Shown in pieces: positions 1 through 64,000 of a stretch of DNA of 64,000 bases; the first letter of the stretch is position 1, and every line of letters begins with the position of its first letter. Below the pieces are notes generated by a model, which had not been told where the DNA came from, did not search any database, and saw only the letters and a list, made by a program, of their open reading frames with translations. A program made the position numbers and the translations under genes. Origin of the DNA: Labia minor (taxonomy: Eukaryota; Arthropoda; Insecta; Dermaptera; Spongiphoridae); contig OY720350.1 of the NCBI GenBank assembly GCA_963082975.1, positions 37,058,660 through 37,122,659 on the forward strand. The letters run 5' to 3'.

Positions 1-165
1 GATATTGGTGGGAAGACCGATTGGAAAACGTCCGCTTGGAAAAAAACGCGTAGGAAGGGACGTAAGAGAGATGGAACAAGGGCTCAGGATAGGGACACTT
101 GGAGAAATGTGGTTGTTGCCGCTAAGAACTTTCGAGTATCTTTGAGCCACATAGGTAGATAGATA
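1..165 (+). mobile_element. LINE 3' fragment (endonuclease-RT type)
   Basis: The conceptual translation shows the tail typical of insect endonuclease/reverse transcriptase LINEs: a GRPIGKRPLG motif, followed in another frame by AQDRDTWRNVV. The same tail recurs at 1498-1675 and, inverted, near 4685-4757, so this is a dispersed repeat. The fragment is frameshifted and its 5' end lies outside the window. Confidence 0.6.
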
Positions 166-730
166 TAACATATACAATAATAATATATATAATTAATATA
201 GTGATTAAATTAAAATATATTTTTTATATAAGAACACAAAAAGAAATGAATGTTTTATGTAATATACTGATTGAAACAAAATGGATGAAAACCTTTTACT
301 ACTTTCAACCACCAAATACTATGTACCACTCGGGGGTACAGGGGGCGGAGCCCCCGTCTAGGTGTGAAGAGCGCCGAAGGCGCTCTGAGCAGCTAGTATT
401 TATATAAATATGAGTATTAAAAAAACTACGTTAGCAAAAAAAATTCCTCATTCCGAGAAATAGAAAAATGCAATCTTGTTCACAAAAAAAAATCATACTT
501 ATCGCTAGAGAGGGGTACAAGAGGTGTTTGCCATGGGCCATTTATTGTAGTACTACCTCTGCATAAAAGTAAATAAAATTCAAATTGAAATCATATGTAG
601 ATTATATTTTTAAACCTCCGCCAATGAGATTATTTCTCAATATAAATAAAAACAAAAATTATAAAAAAAGTCTTATAATTTCTTTTTTATTATATATTTA
701 AGAAGAAATAAGAAAATCTAGTTTCTGAAC
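166..730. other. 5' flank of the cyclase gene; two GC-rich hairpins
   Basis: I see no gene here. The sequence is AT-rich apart from 331-397, which carries two perfect back-to-back hairpins: GGGGGC/GCCCCC at 341-355 with a 3-nt loop, and AGAGCGCC/GGCGCTCT at 368-386 with a GAA loop. The promoter of the downstream gene should lie in this stretch, but no clear core element could be assigned. Confidence 0.5.
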
Positions 731-1984
731 ATGACTGAAAACAATCGAGTGTCTTTTGGAAGTGATATCTACTCGGCATGGAATATACAACCGAAACACA
801 CCTCCTTTGACGCAACTGGGGTATACATTTTCTTTCTATCTAATAAATTGCTTTATTCAATTTTTTATTTTTTATTTTACACTATAAAGCATCTAGATAC
901 ATTTAGCGCTTTTATATCAAGTTTTCATTATACCTGAAGGATTGGGAGAAGGCGAGAAGGGGAGGGGAGAAGGATTTTTTTCAATAGTTGAATAATAGTC
1001 ATGATAATGACAAATTTAAGTTCTATTGCATACACTAAAAAAATTCAAATCATGCTATTCTAATATTATCAGCAATTTTCTACATTGTAAGTAAAAATAA
1101 ATTCACTCTGGTGGTTCGGAGTGATTTCCGATGTTTATTCGTTCATTAGCTTTAAAATTTATTTTATATGTAAATCTGAGGTGAATTTGAAAATGTAGAA
1201 AAATGTAAATACTTAAATTCTGTAATCACGAAGGATAATAATATTCGAGAAGAATTTAAATCGAGATTGCAATCGGGTAACACCTGTTATCATGCAGTAA
1301 AGGGGCATTTCTCTTCAAAATTATTATCAAAAGGGATCAAAATTATAGGATTCTTCTCAGCATTTATGGGTCAAATAAAGATGAGATCACCGGTGAGAGA
1401 CTGTATAACGAGGAATTACATGACCTCTATGCATCTCCAGATATATGATTATAAAATCTAGAATGCTTCAATGAGCAGGGCACATGGGACAGAAAAGAAT
1501 GGCAAAAATTATATTGGTGGGGAGACCGATTGGGAAATGTGCTCTTGGAAGACCAAGGACGCGGTGGGTGGACAGTGTAGGAAGGAACGAGAGAGAGAGA
1601 GATGGGAGAGGGTAGGGGTTGGATGGTTGTGACTCAGGATAGGGTCACTTGGAGAAATGTGGTTGCTGCGGTACTAAAATAATTAGATTAATTAATTAAT
1701 TAATTTTTTTATATATAAATACATTTATATAATACACCCAACTACTACTACTAAAGGAATTTCAATAATTAATAGGTTATTTCATTTAAAATTTATAATC
1801 TATTTTCCAACCATATAAATTCAATTTATTATAAAATTTAATTTGATAATTAATTTCAAAAGAACTATTATTATTAATTTTATTTTAGGGTTTAGTTTAT
1901 AGTGGTGATAACGAAACCCCACCAAGTGAAGTTTCCTATAAAAATTTAGAAAAATATGTAAAAGGCAGGCAAAAAAATATAACA
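731..1984 (+). other. ADCY10: Cyclase exons 1-2 (N-terminal extension)
   Basis: Exons 731-820 and 1889-1984. Both are phase 0. Exon 2 has a good polypyrimidine acceptor and a GTAAGT donor. They encode 62 residues (MTENNRVSFG... and GLVYSGDNE...) ahead of the first cyclase domain. I do not recognise this extension in the vertebrate protein. The link to exon 3 rests on phase and on the absence of another start. Confidence 0.6.
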
Positions 1985-4900
1985 GTAAGTAAATATATTA
2001 TATCTGTTTGTATGTATATTAATAAGAGAAAAAAATAGAGAAAGAGGTGAAAGATCAATTTAACTTAAGAATTAAATTTTTTTTTTTAAACATCAACGAA
2101 TTGTCAAGTATTTAATGTTTATGAAATATTCCCCCTAATTCTTAGATAAATTAATAAAAATAAATGTCAAAGCTAAAATATTTCTTTAATTTTAGACAAA
2201 ATGTATTTTTCATAAAATTAGAAAGTAACTACAACTAATTAAACAACTCAAGTAACGATAAATTTAATTAAGAATTATTACATAATATTATATAACAATT
2301 TTTTTAAAAAAGTTTTATTTAACTTCCTTTGTAAGTTTGTTTGTCTGTGCTTGTTTTTATATGTGATTAAATAAATTTCCTCATATGCGTGATGATGATT
2401 GGCTCTATTATTGATATAAAAGATAAATTAACAAATTAGGAATAAAAATGCCTTTAGTTTAGTTATTCAATAAATAATTTAAAAAAATAAAAGTTAAAAT
2501 AAAATGTTATTTTTTAAATATACATTAATTTAAATTTAATAAATTAAAATTGTATTCTGTGTGAGTGTGCATGTCTGTGTATGTGTGCATGTAGACAAGA
2601 TTACGCAAAAACGGTTTTGCAGATACTGAAATTTGGTACATGGGCATTATTCAAAATTTGTAGTTTTCTATCCACTTTTGAGAAATGTAGCTCATCCGGA
2701 AGGGGGCCATTACCTACAATGTTATCATTTTTTTTTCCTCTAAATTAACCGTAAAAATAAAGATATTTGTTTGATAGTTTTTCACATAATTAAAAATTGT
2801 AAAAAAACTGCTATAGATAGAATTTCAGCTTGATTGAATCGCTGAAATTATCGGAATTATTTTTTTAACACTACTACAAATCACGCGCAAGCACGTGACG
2901 TGGTGCTATCAACAAAAAGCCAAACACGCGCTGGTTTAATAAATATTATTTATTAATTTTAATTTATATAATTTAATTAATTAAATTTAAATATAATATA
3001 TGTTATTTAATCCAATCCAAATTGCGAGATAGTCGAGTGGAGACACTCCAGATTTTTTATATTATCCTAAGACAGATACACAAATTAATTTTTCTTAATT
3101 TTAGTGAATTGCTTATTTGTTTAAATGATTCCACTTTGTGATTTATTTATTTATTTACTTATTCATTAGTACCTACTAAATTTTATTGTTTAGATTTGAA
3201 AATTTAAAGATCATTTCTATATGTAAATGCATTATTAATGAAAATGTAACTGACTAATTTCTAATGCATTGCCAGATGTCAATCGCCTGGGTTGTTTATA
3301 AGTTTTGCAAGGTTTCACGAGCCCTGCTCACGTAAACCCATTAAGGAACCACTTGGCATGCACGTTACAAATCTTAGAGTACAGTTTGACTGCATTACAA
3401 AGCCCTTCAGTCTTCTCTTTCATCCCTAATATAACCTTATTTATAAGAATTGGTCGAGTTATTGGATTATCTATTTTCATCGATTACCTTACAATTAGAA
3501 AAACAATGTTTTGTTTGGTGTACTCATTTCTTATTTTTCTTAATCTTTGAATTTTAAGGGACAAAAACATGGCAAATATAATTCTTTTCAAATACAACAG
3601 ATTGGTCATCTTTTATCAGATACATTGATGAAAATGATTCAACAAAAAACTTTGGAAGAGCAGATATTTGCAATCATTTTTGCATGTGACATGTCAGGTT
3701 TGTAAATTTTATAAAAAAAAATTGTATTTAATTTAAAATTAATAATAATTTATTTTTTTTGTAATTAATAAAATTAAAAAAAATATAATTTTTATGACTT
3801 TCCTGTAAAATATTTTTATTTATTAACCGATTGAATCTTAAATTGCATCGCATCAGCATTTTTGACTTTATTTATTATTATTTTTTCTGAGTGTAATTAT
3901 ATTTTACTTTCGCTTTCCTATATATATGTAGGATATAGTACAGGGGTGGGCACACTTGGTGATACTTAGAGCCATATTGAAAAATCGAAAATGTTTAAGA
4001 GCCAAATCAGAAAAAAAATTTACCTTTTTTTGCGTCATGACTTTAAATTTTTTAATTGAGCCACAATAAACTCAAAAAGAGCCACGGTTTGGCCACCGTT
4101 GTATAGTATATGTGTAGGATATATATACTTTCGCTTTGAATTCGAATTACTTATTTCATGATCCACCGAGTCCATAAAAACATAAACCCTCATAATGTTC
4201 TGGGTACATGCCGTCCTTGTAGCTCAAAAATTAAAAGGTATTCTGTATCTGTAATTCCTTATTCAAGAAAATATTTAATATCGGCTAACCGGAAGATACT
4301 TTACATAATGCTAATGGATTAAAAATCACATTTATGCTATTTTAAAATTCTATTCAGTATTTGAATCAGTATGACTATTTTTTTTTATTTTCAATTTATT
4401 TTCAAATATAAAAATCAATTAAATATAAAATTTAAATTTGGTATCAATTTAAGCTTTCAACTGCAAATTCAATATTAATTTGCAATATTGAATTGCAATA
4501 TTAATGGATGATTTACATCTGACATGACCTTTAGAGAGAATTATAGTACATATCCACTAACATATACATATACAAAGACATATAAATCATACTTACAGGC
4601 GATAATTCATATAACTCTTGAAGAGAAATGAGTTTAAAAGGATTATCTTAATTGAAAAACCATAATACTACAAGTCAACTAGAAACATCTTAACCCCACC
4701 AACCAAAATTCTCCAAGTGTCCACATCTCCAACCACTCCCTTTCCTCTCCAAAGTCCCTTGCATCTAGTATTTTTACCGACCGACGATAGTAAGGGAGGT
4801 ATTGTTTTCACACCAAATTTCACATGTGGAGATTTTTACATATCTCCACGAATTAAGCATTTTCTTAACAGAAAAAAGTATTTTTAGCATGATGTCTGTC

Positions 4901-7668
4901 CGTCCCTCCGTCCGTCCGTCTGTCCGTCCGTCCGTATAGATGTGTACAGCTTGAACAGCTCAACGGATTTTGATGAAATTTGGTATATTTACTTAATACA
5001 TCAATATGATGAATTGATCAACTTTTGGTGCAAATCCGGAAACCGAAAGTGGTAGTATTAGCGATCGACGATAGGAAGGGAAGGGTTATTTTCACACCAA
5101 ATTTCACATAAGAAGATTTTTTACATATCACCATGAATCATGCACTTTGTATTGGTTTTATCCTCGAGAAAAATCATCTTTATTAGTTTTTTCTTAATTT
5201 AAAATTATATGACGTCATCCAGCCATTCATGACGTCACAGCCTGGTCTTACATATATATTATAAATAAAATAAAATTAAAAATATTTATGTTATATCCAT
5301 ATCAGTTTTTTATTACATTAATAGATATATTAAAATTATTTAAAATTGTTTCGGTAGCTGGAAATTAATTTACTTCAAACCGTCGGTCGGTTCGGACCTG
5401 GCCACAGGTCAACTTATTAATTTATTTTCTCATAAATCAATTTTCTTCACTTTTTCTAGCCACACTTACCGCTTTTTACAATTTATATGGATATGTTATA
5501 TACTTTTTTATGAAACTTTTTTATATTGAATTTTAAAATTGTATAAAAGATTAATATAATTTATGTCATAGTTATATAAACTTTATATATTTTGAAAAAT
5601 ATCAATTTTTTTAGGATTCCATATAATTGCTGAAAAATTTCAATTAAACGAATCCGGAGGAGTGTTTCGATTGACAGCCTGTCTTAATAATTTTTTAGGT
5701 TCTTTAATTGAAATTATTTATCACTATAAAGGAGATGTATTAAAAATTTCAGGTTTGTGTAAAAAATAATAATCAATACTTGAGATTTAATCACTTTGCT
5801 TAACTATGAATTGCTATTTCTATTGACATTTCTATCTAGCTTAGAATTGTATTAAATATTTATTAAAACAATTTTCTTCTTCAATTTATTTGGTTACAAA
5901 ATTAGTACTTAATACTTTTGAAATAATTGTTGTTTTATCTTTAAATAATATTTTTTATTCTTTTTATTTTTTTTTTACTTTTTGATGTATACATGGTAAC
6001 TTTTATAGCTATTGAAAAAAGTACCCGGACTTAGCATATTATTTCTTTCTATGTAAATCAAATATAATTAAAATATAATTTTTAAATGTCAAAATTTTAG
6101 AAATATTTGAAGTGAATAAAAAAATGAAAAATGAAATAAAAATTTTATTTACCTTTTTTACTAATTTTAAATAAATTTTATTTTCATTCATATTTTCAAT
6201 ATGATAGTCAATAACAGTGAATCTTTACTTTGTAGAGAAATTACAAATTTTTTAAAAAATTAGCCCTCGACACTAGCCCTACCACTCGGCATAAAGTTTT
6301 TTAATGATCTTATTTTTCATTATTGCATGTATGGTGAAATATTAAATTAAAATTAACTATTGATTATTAAAAAAAATATATATAACTTTTTATTTTATTT
6401 ATTAAAACTTTATAAATTTCAGGAGATTCGTTAATGGCCATGTGGCAACTGGATCAAAATCAATCAATGGAACAAATTTTACACAAAGCGATTGAATGCT
6501 CTTTGTATATACAAAAAAACTTAGGGAAATTTCATACTGATGTTGAAAATGAACTCAAAGGTTTCTATTGGTTAATCATAAATTTAAATTTTATATAATT
6601 TTTATATTATTATAAAATAAATATTATCTTATTTATTGGTATCCTATTTCTGTTTGAACTTGGTTTTAATTAATATTAAAATTAAATATATATAATTTGT
6701 TTTTTTATGATATTCCAAAAGAAAATACTGTAGCAAAATGAATAGCATTACATTTATAAGAATAAACAAAAATTTTTTAACTCTATATCGGTGTAAAATT
6801 AGAAAAGAATTTATCATCCTTATAAAAAGAAAAACAGTTTACCCTTCTAAAATTAACCGAAAAATGGTCAATTTCTTTAATTTCAGTGTGGAAAGGCATA
6901 AATCAAGAAAAAAACCAGAGCCTGGATAGCTCAGTCGGTAGAGCATTAGACTTTTAATCTAAGGGTCCAGGGTTCAAGTCCCTGTTCGGGCGATCTTTTT
7001 TTTCAAATTATCATTATCTATGATTTATTTGACATATAAAGAGAAGTTACTAAATCAAATCATTCAAATACTACAACGTTTATGTATATAAATATTTCTT
7101 TTATTGGGACAAAAACAAATTTATTTTACTTATAAAAAGAAAATCAATTTGCCCTTCGGAAATTATATGAAATTAGCTGGAGTGTCTCCACTCGACTATC
7201 TCGCAATTTGAATTGGATTAAATAACATAATATATTATATTTAAATTAAATTTAATTAATTATAAATTATAAATAATAAATATTAAATAATAAATATTAA
7301 ACCAGCGCATGTTTGGCTTTTTGTTGATGGCACCACGTCACATGTTGGCGCGTGAGATTTGCAGTGTTAAAAATTTAATTCTGGTAATTTCAGCGAATCA
7401 ATCAAGCTGAAATTCTATATATAGCAGTTTTATACAATTATTAATCATGTGAAAAATTATCAAACATATATCTTTATTTTTACGGTCACTTTAGAGGAAA
7501 AAAAATCAAAACGTTGTAGGTAATGACCCTCTTCCGGTTGAGCTACATTTCTCAAAAGTTGATAGAAAACTATGAATTTTGAATAATGTCCATGTACCAA
7601 ATTTCATCATTCTAGCTCAAACCGTTTTTGCGTAATCTTGCCTACATACATACACACATACACACATA

Positions 7669-7700
<32 letters not shown>

Positions 7701-10700
7701 GACATTTTTCTCAACCTTAGTGAAAATGATTCAGGAACCTTCAAAACGTATAAAAACATCAAAATCTCAACATCGAAAATTTTCGTGATCGCAATACTAT
7801 CTCTGGCGAGATAGTAAAAAGGTTAATTTCTTTAATTTCAGTGTGAAAAGGCATAAATCAAAAATAAATCAGAGCCTGGATAGCTCAGTCGGTAGAGCAT
7901 TAGACTTTTAATCTAAGGGTCCAGGGTTCAAGTCCCTGTTCGGGCGAATTCTTTTTTTTAAATTATCATCATTTATGAAGAATATATAAATTCAACTTAA
8001 TTGAATTAATTCACTAAATATAATACTTTTTTTAAATAATTAATATTCAGTAAATTTTAATGTAATTCAATTAAATCCAATTTATTCAATATTTTTTCCT
8101 CATAACTTAAACTTTTTTGGCTTAAAACAATTTTTATAATAATCTCAAATTTTTCACAAGAAAGAATTTTGAAGGATAACGTAGATTTAAATATAAATTT
8201 TTTTATTGTTTATAAAGTACAGGGGCGGATTAAGGCCTAGGCAACCAAGGCACATGCCTAGGGCACGAAAATTTTTGTACATGTATATTATTTTCGCTTT
8301 TTTTTTCTTGGAATCTGATAATTAAATTTGGCTCTTAAACATTTTCGATTTTTCAATATGGCTCTAATATAATTTGGCGATTGAGGTTATATATATGTCT
8401 GTTTATAAATGATGATAAATGCATATACAAGTTTATAACAATTTTTAAAATATACATTTTAACACTTTTCTTTATTTTAGTAAAAATTGGCATCTCAGCT
8501 GGAAATATTATTATTCGTTTGTTAGGCACAGCAGATTTTGGCAGATCTTTATTTGTTATTGGTCAACCTATAATTGATGCAAAATATGCTGAGATGCTTT
8601 GTAGTAGTGGAGATGTTATTATCAGCGCTTCTGCTTGGGCACTTTGTACTTCTTTCCTTTACAAATATGAGGAATTAAACTCTCACTTTATCAAAGTAAT
8701 AATTATATATAGGATATTTGAAAAGTTAACTCCAGGAGGTTTTATGTAGTTTAATAAGATTTTTATTTCGAAGTTTCGACTTTCATTTTGGCGTCATTTT
8801 CAAGGAAGTTTGGGAGAGGAAATTTTGAGATTTCTGCCTCATATACACGTCTAAATTCAAATCTTACACTACATGAAAACAATCTGGATTTAACTTTCCT
8901 TAATATATAATATAATAATTATCCTTAATTAATTATCCCTACTAAAATAAAGCTAAAATTTTGCATAACTGAGCAAAAAATAAAATCTAAAAATTCCAAT
9001 AATATAAAAAAATAATACAATACATAAATTCTTGAAAAATTTTAAAAATATTTCCTTTTTTGCTAGGTATTACAAATAATATCATCGGATGAAATTAAAA
9101 ATGATTTTCCCAAAAAGTTGTCTACAAAAGGTATGATTTTTTTTAATAATCATTCATTGATATTTATTATATTTATATAAAAAATATTAAAGAATATATA
9201 TATATATATATCATTACTATCAGATTTATCAGGGATATAATCACGTATTTTTGTTAACCTCGGGCTATTGTCCAGTACCGACGTGTGCCGGTCTCAGGAT
9301 TCTTCGGAGCTCCATAGCAATGCAGTGAGTACAAAACCACCCAATCTATCAACCCAAAATCATGATATTAACCCTTGGTCACACAGACTAAGACCCAGAA
9401 TCCCAAAAATATTCCCACCTAGATAATCTCTTGAAAATGGCGCCAAAATGGGTGCCGAAACGTCGAGAAAACAATCTCACAAAAATACGTGATTATATCC
9501 CTGATAAATCTGATAGTAATAATAACAATAACATTCACGGAAACCTAAACCAACATATATATAGTGGCGGAGTAAGGGTAAAGTGGGCTCTAGGCAACAT
9601 TGTTTTAGTTTTTTTTAGCGAGCCCACCGTGTAGACTTATAAATTATCGAATTCGGGTCCTAGGCACGTAATTTTCGGGCCCCCAAAAATTACGGGCCCT
9701 AGGCAAGCGCTGTATATATATATAATGCACAAATACGTGTATAAAACTTACTAATAAATTCTTCATTTTAATTTAATTTATTTTAGGTGATGATAATCAA
9801 TTTTTATTTACTTATCCGAGACCAATTGATGGTGGTTTTGTCTCAGGTTAGTATAAGTTAATAATTAATATATTAATATAAAAAAATGAAATATTTAATA
9901 AAATAAATATAAAATCATCAGTTGAAATATTTCATTTTTAAGATATTCCTTAATTTTTAAAGGTAGTATTAAAATCAATACTATTTTATAGAACTCAGAA
10001 AAAATCTTGATGATATTCCAGAACCTGATATACTATATGAATATAATTCATTTATATTACCGTTTATTTTAAAACAAGTATAATATTTGTATATACATTA
10101 TCATATTATAGATTAATTATTTTATTATTTATCAGTATCAATTGATTATTTATTTAGATTCGAGCAAATCGAGCTCTTGATATTGTTTCTGAAATGTGTT
10201 ACGTCACAATTGTAATAATTCGTGTACAACTAAATTCGGATGTGGATTTAAGGACGTTTTTAAATTTATGTAATGAAACGTTCACACTTATCTCAAGGTT
10301 ATCATTTATCATTTATAATAATAATAATTAAGATAATTTTTTTAAATATTACTCTCAAGTTAAATTGAAGGGAGGTGCTGCTATCTAGGGGAATATGAGG
10401 ATAGAAGGAAAATTTAGTTAATTGAAAATTGATCTTGTTTCCCGATATCTTTTTGTGTTATTTTGTCGTTAATGATTATCACTCACTTTTGTGGTATTTT
10501 TGTTTATATTTGTTTATGTCAATTTAGAATTTATTTTATAATTTTTTGGATTATCTGAATTTATTTTTTTTATAATTATTTGTTACCGTTCAGTTCGGTT
10601 TGGATATAGAAAAATTATTTAATTAATTAATTTTTTAATTTTCATATATCCAAACTGAGAATTGAAAAGAAACCCAGAAAATTAGTGGATCCCTCTGCTG

Positions 10701-13700
10701 GCTAAATAAATAAAATATGGTAGCTAAATAGAATGTAAATAGATTTATATGCAAATTTTAATAATTTTTATCTTGTAAACTAGAAGAGCCCGAGAAATAT
10801 TGTATAAGGAATGCTTCTTTGGAATTAAAATAGGAATCCACTGGCAAAGTTTCATCCAAATCCCTGAAGCTTCCCGTTTTGTAAACAATTACCAAATAAA
10901 TAAATTAATTTATAAATTCACAATGTGTTTAAACCAAGTTCATCATTGATTAATACATGTTGATGTTTAGTTTTAGTTTTATAAATATTTTATGTATATA
11001 TATTATTATAAATATAGTATTATAATATATTTTTAAATAAAATTTCATTTCAAAAAATATATAAAAAGAACAAAAGAAAAATTTGTATTTTTTAATGATT
11101 TCAGACAAATGAAAGCATTGACTTCATGCCTGACAAGAAGTTATAATTATGACAACGATATATTATTTTTTATTGTATTTGGGCTGAAGGGTTATTTAGG
11201 TCCACCACCTACAATGGCTGCATTAAGGAGTTCATATCAAATTTATAAAGAATTATTAATGATCAAGAATATTAAATCAGTGTCAGTTGCTATATCATCA
11301 GGTAATGAAAGCACTAATGACATTAATTTTAAATATAAATATAATTAGTATATATATATATATATATACTATTTTTGCTAGTATCAGATTAGATTAAATT
11401 AAAGATTTATATATGATATTGAAACTTTGAGAATACTATCACAGTTTCTAATAGCGAAATATATGTTGAAACACTTCCATACTAAAGAACATGTCAATAG
11501 TTAATTTAGCTTTACATAAGTAAATTAATCTTGTTATTAATGAAGCGTATAAGACTAAAGGGTATTTTCTCATCTTGTACCAATTTATCAATAAATTCTT
11601 GACTAGTACTGTCAATGAATTTTTAATAACAAATAAATTTGAGACAATAATTTGTATAAATTATTCGCTAGTAAAATCTCTTCTCTTAATAAATGATGAT
11701 AATATTGAAATTTTTATATTAAAAAATGTACTACTTTTCATTTTATGTAGTTGAAATAGTTAAGATTGTTTCAGAAACTTGTTGAAACATTTTTGTTTTA
11801 TTTGTATATGCTGAGAATATTAAATTTAAAATGATAAATAAACATTTAATAAAGATTAGATAAACGGTCATCCTGGAAGTTCGAAAGCTTTCTATGTCTA
11901 CCACTTTGAATGAAACACAGGTTTTTGAATAACAAAATATTTTCTTTTTCAACGTAGTCTCCTTTGAGCTCTATTCACTTCCAAAACGTTTCTCTAATTT
12001 TTTTATCCCTTCCAAAATATAAGATTTGTTGAGGACATCAAAATAGGTATTTGTGTCTATTCACCTCGAAAATTCCACTGTTTTGACTTCGGTTTGGTCT
12101 TTGGTTTGATATGGTGAATCTGCGCAAAAACTCGCCCATATTAAGGTTAAACAACGCCAAACATTAATGAAATTCCCTTTTTTCATTTTTTCCCAGTTTG
12201 CTATTAATGGATGTCAAACAAAAACTAAAAGACCCAGCTGGTTCAAATTTCGACAGGAGTCAGCTGATAATTGCCTGCTGATAGGAGCAGTGTTGCCATT
12301 TCATTTAAGAGACGAGTAATTTAAAAATTACGAACTTATTGACCTGCTCTCGTACAATTACTATTATTTGATATTCTTAACATCGTGCATATTTATGTAC
12401 AAAACTTAATAGAGAATATATAGAAAGCTTTCTAATATGTTCTGTACACAATAATGTCTGTTAAGGAAAACTTTAAGAAAAATTCATATTCTGTAAAAGC
12501 TGTTATTTAATGTACTAACTATCCTTGCTCCAGCCACTTCAGACAGATAATAGGATCCTATTTATTCCCTAATAATTTCTACACGGATTTATTAACATAT
12601 CCTCGTATATAAGTACCACCTAAGAAGTGTTTCTTTCTTTATTATTATTAAAAATAGATCACAATTAAATGACCTCTGTTTTAAAATATTTTAATAAATT
12701 AATTTTATCTTTTTAATTTAAAAAACAAAAATTCTTCAATTTCTTTTATTGAGGTATACTCTACTGCGGATTGATGGGTCATCCAGAACGAAAAGAATAT
12801 TCCGTAATCGGTTTTCCAGTATTAAAAGCAAGAAAAATGATGTTGACTTTCCCCTCATGTGTCATATGTGATCGGGCTACCTATCAAAATTCCCGATTAC
12901 CTGAGAAAAGATTTACAAAAAGGGTTTGTAGCGTAGAACATGGTATAAAACTTTCAGGAATTTATTATTCATATGAAGAAGTGGATAAGTAAGTAATTAT
13001 TATCAAATTAGTTAAAAGATATCCAAATTTATTTCCTATATATTATAGTGATATAGATGTTGACGAAGAAGATGTTCCACTATTTGATAGACAAGATGAA
13101 ATGAAAGAATTCAAGTTATTAATTGAACGTCATTCGAAAGTTGGAATAATCCTCTATGGAGAAGAAGGTAGTGGAAAATCACGACTCTTAGAGGAATTTT
13201 CGGGGGTATTAGAACAAAGAAATAAAACTACAATAAGGATATCCATTCAGACTTCTATTTTCAACGCACCATTTAGTGCAATCAAATATATTTTTGATAA
13301 AGTAAGATTTAGGCTTTACTGTCATCATAATATAATTAAAGTACCTGAAACACCGAGCTCTCGCTCGACCCTTTAAAAAATATTGATATACAATTCTTTA
13401 ATTATTTATTACAATTATTAAATGTTACATCATTTCATCAATCTGATTATAATGAATGGAACTTGGGCTCCTCAATAATAATAAACAATATTAATAAAAT
13501 TTAAATAATATTTTATTGAAAAAATATTAAAAATTATAAAACTATCTAAAAATTAATTAATAAAAGAACAATGAATAAATAAATATGAATTAGTAATTTA
13601 ATAAAAAATAAACACGAAAATAGATAAAGAAAAAAAAAATAAAATTAACTAAGTAATAAAAATTTATAAGAATTAACAAAAAATTAAACGACAAAACAGC

Positions 13701-16700
13701 TTAAAAATTCATTACATATTCTTCTTTATTCAACTTTTATTTATTTTTAGATCATTTATTTAGATCATTTTAGTGAAAAAATATTAAAAATTATAAAACT
13801 ATCTAAAAATTAATTAATAAAAGAACAATGAATAAATAAATATGAATTAGTAATTTAATAAAAAATAAACACGAAAATAGATAAAGAAAAAAAAAATAAA
13901 ATTAACTAATAAAAATTTATAAGAATTAACAAAAAAATTAAACGACAAAACAGCTTAAAAATTCATTACATATTCTTCTTTATTCAACTTTTATTTATTT
14001 TTAGATCATTTATTTAGATCATTTGACAGAAATGCGAAGAGAGATATGTTTAGCTAAATTAGTTAATACAAATTATGTTCAAATTGAAGATTTATGTTAT
14101 CTGAATTCAGTATTGGATGTTAAATATCCTGAGACACTTCAATATCAATATGATATGCCAAGAAAAAGATTTCTCAAAAGTTGGTCGGTATTTAAAGGAT
14201 TAGTTCGATCTTTGGTGAGATTTAATATTTTTTTTTTATTTAAATTATATTTTTAATTATTTATTTTAAATGACAATATTTTATAAATAATATTGAAAAA
14301 AACCTTTAAATTAAAAATAATTATTAATTATATGTGAAATAAAATTTAATTATCTATAATATTAAAAAATATTATTTATCATAAATAAATAAAAATAGTT
14401 TTTATTTTGTTCTACATAATCGATATTAACTGCTTTTTCCGTGGGGGCGTACATGTCAAATTTAAATTTTCCAAGAAGTATATGGTACCTCAAATAAATA
14501 AATAACAATGAAATTTTTAAATTTAGGAACCCAAAAATTTAGCTCTTATCTTGGATAATGGAGAAAATATTGACACAGATTCTTGGAATTTTATTGGTGA
14601 AATGACAAATTATAATAATATGATCATATTGATTTCTATCAATTCATTTGAAGATCCGGTAGAATCCACAGTTTATCGTGATATGAAACAACAATTAATA
14701 AAAATGCATCGAATTAGCATATGCAAATTGGAGACTTGTTGGTTAGCTCCGCTTGCTTGTCAAATATTAAATGTACAAGCTATTGATCGATATCTTGAAA
14801 GGTAAAATATTTAGATAATCATTTTTAAAAATTTTTATTAGAGTATTTTTAAAAATTAATTTAAAATATTTCATAGCCTCCTACTCATTAATATATTACT
14901 TATATTAATCTTACTTTATTTACATGTCGAATCACATTCCCTGGATCTTTTTTACAACCGTTTGATATCTTTTATTGACTTTCTTACTATTGAAATAGGA
15001 AGTAATTGGAACAATTTTTTAAAAAAAAATATTATAAACAAACCCTTGGAATGGAAAAAATTAAACAAAATTTTTAGAAAAACAATAAATCATTTTAATT
15101 AAATTAAGCTATTGCCATAAACTCCCGAATTTCGATATCTACCAAATCATAAAAATATCAATATTGGAGCATTAATAGTTGTTTGTGTTAATATAAAATT
15201 TGATATAGGTTACTATGGGCGTATTTATAGATTGTCAGTATTGATGTTTAAGGTGTAAAGTTGTGCATTAGTTTACATTATTTAATTTTTAATTTTCATT
15301 GTAATTTATTAGCCAAATCTAATGTACTGTATCGATTTAACATGCCACACGTAATTTAATTATGTTAACTATCCGGATACATTAATTATTTATGGGTTTT
15401 ATATAGAAAAGGCTGCTGATTCTGGTAGGGGAATGGACATACCATTTCATAAATATGAAATACCAGATTTAAGAATATTCACTTGAGTTTTCAATAAACT
15501 CAGTAATATTGGTGGAATGTCCAGCTTTCATACTAGTATATCATTTTAATTTTTAAATGAACAGTAAATTAAATAAAGTAATAAAACATTATTCAATCAG
15601 AAAAACGAAGTCATTCTTCAAGTACAAGTAGAATTTCTCTTAACAGAGTTCAACATTTAAGAATAGCTTTGTAATTAATTACCTACATTATTCAAATAAA
15701 TGCTAATATATGAAAATAATACTAATAATAAAAATGATTTCAGAATATTAATGAGTAATTCAGATGGTAATCCGAAATGGTGTGAAACTTTTTTAATAAG
15801 TCAAAAACGAGCCGGTGGCATACGAATTAAATTAATTCCACGTGATAATCTTAATCCGATGAAATATGTCTCTGAATCAGCATTCAAAGGAATTTTGGAG
15901 CCTTCGAAAGAAAACGTAAATATCTTTTTACACGCTTTGATTTAGTTTCACATCGTGTCCTGTCGTCAAATCTTGTAATGTGAATTTGACCCACTTCCCA
16001 ATGTTCGAATGAGCTGAAATTTTGCATACATATGTAACTCCGATGATAATGCAATATTCATGTTCACCCTAGGTAATAGGTGACCTTGGAGGTATTATTA
16101 ATTAATTAATTAATTAATAATATTATTATTATATATAACAATTATTATTATATCTAAAAAATGAAAGCGTAGGCGCCAAACATGCAGGGAAAAGACTTCA
16201 AAAAGACATAGTTATCAAGTATAGTGGAAAAGAAAAAAAAACAGAAAGATTTGTGTATATACAATGAAATGTCCATCGTATTCTTTTCTTTTCCCTGCAT
16301 GTTTGGCGCCCACGCTTTCATTTTTTAGATATAATTAATTGTAAGGAAATCGTGGTGTGTGTAGAGAAATTATTTTCTACTTTTTAATGCATTTAAATAA
16401 ACTTTAAAAGGTTTTTTATGTTTTTTTTAAATACAAAGAACCATCAAATGATAATGGAATATATGTTAAAGATACTTTAACATTATTTTCAATTAATTAT
16501 TATTAGTAAAAGTAAGATTCAATCGTTTGACAAAAGATTACAGAAGTTATTTTAAAAATGTCAGATATAAATGTTTGTACATGTGATAACAAAAAAAAAA
16601 TGAAACTAATTCAGCATTACATAATCTTCTACATGAGAAATTGTCAAGTTTTGTGCCGAATAAGTGTAATTTGTACAAACTATTGATTAACGATTAATTT

Positions 16701-19700
16701 ATTTTATTTGAAGAAATCTCTAACTGAAACGCATCAATTTCTTCTAAAAGCTTATGGTGACACTACATTAAATTGAAAAATTGTGGATGCTTTCAAATAT
16801 TTAACTTAAAGACAAGATCATATTGTAAGACTAAATTGAAAACATTATTGGAGAAAGATTCGTGCTAAATGAAAGAAGAGAGTTGATTCAACAAAAATTG
16901 TTAAATTTCTAATTTCTGATAAATATTTTTATTTTATTTATATTCCTCCTATAAATAATTAATACCATCAAAACAATTTGTATATTCGATATATTAAAAA
17001 AATTATTAATCATATAAATTATTTCTCAGCCAAAAGTAACCGAAACAATTAAAGTAGCGTCTTTAGTCAAAAAAATAAATATTATTCCAAGATTATTAAC
17101 TAAAAAATTAGAAAGTATGTAACAATTTTTATTTATTTTTATTTTATTTATTTGTTATTAAATAATTGATTATTGATGTGTTTTAGATATATTTTTAATT
17201 ATTTTTGATGATATGAATGGATATGAACAACAATTATTAAAATGTGCCTCCGTAATTGGATTTGTATTTCGAAGGGCGCTCTTAGTTGAAATTTTACCAC
17301 ATGAAACTGATTTACAAACAGCACAATGTAGTTAAATTTAAAATCTATATCATACAATATTTTTAGCATGCTTTAACCACTTAAATTAATATTTAAAAGT
17401 AGAAAATTTGTTCATTCGATTATATACCAGTAACTGGTTTACCGAGCTCGTTACTTTAAAAAAATTATTCCTTATGAACTCTGAATGTTTAAGATTAAGA
17501 TTATTATTTAAAATAAATAAACGACAAAATATATGAAGTATATCAAATTTAAAAGAACATAAATAAAAAAAAACAGCCCTTAAACGTACGTATTAATGAA
17601 AGACAGAAAAGTATGGTATATGGATATATCATAATATATATTTCGTAATTTGATTACAAAATATTATTAAAATAAAAATTTTTAATTTTATTTTATTTAT
17701 AATATTTTGTATTGCCCGGTGTCATTTTTTATTATTAAAATTCAAATTTTAAATTAAGAAAAAACTAATAAAGATGATTTTTCCCGAGACTGAAACCAAT
17801 ACAGATCGATTTTTCTTTATAAATATTATCTATGGTGTGAATTTAAAAAAAAAATCCTTCGAGCACTTTAATATCTCAAAAAACAAATATATATTCAAAT
17901 TTTGCTAGTATAATAAGATAAGATATAGTATGTGAATACAAAATAGTTTTCAAACAACACTTAACAAATAATTAATTAAAAATAATTAGCTGTCATTGAA
18001 TTTGATTAATATTATTTCAAATTACTATCAAATTCAAACAACTTCATTAAAAATATTATTTTACATTATTATAGGTATATATTTTGTTACATTTTCTATA
18101 TTTTCTAGCAATCCAGCACCTATATGAATTGAATATGTTGGTTTGTGGTTCACTTTATTCCGAAAATGTAATTTTAAGATATATGAATAAACGTCAAAAT
18201 TTATTAAGTCTACATGTAATAAACTGTCATTGTGACATAATACGACCAAGTAAGTTTGGATTATAATATTTTTTAAATATTTTCAGGAGAGTGGTTAGAA
18301 TGACAATGATTATTTTTGAATTTTTTTTTTTCAACGTAGATATCCTAACTTGGAGTTGTTTCGTATTTTACTACTGAATTATGCTCTTGGTTAACAATTT
18401 GTCTTTAATACTCATAAACACATTTGTTAATTATTATTTAGACCGGATTCCAGTAGTAAAATGTTGAACTACTCAATTTGATAACGAAATGCTCAACTTG
18501 TGAATTTGAGGTTGAAGGTATAAACCTCTCCCCAGTTCATAAAAATTTAAAATACAATATTTAATGTGTATGAATAAAAATAATAATAATTGTAAATTCG
18601 ACTTATAGATTTCTACGCTTAATAAAAAATATGTATTATTATTAAAAAATAAAAATAAATTAATAAAATAAAAATATTTTACTTTAAATTTAATCATTAT
18701 AATTAATATTAAAAATATTAATGTAATATTTTCATTTATATATTAATTTTTTTAAAATGATGTAGATGGGCCCGAATTTGAAGATATGCCGAAATATGCA
18801 TTTTGTAATATAATCAAATTTAGCACCAATGCATTTTATAAAGCATCATATGAACTAATGAATGATGAACAAAAGAAATATTTTCATCAATTAATTGCAA
18901 ATACTTTAATAATTAATCAACCTCTATGCTATTATTGTCGAAATTTTATAAAAGATGGAAGAAAACATTCTCTTCTTCCTCCTAATACCATCCAAGATGT
19001 ATGTAAAGTATTACAATATTCTTTTTTTCCTATACATAATTCGTTATATATATTTATAATTATTTATTAGATTCTTACGTCAAACCGAATAATGAAAAAA
19101 TATACACAAGAAATTAAGAAAAAATTAAATATGCAAAGTGATATAAATGCAAAATCGTCACTTTGCTCAAAGAAACCAAAGAAAATTAGTAAATTTTTTA
19201 TTTAATAATTTAATCTCAATTAACCATACACTTTGAGAACTATGAAATAAGTATATAATTAATCCCTGATTAATTTATTAAATTAAATTGTTTGGGTGGA
19301 TATTTTAATTATTTTATTGATTTTTTAATTGTCTTTTTTTTTGGTAACTAAATATTTTATATTTTATTATTGATTTGTAAATCGATTGTTAAATTTATAA
19401 TTTATTGAAATTTCAATTCAAATCATCATACGCGATTACAAAAATATTATTTTTTAAAAATAGAACAAGTTTTCACTGTTCTCTTTTCAATTTACAAAAA
19501 ATTTATAAATTTATAAAAAAAAATGAATAAATAGAGTTGTTATACTTTCATAATCTTTATATAATAATTTAATAAATTTTCCCACTCTACTTAAATTTTT
19601 AATATTATAAATATATAAAATTTAATAACAAATTATAAAAAATAAATTTTTGTGTTATAAAATCTAAAAATTTAATTAAGTATTAGTCCAAAGAGGTTAG

Positions 19701-22700
19701 AGTACTGTATATAATATATTTTTATTGAAATAACTGAGGAAGTGGGGAGAAGAGGGTTGGTTTTATTCCAAAATTTATGTTTGTCATAATACAAATTTTG
19801 ACTTATAATTTTAAACTTGTTAATTGAATAATTTGAATAAATAAACTTAAACATTTATTTTTTCACAATTATAAATCATTGGCAAATACTATTTTTAAAT
19901 TAATATGAATTATATTATTATTATGTTATTATTATTATTAATACACTTTACTTAACTCACACTGTCCGGATGTCCGCGGTTTGTCCGTTTGTTTGTCCGC
20001 GGCATTTTATAATCGATATTTCAACAACTTCCCGTCATTCAATCAACTTGAAATTTTGCATACGCGCTTGTTCCTGCTAATAATACACGAATCAATTGAA
20101 AAATCCACTGAATTATTTATCTGTTAGTGGTAATTAATTAACTAAACTTTCATATGCGGAATATGGAATAGTTCACTATAGATGGCGATAGTAGTTCTAT
20201 TAAAATTAAATTAAATGTCAAACTATTCTGTGGTTGTAAAAAAATGTTACACATGTTATTAATAAGAAATAACGACTACATTTATTTACGTACGACTAAA
20301 AAGTATAAAATAAATTTAATTAAAAAGAAATATTTAAAAAAAAACACTTTACTTAAAATTGCACTAAAAAGTAAAAAATAAAATCACTGTAAAATGTGTG
20401 CGCTCAAATTATAATAACACCATAAAACATTTGCTTCTACTATTATGTTATTATAAATTTCTTATTATAATTTGAGCGCACACACTTTACAGTGATTTTA
20501 TTTTTTACTTTTTAGTGCAATTTTAAGTAAAGTGTGTTTTTTAAAAAGATTTATTTTTACTTAAATTTATTTTATATATAAAAAGATACTTATTAATGAT
20601 TCTTTAAGTTAAAATGCGCCACCAATTTTTTATCGTTAAAGGTGGAGAGGAGTTGTTAGAATAATAATAATAATAATAATAATGGTATCGTTTCATTGGT
20701 TGAGAGATGGGTGCTCCAACTGTTAGGACAAAAAATAAATAAATAAATATTCATATTCATAAACAATTCATAAATCCATTGAGAGACTTGCTTTTCCTAC
20801 TAATATTATTAGGATGGTCCTGCTTCAGACTTGCTATATGCGAGTTCCTCTCTTAAATATTATTAGCGGTAAGCATGCCAGGGTAAATTCCCTTTTCTTT
20901 TCGACCGAGACTAGCTCATAGATAAAGAAAAGAACAGTAGGACAGATGAAATTTTACAAGAACCTAGTATTGAGTAAGTGCCACAATTCGAAAAATAATA
21001 ATAATATTCTAATACCTCCCCAACAACCGAAAATTGGATGCGCATTTATCTTAAAGATGTGGGTATATTTTAAATTATTAAAGCTTTGGTGGTTGTTTTT
21101 ATTTGAGGCCAGCAGGATCAAGGGGGCAATAAAACGCTGATGTTGTTTGTAGTATCGGTATTTATTGCTTGACGTGTTCGGGAGTGAAGAGGTTACAAAT
21201 TCGGTGTTGTTGAAGTCGCTGAAGGTGGCCGAAGGCGGATCGTCGGTGTGGGATCCAGAGTACGAAGTCCTCTCGGAGTGCTGCTAGATGGCCCTGGGCG
21301 GTCGGTGATGTGGCCGGGTCGGATGATGGTCCGTGAGCAGTGTGCGGGGACCGGAGGGCGACGGTCTGGAGGACGGTCACTGGACGATGCCCGTGGCCCG
21401 GAGGATGGTCAGTGGATGATGCTTGTGGCCCAGAGGACGATGCTCGGGCCTGGGGGGTAGTGGTGGCTTGCGGAATCTCGATCTGCCTACTCCCCGCAAG
21501 CCGGAATGGTGAGGAAGGGAATGATGGTGACGGAGGCCGAGCCGTGGCAATGAGGGCCGTAGGCAACCGGAGCGGTGAGGCCCGGAGGTAGCCGTCCGTC
21601 GAGGTCTCCTATTGAGGCGACCTGTGTAGGAGAGGATGGTTAGGAGTGGATGGTGAGGATAAGACTGGGTGCCGGACTGCTGTTGGGCTGCCCTTATATA
21701 CCTCCAGCAAGCGCCTCTGGTCCGCCCTATTGGGCGTGTCCGGGGGCGGAGTTATTTCTTCTCGAAACGCCTGGAACCTTCTGGAAGTTTCTGAGAGCAT
21801 CTCGAAACGTCTGGACTGTTCTGGAGCCTTCGAGCATGATTTGTGTGACGCCACATATTTATAACGGAATTTTGTAAATTAAACCACATATTGATATTTG
21901 TTAATGTAAATTTATTCAAAAAATACAATAATATACACAATATTATATATTAAATTATATATTATATATTAAATTTATTCAAAAAATACAAAAATATATA
22001 ATATTGTGTATATTTTTGTATTTTTTGAATAAATTTACAATAACAAATATCAATATGTGGTTTAATTTAAAAAATTCCGTTATAAATGTGGGTATATTCT
22101 ATATATACTATATATATTATCATTAACAAGCATCTAAAAAAATAATATTTGGATTTAGGTTTTGAATCTAAAGAGATATTTAAAAATAAAAAATTTGATT
22201 TAAAAGATTATTTCTGTAGTGAATTGAGAAATGGAACAGAAAATATTCTAATTGATTTTAGCCAATGTGAATGTATCTATATCCAAGCAACAACATTTGA
22301 AGCAATATATTATCATTTAAAATCAGCAGGTAATTTTTAATTAAATATTTATTTACACTTTTTTCTTTATTTTATAGTACCCGTAAAGTTTTAAATTTAT
22401 TTATAATTTTAATTTACGTGGTGTTATTCTTAAATGAAAGGAGGTAAAAAATTCATGAATAAAATCTTAAAGAGAGTTAGAGAATTGAGTAGCGGCGTTG
22501 TGAATTTGTCTAAAATATTATTAAATATATATAAATATAATATAATATATATATATGACATTCATGTCACATAAGTCTTAAAATATCAATGTTGAAATAA
22601 AAATATATTTTATTTATTATTATTTTTGTTTTAAATCATATTATTTCAAAATTAGAATTTAATTTTCAAAGAAATGATAATTATATATATATATATATAT

Positions 22701-25700
22701 ATATTTGGGTATGCATGTTTATTTTTTTTAATTAAGTAAAATTCCCTTCTACATATCTTAAAAACACTTTAAGATGGAAAATTTTTTTTAGTATTTCTTG
22801 TTAATTCTTAAAAACTTGTTCAGTTTCGTGTTCGATGGGCTCTTAATCGTATAATATTTAATGACGTGAACTTGACCTGTTAAAGCTGTCAAAATTTTGG
22901 TGATTTTAATAAGTGGCTAAAGTCGGATGAAAACACTTCATGAAACTACAATAAAGCTTATGTTTTATATTTGATTTGTTTTTAACTTTTTCTTTGCATT
23001 TATTATATTAATTCTTTTTAAATTACTGTTAGTGAGATTCGATCCCTCGTCTTCAAGTCGAGCAGCTCATCAGCTTCAAAATAATAATTATTTCTAAAAT
23101 AAAAACAACAAAATATTTTAATGCAAAAATTTTGTAAATGTTAATTATTTTTTTTTTTTTTTTTTATAATTTATTTTGCAGGCGCGTTAGGTCAATGTAT
23201 TTATTATTTATTTGAAAGTACAAAAAGATATATTCGGCTTCAAAACATATCAAAATCAACAAATCAATTAAAAACGGCATTTGAAATAATCCAAGTAAGA
23301 ATTATTGTATAATAAAAATTTAGGTATATATAAAATAAATTATATTTTAAAATGAAAGAAAAAAATTAAAATGATGAATTAATTTTAAAATAAATTTAGT
23401 TGATAATCCCATAATATTTATTACATATACTATATGATAATTAAGTAAGTAAACTAAGTATATAATTATTTCACTTGTCATAAAGAATATAAAGGTATCT
23501 GAAATAATCAACAAACAACAAATTAAACAAATCATACATAAATATCATTTAATCTATATTTCAATTCAATATAATGATATTCCAAAAGAAAATAGTGTAG
23601 CAAATGAATAGCATTACATTTATAAGAATAAAATTATAATTTTTTAAATCTATATCGTTATAAAGTGAGAAACAAATTTATTGTTCTTATAAAAAGAAAA
23701 ACAATTTGCCCTTCGGAAATTACCTGAAAAAAAGGTTAATTTTAGTGTGGATACACATAAATCAGAAAAAAAATCAGAGCCTGGATAGCTCAGTCGGTAG
23801 AGCATTAGACTTTTAATCTAAGGGTCCAGGGTTCAAGTCCCTGTTCGGGCGATCTTTTTTATTAAAATTATCATTATCTATGATCTATTTGACATATAAA
23901 GAAAAATTACTAAATCGAATCATTCAAATACTACAACGTTTATGTATATATATATTTCTTTTATTGAGAGAGAAAAAAATTTATTGTTCTTATATATAAA
24001 AAAATAAGCTGGAGTGTCTCCACTCGACTATCTCGCAATTTGAATTGGATTAAATAACATAATATATTATATTTAAATTAAATTTAATTAATTATAAATT
24101 ATAAATAATAAATATTAAACCAGCGCATGTTTGGTTTTTTATTGATGGCACCATGGCACGTGTTGGCGCGTGAGATTTGCAGTGTTAAAAAATTAATTCT
24201 GGTACTTTCAGCGATTCAATCAAGCTGAAATTCTATATATAGCAGTTTTATACAATTATTAATCATGTGAAAAATTATCAAACATATATCTTTATTTTTA
24301 CGGTCACTTTAGAGGAAAAAAAATCAAAACGTTGTAGGTAATGACCCTCTTCCGGTTGAGCTACATTTCTCAAAAGTTGATAGAAAACTATGAATTTTGA
24401 ATAATACTCATGTACCAAATTGCATCATTCTAGCTCAAACCGTTTTTGCGTAATCTTGTCTACATACACACACACACACACACACATACACACACACAGA
24501 CATTTTTCTCAACCTTAGTGAAAATGATTCAGGAACCTTCAAAACGTATAAAAACATCAAAATCTCAACATCGAAAATTTTCGTGATCGCAATACTATCT
24601 CTGGCGAGATAGTAAAAAAGCAATTTGTTCTTCGGAAATTACATGAAAAAAAGGTTAATTTCTATAATTTCAGTGTGGAAACACATAAATCAGAAAAAAA
24701 ATCAGAGCCTGGATAGCTCAGTCGGTAGAGCATTAGACTTTTAATCTAAGGGTCCAGGGTTCAAGTCCCTGTTCGGGCGATCTTTTTTTTCAAATTATCA
24801 TTATCTATGATTTCTTTGAAGAATATAGAAACTCAATTGAATTAATTCACTAAATAAAATACTTTTTTTAAATAATTATAAATACATTATAATCTATAAT
24901 ATTCATAATAATCAATCCAGGCAATTTATTTTTATCTCTTTACACATCCACAATATTCTAAGTTCATAATCATAAATAATAGAAGTTTTAAAATGTTGAT
25001 CAGCGGTTTTTTTTGATATACTTAACTATTTCAACAGAAATAAGAAAACTCTTAAATGAATTTTAAGTTTAATTTTATATTTATTTATTTGTTCTAGACT
25101 TTAAGTGGGAATGAAAAAAAATATTATACAGGTGTATATCATATGCTTTTAGGTAATATTAATATTACAAATTAATTAATAATATGTATAGAATTTTTTT
25201 TAATTTTTTTTTTTTTTTGTTAATAATTTATATTTTAGGGATGATTAATAATCAAGAATGGCATTTAAAATTAGCATTAAGTAAATTTTTAAAGGCCAAT
25301 ACGTTATTTAAATGTTTATTTTCAACAAATGGATGCTTTACTTCGTTTATAATTCCATTTTATAAAACTTATTTGCTTCTATCACATAATCAAAATGTTA
25401 CAAAAACGAAAAATCGCTGGGCTTTAGAGGCATCTAATAACCTTAATGAATTGTATGGTGTTTTTATGGTTAGTATGAAAAATACTAAAATTCATATTAT
25501 TAAAAAAAAATAGTTAAAATCGATTGAAAATTTAATATGATTCTTTTCAATTAAAGCAAATCAAGAAATCAACAGGAAATATTATATCTTTATAAATATG
25601 TCCATTTAATATCTATATGAAACATTGATAAAGCCCTTATTTATATATCTGAGACTCCTTAATAGTTTTAATTAGTTATTTTGTAAATGGATAGAAAAGT

Positions 25701-28700
25701 AAAAAAATAAATTAATAAATAAAAATACTTAGTATAATTATATTCAGAAAATATACGTATATTCTTAGAGCATAAAAATCGGGAGTGTCCTCCCAGTGGC
25801 GCAACCAGGATTTGATCCTGGGGGGGTTTTGACTAGCCGCTCCACCTTCCTATGGCGCCCCCCCCCCCCCCCCCCGGATCTCTCAAAGACAAATTTTCAT
25901 TAAGATTTTTTTTTTATATTAAATATTTAAAAAAGTTTTGTAAATGAAACACTGATTTTACAAAATCTGGCAAAAAATTTAATTTTGTATTTTATTTACT
26001 CGTATTCACAGTTTTAGAAAGAATATTTTTTCCAGCTATAAGTAAATCATTTTAGCTTTCCTCATGAAATAAGGATAGCTTATACGATAGTCGGAAAATT
26101 TTGAAAATATTTGCTCCGAGATTCTTCGAGATTTCCACTTTTCAGACGGTTCTGAATCCAAAACTGCAAAAAAATTTTTTGAACCGGCTCGTTACCGAGA
26201 TTACGTCTAAACAGAATGAGATATTGTCTTGAAATTTGATATTTAGATGGTTTTTTTTTGGGAATGATGGGCGGGGATTGGATTGTTTTTTGACAAGATC
26301 GGACCATAAGTAGAGAGGTGTTAAAGCACATTTTATTGATTTTAACAATAAATACCGATTTTTATGAGAATTATTCTATCGTATTAACTCTTTATAAGAG
26401 AAATCGAATTACTAAAAGTTTCATTCTATTCATTTTTCCCTAAACTTAATAATAAAGGAGTTATTTATAAAAAACAACTTTAAGATTTTGAAAGCTTTTC
26501 GTCCGCCCGTAGTGGCAGGATATTTTGAAAGAAATCATGTAAAAATACCTAAGAAAAAGTCCCTAAAAAAATCCCTAAATGCAAAAATCCCTAAAAGATA
26601 AATCCCTAAATAAAAATTTTCCCTAATTTTTTTTACTTATTTAATAATGAATAGCCGAAGAGACTTGAATGAGGTATTTTCATTATTTTATTCTTTATAA
26701 AATTGATATTAAATGATATAATATGATTTTGTTCAACAAATTATTTATATGACAATATTCAAAAATATTTTTATGATTTTCATCAAATCATACATAAATA
26801 TCATTTAATCTATATTTCAATTCAATATAATGATATACCAAAAGAAAATAGTGTAGCAAATGAATAGCATTACATTTATAAGAGTAAACTTATAATTTTT
26901 TAATTCTATATCGTTATAAAGTGAGAAACAAGTTTATCGTTCTTATAAAAAGAAAAGCAATTTGCCCTTCGGAAATTACCTGAAAAAAAGGTTAATTTCT
27001 ATAATTTCAGTGTGGAAACACATAAATCAGAAAATAAATCAAAGCCTGGATAGCTCAGTCGGTAGAGCATTAGACTTTTAATCTAAGGGTCCAGGGTTCA
27101 AGTCCCTGTTCGGGCGATTTTTTTTTTTTAAATTATCATTATCTATGATTTTTTTGAAGAATATAGAAACTCAATTGAATTAATTCACTAAATATAATAC
27201 TTTTTTCAAATAATTTAAATACAGTATAATCCAACTATATAAAGATTTGTCACATTCAAGATTTTGCGCTTAAATAACTCACGATAATAAAACATAATGT
27301 TTTGTATTAATATCTAGTAGCCAGTGATATTAATTTTATTCACATACCTACTAGAGAATTAATTTTAATATCAAAAAATATTATTATAATGAATTAAAAT
27401 TTAATTATTGTTTTTTATTTAAAAAAAACAATAACAATTAAAAAATAGAAAAAATTAGTGTCCAAAATTGATTATAACATTAAAACTATAAGAATAAATA
27501 AAATGTTATTACAATCACTAGTAAAAAATTTCAAAATCAATTCTTGACTTAAATTATTTAGTTATACGAGGGGTGTTCAAAGTATTCTTGGTATAGGTAT
27601 GAAGGAAAATGCAGAAACTTCTAACTAAAATTTATTTTTCAATGTAGTCCCCCATAACCTCAATACACTTGTTTGCTCGGGAAACTAACTTTTGAATTCC
27701 CTCTAAAAATATTTTTCCTTCTTGTCCTCAAAATGTGCGTTAATTGCCACCTTCAGCTTTTCATCGTCAGAAAAACGTTTTCCACGAAGATCTTTTTTTT
27801 TGGTTGGGGAACAAGAAGTAATCACTGGGGGCAAGGTCTGGGCTGTAAGGTGTATGCTTTATTTCTTCAAATCATTTTTCTCAACATTGTCGGATCAGTC
27901 ATTCTGGTCTTCTTCCACCAACGATAATTAGATTAGTACTAATGATAAATAAATGAAATTTTGAGGTTATGTTCTCAGGGAGTGTCGTTACCAACTGAAA
28001 TAATTTAAATCCCTTCGTCACTGCTAAATTACCCCGTTACCGAGAATACTTTGAACACCCCTCGTAAGAATACAACCATATAACTCAAAAAATTGCTTTT
28101 ATTCTCTAAATGCATGTGTTTCTCTATCGAAATCAGACATTCTGTGAAATTATTATTTATTATAAGATTGTTACTTACTAAGTTGGCCTCATATTTTTTT
28201 ATTAAACAACCGACACCGATAAAACATGGTCCCTTTAGTGCTCTGTAACATCAGTAAATTGTGTACATGTTCCTTGATATCGAAGAAAGAAGTGCGTAGA
28301 ATCAGTGCGTTTGCAACCCTTTGTCTGCTAAGCTACGATTCTGAAGATGAGAAGAAGAATCCTCAATATTCATACGATCTGTCATATTGTGTCATTTGAT
28401 TTAATTTCAGCTCTGATGCATGATGATTCCGCACAAGAAATGACATTGTCATTACAATTTTATGATGACAATAATTAAGCTATTCGGTTAAGGCAGTGGT
28501 TCTCAACCAGGTGTACGCGTACCCCTAGGGGTATGCAGGTGTTGTCCGAGGGGTACAAAGAACGAATTTTATTAATTTTTTGTGATAATAATAAATTTTC
28601 TAGATTTTTTAATAAGTTTAATAAAACATAAAGTAGTATAATTGCTTACCTTTGATTTTTCCAAGCAAAAATTAGTATGTGGATAGAAAGAGTTAAGAGA

Positions 28701-31700
28701 CCTGAATTTGATTGTTTTAATACGTTTGATTCTTACTTGTTGGAAAACAATACTTCAAATAAATTTTAATTTAAAAAAGGAAATTTTAGAACATCTTTCA
28801 AATTTGTCAAGCTCTTTTATAGAGTATTTTCCAAAAAACAAAAACTTTGAAAATGATATGTGGATAGCAGATCCGTTTTCAAAAAATAAAAACTATTCGG
28901 GTTTATCTTCAAAAGAAGAAGAAGAACTGATTGAAATTTGCTACGACACCACATATAAAGAAAAGTTTTCTTGTGTGCCTGATTCGACATTTTGGATTAC
29001 ACTTCAAGAACTTTTTCCAAATGTTGCTAAAAAGGCCATTATACGACTTTTGCCGTTTGTCACTACTTATTTATGTGAAAGCGGCTTTGCAAAATATTGT
29101 GATCAGTGGCGTACCGTGAGGTTCTTGCGCCTGGGGGCAACTGAGAAATCAGCGCCCCCTTTCGTAAATATATATAATTTAATTTTTTTTAAAGAATATT
29201 AATGACGAATAACGAAACAGGTTTAACAGATTTTAATAAGCGTATAAATAATATTTATTGACTTACGCAAAATACAGTTTAACTTTAAATATTAATTCTT
29301 CTTTTGTTCCAAATTGGCTTCCCTAATTTTGCGCCCCCTAAATTTGGCGCCCGGGGACATATGTCCCCCCTGCTCCCCCCTAGTTACGCCACTGATTGTG
29401 ATACAAAAACAAAATAAGTTGACCTGTGGCCAGGTCCGAACCGACCGACGGTTTGAAATAAATTAATTACCAGCTACAGAAACAATTTCAAATAATTTTA
29501 ATATATCTATTAATGTAATAAAAAACAGATAGGCATATAACATAAATATTTTTAATTTTATTTTATTTATAATATATAGCTGAAGTAGCCGTCGTTGCCC
29601 GAGATCATAATAAGGAGGCTGTGACGTCATGAAGGGCTGGGTGACGTCATATAATTTTAAATCAAGAAAAAACTAATAAATATGATTTTCCCGAGGATAA
29701 AAACCAATACAAAGTGTTATGATTCGTGGTGATATATAAAAAAATCTCCTCATGTGAAATTTGGTGTGAAAATAACCCTTCCCTTCCTATCGTCGATCGC
29801 TAATACTACCACTTCCGGTTTCCGGATTTGCACCAAAAGTTGATCAATTCATCCCACTGATGCATTAAGTAATTATACCAAATTTCATCAAAATCGGTTT
29901 AGCCGTTCAGGCTGTACACATCTATACGGACGGACAGACGGACAGACGGACAGACGGACAGACGGGCGGACAGACATCATGCTAAAAATACTTTTTTCTG
30001 TTAAGAAAATGCATGATTCGTGGAGATATGTAAAAATCTCCACATGTGAAATTTGGTGTGAAAACAATACCTCCCTTACAATCGTCGGTCGGTAAAAAAA
30101 AAGAAATAAATTAAACGCATCATAGGAAATTCGATTCTTGGGAACCAATTTATAAAAAAATTGCTGAAAATTTAACACAGCAAGTTTCTCATTAGCAATT
30201 AAATTCATATATTTGTAATTAGTTATTTGTTTATTATATATTTTATATTTATTGTACCATAATTTAATCATGTATTGGCATTTTTCTTTATTGTTTCATT
30301 ATTTTTCACTATTTAACATACATTTATATTTTTTTTTAATTTCACAAAATAAAATTTCAGAAAAGAAAAATCTAGTTATTTTTATTTGAACCTTAATCTT
30401 GCATTTAAAAAAATTAATAGGAAACTAATTACAAAAATATGTAAAACTATGGGGTACGCCTGAAAAAAAGGTTGAGAACCACTGGGTTAAGGTATTCGTT
30501 TGACTTGGAAAGGCACAATTGACTTTGAATTACTTACATGGCTTGTATGAATTGTTTCTTCCTGTAATGGATGGTTGTGTATGTGTAGCTTAGAAAATTC
30601 AAATTAATCCTTACCATTTCCACGTACAAAATAAGTTGTCATGACTAAGTAAATGATCCTTATATAAATATTATATATATATTTAATTTTTTTTTTTTTT
30701 TTTTTAGAAGATGGGAAAATATAAACTAGCACTTAAAGCAGCACTAATAGGATTGATCTATGCAGAAGTAGGAAATGGTTTAATGGAACTTCATTGTAGA
30801 GCACTCTCGAATATAATTGAAGTTTGCACCTATTTAGGAAAAAATTATTATTTATTATTACTATTACGCAAAAAACTTAGAACGGGTATTATTTTAATTG
30901 ATAAAGCAAATTCGGTGGAACCATTGATTGCAATTGGAAGATTTTATTCATCAATGTTTTTAAACAAGTAATCGTTTTAATAAATTTGTATTTAACATAC
31001 AAAAAAAAAACAAGAACTAAGAATGTATTTTTTTTTTTTAGTTTGATTATTGGGGAACTTAAAAAATCTATTGTTATGGCAAATATGACACTGTCAATTT
31101 CAAAGCGTACACCAAGAAATGTTGCTGTACTTATGGTCCTTCCTTTAATGGTCCAAGCAATGGTATGATATAATTATTAACATAAATTTGTGTTGACCAC
31201 ACTTCTATCATTAGAACATCGACATGTCGTGGTTTATTCCCTCTCCCTTCTATCAATTACTGTGTTATTAAATACATAAAAAATCCTCTAATCCAGTGAC
31301 GTACCTAGAGGGGGGCGGTGGGCGGAACTTATTTTGGGGCGGCATTTTTTATATTTAGTTATAGTTGTAAAAAGCAACTTATTCATTTCATATTTATTTT
31401 TTTTTCTTTCTTGAATAATAAATGATTATTATAATTATTATAAGTTTACTATTTGATTTATATAAATTATGATTAACTATATGATTTCGAATATTATTCC
31501 TCGGTGTATATAAATGCATTTTAGTGTAAATTTTGAATTCTAATTCCAAGAACAGGATAATAATTTTATTTTATTGTATTCATTAAAATTCGTTGAATTC
31601 GTAAACGCATCTTTACGATTTTGTTCGGCAATTTTTCCTAACTAAAATTTTTTCATATCAGTTTATAAATGTCATTTCTTTTGACAAGTTTATATGATTA

Positions 31701-32364
31701 CTTTGAAGTGATATACTAATATTTTTTTAAATCATCGATTTTTCTTTTGAAAAGCAGGGCCGGCGGAAGGCGGTCTGCTAGGTTTAAAATTTACTCTGTG
31801 AATTAATTAATATTGATTAATTAACTTAATAATTTATTTATGTGTATTAATTTATAAAAACCACTATTTGATTGACTTATAATAGAAAGGGCGGCAAAAG
31901 TTCTAGGTACGCCACTGATCTAATCTAATTCAATGCACTAAGAACTTATAGGATTGGTTTGGATCATAGGTGAAGATTGAAATTTGAAATTAAGCATAAT
32001 ATTGATAAAAAATATTTTTTTAGATGATGGCAGGACAAATTTGGGAAAGTGTATTTGCTATGAAAGAACTTGCTGAATATTATTGTGATTATGGAAATGC
32101 AATTTTAACGGCTAATGTATGGTATCATGCATTGAGTTTAGATATGATTTTAGACACTGGATTTCAAAATATTCATATACATGAAATCTTACAATTTGCA
32201 CAAAATTCTTATGATGAAATTAAAACTATTTCTTTACTTGATCAGGATGCTAAAACACGTTTATTTGCTAATGTTTGGGTCTATCATGTAAGAAGGTTTG
32301 TGATAAATTATAAATTTAAAAATATATGTTATTTTATACATTTTCAAATTTAAAATCATATAAT

Positions 32365-32400
<36 letters not shown>

Positions 32401-34855
32401 TATGCATATGCATATATTAAACAATCCTTTATGATACTTTCATTTTTGGTGATGTATTATTTCTTCGCAACTTTTAAGGAGTCTTATGAATAAATCTGAA
32501 ATAAACCACATTAATATTTCAATATCAAACAAAACTTAAAGTTTAAATTTTAATCACAATACTTACACATCTTCAAAGTGTTCTGAACATATGAATTTAG
32601 TCGTAAAGGATTATACATATCATAAAAACAAAATACACTGATTTAGAAAGAGGATAACGTAAACAATATATGAAATCTAATGGACATTGATTACATGAAT
32701 AAATCAACAAGGAAAAATATGAAATATTTAGATTTGACATCAATGCACTCCTTATGGATGAATGTTGGATTTTGTTACAATGTTACAATCGAAAGAGGAA
32801 AGAGTATAGATTGCCCCCACCCTTCCTAGTTTTGATTCTGGGTATATATATTTATTAAGATATAAAAAAAAAACTAAAAAATACTAATCACTATTAATTT
32901 TTTATTTCTTTATTTAAAAAAATCGGGTTTTTTTTGTTTATTGTTATTTTATCTAAATATTAACTATTAAACATTTTTTTTTTTTAATTTAATTTAGAGG
33001 TAATTGGAATGTGGCCAAGCGTTGGGCACCAGTAAATGAATTATACGAATATACCGGTACATTTTCGAATCTTTTAACATTTATGAAATATCTAGAAGGA
33101 ACAATTATTAAATTCACTTCAATGTCTTTTGCTGATTCACAAGAAATGAAAATACACGAAATGAATAAAATGAAAAAATTACTTAAATTAATTAACCACC
33201 AAACACATATTTTTAAAGTTCTTAGACCTCGGTAATTATTTGTTTTTCTTTTTCAGTTAGTTAATTAGTTATTAGGTATTCTTTATAATTTAATTGAAAT
33301 TATTATAATTTATTAAATTTATTTATTTCAATTTGGAAAATATAGGGTAGAGGATATAATAGCAAAACTTTTGCTATGATCCTATTTAAATTATTATAGT
33401 CATCGGGAAATTTCTACTATAAAAATAATTATTTTAAAAAAAAAAAAATTATTTATTTATGTATGAGGGAGCATGTCTTAGTATATTAGTAATTAGTGTA
33501 TATAGTGTATATTAGTAACTTTCAATTAATTTTTATCTCTTGATCAAAACTAAATTTAAAAAAAAAAGTTATTTTATTTAATTTAATTATTTTTGAGATA
33601 ATAATATTCAGTAATATTATTATTTATTATTATTTATTTATTGACTTGCTTGTAAAAAATTACAATATTCAGTAATTATTCATTTGCATTAAAATTAATT
33701 TTATCATTTTATTTAACAAATTTAACAAAATATAGGAAACTATTTACCTATTATATATAAAAATACATAATATAAATTATTACCAATCAAACACATTTCA
33801 CACTATCTAATATTTTTTTTTAAATAATCCTGATACACATAAACATTTAGAAACAATACTTCAAATACTCCCTATATATATTTTCTTACCTTAATTTGTT
33901 TATTTAAAAACAATTTAATTTGATTAATTATTTTTAATAAACTTTCAGTTATCTATTTCTAATGGCTTACTTAAAATGTCTTCAAAATAAAATGCAAGTT
34001 ACTAAGAATTTAATCACTAAAGCGATAAAACTTTGTGAACAGACAGATAATAAGAAAGATTTAAGTTGGATACTACATAATTATTATGTAAGAATCAATT
34101 ATTTATTTTTTTTAGAATAAATAATTATTATTATATTGTTAAAATTCATATTTATTACATACTCGAGCCAAGTATTTTTCTCTGCATTATGTTAAATTAA
34201 GATATTGTATATTGTATTGTATCTCTTAATTAAATTTTAAATTTGAATTTGGAAAACAAGAAAGAACTATGAATGAACTAACTTTTAAAAACAAAGCTGT
34301 TTTAAGAAAAAGAGTAACCTATTTCTAATGGCTTACTTAAAATTAAATCAAATATTTCAAAATAATTCATCATTTTTAATTATATTCATGTTTAACCAAA
34401 TACTTCTCTAAATCTTTAACTCATAACCTACTTTCAATAATAACTAAACATTTCTGAATTTTTATTAAACACTAACAAGTATAGAATAAATATCGAAATA
34501 TTTTTATTTATATAAATAGTTTTATATTTAAAAAAAAGAGATAATATTTATAAAAATGTTTTGCTTTAACAATAATTTTATTAAAAAAAAGACAGATTAT
34601 TAAAAATAAAATAATTATTTAGTATAATTTTCTTTTTAATTATTAAATAATTTTTAATTTTTCTTTGTTTATTTATTTTTATTACAAATTATGAAGTTAT
34701 GGACAAATAGATTGAATGTTTTGGATCGCGATTTCTGGATTGATAATTCAGGAGAAAATAAAAAATTACCTTTATATAGGGATTACCTAAAAGTGGATTG
34801 GATGCGTGTAATGTATACTTTACCTGTAATGCACACTCAAGAAAACATTATGTAA
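731..34855 (+). CDS. ADCY10: Soluble adenylyl cyclase (ADCY10-like), 31 exons
   Basis: The predicted protein is the bicarbonate-responsive soluble adenylyl cyclase, which makes cAMP from ATP in cytosol and organelles. I assembled 31 exons; their lengths sum to 4980 nt with all phases compatible, giving 1659 residues (human ADCY10 has about 1610). The order is two class III cyclase domains (C1, C2), a P-loop NTPase region (GEEGSGKS at about 570-577) and a long helical C-terminus. C1 keeps both metal Asp (D106, D156) and the bicarbonate-site Lys (K152), while the Arg176 position is Lys. In C2 the adenine-site Asp is kept (D405), but the transition-state Asn/Arg positions read L478 and K482. Start: ATG at 731, the only plausible first exon. 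Stop at 34853-34855. It converges with the prag01-like gene 300 bp downstream. Family assignment is very secure; the first two exons are less so. Confidence 0.92.
1198..1675 (+). mobile_element. LINE fragment, RT C-terminus and tail
   Basis: In intron 1. An IQSGNTCYHAVKGHFSSKLLS motif, typical of the post-RT region of insect endonuclease-RT LINEs, is followed in other frames by NEELHDLYASPDI, a GRP-type motif and a tail homologous to 1-165. Several frameshifts and an internal deletion show that it is a relic. Confidence 0.6.
2555..3051 (+). mobile_element. HINE-like family B copy, 5' truncated
   Basis: Homologous (inverted) to 7177-7816 and 24009-24614. It starts in a GTGT-rich microsatellite and runs through the core to the 3' end, which has the subterminal GCGAGATAGT and the terminal hairpin GAGTG-GAGA-CACTC followed by CAG. 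Non-coding. Confidence 0.65.
3941..4101. mobile_element. hAT-type MITE
   Basis: Imperfect terminal inverted repeats (CAGGGGTGGGC and, on the other strand, CAACGGTGGCC) are flanked by TATAGTA on both sides (3934-3940 and 4102-4108). The sequence is non-coding. An inverted relative of its internal part lies at about 8303-8370. Confidence 0.6.
4685..4770 (-). mobile_element. LINE 3' tail remnant
   Basis: The reverse complement contains GGACACTTGGAGAA and surrounding bases similar to the LINE tail at 1-165 and 1607-1672. Short and degenerate, directly abutting the A element. Confidence 0.4.
4771..5412 (+). mobile_element. HINE-like family A, copy A1
   Basis: Non-coding element of about 640 bp. 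It begins TTTTTACCGACCGACG and ends with the inverted subterminal repeat CGTCGGTCGGT followed by a hairpin of GACCTG/CAGGTC with loop GCCA. A CCGT/CTGT minisatellite lies near 4908-4937 and a core ending AAATTTGGTATA beside it. The same layout recurs at 29419, 38509 and 48548. Confidence 0.7.
6920..6992 (+). tRNA. tRNA-Lys(TTT), copy 1
   Basis: 73-nt cloverleaf. The acceptor stem GCCTGGA pairs with TTCGGGC (two G-U pairs). The A box is TAGCTCAGTCGG, the anticodon loop CTTTTAA gives anticodon TTT, and the B box is GGTTCAAGTCC. It is followed within a few bases by a T-run suited to Pol III termination. It lies in cyclase intron 5, sense to the host gene. Confidence 0.9.
7177..7816 (-). mobile_element. 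HINE-like family B copy
   Basis: Full-length in the reverse orientation. The ends carry inverted ACTATCTCGC and a terminal hairpin GAGTG-TCTC-CACTC. The core TACCAAATTTCATCATTCT is followed by a CA/CATA microsatellite at about 7642-7700. The other end forms the palindrome CTATCTCTGGCGAGATAG. It sits between tRNA copies 1 and 2. Confidence 0.7.
7875..7947 (+). tRNA. tRNA-Lys(TTT), copy 2
   Basis: Identical over all 73 nt to copy 1, including the TTT anticodon and the A and B boxes. A T-run follows (7952-7959). It lies in cyclase intron 5. Confidence 0.9.
8220..8370 (-). mobile_element. hAT-like MITE fragment
   Basis: Starts CAGGGGCGGATTAAGG, a hAT-type end. The segment 8330-8370 is the inverse of 3968-4006 (GAGCCATATTGAAAAATCG), so it appears to be a chimaera or relative of the 3941 element. 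Its right end is unclear and runs close to the cyclase exon at 8481. Confidence 0.45.
9213..9520. mobile_element. Foldback element with 42-bp terminal inverted repeats
   Basis: Positions 9213-9254 and 9479-9520 are inverse copies (ATTACTATCAGATTTATCAG at the outer edge). The interior holds a moderately GC-rich non-coding segment and, at 9431-9464, a motif resembling a decayed hammerhead ribozyme: TTGAAAAT, a GGCGCC/GGTGCC stem, then GAAACGTC. Such motifs are known from Penelope-like elements; that link is inference. Confidence 0.55.
9562..9712. mobile_element. hAT-like MITE
   Basis: About 150 bp, beginning TAGTGGCGGAGTAAGG and ending CAAGCGCTG, flanked by TA repeats, with internal inverted GGGCTCTAGGC/GGGCCCTAGGC-type motifs. 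Non-coding. It lies in cyclase intron 7. Confidence 0.45.
9992..12988 (+). other. ADCY10: Cyclase exons 9-12 (C2 domain)
   Basis: Exons 9992-10077, 10158-10297, 11105-11301 and 12754-12988. They encode the second cyclase homology domain: CYVTIVIIRVQL, then RSYNYDNDILFFIVFG, then GILYCGLMGHPERKEYSVIG. In the helix after VIG the family motif VNLAARMM reads VLKARKMM, so the Asn and Arg that stabilise the transition state are replaced by Leu and Lys. Confidence 0.88.
11870..12060 (-). pseudogene. mariner transposase C-terminal relic
   Basis: On the reverse strand the translation YILEGIKKLEKRF, then after a small frameshift ELKGDYVEKENI, matches the usual end of mariner transposases. Terminal inverted repeats were not identified. 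It lies in cyclase intron 11. Confidence 0.5.
13518..14022. repeat. 257-bp tandem duplication at the exon 14 acceptor
   Basis: Two near-identical copies (13518-13774 and 13775-14022, differing by small indels) end in the same TTTATTTTTAGATCATTT. The real acceptor of exon 14 is in the second copy (AG at 14003-14004). The first copy has an identical decoy AG at 13749-13750 that would run into a stop. Confidence 0.85.
15945..16090. mobile_element. Repeat fragment with conserved core (family D)
   Basis: The segment ACTTCCCAATGTTCGAATGA followed by GCTGAAATTTTGCATACA resembles 20028-20062 (CTTCCCGTCATTC...CTTGAAATTTTGCATACG). This kind of core is found in many arthropod non-autonomous elements. 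Boundaries are not resolved. Confidence 0.4.
16147..16336. mobile_element. Foldback MITE, about 45-bp TIRs
   Basis: The left arm ATTATATCTAAAAAATGAAA..., running through GGCGCCAAACATGCAGGG, is repeated in inverse order at 16286-16336 with one mismatch (GTAGGCGCC against GTGGGCGCC). About 100 bp of unique sequence lies between. It is in cyclase intron 16. Confidence 0.7.
17685..17850 (-). mobile_element. Degenerate family A fragment
   Basis: TTTTATTTATAATAT, then AAGAAAAAACTAATAAAGAT, then TTTTTCCCGAG and AACCAATACA match internal parts of A elements in the same order. Both ends have decayed. Confidence 0.5.
19960..20130. mobile_element. Repeat fragment with TTTGTCCG minisatellite (family D)
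   Basis: GTCCG/TTTGTCCG repeats are followed by the core CTTGAAATTTTGCATACG, related to 15945-16090. Non-coding, in cyclase intron 21. Confidence 0.4.
20344..20537. mobile_element. Foldback MITE with about 75-bp arms
   Basis: Left arm 20344-20417 and right arm 20462-20537 are near-perfect inverse copies (key internal word GTGTGCGCTCAAATTATAAT) separated by about 45 bp. Weaker inverse similarity may continue outward. In cyclase intron 21. Confidence 0.7.
21138..21855 (-). mobile_element. Solo LTR (GC-rich), reverse orientation
   Basis: About 715 bp, far more GC-rich than its surroundings. Read on the minus strand it starts TGTGGCGTCACAC, has a TATA box in GGTATATAAGGGC, an AATAAA signal near the other end and a terminal ACATCA. 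No primer-binding site or internal region follows, and no target duplication was found, so solo LTR or LTR fragment is the best reading. Open frames inside it are composition artefacts. Confidence 0.6.
21859..22085. mobile_element. Foldback MITE with about 95-bp arms
   Basis: TTATAACGGAATTTT at the left end matches the inverse AAATTCCGTTATAA at the right. The arms continue through CCACATATTGATATTTGTTA and its complement to an AT-rich centre. It abuts the solo LTR and ends 70 bp before cyclase exon 22. Confidence 0.7.
23779..23851 (+). tRNA. tRNA-Lys(TTT), copy 3
   Basis: All 73 nt are identical to copy 1. Anticodon TTT, and a T-run begins 3 nt downstream. Confidence 0.9.
24009..24614 (-). 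mobile_element. HINE-like family B copy
   Basis: Nearly identical to 7177-7816, with a shorter CA repeat (24467-24499) and the same two ends (CTGGAGTGTC... and CTATCTCTGGCGAGATAGTA). Confidence 0.7.
24707..24779 (+). tRNA. tRNA-Lys(TTT), copy 4
   Basis: Same 73-nt sequence as the other copies, followed by an 8-T run. The upstream flank TTTCAGTGTGGAAACACATA is shared with copy 5. Confidence 0.9.
25794..26540. mobile_element. Degraded repeat with an 18-C homopolymer
   Basis: Begins CAGTGGCGCAACCAGG, like a hAT-type MITE end, and includes a run of 18 C at 25858-25875. No matching inverse end or target duplication was found, and the frames inside are not convincing genes. In cyclase intron 25. 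Confidence 0.35.
26545..26635. repeat. Interspersed CCCTAAA motifs
   Basis: Four spaced copies of (A/G)TCCCTAAA plus a final TTCCCTAAT occur in under 100 bp, separated by A-rich spacers. Meaning unknown. Confidence 0.6.
27044..27116 (+). tRNA. tRNA-Lys(TTT), copy 5
   Basis: 73-nt tRNA identical to the other copies, in a single module copied from the 23.6-kb block (shared flank from about 26786). Followed by a T-run. Confidence 0.9.
27565..28066 (-). mobile_element. Internally deleted mariner
   Basis: 28-bp terminal inverted repeats (TACGAGGGGTGTTCAAAGTA at both ends) with TA at the borders. On the minus strand the interior retains a transposase C-terminal stretch (GKRFSDDEKLKVAINAHFED) with frameshifts. 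About 500 bp against roughly 1.3 kb for an intact mariner. In cyclase intron 25. Confidence 0.75.
28678..29103 (+). pseudogene. hAT transposase C-terminal part, broken
   Basis: Frames with MWIERVKRPEFDCF and, after a frameshift, FIEYFPKNKNFENDMWIADP and LLPFVTTYLCESGFAKYC match the C-terminal (dimerisation) region of hAT transposases of the type related to ZBED5/FAM200 proteins. It is interrupted at its 3' end by the MITE insertion. The N-terminal catalytic part is missing. Confidence 0.7.
29104..29394. mobile_element. hAT MITE nested in the hAT transposon
   Basis: Ends are CAGTGGCGTA and its inverse TACGCCACTG, with a perfect 8-bp duplication ATTGTGAT (29096-29103 and 29395-29402). The terminal regions are rich in CCCCC. 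It breaks the transposase reading frame. Confidence 0.85.
29419..30096 (-). mobile_element. HINE-like family A, copy A2
   Basis: Reverse-oriented A element with the GACCTGTGGCCAGGTC hairpin at its left end, subterminal ACCGACCGACG inverted repeats and a CGGACAGA minisatellite at 29923-29972. Inserted in the hAT transposon. Confidence 0.75.
31294..31917. mobile_element. hAT-type MITE
   Basis: Ends are CAGTGACGTACCTAGA and CTAGGTACGCCACTG. Flanks CTCTAATC and ATCTAATC match at 7 of 8 positions. The subterminal regions are GGGGCGG-rich and the centre is AT-rich and non-coding. In cyclase intron 27. Confidence 0.7.
32366..32415. repeat. TA microsatellite ending in TATGCA repeats
   Basis: A long TA run passes into ATGCAT/TATGCA units, in cyclase intron 28. 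Confidence 0.85.
34319..34343 (+). repeat. Intronic 25-nt copy of exon 30
   Basis: Exact 25-nt copy of exon 30 (33953-33977; starts CTATTTCTAATGGC) in the following intron, without splice sites. Confidence 0.8.
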
Positions 34856-35153
34856 TATTATAGTTTATGTTTATGAATTGTTAAAAAAATATTTTTTTAT
34901 ATGAAGATGTCCTTTTTAATTTGTATTTCATATTATAAATATTTTCACTTGAACTCTTAAATAATTCCTTATTGAAAAATGAATTAGTTTAAAATTAAAT
35001 CAAATATTTCATATTTAATAATTTATTAATATTATACTTATACATACATAATATATAAACTAAGTTTATTTATTGGTTAATGTATAAATAAAATGTAAAA
35101 TTCTAATTAAAATATATACATATTTATACATACATTAATACAAATGATTTGAA

Positions 35154-36016
35154 TTAGATTTGAGGTGGATAGAAGTTTAAAAAGATTTTTCCAGATGCTA
35201 CACCCTAGGAAAAAACAGAAAATAAAATAAATTTATTAAAATATAGAAAATTTTTATGAATTTTAACATGTATTATAATTTTACAAAAAAAATAAAAAAA
35301 TCAGCCAAGTCAACTATCTAATAACAATTTAAATATTTTGATTAATTCTTAAGATAAATAGTGATTTTGTTAACTGTTAAATTTTTAATCCAATCAGAAA
35401 AAGAGGGAGAGAGATTTATTAAGGTTGAACTTTTAATATTGTTTATTAATTATTTGCATTATTTATTCTATTTCATGAAGTGAGTTTTATTTAAAGGATA
35501 AAAGCAATATAATAATATAATAAAAATGGAAAAAAATTTTTTTTAATAAAATATGAATTAATTGTTAATTGTTTGATATAAAATTTATAGCAAAAATATA
35601 AAAAAAATTCTATTTTTGAAAAATTATAGAGGATCAATAAATGAGAATTTTATTTTTTTAAATTCAATTCAATTATGATGAAATGCAATTATTAAATGTC
35701 TAAATTAAGATTAAAATAAAAATAATTAAAAATCTTACCATTCCAATTGAGAAAAGTACTATTCCAATTCCACCACCTAGTATCATATTATTTTTTCGCT
35801 GTTTCATTTCATTAGCTGCATCCCAACTTCCACAGGGAACTGGCATATCATCATAAGTAGTGGGCTTATGCGATTTATGATAAAGTCGACCCCGTCGAAA
35901 GGGTTTCACTGCAACTTTATAAAAATAACATTTTCACACACAAACATATATATATATTATTTAAAATCTCTAAGAAAATAATTACCAAATAATTTTCGTA
36001 AATGATTTGAAAACAT
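35154..36016 (-). CDS. prag01-domain (deltamethrin resistance-like) small membrane protein
   Basis: Three exons on the minus strand: 36016-35986, 35908-35739 and 35204-35154. All junctions have GT/AG and compatible phases, giving 83 residues. The protein starts MFSNHLRKLFG, continues with a basic, mitochondrial-presequence-like segment (VKPFRRGRLYHKS), then YDDMPVPCGSW, a charged stretch, one hydrophobic helix (MILGGGIGIVLFSIGM) and the tail FYPPQI. The D-(L/M)-P-x-P-x-GSW motif followed by one TM segment and a PP-containing tail is the pattern of the Deltameth_res/prag01 family of short, probably mitochondrial proteins. The resistance name comes from an expression study in mosquito and says little about mechanism. 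It lies 300 bp from the convergent cyclase stop and 613 bp downstream of PSMD6 on the same strand. Confidence 0.82.
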
Positions 36017-36566
36017 TTCTAATTTTTTAAGCGATGATAATGTATAGAGTTTTGTTGTTCGAATGAAAGGAGATTCCTGTTTGAAAGGCTAAAGTGTCAT
36101 TGGCAATAGTCTTGGAAATGCAGTTCTAAATTTACATCAAACTAATGAGCTAATATAAAGACATTCTTTAAAAGAAATTTATCTAGTTTGCAATATATAC
36201 TTGTTTTAAGTAAATAATCCCTTTGTATATATATTTTATCTTATACCTATTTCAATATTAGATGAAGAAATATTTTTCTGATATGGTTTATTATTCTTTA
36301 CAAATACTAAGTTATGATGATATTAATTGAAAATTATTATTATTTTTTTAACATATGCAATTGTATGATAAATTATTTATTATAAATAAATCATGTTAAG
36401 ATGAAAGGTCAATTAAATAAGAAGAGATTCATTATAAAATTAATTTATTTCTAAAAATGCAAAATTATAAATTAGTTTTTTTAAAATCTTACATATTTTT
36501 ATAATATTACATTTATTATATAATAAAAACTGCATTTAAATAAATATTATATGCATGTAAATATTG

Positions 36567-36572
36567 TTTATT
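36567..36572 (-). terminator. PSMD6: Poly(A) signal of PSMD6
   Basis: AATAAA on the minus strand, about 57 nt past the PSMD6 stop codon. Confidence 0.5.
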
Positions 36573-36628
36573 GAAAAGGTAAAAATAAAACAAGTTTCAA
36601 ATATCAATTTAAAATTGAATTTATTGAA

Positions 36629-39600
36629 TTAAATATTGATAACACGAGATAATTTATGTACTCGATTAAGAAGTAAATCGCCTTGTTTTATTGTTGATTG
36701 GTATTGACAATTTTTACTATCGGGACGATTTGTCTCAACAATGCCTCCTACTTTGTCAACTTTGCAGTGAAGTCGCCCAGCAGCAATAAAGCGGCTTAAT
36801 TCAGCATCAATAAATTCAATAGTAACACCAAAAGTTTCTGCCATATATTGGAGGGTTAAAGAGCGATATGATTCCAGCAATTGACTATATGCTAAAATTC
36901 GCATTTCGCGTACATAATAGCGATAATGAGGATGGACAAAAAGATCTTTGCGTAAATTCCCTTCAACACGAGCTAAATGACGGAAAAAATCAGCGTATTG
37001 GCAGTTGTAAAGTGAGAATAGATATTCCTTAACATCTTGATTGTTATGAAGAACTTCAAGAATTTCAGAGCCTTTCACAACTTTATCACGAAGTTCATTT
37101 CTAGGTAAGGCAATCATTGAAATGTATACAGTATATCGAACAAAGGTATTATAATCCATTAATTCATATGATGTAAAAGTAGAAATGGTATCTAGAAAGA
37201 AATTAGCAGCTGCTTTGAAGTCTCTAACGACGATGCAGTACATTCCTTGATAAACCTTAAGACGGTTTCGACGATCCCAATCTCCACCTTCTTCAATAAG
37301 GCTAAAAATAAACAAAATTTTTATTTAGTTAATAACATAAATATTCAACGGAATTTTATACAATTGTTAAATGATAGTCATACTAAAATATTAATAACAC
37401 GAGACAATTAAAAAATAAAAGCCTTGTTTTATTGTGAATTGACAACTTTTAATATCGGGATGATTTTTCTCTATACTACCTATTATTAATTTTTGAATAC
37501 AAATTTAGACTTTCAGGAGGACTAAATTATATATATATGAATTAAAAAAAAACGTCAAATTTAATCAAATAATTAATTTCACTTTAAATCTATTTAATAA
37601 TTTATAATAATTTTGTATGGATAAAAAAAATTATTATAATTTATAAAAGTAAGAATAAATTGAATTACCTTTTAGCTTTATCAATGTTTCTTGTTATTAA
37701 GTCATGATCCAAATAAAAAAGGCCTATTCTAATATTGTGGAAAACAATATCGAGACGATGACCAAGGGAGACAGTTTTATCATAAGATTGGCGAAAAGCA
37801 GTAAGAGCTCCTTCCTGAAATAAAATACAGAAATTAATAAAAATCATAATAATAACAAATGGTGACTAAATTTAAATATATGAAATAAAGTGTGGGGAGA
37901 GTTAGCCAATCATGAAGTTTATGTCAAATTTGACGGATGGATTCGAAGCTGAATTAAATAAAATAAAAAAAAAAAAAATAATAAAAACTACACATTTTGT
38001 TATAACTATATTATTAATTAAAACATACTATTGAAAAAAAAGAAAAATTATTTTATTTATTTTACTTACATATCTAATAATATTTTATCTTTTAATTCTG
38101 TTTAAATGTTAAGAAGCTATTAAGATTATTAATATTATTTATTGAATTATCCAGTGAATTATATTAAAATTAATAAAATATTATAGATGAATACTTTTGA
38201 AACCATAAATAAATTATTTGTACTGGCAGTGATTTGGTTAAATCTTGACATAAAAAATTTGAAAAAAATAAAACATTTTTCTTGTTTGGTATAGAACACG
38301 GATGGCGAACCTTTTTCAATGTCCGTGCCACAAAATTATAAAAAATCTTTTTGAAGTAACTAACGTGCCACAAAATTGTCATTTTTATCTCTACCACCTG
38401 TACCCCTTTTAGCTTGAATATATAATCGAATATTTTTGTATAACTTCTAACTATCCTGTATAAGTGTTATAATTTTAAATATTAAACTTTATTCCAAAAA
38501 AATATAAGTTGACCTGTGGCCAGGTCCGAACCGACCGACTGTTTGAAATAAATTAATTTCCAGCTACAGAAACAATTTCAAATAATTTTAATATATCTAT
38601 TAATGTAATAAAAAACAGATATGGATACATAAATAATAAATATAAATATTTTTAATTTTATTTTATTTATAATATATATGCAAGACCAGGCTGTGACGTC
38701 TTGAATGGCTGGATGACGTCATATAATTTTAAATCAAGAAAAAACTAATAAATATGATTTTTCTCGAGGATAAAACCAATACAAAGTGCATGATTCGTGG
38801 TGATATATAAAAAAATCTCCTTTGGTGTGAAAATAACCCTTTCCTTCCTATCTTCGATCGCTAATACTACCACTTCCGGTTTCCGGAATTGCACCAAAAG
38901 TTGATCAATTCATCCCACTGATGCATTAAGTAAATATACCAAATTTCATCAAAATCGGTTGAGCCGTTCAGGCTGTACACATCTATACGGACGGACGGAC
39001 GGACAGACGGACGGACGGACAGACATCATGCTAAAAATACTTTTTTCTGTTTAGAAAATGCATGATTCGTGGAGATATGTAAAAAACTCCACATGTGAAA
39101 TTTGGTGTGAAAACAATACCTCCCTTACTATCGTCGGTCGGTAAAAATGATTATTAAAATATTTGGAATTTATTTTTGGTAAAAATATATCTTTTCTAAA
39201 AAATTTATTTTTATTTTTATTGTTTGGAAATTCTTTAATTGATTTTAGTTTGTAGTTTTTAGTTGTAGATAATGACAAAAAAGCAAAATTTATATTTGAT
39301 ACCGTGAACCACTTACATTTTCTTGTTTTGATAATGATATGTTAAATTCTAAAAAAAAATTGTGATTCTGGCACTCCAACCGTCCTATGCGTAAAGTAAA
39401 GCTTGATATAAATTTTATAAAATTAATTTTTCTTTTTTTTTTAATAAATATTGATAAAATTTACAGCATATATTAAAATAAGAGCATATAAGAATATTCT
39501 GGTAATAGGCGTATTTATTTCATCGCCCCAATCCATTTTGAGTTTATAATTTCACAATTTCCCAGACAAACAGACAAATAAAGTGACAGACACGAAAAAT

Positions 39601-40836
39601 ACAAAAGTCATATTTGGGTCCCCAGTTCATGAAGAGTAAAGATTTGCAAAAAAATTTTAAATCCTGAACAATGCTATTTGTACGATAACAACACGCAATG
39701 ACATATTAGAAGTCCAAACGGTATACACTGAGTCTATCTATCATGAATGTTTTTATACTACGAAGGAATTCAAGCGATATTTCAGCTTAATAAAATGTAT
39801 AATTTGCCGGTTTAATCTACTAAGATAGATAAATAAATATTCAGTACTTCAAATTTCATAAATTTTAATTTTAATGTGATTTAATCATTTTTAATTTATT
39901 TCTAATGTAAAAAGTTATAATTATTGAAAAAATAATTTTGTCTTTATGCGTGTCATGAAATTTTTCAAACGTGCCACTTTTGGCACGCGTGCCATAGGTT
40001 CGCCATTCCTGGTATAGAATATAGAACAAATGGTAATTATTTTTACTTATAATTAAAATTCTTGCTTAAAATAATTTACAATAGTCTTAATACCTTATCT
40101 CCAATAAGACATAAATATTCAGCTTTTTTGAGATTAGCCTCTCGTACTTCCATTTCGCCATGATTTTTCTCAGTATCTTGAATAGTTGCATCCAGTTCTT
40201 TTAATTTCTCTTCATTGGCTGCTTTCATTGTAGCAATAAGATTTTTGTCAACAGGCCATCCAAGATCTTTACAAACTTCTGTATACCACGGGGACATATC
40301 TAAAAATCAAATAAGAGAAATATATTAAAAATTTGTTTATATATAAATAATAAATTAATTAAAAATTATTCCTTTAAAAAATATATATTAATTTATTAAG
40401 GTGTATGCTAGTGTAAAACTCATTTCATTAAAATATTATATAAATACTTAATATATTAATTATTTATGAATATTATTTTTTGAAATGTCACATTTTTGTA
40501 AAATATGTATATATTTGTGATTAAATAGTAAAATAACGCAATGACAGGAGATTTCATAAAATACATTAATATTTTTGTTTATTTTGGATTTAAAAATAAT
40601 AAAATTTACTAAACATAAGACTTCTTCTTGAAATGAGTTAAAAAATTTATAGGATATTAAATGTTTTTTTTTTAAATAGAATTATACTTACTATTAGTTT
40701 TGATTGCATCCAAAAGTTTGACTTTGATATTTTCGTCATTTTTCAATTCTGGTAAAGATAAAAGAAACTTCCATTGGGCGTACTCCAAATTAGGGTTTTT
40801 TTCAAGACCATCCTCTTCCAAATTTTCTAAAGGCAT
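36629..40836 (-). CDS. PSMD6: 26S proteasome non-ATPase subunit 6 (Rpn7)
   Basis: Four exons on the minus strand: 40836-40692, 40299-40094, 37814-37669 and 37301-36629. They encode 389 residues, exactly the length of human PSMD6. The subunit is part of the 19S lid, binds near Rpn3 and helps position the deubiquitinase Rpn11. The protein starts [19 protein letters not shown]-like helical region ([34 protein letters not shown]) is followed by [17 protein letters not shown] and a C-terminal PCI domain ([36 protein letters not shown], ending KLSRVINI). Splice sites are canonical with phases 1, 0 and 2. The second intron is inflated to 2.3 kb by a hAT element with a nested A element; the gene appears intact. 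It is a single-copy housekeeping gene in most animals. Confidence 0.96.
38297..40011. mobile_element. hAT-type element in PSMD6 intron 2
   Basis: The ends CACGGATGGCGAACCT and (inverse) CAGGAATGGCGAACCTATGG are imperfect inverted repeats. They are flanked by a perfect 8-bp duplication GTATAGAA (38289-38296 and 40012-40019). No transposase frame is visible. An A element is nested inside. Confidence 0.8.
38509..39146 (-). mobile_element. HINE-like family A, copy A3
   Basis: Reverse-oriented A element with the GACCTGTGGCCAGGTC hairpin at left, CGGACGGA minisatellite at 38988-39023 and terminal CGTCGGTCGGTAAAAA. Nested in the hAT element. Confidence 0.75.
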
Positions 40837-41458
40837 ATTTGTTTAATAAAAATAAGATTGTATTTGGTAAATTATAAAAATTTTAAGATTTTCAAGCTAA
40901 TGGCTGGATTTAGTTTTTATGCTCTGTCATTTGGAGATCATCACACAATAGTAAACATATTGGCCGCCAGGTGAATACAAGCTGGACAAGTGGGAATATT
41001 TAATTTCAAAATATATATACATCATAAGATATTGTTTTAAAAATGATTATTAAATTAAATTTAAAAAATAAATACGTAAAATTTCATTTAGTTTTTTATC
41101 CATGGTTTTTTATCAAAGATATATAATATATTCTGTATAGTAGTAGACTGAAATTACAAAGGTTAAAATCTGTAAAAATTAATAAACAAATTAAAATTAA
41201 AAAAATTAATTAAAATAATAATGAAAAAAAAAACAATTAATTATTTCCTTAAAATTATTGTTTTTTTATTTTATTTAATCGAGTATAATAAAAAAATCTT
41301 ATCTAAGATAACAATGACAACATTAAATAGCGTTTAAAAATAAAGTCTAATAATAAGAACTTTAAATGTTTAAAATGTTGTTTTATAAAGAATCTAATAA
41401 ATAAATATAAATATATGTGACTTTTCTGATGAAAAGATAGCATTCCCATTAGTTGGAG
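40837..41458. other. Upstream flank of PSMD6
   Basis: AT-rich sequence with a short mixed-composition stretch at 40900-40985 directly upstream of the PSMD6 start, where its promoter should lie. No gene, RNA or repeat recognised. Confidence 0.4.
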
Positions 41459-41523
41459 AATATAATATATTATGTTATTTAATCCAATTCAAATTGCGAG
41501 ATAGTCGAGTAGAGACACTCCAG
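41459..41523 (+). mobile_element. HINE-like family B, 3' end only
   Basis: About 65 bp matching the 3' end of the B family: AATCCAATTCAAATTGCGAG, then ATAGTCGAGTAGAGACACTC and CAG. One substitution changes the hairpin. Confidence 0.6.
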
Positions 41524-41799
41524 TTTATTTTTTGAATAAAATTACAATAAAATAATAATACTTATGTGGTATTATTTCCAAAATTCCATTATGAATAAAC
41601 TTAACCACCAAAATTTTAATAATTTATTATATTTTATTAATTATTTTTCAAGAAATCTAATAGATAATTTAATAAAATGAATAATCAATGAATAATCACT
41701 CATCTAAAATCAAATTTAATTACACCTTCAATATTTATTCATTTATAATATAAAATTCAAGAAATACTACAAGAGTTGTCAATATAATACATTACATAA

Positions 41800-41990
41800 G
41801 GTAAACGTACCAGTCGTGGACCACGTTGGGGCCGTTGGGGTCCAGTTACTCCGTTGGAAACTCGAAGGGTTTCCAAAACCAATTGATATCTGGATCAATT
41901 GGCAATCAATCTGCAGCAGGGCGATCATCCAAGACACGTGAGACGGCGAATTCCCTTTCCCAATTCCCGTGGTCAAAAAACAGATAAGTC
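41800..41990. other. Unclassified GC-richer stretch
   Basis: A short island (GGACCACGTTGGGGCCGTTG and following) less AT-rich than its surroundings, lacking a convincing frame or inverted ends. A retroelement remnant is possible but not shown. Confidence 0.25.
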
Positions 41991-42018
41991 GACTTATATC
42001 CTCCCCTTTGAATTATAT

Positions 42019-42925
42019 TAGGTTGGGGAAAAAGAAATCCATTATTTTTTCGGTAGATGGCTGTAGTGATCGATATCTCGTAAATTATCGATCAAACAAT
42101 TTCAAATTTATGCTCGTTGTCAAGGTAACAGTTCGCACTAAAAGAATTCGTTTGTAGTTTTTTGTTTTGTCCATTCAGTTCTGAGTTACACGGCTTTAAA
42201 GATGGAAGTCAACAAAGAGAAAATTCGGTACATTTTACAGTTTTTCTTTGATAAGGGCGAAAATGCAAGTCAGGCGGCTGAAAATGTGAATAGTGTTTAT
42301 GGTCCCGATACTGTAACAGCTAATTACGTCGATTCCGTTTTTTGACGTTAAGGATGCCCCTCGCACAGGCAGGCCCGTCGTCGAAAATGTCGACAAAGTC
42401 ACTGCAATCATCGAAGTGGACCGGCATGTTAGTAGTCGTAGCATCGCCCAGGAGTTAAAGATCGACCACAAAACAGTTTTAAACCATTTGCACAAAGCTG
42501 GGTTTAAAAAAAAGCTTGATGTTTGGGTGCCACACCAATTAACACCAAAAAACATGATGGATCGAATTTCCATCTGCGAAGCCTTGGCCAAACGTAATGA
42601 AATCAACCCATTTCTTAAACGGATGGTGACTGGGGATGAGAAATGGGTCACATACGACAACATTATGCGAAAGCGATCGTGGTCAAAGCGTGTTTTAGTG
42701 ATAAGAAATTGGCATCAAGGGAAGAGTGTGAAAATCAATTGCTGGAGTTTTTCGCTAATAAGGACCAAGACTTTTATGAGAGAGGCATAATGAAGCTACC
42801 ATTAAAATGGCAACAAATTATAGAACAAAATGGTGCATATTTGACCTAAATCGGACAATGCAAAACATGTTAAATAAAGTCTTGAAGTTCACGTAAAAAT
42901 AATGGATTTCTTTTTCCCCAACCTA
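42019..42925 (+). mobile_element. mariner transposon, internally deleted
   Basis: Inverted repeats of about 30 bp (TAGGTTGGGGAAAAAGAAAT at both ends) with TA at the borders. About 0.9 kb, so shorter than an intact mariner. Contains the broken transposase described separately. Confidence 0.9.
42202..42849 (+). pseudogene. mariner transposase, frameshifted and deleted
   Basis: ATG at 42202 opens the N-terminal helix-turn-helix (QFFFDKGENASQAAENV). After stop and frame changes comes the second DNA-binding motif (SSRSIAQELKIDHKTVLNHL), the WVPHQLT linker and the catalytic first-Asp motif TGDEKWVTYDN. The region with the second and third Asp of the DD34D triad is missing. The C-terminus (LKWQQIIEQNGAYLT) resumes in another frame. 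It cannot encode an active enzyme. Confidence 0.85.
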
Positions 42926-43725
42926 TTATTAAATTTTAGATTTATGTTGTTATATATATATTTAGGTGATTCAAAATATAATTAATCTTTTATTATTATG
43001 CTAAATTGATTTTAATTAAAATATTGTAAAATTGGAACACAGCTTTTATTTAGCGATCATTTATCCATCCCGAATCTTTAATATCTTAAAAAGACCTTTT
43101 TATACAGTCCACCCAATTTTCAAGATATGATAGAAGTGAAGAGGTATCTATCTTATTTTTATTAATCCCTCTTTTTAGCCCTTCGAGCAAAATTTAATAG
43201 CTCCATTTAATTCCACTTTCGATTTTCAGGAAAAATAGTTTTCTTTTAATTATTTAGGCCTTACAAGCCGTTATTAGATGTATCAAGCGGATACAATTGG
43301 AATTAAAATGATAATACCCAACATGAATAACAAAAACTAAAATGGAAATTTATTGATTAAAAACTATTATGAAAAATCATTTAAATATAATTTAACAGCT
43401 CTCATATAATATAGAATGAAGAATAGAAATAATTATTATATAATAATAGAATATAACAGATAATTCTTAAATATCAGATCTTATCGAAAATAATATTTGT
43501 TATTATATATAATTTGGCTTTCTATGGAAATTATTCATGGTAATAATTTTCAATCATAGTTATGTGTTACACAAAGGCGGTGGTTTTAGGAACTCTTCAA
43601 AATAAAAAGAAGTAAATTATTCAGTGATCATTAAATTGTAATAATTTATTGTTTATATTATTTTATTACTAAATAAAATTACATTTTTATTTTCAGTTGA
43701 AAAGTTATAAACATTGAATCGCGAA
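42926..43725. other. Flank upstream of the ionotropic receptor gene
   Basis: AT-rich. A TTTTATTTTCAG acceptor-like site lies at 43685-43696, 30 bp before the receptor start, so an upstream 5' UTR exon is possible. Nothing else recognised. Confidence 0.35.
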
Positions 43726-45384
43726 ATGATTTATTTCCAAACGTTATTCTTTTTAATAAAAATAATAATAATCATCCCAAAAGATATTCACTCTCAATTA
43801 TTAATTAATAATTCATCATTGGATGTTAAACCAAGAACTTTCAAATTTCTTTTGAGCACAATTCAAAAATATTTTGATATTTCAAAGGAAATATTAGACA
43901 TTGCAATCTCCATTTTCAATGACAAGATGGCAAATGATTTTTTAAAAGAATTATCTTATAATGAAATCTATTATAACATATCTGTAGAGCCTGGTTATTG
44001 GTTTGGGAATCATTCGATTTATATTTTAGGAACCATTTCAAAGGGTAGAAGGCTCCTTTATGTTGATTTTCATGATATGGATTGTACCAAGAGTGTGAAT
44101 CTACGTCAAATTCAGTTTGAATGTTTCACTAATTCCTACTCATACATGTTTGGTTTACTAATTGTTTATCAATATTCCATTGAGTGTGTTGATGAACTTG
44201 AATATTGGATTCAAGATCCTTGGAATTTAAGATTTAAAAGAATTACAAATCTTTCCGAAGCTTTCTTTAATAAAAAACCGAATTTTCAAGGAATGAATTT
44301 AACTTTTCTAGTAGACATAAATAATGAAACTTATGACCAATCAAAATTTAATACTTTTAAAGAATATATTCTTCATAAATGGAATATGACGGATGGAGAT
44401 TCTGATTTTTATATTATATTTAATTATCAAAATTTTTTTAACATTGATCCATTATATATAATGAATCAAATACCGATCTGTGCTGTTGTGTCGAAGAGTC
44501 ATCATTTACCTAACTGGCAGGCTGTAACGAGGTGTTTCGAGTTACGTCTTTGGTTTTGGTGGATTTTCTCGTGGCTTGTAGCTTCATTGATTTGGATGAT
44601 GATTTATAAAGAGAGAAGACGTTCGATGTTGGATCTTTTTTCTCAGATGACTGGACTTTTTGTTTCCTTTCCTGTCGGATCGGTGGCATTCATTCATCGA
44701 CTCCCGTTTCGTTTCTTCATCAGTGGCCCCATGCTAGTCTCTCTCATCCTCATTTCTGCTTTTCAATCTCAAATGTACTCGAATTTCCAATCACCAGGGC
44801 GCTACCCACCAATCAACAGTCTTCAGGCGTTGGAAGAACAGAATTATTTCATGGATTGTTCCAATAAAAAAATATGTGACTTTATTAATTATCAAAATGA
44901 ATACGAAGATGTACAAATATTGAATTTAACTTATGAAAGAAGTTCCAAAAATATAACACTCATTGATCTAAATTATAATCCAAATTTGGTTATAATAATG
45001 TCTTGTAAAGAAGCACAAAATGCAATTAAAAATATAAAGAATTTCCGTAATTCATTGCATATAATCCAACAAAAAATTTTCAATATATATTATTTGGCTG
45101 ATTCTTTTTCTCATAAAAAAGAATTTAGACAAATATTATCTAAATTTGTTGAAAATGGTATTTTCAATTGGCATGACGAATTGGACGAATGGAAGAAGAC
45201 GATGAAAGCTTTAATCGATGAAAAACCTTCGTCTAATATTATCATTTTTTCATTAACTCATCTTAAAATTGCTTTTCAAATTTTGATAATTGGCAATTTA
45301 TTAGCATTCTTTGTGTTTCTATTAGAAAATATTATTGGTCGTCAATTTCATAAAAAATTATATTCAATGATCAAAACAAATTGA
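43726..45384 (+). CDS. Divergent ionotropic receptor (IR family)
   Basis: Single-exon gene of 552 residues from ATG 43726. A hydrophobic N-terminal signal (MIYFQTLFFLIKIIIII) is followed by a divergent extracellular region with many N-glycosylation sequons. Then come TM1 (about residues 272-293, WFWWIFSWLVASLIWMMIY), the short pore loop (QMTGLFVSFPVGSV), TM2 (FFISGPMLVSLILISAF), a second extracellular lobe and TM3 (about 513-537, IAFQILIIGNLLAFFVFLL), with a very short cytoplasmic tail. That three-TM plus pore layout is the ionotropic glutamate receptor plan, and the sequence divergence and lack of introns fit the insect divergent IRs used in taste or other chemosensation. Ligand is unknown. 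A poly(A) signal AATAAA lies at 45438-45443. Confidence 0.85.
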   Translation: MIYFQTLFFLIKIIIIIPKDIHSQLLINNSSLDVKPRTFKFLLSTIQKYFDISKEILDIAISIFNDKMANDFLKELSYNEIYYNISVEPGYWFGNHSIYILGTISKGRRLLYVDFHDMDCTKSVNLRQIQFECFTNSYSYMFGLLIVYQYSIECVDELEYWIQDPWNLRFKRITNLSEAFFNKKPNFQGMNLTFLVDINNETYDQSKFNTFKEYILHKWNMTDGDSDFYIIFNYQNFFNIDPLYIMNQIPICAVVSKSHHLPNWQAVTRCFELRLWFWWIFSWLVASLIWMMIYKERRRSMLDLFSQMTGLFVSFPVGSVAFIHRLPFRFFISGPMLVSLILISAFQSQMYSNFQSPGRYPPINSLQALEEQNYFMDCSNKKICDFINYQNEYEDVQILNLTYERSSKNITLIDLNYNPNLVIIMSCKEAQNAIKNIKNFRNSLHIIQQKIFNIYYLADSFSHKKEFRQILSKFVENGIFNWHDELDEWKKTMKALIDEKPSSNIIIFSLTHLKIAFQILIIGNLLAFFVFLLENIIGRQFHKKLYSMIKTN

Positions 45385-46736
45385 AATCGAAATATTATTT
45401 TTAAAATATATTTTTTATTTTAATTCTTTTAATTAACAATAAAAAAAAATTGTAAAATTTTGCTTATTAATTTTATATATTATATTATAATATAATATAA
45501 AAATATATTTCGTTGAACTTTTTAATAAAATATTCTTAACTATAAATTAAAATCTCTAAAAAGTGATTATTTAAAAAAATATTTTAAGATAATAAATTAA
45601 ATATTATATTTATATATATAGAATTATATAAATGAATATTTCTAATAAATTTTCTTGGAAGTTTATCTTAAAGTTATTAATATAATGAAAAATATTAATA
45701 ATGAAAATAAATAAATAAATAATAAAAAAATAAAATAAAAATTATGTATTTATATGAGTGTATGTACAATATACATATAATATTTTATAATATTTTAGTT
45801 TCCATTAATAAAAGAATAGTCTGCAAATTATTCGCTAAAGAAAAATCTAGGAAAAAAACATTTTTAATATAATATCCTGTGGTTAATTTTTTCCGCCTAT
45901 GCCTTTATATTGTCATAATCCGCCAGTGATTAATAATTACAATAAAATATATAATATCATACGAAATTTAAAAAAAAGTTTTATGAATTAGTCTTATGAA
46001 TTTTCATTGATTTTTCTTTAAAATCATTTTACGATTATTCAAAATGTTTCTATTAAAATAATAAACTATTGTTTTTTTTTCTTAAAATTTAAATTTAAAA
46101 TAAAATTGATCCAATAATGAAAATAAATTCATAAATTATAAATAGAAAATTGATATTTACTTTAGGCAAGCAAGGAAGAATATATTTTCAAAGGACTTTC
46201 TAGTTATTGTTCTCCTTAAGAAGAGAACATTTCATAAAAACAAACAAAACCAAATAATATATAGATAGGTAATCTATTTCAAAAAAGTTTGTATTTACAA
46301 ATTATCATTATCCCAAGGGACCTAAATACATGAAAGTTCAGGGCATTTTGCTTTGAATGACCATTTCCAGTTTTATTTTGCTTATTGAATAAGAAACATA
46401 GTGGAAGAAGAAATTTACCAGAAGCTTTCAATTTTATATATTTAAAATAAATTGTTCAATATTTTTGGAATTTTTTATTACGTCTATTTCTAAACTTATC
46501 TACAGGTATTTATCAATTTCTAATAATTAAAATTCATTGTTTTTTTATATTTATTTTATTTTTTTAATCAAAACAAAAAAAATTTTCTTTTTAATATATA
46601 TTTTTTCATTTCAAAAATTTAACAAACAAATCAATTTTTTTCAATTTCTAAAATGTTTAAAAGTTATATTTTCATTAAGGAAATTCGATTAAATACTTAC
46701 ACAATTTAAATTATTAATTATTCTCATTTATTAAAA
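45385..46736. other. Intergenic region
   Basis: Contains the receptor's poly(A) signal near its start. The rest is AT-rich sequence without a recognisable gene, RNA or bounded repeat. Confidence 0.5.
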
Positions 46737-46753
46737 TTAATAAAAAATAAGTG

Positions 46754-47048
46754 AAGACGCCATTGGGTGAGAGGCTAGCCTCGCTGTTTCACATTCACAT
46801 GGTCCCGGGTTTAAGTCCCGGGCCTGGCAAGGGAATATCTCTAGCTGGGTCTATGGGACGGAGTCAAGCCAGCCGCCGGGATCAACATTGGAGAATAGCC
46901 ACTTGATAAAAAGTAGCGCCTCCGATCAAGAAAATCAAGGTAAAGGTTGGAAGGACCCGTTCTACTGATCATAGGACACCTCATTGATATAACCGACTTG
47001 ATAGGCGTTGGCCTTGCGTAGGACGAACAAAAGTCAGAGGGTTTTTTT
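46754..47048 (+). mobile_element. tRNA-like SINE with 17-bp target duplication
   Basis: 295-bp insertion flanked by perfect duplications of TTAATAAAAAATAAGTG (46737-46753 and 47049-47065). The first 70 bp look tRNA-derived: a B-box-like GGGTTTAAGTCCC at 46807-46819 preceded by an A-box-like TGGGTGAGAGGC. The body (GATAGGCGTTGGCCTTGCG) is non-coding and the 3' end is a T-run. Confidence 0.75.
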
Positions 47049-48026
47049 TTAATAAAAAATAAGTGCCTAAAAGAAATTATTAATAAAAAAAAAACGAATT
47101 AACTTTATAAAATAAATTATTAAATGAATTTGTAACACTTGAAAAATTTAAATTTAAATAATTTTATATTATTAACTATATTCTCATGATTGAGATTTTA
47201 CATTTTTTTCTTTTTTTTTTTTTATTAATTTTTTGATTTTATATTTTAGATAATGGATGAAAAAAAATCAAAATATACATTAAAAAATTTAACTATAAAT
47301 TTTCTTAAAAATAAAATGTGTAATATTTTGGAAAAGTCTCAACCTATTTGGAGAAAACAAGAGGCAATAAATTATTTGGAAGAAAATCTTCCCATTGACA
47401 TTCTTAATAAACTTTTCAAGAAAATTCTAAAATCTAATATTAAGCATTCAGAGATGTGTTTAAATAAACATACTCTCGATTTTCAATTATATAATATTTT
47501 TCATAACAAATCATTATTTGAAATACTTAGCAAATGTGAACAATTACAAAGATTACATATAGAATATCACGTACATTTAAATGAAGAATTTTTAATAATG
47601 TTAAATAAATTTAAAAATTTAAAAATTTTCTATATATATGCTGATACAATTAGTCAAGAGGCATTTAAAGATATTATAAATAGCTGTCCTGATCTCGAAA
47701 TATTTATTCTTAGAACATTTAAATTTACCATTGATGAAGATATTAAATCTATCAGAACTAACGAAAATATGAAAATCATTTATTTACGTTTGGTCGACAT
47801 TCCTCCCGAACTTGTTAATGATTTTTTTTTAGCATTTCCAAATTTATTAAAATTAAATTTTCAATCCGACAGTTTTATGGAAAATATTAATCAATATATT
47901 TCAAAAAATTGATTCATTAAAATTGATGGATGTTAATCTCTCAATAAAAAATGTGAATGAAATTAATTCGTTAGTTCGATACTGTCCTAAATTGACTAGG
48001 CTTGACCTATTTTTTACCAAAATAAG

Positions 48027-49306
48027 TTGACCTGTGGCCAGGTCCGAACCGACCGACGGTTTGAAATAAATTAATTTCCAGCTACAGAAACAATTTCAAA
48101 TAATTTTAATATATCTATTAATGTAAAAACAGATATGGATATAACATAAATATTTTTAATTTTATTTTATTTAGCTGAAGTAGCCGGCGTTGCCGGCGTT
48201 ACCCGAGGCTGTGACGTCATGAAGGGCTGGGTGACGTCATATAATTTTAAATTAAGAAAAACATAATGAAGATGATTTTTCCCGAGGATAAAACCAATAC
48301 ATTCGTGGTGATATGTAAAAAAATCTCCTTATGTGAAATTTGGTGCGAAAATAACCCTTCCCTTCTTATCGTCGATCGCTAATACTACCACTTCCGGTAT
48401 CCGGATTTGCACCAAAAGTTGATCAATTCATCCCACTGATGCATTAAGTAAATATACCAAATTTCATCAAAATCCGTTAAGCCGTTCAGGCTGTACACAT
48501 CTATACGGACGGACAGACGGACGGACAGACATCATGCTAAAAATACTTTTTACCGACCGACGATAGTAAGGGAGGTATTGTTTTCACACCAAATTTCACA
48601 TGTGGAGATTTTTACATATCTCCACGAATCATGCATTTTCTAAACAGAAAAAAGTATTTTTAGCATGATGTCTGTCCGTCTGTCCGTCCGTCCGTCTGTC
48701 CGTCCGTCTGTCCGTCCGTATAGATGTGTACAGCCTGAACGGCTCAACCGATTTTGATGAAATTTGGTATATTTACTTAATGAATCAGTGGGATGAATTG
48801 ATCAACTTTTGGTGCAATTCCGGAAACCGGAAGTGGTAGTAATAGCGATCGACGATAGGAAGGAAAGGGTTATTTTCACACCAAAGGAGATTTTTTTATA
48901 TATCACCACGAATCATGCATTTTGTATTGGTTTTATCCTCGAAAAAAATCATATTTATTAGTTTTTTCTTGATTTAAAATTATATGACGTCATCCAGCCA
49001 TGCATGACGTCACAGCCTGGTCTTGCATATATATTATAAATAAAATAAAATTAAAAATGTTTATATTTATTATTTATGTATCCATATCTGTTTTTTATTA
49101 CCTTAATAGATATATTAAAATTATTTGAAATTGTTTCTGTAGCTGGAAATTAATTTATTTCAAACCGTCGGTCGGTTCGGACCTGGCCACAGGTCAACTT
49201 ATTTTTTCTGTTAAGAAAATGCATGATTCGTAGAGATATGTAAAAATCTCCACATGTGAAATTTGGTGTGAAAACAATACCTCCCTTACTATCGTCGGTC
49301 GGTAAA
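48027..49306 (-). mobile_element. HINE-like family A, outer copy A4, split
   Basis: Left part 48027-48547 (hairpin GACCTGTGGCCAGGTC, core, CGGACGGA repeats) and right part about 49202-49306 (CTGTTAAGAAAATGC to CGTCGGTCGGTAAAAA) form one element once the inner copy is removed. It interrupts the leucine-rich gene with AAAATA at both borders. Confidence 0.8.
48548..49197 (+). mobile_element. HINE-like family A, inner copy A5
   Basis: Complete A element in the opposite orientation to its host copy, starting TTTTTACCGACCGACG and ending in the GACCTG/CAGGTC hairpin. It entered a T-run of the outer copy, making a head-to-head palindrome of about 0.5-kb arms. Confidence 0.8.
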
Positions 49307-49667
49307 AATAGATATTTCGAGTCTCATCTCTTTAAAAGATTTGAAAAGTTTAACTCTTAAATGGAATTTTTCTTATAAAGAACTTAAACCTTTAATAGAT
49401 GCTATTGGTAATAAATTAGAAATTCTTCAATTAATCCATTGTGAAGATATAAATGTGGGGCAAATTGTAGAATTAAGTCCAAAATTAGAAAAATTTGAAT
49501 TATTGTTTTGTGAACAGGTACAAATGAAGCCCACGAATGTATTATCTAAATTAAACATTGAAATGTTCTCATCGATCCTCTGTAAATGGTTAGATGGTCA
49601 TTTGGAGAAATTTTTAAATCTTTGTCATCCTTTAAATATAGAAAAATTTGAAATTATAATAAGATAA

Positions 49668-50300
49668 CAATATTAATCTGTTTATATTCTTTAAACACAA
49701 CTGTAATATATTAATTTTTATTATTATTCTTTATGACTTATGACCAATGACCAATGGTCAATTTAAATATATTTGCTTATATTTTCTTGAAATGTTAATT
49801 TTATTGTATTTTATACATTTTTAATTAAAATATATTTATATAATTTATAATTCTTACCAGAATATATGAATTTAAAACAATCCAAAATAATAATTTTATA
49901 TCATATACTCAAACTTATTCATTTATTTAATTATTTATTTTGGTATTATTTCAATTATATTTATTATTAATCAATTTTAAAAATATGTTGAATTCAAAAA
50001 TTAATCTAATTAATATCAATTTAATTAAATTAAAAGTAACATGTAATAAACAGAGACTTTTTATTTTTAAATAAATATTAAGACGAAAATTAAAAATAAA
50101 TCTTTATTTTCATTTCATTTTCTAAATCTAAACAATAATAGAATGAAGATTACTTTTGGTAGATCATTCATTCATTTTCTTTTAAAAATAAACATTACTT
50201 ATTTAAAAATTATTTATAATAAAGAAAATAAATGAATAAGAATCCTATACTATTCCCTGATCTCCTTATAATATTTGTATTTATTTTTGAAGTGAAAACT
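49668..50300. other. Intergenic AT-rich region
   Basis: No gene or bounded repeat recognised. Confidence 0.5.
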
Positions 50301-50455
50301 TCTTTAGCGGCGCTGAGCACTTTTGAGGGATGGGGAAAAAGTATAGAACTCGCGTGAGATTCCAGAACGACCCGACCCGTGAGATCGACCCGACCGTTCG
50401 AAAACGACCCGACCCGACAGATATACGCATGCGCAATACGCCAGAATGTTAGACA
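50301..50455. repeat. CGACCCGACC-rich island
   Basis: Several copies of CGACCCGACC(C) and GAGATC occur within about 70 bp in otherwise AT-rich sequence. Origin unknown; it may be a fragment of a repeat. Confidence 0.5.
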
Positions 50456-50664
50456 CTAAACTTCTGATACATTCTTTACAAAATTTTACTTATTTGCCAT
50501 ATTAAATATTATTATTTATATTTACATTAATAATCAGTATTACTAAATTATGTATATATAAAATAAAATATTTTAATATATTATTATATGTTAAATTATA
50601 TTAAATTAATTTCTAATATATTTATATAATTTAAAATTAATTTCAGAATATATATATCTTATAT

Positions 50665-50923
50665 ATAAAATTCTCGTGTCACAAAACTTTGAAATCATAC
50701 TCCTCCGAAACGGCTTGACCGATTCTTATGAAATTTTTTATGTATATTCAGTAGGTCTCAGGGCATGTCAGACTTCCTTTAGAAAACCGCTAATTGGTAA
50801 GGTGTGTCCAGGAAATGCTAATTAATTAAAAATAGTTTAGTTACCATACTAGCTCATAGAGGCGCTGGTGGCAAAAATTTGACATCATATATATATCCTG
50901 ATAGGAGCCTTCAAATATAAGTG
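50665..50923 (+). mobile_element. Repeat with conserved insect core
   Basis: ATAAAATTCTCGTGTCACA, then ACTCCTCCGAAACGGCTTGA and CCGATTCTTATGAAATTTTT, resembles a non-autonomous repeat widespread in insects. The right part merges into the tRNA-like sequence where the LINE inserted. Confidence 0.5.
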
Positions 50924-50940
50924 GTTCGTAGGTGAACAGT
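50924..50940. repeat. LINE target-site duplication, left
   Basis: GTTCGTAGGTGAACAGT. Matches 56385-56401 at 16 of 17 positions. Confidence 0.85.
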
Positions 50941-51032
50941 ATCGTTCTAGCCTCCGAAGAGTAAACTTCATACTCATAACGGACCTCTCTACTAACGACA
51001 CGCCCCCAACTGAGCCAGAGGCCAGTAAGGCC

Positions 51033-52625
51033 TTGGAACCTCCAGCTATCGTAGGCATTGACTCTTTGAAACCAACTAGCCAATTAACTAGCTTCAAAAA
51101 TAGAGCTCAAAAAATAATTAATATTAGAGATATCTCTAAAGAGTCTCTTAAAGAGATTATCTCTAAGTCTAATAAATATCCCTCCTGGCGGCCAGTTATT
51201 AAAAAAAAACCAAATATGTCTAACTCAATTTATAAAAAAAAAATTGATGAACTGAACAGAATTATTGTTTCTCTGAAAGAGCAAATAAAAAAACTCGAGT
51301 CAGAGAACAAAAATTCAATTCAAAACGACACTGGGTCTATTGAAACATCAAACCCCTTTGAAATTCTCACAAATGAGAAGATGGAAACCGACGTAGGCGA
51401 GGGATTCACCACGTTTTCTGGTAAAAGAACCCGAAATTCACCGATGAAAACATCTGCAAAAAAGGCGGCCAAGGAATCTCCGAGCCACCATCCGGTACCA
51501 CCAACACTGCAATTACCTCATCAAGCCCATGAAGACATACAAAATGTTGATGCGACTCCATCTCAACAAATATCAAACTCCAGAGGTGGTAATTATAATA
51601 AACCCCCTCCAATAATTGTGAGTAACGAGGACTCTATCTTTCTCTTAAGACAATTAAGAGAAAGAAAGGCGAATTTCTATATAAATAAAAAGCCATTCAA
51701 ATCCTCAATTTATATTGAGGATTTGGAGACTTATAAAAAATTCCTTAGTCATATTAGAGACCAAAAAATCAAATTTTTCACATTTACCCCAAAGTGTGAA
51801 AAAAACATAACCCTTATTCTTAAAGGTCTAAATAACGGCATAGATGAGGAAATGATTTCTGAGGAAATTGGCAATATTGATAAAAAAAAAATAATAAAAA
51901 TTGTCAAAATCCAAAGACTATCAACTCCCAAGTCTCGCAAAAATAACAGGATCCTCCCACACTTTTTAATTCAATTCACACCCGATAGTAAAATCAGTGA
52001 TATTACTTCTATTAATAAACTTTGCTATCACAAAGTTTATTGGGAAAAAATTCAAAAAAGCAAAGTGACCCAATGCTACAATTGCCAACGATACTCGCAC
52101 ACAGCGAGTAATTGCAATTTGGACTTCCGATGTGTAAAATGTGATAGTGTGCATTCCCCCGGGGAATGCAATTTACTAGCCGAATCTCCTAAAATTGATA
52201 TATATTGTGTTAACTGTAAAAGTAAAGGGCACCCAGCCTCTTATCACGGATGTCCTAAACGAATTGAAATCAACCAGAAAATAATTGATAGACAATTAGA
52301 ACAAAAAAACAATATTCAAAATAAACTAAATTCAATTAAAAGCTTAGTCAGCCCAAACACATCTTATGCAAGTAAAGTAGCAAATGATAACGTTAAAAAA
52401 GGCCACAAATCTAATGGCAATAATAACAATCACATTAATAATAACGATAATAATACTAACTCTAGTCAATCTATCATAAATCCTGTTGTTAACAACGATC
52501 TTTCAGATAGGCTGCAACGAATCGAAGTAAATATGATCAAAATATTGAATGGCCTCCAAACCCACTCAGCTCAAATTAATAATATATCCCAAATATTAAA
52601 TCTTTCACATTCAGACACGATCTAA
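51033..52625 (+). CDS. LINE ORF1 (RNA-binding, zinc knuckles)
   Basis: Open frame of 530 codons. No ATG occurs until 51216 (codon 62), and the frame is also open upstream of 51033, so the real start is uncertain. The N-terminal part has a coiled-coil-like stretch (KIDELNRIIVSLKEQIKKLE) and low-complexity basic and proline-rich segments. A central fold of about 100 residues (NDSIFLLRQLRERKANFY onward) is followed by three CCHC-type zinc knuckles (CYNCQRYSHTASNC, CVKCDSVHSPGEC, CVNCKSKGHPASYHGC) and an Asn-rich tail. This is the standard nucleic-acid chaperone of Jockey/I-type elements. It ends 3 nt after the ORF2 frame begins to be needed (-1 frame overlap). Confidence 0.88.
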   Translation: MEPPAIVGIDSLKPTSQLTSFKNRAQKIINIRDISKESLKEIISKSNKYPSWRPVIKKKPNMSNSIYKKKIDELNRIIVSLKEQIKKLESENKNSIQNDTGSIETSNPFEILTNEKMETDVGEGFTTFSGKRTRNSPMKTSAKKAAKESPSHHPVPPTLQLPHQAHEDIQNVDATPSQQISNSRGGNYNKPPPIIVSNEDSIFLLRQLRERKANFYINKKPFKSSIYIEDLETYKKFLSHIRDQKIKFFTFTPKCEKNITLILKGLNNGIDEEMISEEIGNIDKKKIIKIVKIQRLSTPKSRKNNRILPHFLIQFTPDSKISDITSINKLCYHKVYWEKIQKSKVTQCYNCQRYSHTASNCNLDFRCVKCDSVHSPGECNLLAESPKIDIYCVNCKSKGHPASYHGCPKRIEINQKIIDRQLEQKNNIQNKLNSIKSLVSPNTSYASKVANDNVKKGHKSNGNNNNHINNNDNNTNSSQSIINPVVNNDLSDRLQRIEVNMIKILNGLQTHSAQINNISQILNLSHSDTI

Positions 52626-55600
52626 ACTCTCACAATCTAAAAATTATTTCCTTAAATGTTAATTCCCTCATTTCAATTCAAAAAAAAACTGACCTCTTAC
52701 AAATTATCTCAACTCACAATCCGGATATTCTCATCCTATGCGAGACTAAGCTTAATGTTAAGCACCTTCTTGTATTTCCCAACTATTCGGTCGTGAGAAC
52801 TGATCGACCAGGTGACACATTTGGAGGCGGAACCGCTATCTTAGTAAAAAAAAATATAAAATTCACGGAAATTACTAAATTTAAATTAGTCAACAAATCT
52901 CTTGAATCCACTATTATCAAAATTAAACTTAATTCTACTGAAAATCTCTTTATAATATCAATATATAGTACAAATAGGAATAACAGTAATTTTATTAAAG
53001 AAATTAACACAATCTTTGAATCACTAAATTTTTCGAATTATAAAAACTTCTTTATTATGGCAGGCGACTTTAATGCAAAACATCGTCTCTGGAATAATAA
53101 ATTAAATGATTTTAGAGGAAAAAGCCTTAGAAATTGGTTCACCGAAAACCAAATTAAATTCAGAATGAAATTCGTTTTTTCGGAATTTCCTTCGTATCCC
53201 AGATGCTCTTCATACCTGGATTTAATATTCTTGGATTCGCGTCTCAATATTCTTAACTCATTGAATGAAAATCAACTACCCACTATTAACTTTGATAGTG
53301 ATCATCTTGGCTTATTAGCATTAATTAAAATAGATTTATCCCAACCCAAAAACTTTTTGATTGAGAAATTCAGTACTAAATTTAATTTCAATAAAACCAA
53401 CTGGAATCATTTCCAAGATCTTCTTAACAAAAATATTCCTCTGAACATATCCCAGACAAAAAATCTAAATAATGGTGAAATAGATAGCTCAATAATTCTA
53501 ATCGAAAACCATATACTGAAAGCTCTACACAAATCTACTCCGCCAATTAAATATCAAAATTCAGTTAATAAATATTTAAATAATAAAATTAAAAAATTAA
53601 ATAAAGCAAAAAGCTTTCTCGTTTCACAAATAAATAGTTTCTATAGAAAAAACTTAAACATAAATTCCACTGAATTCAAAGAACTGAAACATCTACTTTC
53701 CCTTACGAGGCAAAAACTTTCCAAAGAATATTCGCTTGCAATAAACAAATATTGGAAAGACAAAATTGAAACTATTCCGTTAAATAACTCCCTCGAGACC
53801 TTCCCTAAAATAAATTCATTATTTAGAAATAAAAATAAAAACTCTTTCCCCAATAAAATAGAAATTGACAAAAACAATTCCGATTTAATAAGAATGGCAA
53901 ATATTAACATACATAAACAAAACAAAAATTCATCTGGAAACTTTGAAATTTTTGACACAAAAGATAAACTTAACATAATAGCCTGCCACTTTTCTCTAAC
54001 CCATAAACAAAACGAAGACATGGGAAAACCAGGTCTCTCTAACATAATAAATTCCAAAATTAACCAACTCAAAGAAAAAATAGTAAGGGACGCTCATAAC
54101 AACAAAACAATAACCACTTTCTCCCATAGCAATAAATCAACATTTCCTACCCAACACCAAGACCCATTCTTAACACAATTCAATGAAGTCAAAAATATTA
54201 TTAGACATCTAAATAATAAAAAGTCGACAGGCCCGGACAAGATACCTAATTGTGCTTTAAAACGCCTGCCAAAGAAAATTATTAAAATATACACGATTAT
54301 ATTCAACAATGCACTTAACAATGGCTACTTTCCTGAAAAATGGAAAAAAGCCAATGTAATTGCTATCCCTAAAAAAGGTAAAAACCCCTCCTCTATGTCA
54401 AACCTTCGTCCGATCAGCCTATTATCTAATGTAGGTAAAATCCTTGAAGTGTTGATAAACAAAAGACTGGTCTCCGCTATGGAAAGTTTAAATGTTCTCC
54501 CAGAATCACAATTCGGGTTTCGCTTTAAACATTCAACAGTACATGCTATTTCGAAACTCACCTCCGATATTTACTGGTCATTAAATAATAATGAAGTAGT
54601 TGCAGCTTGTCTGATCGACGTGGAAAAGGCCTTTGATACTGTATGGCGTGAAGGTCTTATTTACAAAATGTTAACAAAAGGTTTCGATGAAAACCTGATT
54701 AAATTCATTTGGAATATGATCGAAGGAAGATCTTTCGTTACATTTAACAATGACACTGTGTCTTCTATTCAATGCCAAGTCACAAATGGTTTACAACAGG
54801 GTACAATAAACTCGCCAGTATTATTCAACATATTTATTAGCGATATTCTCACTGCATATGGCCTGAACGAAACAAAGGGTAAATATGGAATTGCCTTCGC
54901 AGACGATTTAATCGTCTATCTGTCGGGCACAAAGTCTAAACAACTACAACATGATCTTGAAATCTTAGTAGGCAAAATCTTTTCTTTTTATCATTCTTGG
55001 AAATTAAAAATTAATATCAATAAATGTGAAACTATTCTATTTAGGCCCCTAATTGCTAGATGTAATCATAACACAAAATTAAATTGGAAAAAATTTCAAA
55101 TTAAAATTAACGGACAAAATATTCCACACAAAAGCTTAGTCAAATACTTAGGAGTTTACTTAGACGAACGTCTTCTATTCAATAAACATGTCAAAAACCA
55201 ATTAGATAAAGCTAGATCGGCTTTCATGGGATTAAAAAAGTTATTCTTCTGTCCTTATCTAGACCCAAAATTAAAAATTTTATGTTATAGCTTATTTGTT
55301 CGGCCAATAATTACATACGGATGTTGCATTTGGTTCAACCAAACAGCCTCAGTAATGGAATCAATAAGAAAATTTGAAAGGAGTTGCCTAAGAGCATGTC
55401 TGGGTAAATACAGATCCCCTGAATCAGATTACAAAAAATATTTTAGTAACGAAATAATATACAACTTTTCTAATTTAAACAGAATTGACATATTTATAAT
55501 TAAATTAATCCGCAATTACTTTAGTAAAATAATCAACATTCGAGAAAATAGCTTAATCTACGGGGCTTCATACCCTAACGATATGTACTTTAGGCGAACC

Positions 55601-55846
55601 CTAATTTCAGGCTTTATCCCACCTGAAGCATTCACCTATTTGGACGCAAATGGCTACATCCAGGACTCAAACAAAATTCCAATTATTTATCATATATTTA
55701 GGAAAAGTACTGACCGAAGCATAACTTACGATCCCTTCTTAGATGGAAAAGATCAATATAGATTCTGGCGTTTCAATATGGCAATCTCAAAAAGAGATAA
55801 GAGTGAGAATATCGCGAAAAAAAAATACTGGTGGATTGAAAATTAA
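52619..55846 (+). CDS. LINE ORF2 (endonuclease and reverse transcriptase)
   Basis: Over 1070 codons in the -1 frame relative to ORF1, overlapping its stop. No ATG occurs before the endonuclease domain, so translation by reinitiation or frameshifting is likely. The apurinic-like endonuclease has LNVNSL, LCETKL, AGDFNAKHRLW, YLDLIFL and SDHLGLLAL. The RT has PDKIPNCALKRLP, SNLRPISLLSNVGKILE, SQFGFRFKHST, CLIDVEKAFDTVW, NGLQQGTINSPVLFNIF and FADDLIVY, with catalytic DD at about codons 704-705 counted from 52793. It ends with KKYWWIEN. No in-frame stops, so it may be recently active. Confidence 0.92.
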   Translation, partial: DLNSHNLKIISLNVNSLISIQKKTDLLQIISTHNPDILILCETKLNVKHLLVFPNYSVVRTDRPGDTFGGGTAILVKKNIKFTEITKFKLVNKSLESTIIKIKLNSTENLFIISIYSTNRNNSNFIKEINTIFESLNFSNYKNFFIMAGDFNAKHRLWNNKLNDFRGKSLRNWFTENQIKFRMKFVFSEFPSYPRCSSYLDLIFLDSRLNILNSLNENQLPTINFDSDHLGLLALIKIDLSQPKNFLIEKFSTKFNFNKTNWNHFQDLLNKNIPLNISQTKNLNNGEIDSSIILIENHILKALHKSTPPIKYQNSVNKYLNNKIKKLNKAKSFLVSQINSFYRKNLNINSTEFKELKHLLSLTRQKLSKEYSLAINKYWKDKIETIPLNNSLETFPKINSLFRNKNKNSFPNKIEIDKNNSDLIRMANINIHKQNKNSSGNFEIFDTKDKLNIIACHFSLTHKQNEDMGKPGLSNIINSKINQLKEKIVRDAHNNKTITTFSHSNKSTFPTQHQDPFLTQFNEVKNIIRHLNNKKSTGPDKIPNCALKRLPKKIIKIYTIIFNNALNNGYFPEKWKKANVIAIPKKGKNPSSMSNLRPISLLSNVGKILEVLINKRLVSAMESLNVLPESQFGFRFKHSTVHAISKLTSDIYWSLNNNEVVAACLIDVEKAFDTVWREGLIYKMLTKGFDENLIKFIWNMIEGRSFVTFNNDTVSSIQCQVTNGLQQGTINSPVLFNIFISDILTAYGLNETKGKYGIAFADDLIVYLSGTKSKQLQHDLEILVGKIFSFYHSWKLKININKCETILFRPLIARCNHNTKLNWKKFQIKINGQNIPHKSLVKYLGVYLDERLLFNKHVKNQLDKARSAFMGLKKLFFCPYLDPKLKILCYSLFVRPIITYGCCIWFNQTASVMESIRKFERSCLRACLGKYRSPESDYKKYFSNEIIYNFSNLNRIDIFIIKLIRNYFSKIINIRENSLIYGASYPNDMYFRRTLISGFIPPEAFTYLDANGYIQDSNKIPIIYHIFRKSTDRSITYDPFLDGKDQYRFWRFNMAISKRDKSENIAKKKYWWIEN

Positions 55847-56384
55847 TTGTAATTAGGGCTTTTCAATAAATTTATAATATAAGAATTTAATAGTGTATAC
55901 TAAAGTGTAAAATATTGTAATAATTTATTAATTCTCTCAATCTTTCCACTCTTCCTATCCCACCCTTCATCTCCTTGCCTTCTGTAAATATATAAATCTT
56001 TCCCCTCTTGTAATGTTATTTTTAGGTTTTTTCCCAAAGCCAGTTTCCTAAAAAAAAAAATTATATATAATTAAAAAATTGTCACGTTTCTTTCATCTAA
56101 TAAGATTGAAATGTACTTGCTTCTTTTGTAAATAATTTATTTGATTCTCTTTGAATAGTTATATAATTGGAATAAGTAAAATAAAAAAAATAATTATTAA
56201 ATAATTTATAAGTAATAAACATGATCATAACATTCTGTTAAATATGTTTTTTTTCTTACATCTATTAACTCTTTGTTAATTGCATCACTTAATCCCACTG
56301 TGTTTAGGGATATATATTTATATATTGTAAAATTTATGTATCTTTTTTTTTCTGGCTAATAAACACATTTAAAAAAAAAAAAAA

Positions 56385-56460
56385 GTTCGTAGGTGAACGG
56401 TCTAAGGTGTTAACTTACGACTTTGTACTTTCGGTTCGAAACTAGCAAAGGCACATTTTT
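56385..56460 (+). mobile_element. tRNA-like SINE interrupted by the LINE
   Basis: 56385-56401 is the right target duplication. With the left flank it forms a sequence with an A-box-like GTGAACGGTCTAAGG and a B-box-like CGGTTCGAAACT, followed by a T-run, suggesting a tRNA-derived repeat present before the LINE inserted. Confidence 0.45.
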
Positions 56461-56708
56461 TTTTAAAAGTATTATATATTTTTTTTACAAATTTATTAAT
56501 TTTTATTATTTTAATATTTTATTAAATTAAATTTTATTATTAAATTTTATTTTATTAAATTAATAATTATGTCAATTAATTTTTCTGCATAAATAAACAT
56601 ATATAAAAAACTATATAAAATTTGAATTTTCATTCATTCATTTAAAATGATATTAAAATATTCCTTTGAAATATAATAAATAATTAAATTAATCCCTACT
56701 AGGGCCTC

Positions 56709-56725
56709 GGGGGGGGGGGGGGGGG
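56709..56725. repeat. G17 homopolymer
   Basis: Run of 17 G in AT-rich DNA, within GCCTCGGGG... context. Confidence 0.8.
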
Positions 56726-56769
56726 CTAACTTTCTCTTTTTGGAAAAACCCATATTGCCATCCCCAGCT

Positions 56770-57140
56770 CGACTATCTATATATAAAAAAAAGGTTTTTG
56801 TCTGCATATTGCTCAGAATTTAAAAATTATTATAATATTTCACTTTTTATTTTAAATTCTAATATTTAAATATCAATTAAATTAAATAATTTAATCTAAA
56901 AAAAATATTTAGTAACAAAATCTATATACAAAATGTAGAAATTGAATATGTAGAAAAACTTTTACCAAAATATTACTATTTAAATTAATTTTGGAAAAAT
57001 TAATTTTGGATTTAACTACACTAAAACCTTCCCTGGGACGCCCACAACAATCCCTGAAAGTTTCATCGCAATCGGACGGGTAGTTTTTGAGTATTTGACA
57101 GACACACACACAGACACACATACAGACAGACAATGCCTTT
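56770..57140. mobile_element. Non-autonomous repeat (family C) with CAGACA microsatellite
   Basis: Core AACAATCCCTGAAAGTTTCA then TCGCAATCGGACGGGTAGTT, followed by a CACA/CAGACA microsatellite (57098-57130). The core-then-microsatellite layout parallels families A and B. Confidence 0.5.
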
Positions 57141-57564
57141 TATATATATATATTCATACACATCGTATTTTTAATATTTTTGTAATAATAATCAGTTTGC
57201 TGAAAAAAATAATTATGAATTTTATATATATATATACGTATATAAATTTCATTTTTCTCGTGAAGCTGGTGCGCATTCCGTCTGCTTTCAAATTTCTTGC
57301 GCACAAGTTTTCAATTCTGTCGGCCAGTCCCACGACTGCCAATTCGACTTTTTTCCATCACTTCTTCAAGATCCAAATTGTTAAATAAAATTTTTATATA
57401 CTCTTATTTGTGTAAATTGCATCTTTTAATATTTATTAAATCTTCGTTCTTTCTAACCACGTGGTCGTTGCTTATTTCATAGATGCTCACTTTTCCTATT
57501 CAGTCATTAAAATTACCTAGGATAATTTTTTAATTATAATTTGCCTCTTGTATCTATTTTATAT

Positions 57565-57858
57565 TGTAATAGTGGGAAAAATGACCCTTGATCTGGTGAA
57601 GGTGGCTGGCGTTTGCCTGCTGCTGGTTAGACAGACCGAGCTCGGACACTGAGGTGAGAGGAAGGGAACGAAGAGAGTGTGGCCCGAGAAGAAAGAAGAC
57701 TTGTGACTATCTCAATTGAGACTTTTATTTTTTTTAATAATTACTTTTAAGTTGTCATTTATTTTAGAGTTTATAAATGTAATTAAAATTTGGATTCAAA
57801 TAAATCTAAATTATTTTATATTTAATTTGTGATTTAACCAGGGGACAACCCGCTTACA
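57565..57858 (+). repeat. 5' LTR
   Basis: 294 bp, starting TGTAATAGTGGG and ending CCCGCTTACA (TG...CA). A GC-richer first half precedes an AT-rich second half. Confidence 0.9.
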
Positions 57859-57880
57859 ATTTGGTGTCAGGTGTGGGGTG
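57859..57880 (+). promoter_or_regulatory. Probable primer-binding site
   Basis: ATTTGGTGTCAGGTGTGG directly after the LTR. The TGG is the expected complement of a tRNA CCA end; the tRNA was not identified. Confidence 0.55.
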
Positions 57881-57927
57881 AGTTACCTATACTATTCTAC
57901 AATTAGAATAAATTAGGGACCCTTCAT

Positions 57928-57930
<3 letters not shown>

Positions 57931-57970
<40 letters not shown>
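57931..57970. repeat. TA microsatellite in the retrotransposon leader
   Basis: About 20 TA units in the untranslated leader between the 5' LTR and gag. Confidence 0.9.
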
Positions 57971-57974
<4 letters not shown>

Positions 57975-58281
57975 AGAATTTTTAAAATTTATAAAGTTTT
58001 TTTTTCTAAAATGTGTATGTTCAAAGTGCGTATTCATTCAGTTAATCTACTTAAAATTTTTTTCATATAGAAAATAAGTTTTATTTATAAATTTATATAA
58101 TATTATTTATAATAGTAATGTGTATTTATATCTTTAAATAAATATAATATTTGTGTGTGTTTATAAAAATCAATGTTCATGTAAAATATAATTATTTATA
58201 TACCTAGAGTGTAATATTTATATATATTCTATATATATAAGTGGTATTTTTATATTTTATTTTGTTTAATATTATTTAAAA

Positions 58282-59163
58282 ATGACTAATTTAGAAGAAA
58301 AAATTGCAATCTTAGAAGCAGAACTTGCAAAACGACCTACCGCAATTACCGTCAAAGTTGAACGTGAACCTAACTTTACACTCTTAGATCAAATAAAAAC
58401 CTGGGATGGTAAACAATCGTTTGATGAATTTATAACTAGGTTCGAGCAATTATCTCTGCTAGGGAGATGGAGTGATGCTGACAAACTAGTGGTATTAAAA
58501 TTAAAATTAGAAGGAACACCTCTTTTATTTGTTCAGGGGCAATCTAGTGAATTAAATTATGCTGAACTAAAAGCTAAACTTATAAATCGCTTCGGGAATA
58601 AAATTAATAAATTAGATCGAATTAAACAATTAACGGGCTTAAAACAATTACCTTATGAACAAGCTGGGGATTTTTATGATAGGATAAAAGCTGTATTAGA
58701 AAGTGGAGAATCATTTGGATTTACAGTTTTAGAACTTTTCTTAGAGGGACTTGAAGGTGAAGTAGGTAAAACTTTACGAGTATCACCTCCAGAAGATGAA
58801 GAAGAGGCTCTATCACGAGCTAAAAGAATCGAATTCGAAATGGAAAAATTGAGAAAGGAATCGGGTTGTAAAAATCAAGGGGATGATTTATATACAAATA
58901 ATTTTACATACACAAAAAACCAGAGTTGTTTCAATTGTGGAATTAAAGGTCACATGGCTAGACATTGTGCTTCTTCACCATCAAAGGAGATAGTATGTTT
59001 CAAATGCAGAGGAAAGGGTCATTTGGCCAGAAATTGTTCAAATCTCACTACGGAATCTCCTCGCACATCGAGTTCGAGAATTTTTGAATCTAGCACTTCT
59101 CCAAGAATACAAGCGATCAAAGGAGAAAATCGAAAAAGCTTCAGAGAAAAGGGAAACGAATAA
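58282..59163 (+). CDS. gag: Ty3/Gypsy Gag
   Basis: 293 residues from a clear ATG after an AT-rich leader. The N-terminus is a short coiled coil (LEEKIAILEAELAK). A capsid-like retrotransposon_gag region follows (WDGKQSFDEFITRFEQLSLL, LGRWSDADKLVVLKLKLEG, FGNKINKLDRIKQLTGLK). Two CCHC zinc knuckles come at residues 216-229 (CFNCGIKGHMARHC) and 239-252 (CFKCRGKGHLARNC), then a Ser-rich tail. It forms the virus-like particle and packages RNA. Its stop lies 3 nt after a slippery heptamer, so a fraction of ribosomes should shift into pol. Confidence 0.94.
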   Translation: MTNLEEKIAILEAELAKRPTAITVKVEREPNFTLLDQIKTWDGKQSFDEFITRFEQLSLLGRWSDADKLVVLKLKLEGTPLLFVQGQSSELNYAELKAKLINRFGNKINKLDRIKQLTGLKQLPYEQAGDFYDRIKAVLESGESFGFTVLELFLEGLEGEVGKTLRVSPPEDEEEALSRAKRIEFEMEKLRKESGCKNQGDDLYTNNFTYTKNQSCFNCGIKGHMARHCASSPSKEIVCFKCRGKGHLARNCSNLTTESPRTSSSRIFESSTSPRIQAIKGENRKSFREKGNE

Positions 59164-59192
59164 GGATCGAGCAAAGACCTGTTAATCGATCC
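59151..59192 (+). promoter_or_regulatory. Probable -1 ribosomal frameshift signal (gag-pol)
   Basis: GGGAAAC at 59151-59157 is read G-GGA-AAC in the gag frame, a classical slippery heptamer. After a 6-nt spacer comes a perfect 7-bp stem GGATCGA/TCGATCC (59164-59170 and 59186-59192) with a 15-nt loop. Loop bases CCTG (59078+100, i.e. 59178-59181) could pair with CAGG at 59199-59202 as a small pseudoknot. Confidence 0.75.
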
Positions 59193-59234
59193 AAAAATCA
59201 GGGCATAATTATTACAACAGTAACTACCAATAAA

Positions 59235-62200
59235 GTGGGGGATGATAATCGCGTGGGTGCTTTAGTGGGGGATGTATATCGTCGTTTATTAGTTGATACA
59301 GGAGCACAAGTATCAATTTTAAGAGACCCGGTACCCGGCATTCCGATATATCCCTGGTCGGGAGTAGCTAGGGGTATTACTGGAGACCTCCTTAATATAA
59401 TAGGTATTCAAAAGGTAAAAGTAATACTGTGCGGAAAAACATTGCAACATCAATTTATTATTTCCCCTCTGAAAAATGTCGGAGCAGGCCTGATCGGGGC
59501 AGACCTATTAAAGAAAATAGGAGCCACTTTAGATTTTTCTTCTCAAGAATTGCGTTTTAACGAAATTAAAGAAGATAACCAACAAGTGGTTAGTTTGGAA
59601 ACTGACACGAAAAAGGAATATTCAGTGCATTGCCTTGAAAATGTGGAAATTCCTCCTTGGTCAGAAATATTTATTTGGGGTAAAGTTTCAAAATCAAAAA
59701 ATTTAGAAAAAAGAAATCTATTGCTTCAACCTGCCCAAATAGGAGGAGGTGTACGGATTGCTTATTCTATTGGGAGAATCGTCAATGGAATGACACCTAT
59801 TAAAATGATTAATATGACGGGAAAGAAATTAAGAGTAGATAATAAAACTGAAATAGCGGTTGGAGAATTAACTGATGTATTTGAGGTGAATCAAATTAAA
59901 TGGGAAAATGAATGTGAAACAAGTGACTTCAAGGCTATATTAGAAAATAAAATCAAACACTTAACTAAAGAACATAAAAATCAATTAAAGGCATTATTAC
60001 ACGAATATCCAGGGGTTATTTACGACGAAAGTAACAAAAATATTGGATGTGCTTCGGGTGTCATGCACCGTATAATAACTGATTTCTCCCCACCTATTTG
60101 TAAAAAACCATACCGGGTTCCCAATGCGTTGAAAGATGAGATGAGAAATCAAATTAAGGAATTACTGGAAAAGAATATTATACAAGACTCAGACTCACCT
60201 TGGTCAGCGCCCGTGATATTAGTACCTAAAAAGAAAAATGGAGAAATAAAATATCGGTTTTGTACAGATTTTCGATCATTGAATCAAATAACGAAAGTAG
60301 CAAGCTATCCAATACCTAATATAACCGAAACGTTAGAATCACTTGGTAAGGCAAGCCTTTTTACTACCTTAGATCTCGCCAGTGGTTATCATCAAATATT
60401 AGTGGACCCTCGGGATAAGGAGAAGACCGCTTTTTCTACTCCTGAAGGGCACTTTGAATACAATCGCATGCCATTCGGCCTAGCAGGAGCACCGGCGACT
60501 TTTCAAAGGCTGATGGATAGAGTGTTGGCTCATATAAAAGGAGAGGAATGTTTCGTATACTTAGATGATGTTATCATCTTCTCAGACTCATGGAATGAAC
60601 ATCTTGTTCGATTACGAAATGTTTTAAATAGGCTCCAAAAAGCAAATTTAAAATTACAAATATCAAAATGCAACTTTGCAGTCTCCGAAGTAGAATATCT
60701 GGGTCATATTGTTTCTGCCGATGGTATAAAACCGCATCCCAAAAATACAGAAGCAATTAAACTATATTCTCGACCTAAGAATATCAGAGAGGTAAGACAG
60801 TTTTTAGGCCTTTCTGGTTGGTATAGGAGATTTATACCTAGCTATGCTCATATAGCCCGACCATTGACCCAATTAACCAAAAAAGACCAACCGTTTAAAT
60901 GGAATGATGATCAGGAAGTTGCATTTAATAAACTTAAATCTGAATTAATAAAGGATAATGTTTTAATTTATCCAGATTTCAAAGATCCCTTTATTCTCGC
61001 GACAGATGCTTCGGGTAGAGCGATAGGAGCCGTACTTTCTCAACTAAGGAATGGGTATGAAAGACCTGTGGCCTTTGCAAGTAGAAATTTGAATAAGGCA
61101 GAGCAAAACTATTCGGTTACAGAGCAAGAGCTATTAGCGGTAGTATGGGCTACCCAACAATTCAGATGTTATTTATATGGAAGAAAATTTAAATTATTAA
61201 CTGATCATGCAGCATTAAAATGGATGCTAAGCTTAAAAAATGCTTCATCCAGATTAACACGCTGGACCTTAAAGCTAGCAGAATTTAATTATGAAGTTGA
61301 GCATAAAGCAGGAAAATTACATAAAAATGCCGATGCATTGAGTCGTTCGGTTGGAATGGTTGAAATAATTGAATTAAATAATAATCCTACGGAATTAAGA
61401 CAGGCTCAATTGAAAGATATCGACTGCCAATTGATAAAACAACACTTACCTTTTGTAGAGGATGAAAGAGGAATTATATATTTAAAATCAGAAGATGATG
61501 ATGAACCTAAATTAATAGTACCTAAATCATACGTTCTTCAAGTTATTAAAAATCATCATGATCATCCTATGGCAGGTCACCGGGGTATTGAAGCCACACA
61601 AAAACTGATAGAACGTTTATACTTTTGGAAAACACTCAAAAAAGATGTGGAGCAATATGTGAAAACTTGCCGAAGTTGTAATCTGAGAAAATCTCCGGTT
61701 GGTCTAAAAGTACCCATTCAAGAACACGAAGACACCTCTAGACCATTTCAAATGGTAGCAGTTGATATTGTTGGACCGTTACCAACTACAAAAAGAGGAA
61801 ATAAATACATTCTTACCTGTATTGATTATTTTACCAGATACGCTGAAGCAATTCCTCTCCCTAACCAAACAGCGGAGCGTATAGCAAGAGCATTGGTAGA
61901 AAGAGTGATTTGTAGATTTGGGGCTCCTGAAAAGTTGCTAAGTGATAAAGGTAAAAACTTTATGTCAAATCTTCTATCTCACCTTTGTAAGCTATTGGGT
62001 ATAAAGAAAATTAACACTACAGCTTATCACCCGGAATCTAATGGGCGATTAGAAAGATTCCATCGAACACTAATAGACACGATGTCTCATTATGTACGTC
62101 CTGATGGAAGAGATTGGGATCAGTGGCTTCCTCATGCCATGATGGCCTATTGCTCTACTCCACATGGAAGCACAGGTTACTCTCCAAATTTTTTATTATA

Positions 62201-63677
62201 TGGAAGGGAAATAAACTTACCTTGTGCGAACGAATATCGGTATCATTATTCCGATTCCATTAGAGATAAATATATTGAAGATTTAATAAATCGTTTGGAA
62301 AAAGCTTATTATTTATCTCTAAATAAATCCCGCCAAGAGCTGAAACTATCACATAAAAATAAAAATAAAAAAAGAAAAATGCGTCAATTTTTTGAAGGAG
62401 ATTCCGTATTTTTATTAACACCCGCAACGGGTGAAAAACAAGCAAAAAAATTTAATAAACCATGGAAGGGCCCGTATGTAATCGTTTCGGTAAAATCTCC
62501 GGTAGTCTATGAAGTTGCTATCGGACCAAATAAAACTATGAACGTGCATGTTAATCGATTAAAATCGAGCGTATTACCTTCGAAAATAAAAGACAGCGTC
62601 GGATTGGAAGAAGTGGAAGGTAAGCTTATAGAAGCACCAACGAATTTCGCGCTGGGTTATGGAATTGCTGCCGACTTAGTAATGTCACGTGGTATTGCTA
62701 AGGAAATTAAAAGAGTATACCCTCGTCATCCATTAGAAATTAAACCTACTCCCAAAGTAGGTGATACACTTGTTCAGTTTCACCCTGAGAGAATTATCTT
62801 TCATCTAATTTTAAAAGAAACGATAGATGAGAAAGTGAAAATTGAACAACTAAGAAAATGCATCAAATCTATGATAGTCCAGGCTAAAAATCTACGGATA
62901 AAACAAATAGCATTACCTCGCATAGGCTGCGGTTCAGATCGATTAACTTGGGAAAAAGTTAGAGAAATTATTTTAGAAGAAATTAAACATCATTCGATTT
63001 TAATCCGCATTTATACAGAAACCTTAAATGATTTAGAAGAAAATCCTATAGATTCTGAATGTTGGGAGTGTACGAGAGAGACCTTTCCTTATGAAGAACC
63101 AAACATGATACACTCGAAGGAAATGAACACAAATATAGATAATTCCTTTAATCAAGCTCGTTCAACGGATAATATAGAAGAAGTAGCTATAAACGATCCG
63201 ATTCTGAGTAGAGAGGAAAATGAAAATATAGATAATAATGAAACTCAAGTTACCTCTTCGCCTTCAAATAATGGATCCATTTTGACGGAATCAGAGTGGA
63301 CTCCGGAAGGAGAGTCATCTCACCGTGAAAGATCTCCTTATTTCCTTAGAAGTTCTAGAAGGGTGGTTGGGGAAGATTTATGCTCAGAGAATGAGATTGC
63401 AGGAGTAGAAGGAGAGCAAGGAATTGAAAGCACCATCAGAGAAGAGGTAGAAGACAGCTCGAGTCCCTCCATTGAAGATTCTCAATGGATTCCAGGCAGA
63501 AATATCGGTCAAGTTAATAGATCTCCCTATGGGCTAAGAGTTAGGAATACTTTAGGCAATCGTGCTGAAACAGAATTAGCAATGTCAGCTCATTCCATTC
63601 CTCTCGCTGTAGCAAGTGACTGTGAAACAGGAGATAGTTTAACGCAGTGTAATAATAATAGTGGTGATTCTAACTGA
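59235..63677 (+). CDS. pol: Ty3/Gypsy Pol with C-terminal TARG1-like macrodomain
   Basis: 1480 codons counted from 59235; the frame is open upstream to the slippery site, so the product is a Gag-Pol fusion. In order: aspartic protease (DTG at 21-23), reverse transcriptase (YRFCTDFRSLN, YLDD with catalytic Asp at 444-445), RNase H (ATDASG, D591), integrase with HH/CC zinc finger (from about 774) and D844-D904-E940 core, then an integrase tail (WKGPYVIV). Beyond the usual end, residues about 1125-1264 form a macrodomain, and the last 215 residues are acidic and Ser-rich with two copies of RSPY(F/G)LR. All catalytic residues are present and there are no stops, so it may be active. No envelope gene. 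Confidence 0.93.
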   Translation: MGDDNRVGALVGDVYRRLLVDTGAQVSILRDPVPGIPIYPWSGVARGITGDLLNIIGIQKVKVILCGKTLQHQFIISPLKNVGAGLIGADLLKKIGATLDFSSQELRFNEIKEDNQQVVSLETDTKKEYSVHCLENVEIPPWSEIFIWGKVSKSKNLEKRNLLLQPAQIGGGVRIAYSIGRIVNGMTPIKMINMTGKKLRVDNKTEIAVGELTDVFEVNQIKWENECETSDFKAILENKIKHLTKEHKNQLKALLHEYPGVIYDESNKNIGCASGVMHRIITDFSPPICKKPYRVPNALKDEMRNQIKELLEKNIIQDSDSPWSAPVILVPKKKNGEIKYRFCTDFRSLNQITKVASYPIPNITETLESLGKASLFTTLDLASGYHQILVDPRDKEKTAFSTPEGHFEYNRMPFGLAGAPATFQRLMDRVLAHIKGEECFVYLDDVIIFSDSWNEHLVRLRNVLNRLQKANLKLQISKCNFAVSEVEYLGHIVSADGIKPHPKNTEAIKLYSRPKNIREVRQFLGLSGWYRRFIPSYAHIARPLTQLTKKDQPFKWNDDQEVAFNKLKSELIKDNVLIYPDFKDPFILATDASGRAIGAVLSQLRNGYERPVAFASRNLNKAEQNYSVTEQELLAVVWATQQFRCYLYGRKFKLLTDHAALKWMLSLKNASSRLTRWTLKLAEFNYEVEHKAGKLHKNADALSRSVGMVEIIELNNNPTELRQAQLKDIDCQLIKQHLPFVEDERGIIYLKSEDDDEPKLIVPKSYVLQVIKNHHDHPMAGHRGIEATQKLIERLYFWKTLKKDVEQYVKTCRSCNLRKSPVGLKVPIQEHEDTSRPFQMVAVDIVGPLPTTKRGNKYILTCIDYFTRYAEAIPLPNQTAERIARALVERVICRFGAPEKLLSDKGKNFMSNLLSHLCKLLGIKKINTTAYHPESNGRLERFHRTLIDTMSHYVRPDGRDWDQWLPHAMMAYCSTPHGSTGYSPNFLLYGREINLPCANEYRYHYSDSIRDKYIEDLINRLEKAYYLSLNKSRQELKLSHKNKNKKRKMRQFFEGDSVFLLTPATGEKQAKKFNKPWKGPYVIVSVKSPVVYEVAIGPNKTMNVHVNRLKSSVLPSKIKDSVGLEEVEGKLIEAPTNFALGYGIAADLVMSRGIAKEIKRVYPRHPLEIKPTPKVGDTLVQFHPERIIFHLILKETIDEKVKIEQLRKCIKSMIVQAKNLRIKQIALPRIGCGSDRLTWEKVREIILEEIKHHSILIRIYTETLNDLEENPIDSECWECTRETFPYEEPNMIHSKEMNTNIDNSFNQARSTDNIEEVAINDPILSREENENIDNNETQVTSSPSNNGSILTESEWTPEGESSHRERSPYFLRSSRRVVGEDLCSENEIAGVEGEQGIESTIREEVEDSSSPSIEDSQWIPGRNIGQVNRSPYGLRVRNTLGNRAETELAMSAHSIPLAVASDCETGDSLTQCNNNSGDSN
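62607..63026 (+). other. Macrodomain inside Pol (TARG1/OARD1-like)
   Basis: Pol residues about 1125-1264. Visible landmarks are EAPTNFALGYGIAADLVMS (ligand-binding loop), a strand RIIFHLILKE and the signature LPRIGCGSDRLTWEKVREI, ending IRIYTETL. The pattern follows the macrodomain hydrolase TARG1 (OARD1), whose signature reads MPRIGCGLDRLQWENV. The residues aligned with the TARG1 catalytic Lys84 and Asp125 are K1194 and D1235, both kept. Hydrolase activity is inferred only. Confidence 0.85.
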
Positions 63678-63799
63678 GGAAAAGAACTCTCAAACTAACA
63701 TAAACCTCAAGACAGAAGAAAGAAGAGAGATACCGAAGACGGAGGGGTGTTTCGCTAATGTCGAATCGGAGTCCCTTCGCTCTCGCTGATATAAATGAC

Positions 63800-63832
63800 A
63801 AAGATTGTCCAAGAAATTAATGGACAATCTTT
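63800..63832. other. 11-bp perfect hairpin before the polypurine tract
   Basis: AAAGATTGTCC pairs with GGACAATCTTT around an 11-nt loop, between the pol stop and the 3' LTR. Confidence 0.8.
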
Positions 63833-63835
63833 CTT

Positions 63836-63848
63836 AAAGGGAGAACGA
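63836..63848 (+). promoter_or_regulatory. Polypurine tract
   Basis: AAAGGGAGAACGA immediately before the 3' LTR, the expected plus-strand primer. Confidence 0.75.
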
Positions 63849-64000
63849 TGTAATAGTGGGAAAAATGACCCTTGATCTGGTGAAGGTGGCTGGCGTTTGC
63901 CTGCTGCTGGTTAGACAGACCGAGCTCGGACACTGAGGTGAGAGGAAGGGAACGAAGAGAGTGTGGCCCGAGAAGAAAGAAGACTTGTGACTATCTCAAT
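63849..64000 (+). repeat. 3' LTR (cut by the window end)
   Basis: 152 bp identical to 57565-57716. Confidence 0.93.

What the first reader, a model, noticed from the sequence alone, without database searches (positions are those of the whole stretch)
62607..63026. A Ty3/Gypsy retrotransposon carrying a TARG1-like macrodomain at the end of Pol
The single open pol frame continues about 140 codons past the integrase tail into a macrodomain with the LPRIGCGSDRLTW signature. Residues aligned with the catalytic Lys and Asp of the ADP-ribosyl-glutamate hydrolase TARG1/OARD1 (K1194, D1235) are both present. I know of macrodomains in several RNA viruses, where they remove ADP-ribose added by host PARPs, but not as a standard part of Ty3/Gypsy Pol. 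A captured host hydrolase that protects the particle or its enzymes from host ADP-ribosylation would be a new accessory function for an LTR element. The element has identical LTR segments and no stops, so the domain is under recent use or selection.
Basis: partly seen in the sequence, partly recalled or inferred. Interest (0 to 1): 0.92.

Follow-up and report, generated by a model that had tools for sequence, protein, structure and literature searches.

The report
Retrotransposon Pol ending in TARG1-like macrodomain
An intact-looking Ty3/Gypsy jumping element carries, fused behind its DNA-inserting enzyme, a domain shaped like a host enzyme that removes ADP-ribose tags, which suggests that the element reads or erases this mark where it inserts itself.

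Summary

New here: the domain sits where Ty3 integrase carries its chromodomain, and Pol is probably made by -1 frameshifting at an in-phase GGGAAAC. Precedent: fish epsilon-like retroviruses with macro-domain ORFs; the paper searches showed me no Ty3/Gypsy case. My best guess is an integrase-tethered ADP-ribosyl hydrolase acting at integration; a targeting reader is the main rival. Donor, selection, other copies and activity are not shown; the own-genome search did not complete 13 times.

The parts
57565..57858 (+). 5' LTR (TG...CA), 294 nt
   Evidence: 152 nt repeat with the 3' LTR; 3' end set by the CA before the primer binding site, by reading
57862..57878 (+). Putative primer binding site TGGTGTCAGGTGTGGGG; resembles the complement of a tRNA-Leu 3' end
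   Evidence: position; tRNA-Leu likeness is recalled, from no call
58282..59163 (+). gag ORF, two CCHC knuckles
   Evidence: Pfam zf-CCHC E 1.3e-9, 2 stretches; Retrotrans_gag 18.4 bits, below its cut-off of 24.1
59151..59157 (+). GGGAAAC, in phase with gag (G GGA AAC), fits a -1 frameshift into the pol frame
   Evidence: the heptamer as slippery site is recalled; 3 in the window against 4.7 expected; downstream RNA fold not exceptional, z -0.94
59094..63677 (+). pol reading frame (open from 59094; first GTG 59235)
59265..59531 (+). aspartyl protease
   Evidence: PF00077 E 7.6e-5, Pol 11-99
60228..60713 (+). reverse transcriptase
   Evidence: PF00078 E 7e-35, Pol 332-493
60975..61286 (+). RNase H
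   Evidence: PF17917 E 1.1e-40, Pol 581-684
61518..62564 (+). integrase: H2C2 zinc domain, rve core, C-terminal piece (p58_C; SH3/GPY-F by reading)
   Evidence: PF17921, PF00665, PF22938; phmmer to Ty3 7q5b E 1.2e-27 ending at Pol 1103
62607..63026 (+). TARG1-like macrodomain (Pol 1125-1264); K1194 and D1235 match the TARG1 dyad; K1130 replaces the GDL Asp
63027..63674 (+). acidic, low-complexity Pol tail with a twice repeated W-x-P ... RSPYxLR motif
   Evidence: reading; no NCBIfam match at E 0.01 for 63075-63674
63836..63845 (+). putative polypurine tract AAAGGGAGAA
   Evidence: reading
63849..64000 (+). 3' LTR, cut by the window end (152 of 294 nt)

Best explanation
The feature is a Ty3/Gypsy LTR retrotransposon whose Pol ends, behind the integrase C-terminal domain, in a macrodomain of the TARG1 (ALC1-like) kind (shown by sequence and model; about 0.95). 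Inferred mechanism: made by -1 frameshifting with Pol, the domain is packaged, stays joined to the integrase and enters the nucleus with the cDNA. There it removes ADP-ribose that host nuclear ADP-ribosyltransferases (PARP1-like, woken by the nicks and gaps of integration) put on integrase, on chromatin proteins or on DNA ends, by TARG1's Lys/acid chemistry, so that integration and gap repair go on. It fills the place that in Ty3 and the chromoviruses is filled by a chromodomain.
Confidence: 0.42

Rival explanations
1. Reader, not eraser: the macrodomain binds ADP-ribose marks on chromatin and steers the integrase to poly(ADP-ribosyl)ated or damaged sites, as chromodomains steer chromovirus integrases to chromatin marks.
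For: Same place as the Ty3 chromodomain; no Pfam Chromo match in Pol at E 0.01; the ALC1-like class holds readers as well as erasers (PMC7050489, passages); chromodomains are known at the INT C-terminus (PMC2774666, passages).
Against: Lys and Asp of the catalytic dyad are both kept; a pure reader would not need them. K1130 may weaken adenine binding. No insertion-site data.
Confidence: 0.25
2. One reading: a hydrolase that shields particle or viral proteins from antiviral PARPs, as the macrodomains of RNA viruses do.
For: Viral macrodomains are proposed to do this in RNA viruses (PMC7729036, PMC9503650, passages); the top structural matches in viruses include insect-associated RNA viruses (thrips flavi-, negev- and virga-like); dyad kept.
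Against: Antiviral PARPs reported absent from mosquito genomes, and insect-restricted alphaviruses lost catalytic residues (PMC7729036); the host here is not identified; fusion to integrase rather than to Gag.
Confidence: 0.13
3. Repurposed pocket: the fold is kept as an integrase C-terminal scaffold or for another nucleotide, DNA or RNA ligand, and ADP-ribose activity is lost.
For: K1130 unlike all 138 lettered rows; 16 of 38 invariant columns lost; very long branch (6.15).
Against: K1194, D1235, GCG (1231-1233) and W1239 all kept.
Confidence: 0.14
4. Accident: a one-off fusion, passenger or assembly join of a retroelement with an unrelated gene.
For: No other copy or relative was found (all of limited reach); the own-genome search did not complete.
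Against: One uninterrupted frame through integrase, macrodomain and tail; no-stop chance about 4e-13 from the macrodomain to the end of Pol at the macrodomain's base make-up; identical LTR stretches enclose it; GC3 close to integrase.
Confidence: 0.06

Closest known systems
TARG1/OARD1 (C6orf130), ALC1-like macrodomain class
   Different: Part of a retroelement Pol; about 31% identity; GDL is GKL, MGAGIA is MSRGIA
Ty3 and chromovirus integrases with a C-terminal chromodomain
   Same: Extra folded module directly behind the integrase C-terminal domain
   Different: Macrodomain, not chromodomain; ligand would be ADP-ribose, not methyl-lysine
Fish epsilon-like endogenous retroviruses with macro-domain ORFs (Basta et al. 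2009, as cited in PMC4977317)
   Same: LTR retroelement carrying a macrodomain
   Different: Retroviridae, described as additional ORFs, not a fusion to Pol (one passage seen; the original paper is not held)
DarG antitoxin macrodomain
   Same: Same class, catalytic Lys; NCBIfam DarG E 1.6e-10
   Different: 40.8 bits against a cut-off of 250; a review says DarG lacks the acidic dyad residue; bacterial toxin-antitoxin context
Macrodomains of RNA-virus polyproteins
   Same: Macrodomain inside a viral polyprotein
   Different: RNA viruses without integrase; the characterised ones are mostly MacroD-like (recalled)

Membership tests
Ty3/Gypsy (Metaviridae) LTR retrotransposon | Pol order PR-RT-RNaseH-IN | tested here: met
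   Pfam order in Pol; best solved match of IN is Ty3 7q5b, E 1.2e-27
Ty3/Gypsy (Metaviridae) LTR retrotransposon | Two LTRs, primer site, polypurine tract, target-site duplication | tested here: inconclusive
   152 of 294 LTR nt seen twice, 100%; PBS and PPT by reading; the 3' flank lies outside the window
Chromovirus branch | Chromodomain behind integrase | tested here: not met
   No Chromo among the 9 Pfam families matched in Pol at E 0.01; the expected place is taken by the macrodomain. A vestigial chromodomain elsewhere could be missed.
TARG1-like (ALC1-class) macrodomain | Macrodomain fold closest to TARG1 | tested here: met
   a model without TARG1 rows was uninformative
TARG1-like (ALC1-class) macrodomain | Catalytic Lys84 and acidic residue 125 | tested here: met
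   K1194, D1235
TARG1-like (ALC1-class) macrodomain | Asp (or Asn) of the GDL loop (common in the class, not known to be essential, so not used to exclude) | tested here: not met
   K1130; relatives D 110, N 22, S 5, G 1 of 138 lettered rows
TARG1-like (ALC1-class) macrodomain | ADP-ribosyl hydrolase activity | not testable with these tools
   needs biochemistry
Epsilon-like retrovirus with macro ORF | Macrodomain as a separate ORF of a Retroviridae element | tested here: not met
   Fused to Pol; integrase closest to Ty3 among solved structures; no RT tree was made

The most novel reading that the evidence does not exclude
An integrase has swapped the chromodomain slot for an ADP-ribose module: a Ty3/Gypsy lineage that uses host poly(ADP-ribosyl)ation as its integration address, or as a switch that it turns off after strand transfer, a new kind of chromatin-coupled retrotransposon targeting.
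Probability: 0.3. Interest if true: 0.82.

Novelty: new variant of a known kind. Interest (0 to 1): 0.62.

Why it matters
Macrodomains are known as tools of RNA viruses and phages, and as extra ORFs of fish retroviruses. A catalytic-looking one fused to a Ty3/Gypsy integrase would tie a transposable element's integration step to host ADP-ribosylation, and the idea can be tested with one purified domain and a comparison of insertion sites.

Tried and rejected
Relatives: protein search with Pol as length frame and words from 1113-1280: 317 candidates, none at E 1e-3; macrodomain piece alone: 26 candidates, none. These need shared 5-residue words, so absence is weak. The two-row alignment with human TARG1 gave 3812 hits, of which the best 120 were listed; the named ones among them are nearly all vertebrate, so insect TARG1s were not seen. 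In the ORFs of 90 aa or more of these 160 loci, none matches the window's RT, IN, gag or tail pieces at E 1e-3 (0 of 160 loci).

Donor: the tree (145 rows) put the domain with two long-branch bacterial rows at weak support 77/75, judged an artefact. With 104 rows, the tree that holds it with the animals has a log-likelihood 19.8 lower and is not rejected (p-AU 0.286); that shows no clade. For this second tree I dropped 14 named rows, repeats of identical sequences and about half of the animal rows. The first had the window, 41 animal rows and 103 of 159 locus hits that scored above 60 bits (80 viral-contig, 23 bacterial).

Fold control from one sequence: failed to inform. Frameshift stimulator: downstream fold not better than shuffles (35 of 200 as good). 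C-terminal integrase piece alone: no PDB match at E 1; one search was cut too strictly and gave nothing; one search repeated it with a looser limit and gave the Ty3 alignment.

Literature: ten answered searches. Eight bore on macrodomains in retroelements, one on extra integrase domains (56), one on the ligand pocket (40). No listing or passage that I saw names a macrodomain in a Ty3/Gypsy element. The two papers were seen as listing only; one search listed 20 of 57. PMC8672886 (zebrafish ERVs, term search) and PMC2774666 (LTR elements, term search) hold no 'macro domain'. PMC3248453 (passages) says complex fungal elements hold extra domains, with no 'macro'. The library is open-access only.

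Full report
What is there. Window 57565-64000 (+) holds an LTR element cut by the window end. The 5' LTR is 57565-57858; 152 nt of it return without a mismatch at 63849-64000. gag (58282-59163) has two CCHC knuckles; Pfam Retrotrans_gag falls below its cut-off (18.4 against 24.1 bits). pol reads PR, RT, RNase H, integrase zinc domain, integrase core, integrase C-terminal piece, then Macro. This order is that of Ty3/Gypsy, and the integrase's best solved relative is Ty3 (7q5b, E 1.2e-27).

How Pol is made. The pol frame is open from 59094, before the gag stop at 59161, in the -1 frame. The last gag codons read AAG GGA AAC GAA TAA, so G GGA AAC at 59151-59157 is in phase for a -1 slip; that this heptamer is slippery is recalled. 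It is not rare by count (3 in the window, 4.7 expected), and the RNA after it does not fold better than shuffles (z -0.94). So frameshifting is likely but inferred; the listed GTG start is only the mechanical one.

Active site. The residues aligned with TARG1 K84 and residue 125 are K1194 and D1235. Among 144 relatives (41 animal, 80 viral-contig, 23 bacterial) K is present in 142, D in 142, W1239 in 144. One review calls the second residue Glu125 (PMC7050489); the human sequence shows Asp. The GDL motif reads GKL: at that place 138 lettered relatives have D 110, N 22, S 5, G 1 and no K. In another macrodomain the Asp binds adenine by its main chain (PMC5413906, passages), and trypanosomatid macrodomains have Pro there, so Lys need not kill binding. 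MGAGIA reads MSRGIA. Of 38 columns invariant in the 41 rows 22 are kept, of the other 111 columns 31; those rows are mostly vertebrate.

Place. HMMER aligns the integrase to Ty3 up to Pol 1103 = Ty3 polyprotein 1433. In Ty3 the SH3 fold is integrase 369-433 and the chromodomain 446-511 (PMC8632968, passages). If Ty3 integrase begins at polyprotein residue 1012 (recalled), a chromodomain would begin near Pol 1127; the first strand of the macrodomain model is at Pol 1124. So the macrodomain sits in the chromodomain slot. Pfam finds no chromodomain in this Pol at E 0.01.

Origin. Animal TARG1s score highest (best 72.4 bits, median 62.3; viral-contig 61.4 and 43.4; bacterial 62.6 and 47.7), which leans to an animal donor; but the relatives were chosen with TARG1 in the query, and the tree leaves the domain unplaced (branch 6.15, p-AU 0.286). 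GC3 of macrodomain (0.236) and integrase (0.239) agree, so the join is not obviously fresh.

How it works. Shown: fusion in one frame, fold family, dyad. Inferred: activity, attachment to integrase, nuclear action. I rank an integrase-tethered eraser first because both dyad residues are kept and TARG1 acts on O-acyl-ADP-ribose esters, MARylated proteins and ADP-ribose at nucleic-acid ends (PMC7050489, passages) and on thymidine adducts (PMC8501950, passages). A reader that steers integration is second. The antiviral-shield reading is weakened, not excluded, by the reported absence of antiviral PARPs in mosquitoes (PMC7729036, passages). The host here is unnamed; that it is an arthropod is my inference from a mariner-like ORF and an ionotropic-receptor-like ORF; the Pfam match of the first is just below cut-off and the second has none.

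Novelty. Fish epsilon-like retroviruses with macro-domain ORFs are in print (PMC4977317, one passage; the source paper is not held). A survey of NAD/ADP-ribose systems in 21,191 viral proteomes (abstract) does not contain the words Metaviridae, Ortervirales or ones beginning retrotranspos- (PMC9503650, term counts and passages). The paper searches showed me no Ty3/Gypsy case (calls named in Tried and rejected). I call it a new variant of a known kind: domain capture behind a Ty3/Gypsy integrase, with a domain new to that place as far as searched.

Limits. One copy, one window. The own-genome search did not complete in 13 tries, so copy number, dN/dS, target-site duplication and the rest of the 3' LTR are unknown.

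Noticed in passing
63800-63832: Perfect 11-bp inverted repeat (AAAGATTGTCC / GGACAATCTTT, 11-nt loop) directly before the polypurine tract; possible RNA hairpin at the element's 3' end (by reading).
   Followed up: no
63027-63674: Pol tail holds two copies of a W-x-P ... RSPYxLR motif (SEWTPEG...RSPYFLR and SQWIPGR...RSPYGLR), like a repeated linear binding motif.
   Followed up: no
6920-6992, 7874-7946, 23779-23851, 24707-24779, 27044-27116: Five tRNA-Lys (TTT) genes inside repeats (6707-8042 and 23574-24878 are 86% alike); tRNA cluster or tRNA-bearing repeats.
   Followed up: no
48019-49205; also 4771-5418, 29406-30098, 38496-39147: Large palindromic repeat (79% self-complementary over 1.27 kb) with several copies of its arm, 84-96% alike, MITE-like.
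   Followed up: no
50883-52625 and 52583-55846: Two long ORFs that read like ORF1 (CCHC) and ORF2 (endonuclease plus FADD reverse transcriptase) of a LINE, just upstream of the LTR element; ORF1 has no Pfam match at 1e-3, ORF2 was not scanned.
   Followed up: partly
36632-37324 (-): Exon of the 26S proteasome subunit RPN7/PSMD6 (Pfam E 7.9e-28), a host gene showing that the window is eukaryotic.
   Followed up: yes
model m7147c078d7fd against BFVD: Top viral structural matches include Kadipiro virus VP8 and thrips flavi-, negev- and virga-like virus proteins: TARG1-like macrodomains may be common in RNA viruses linked to insects.
   Followed up: no
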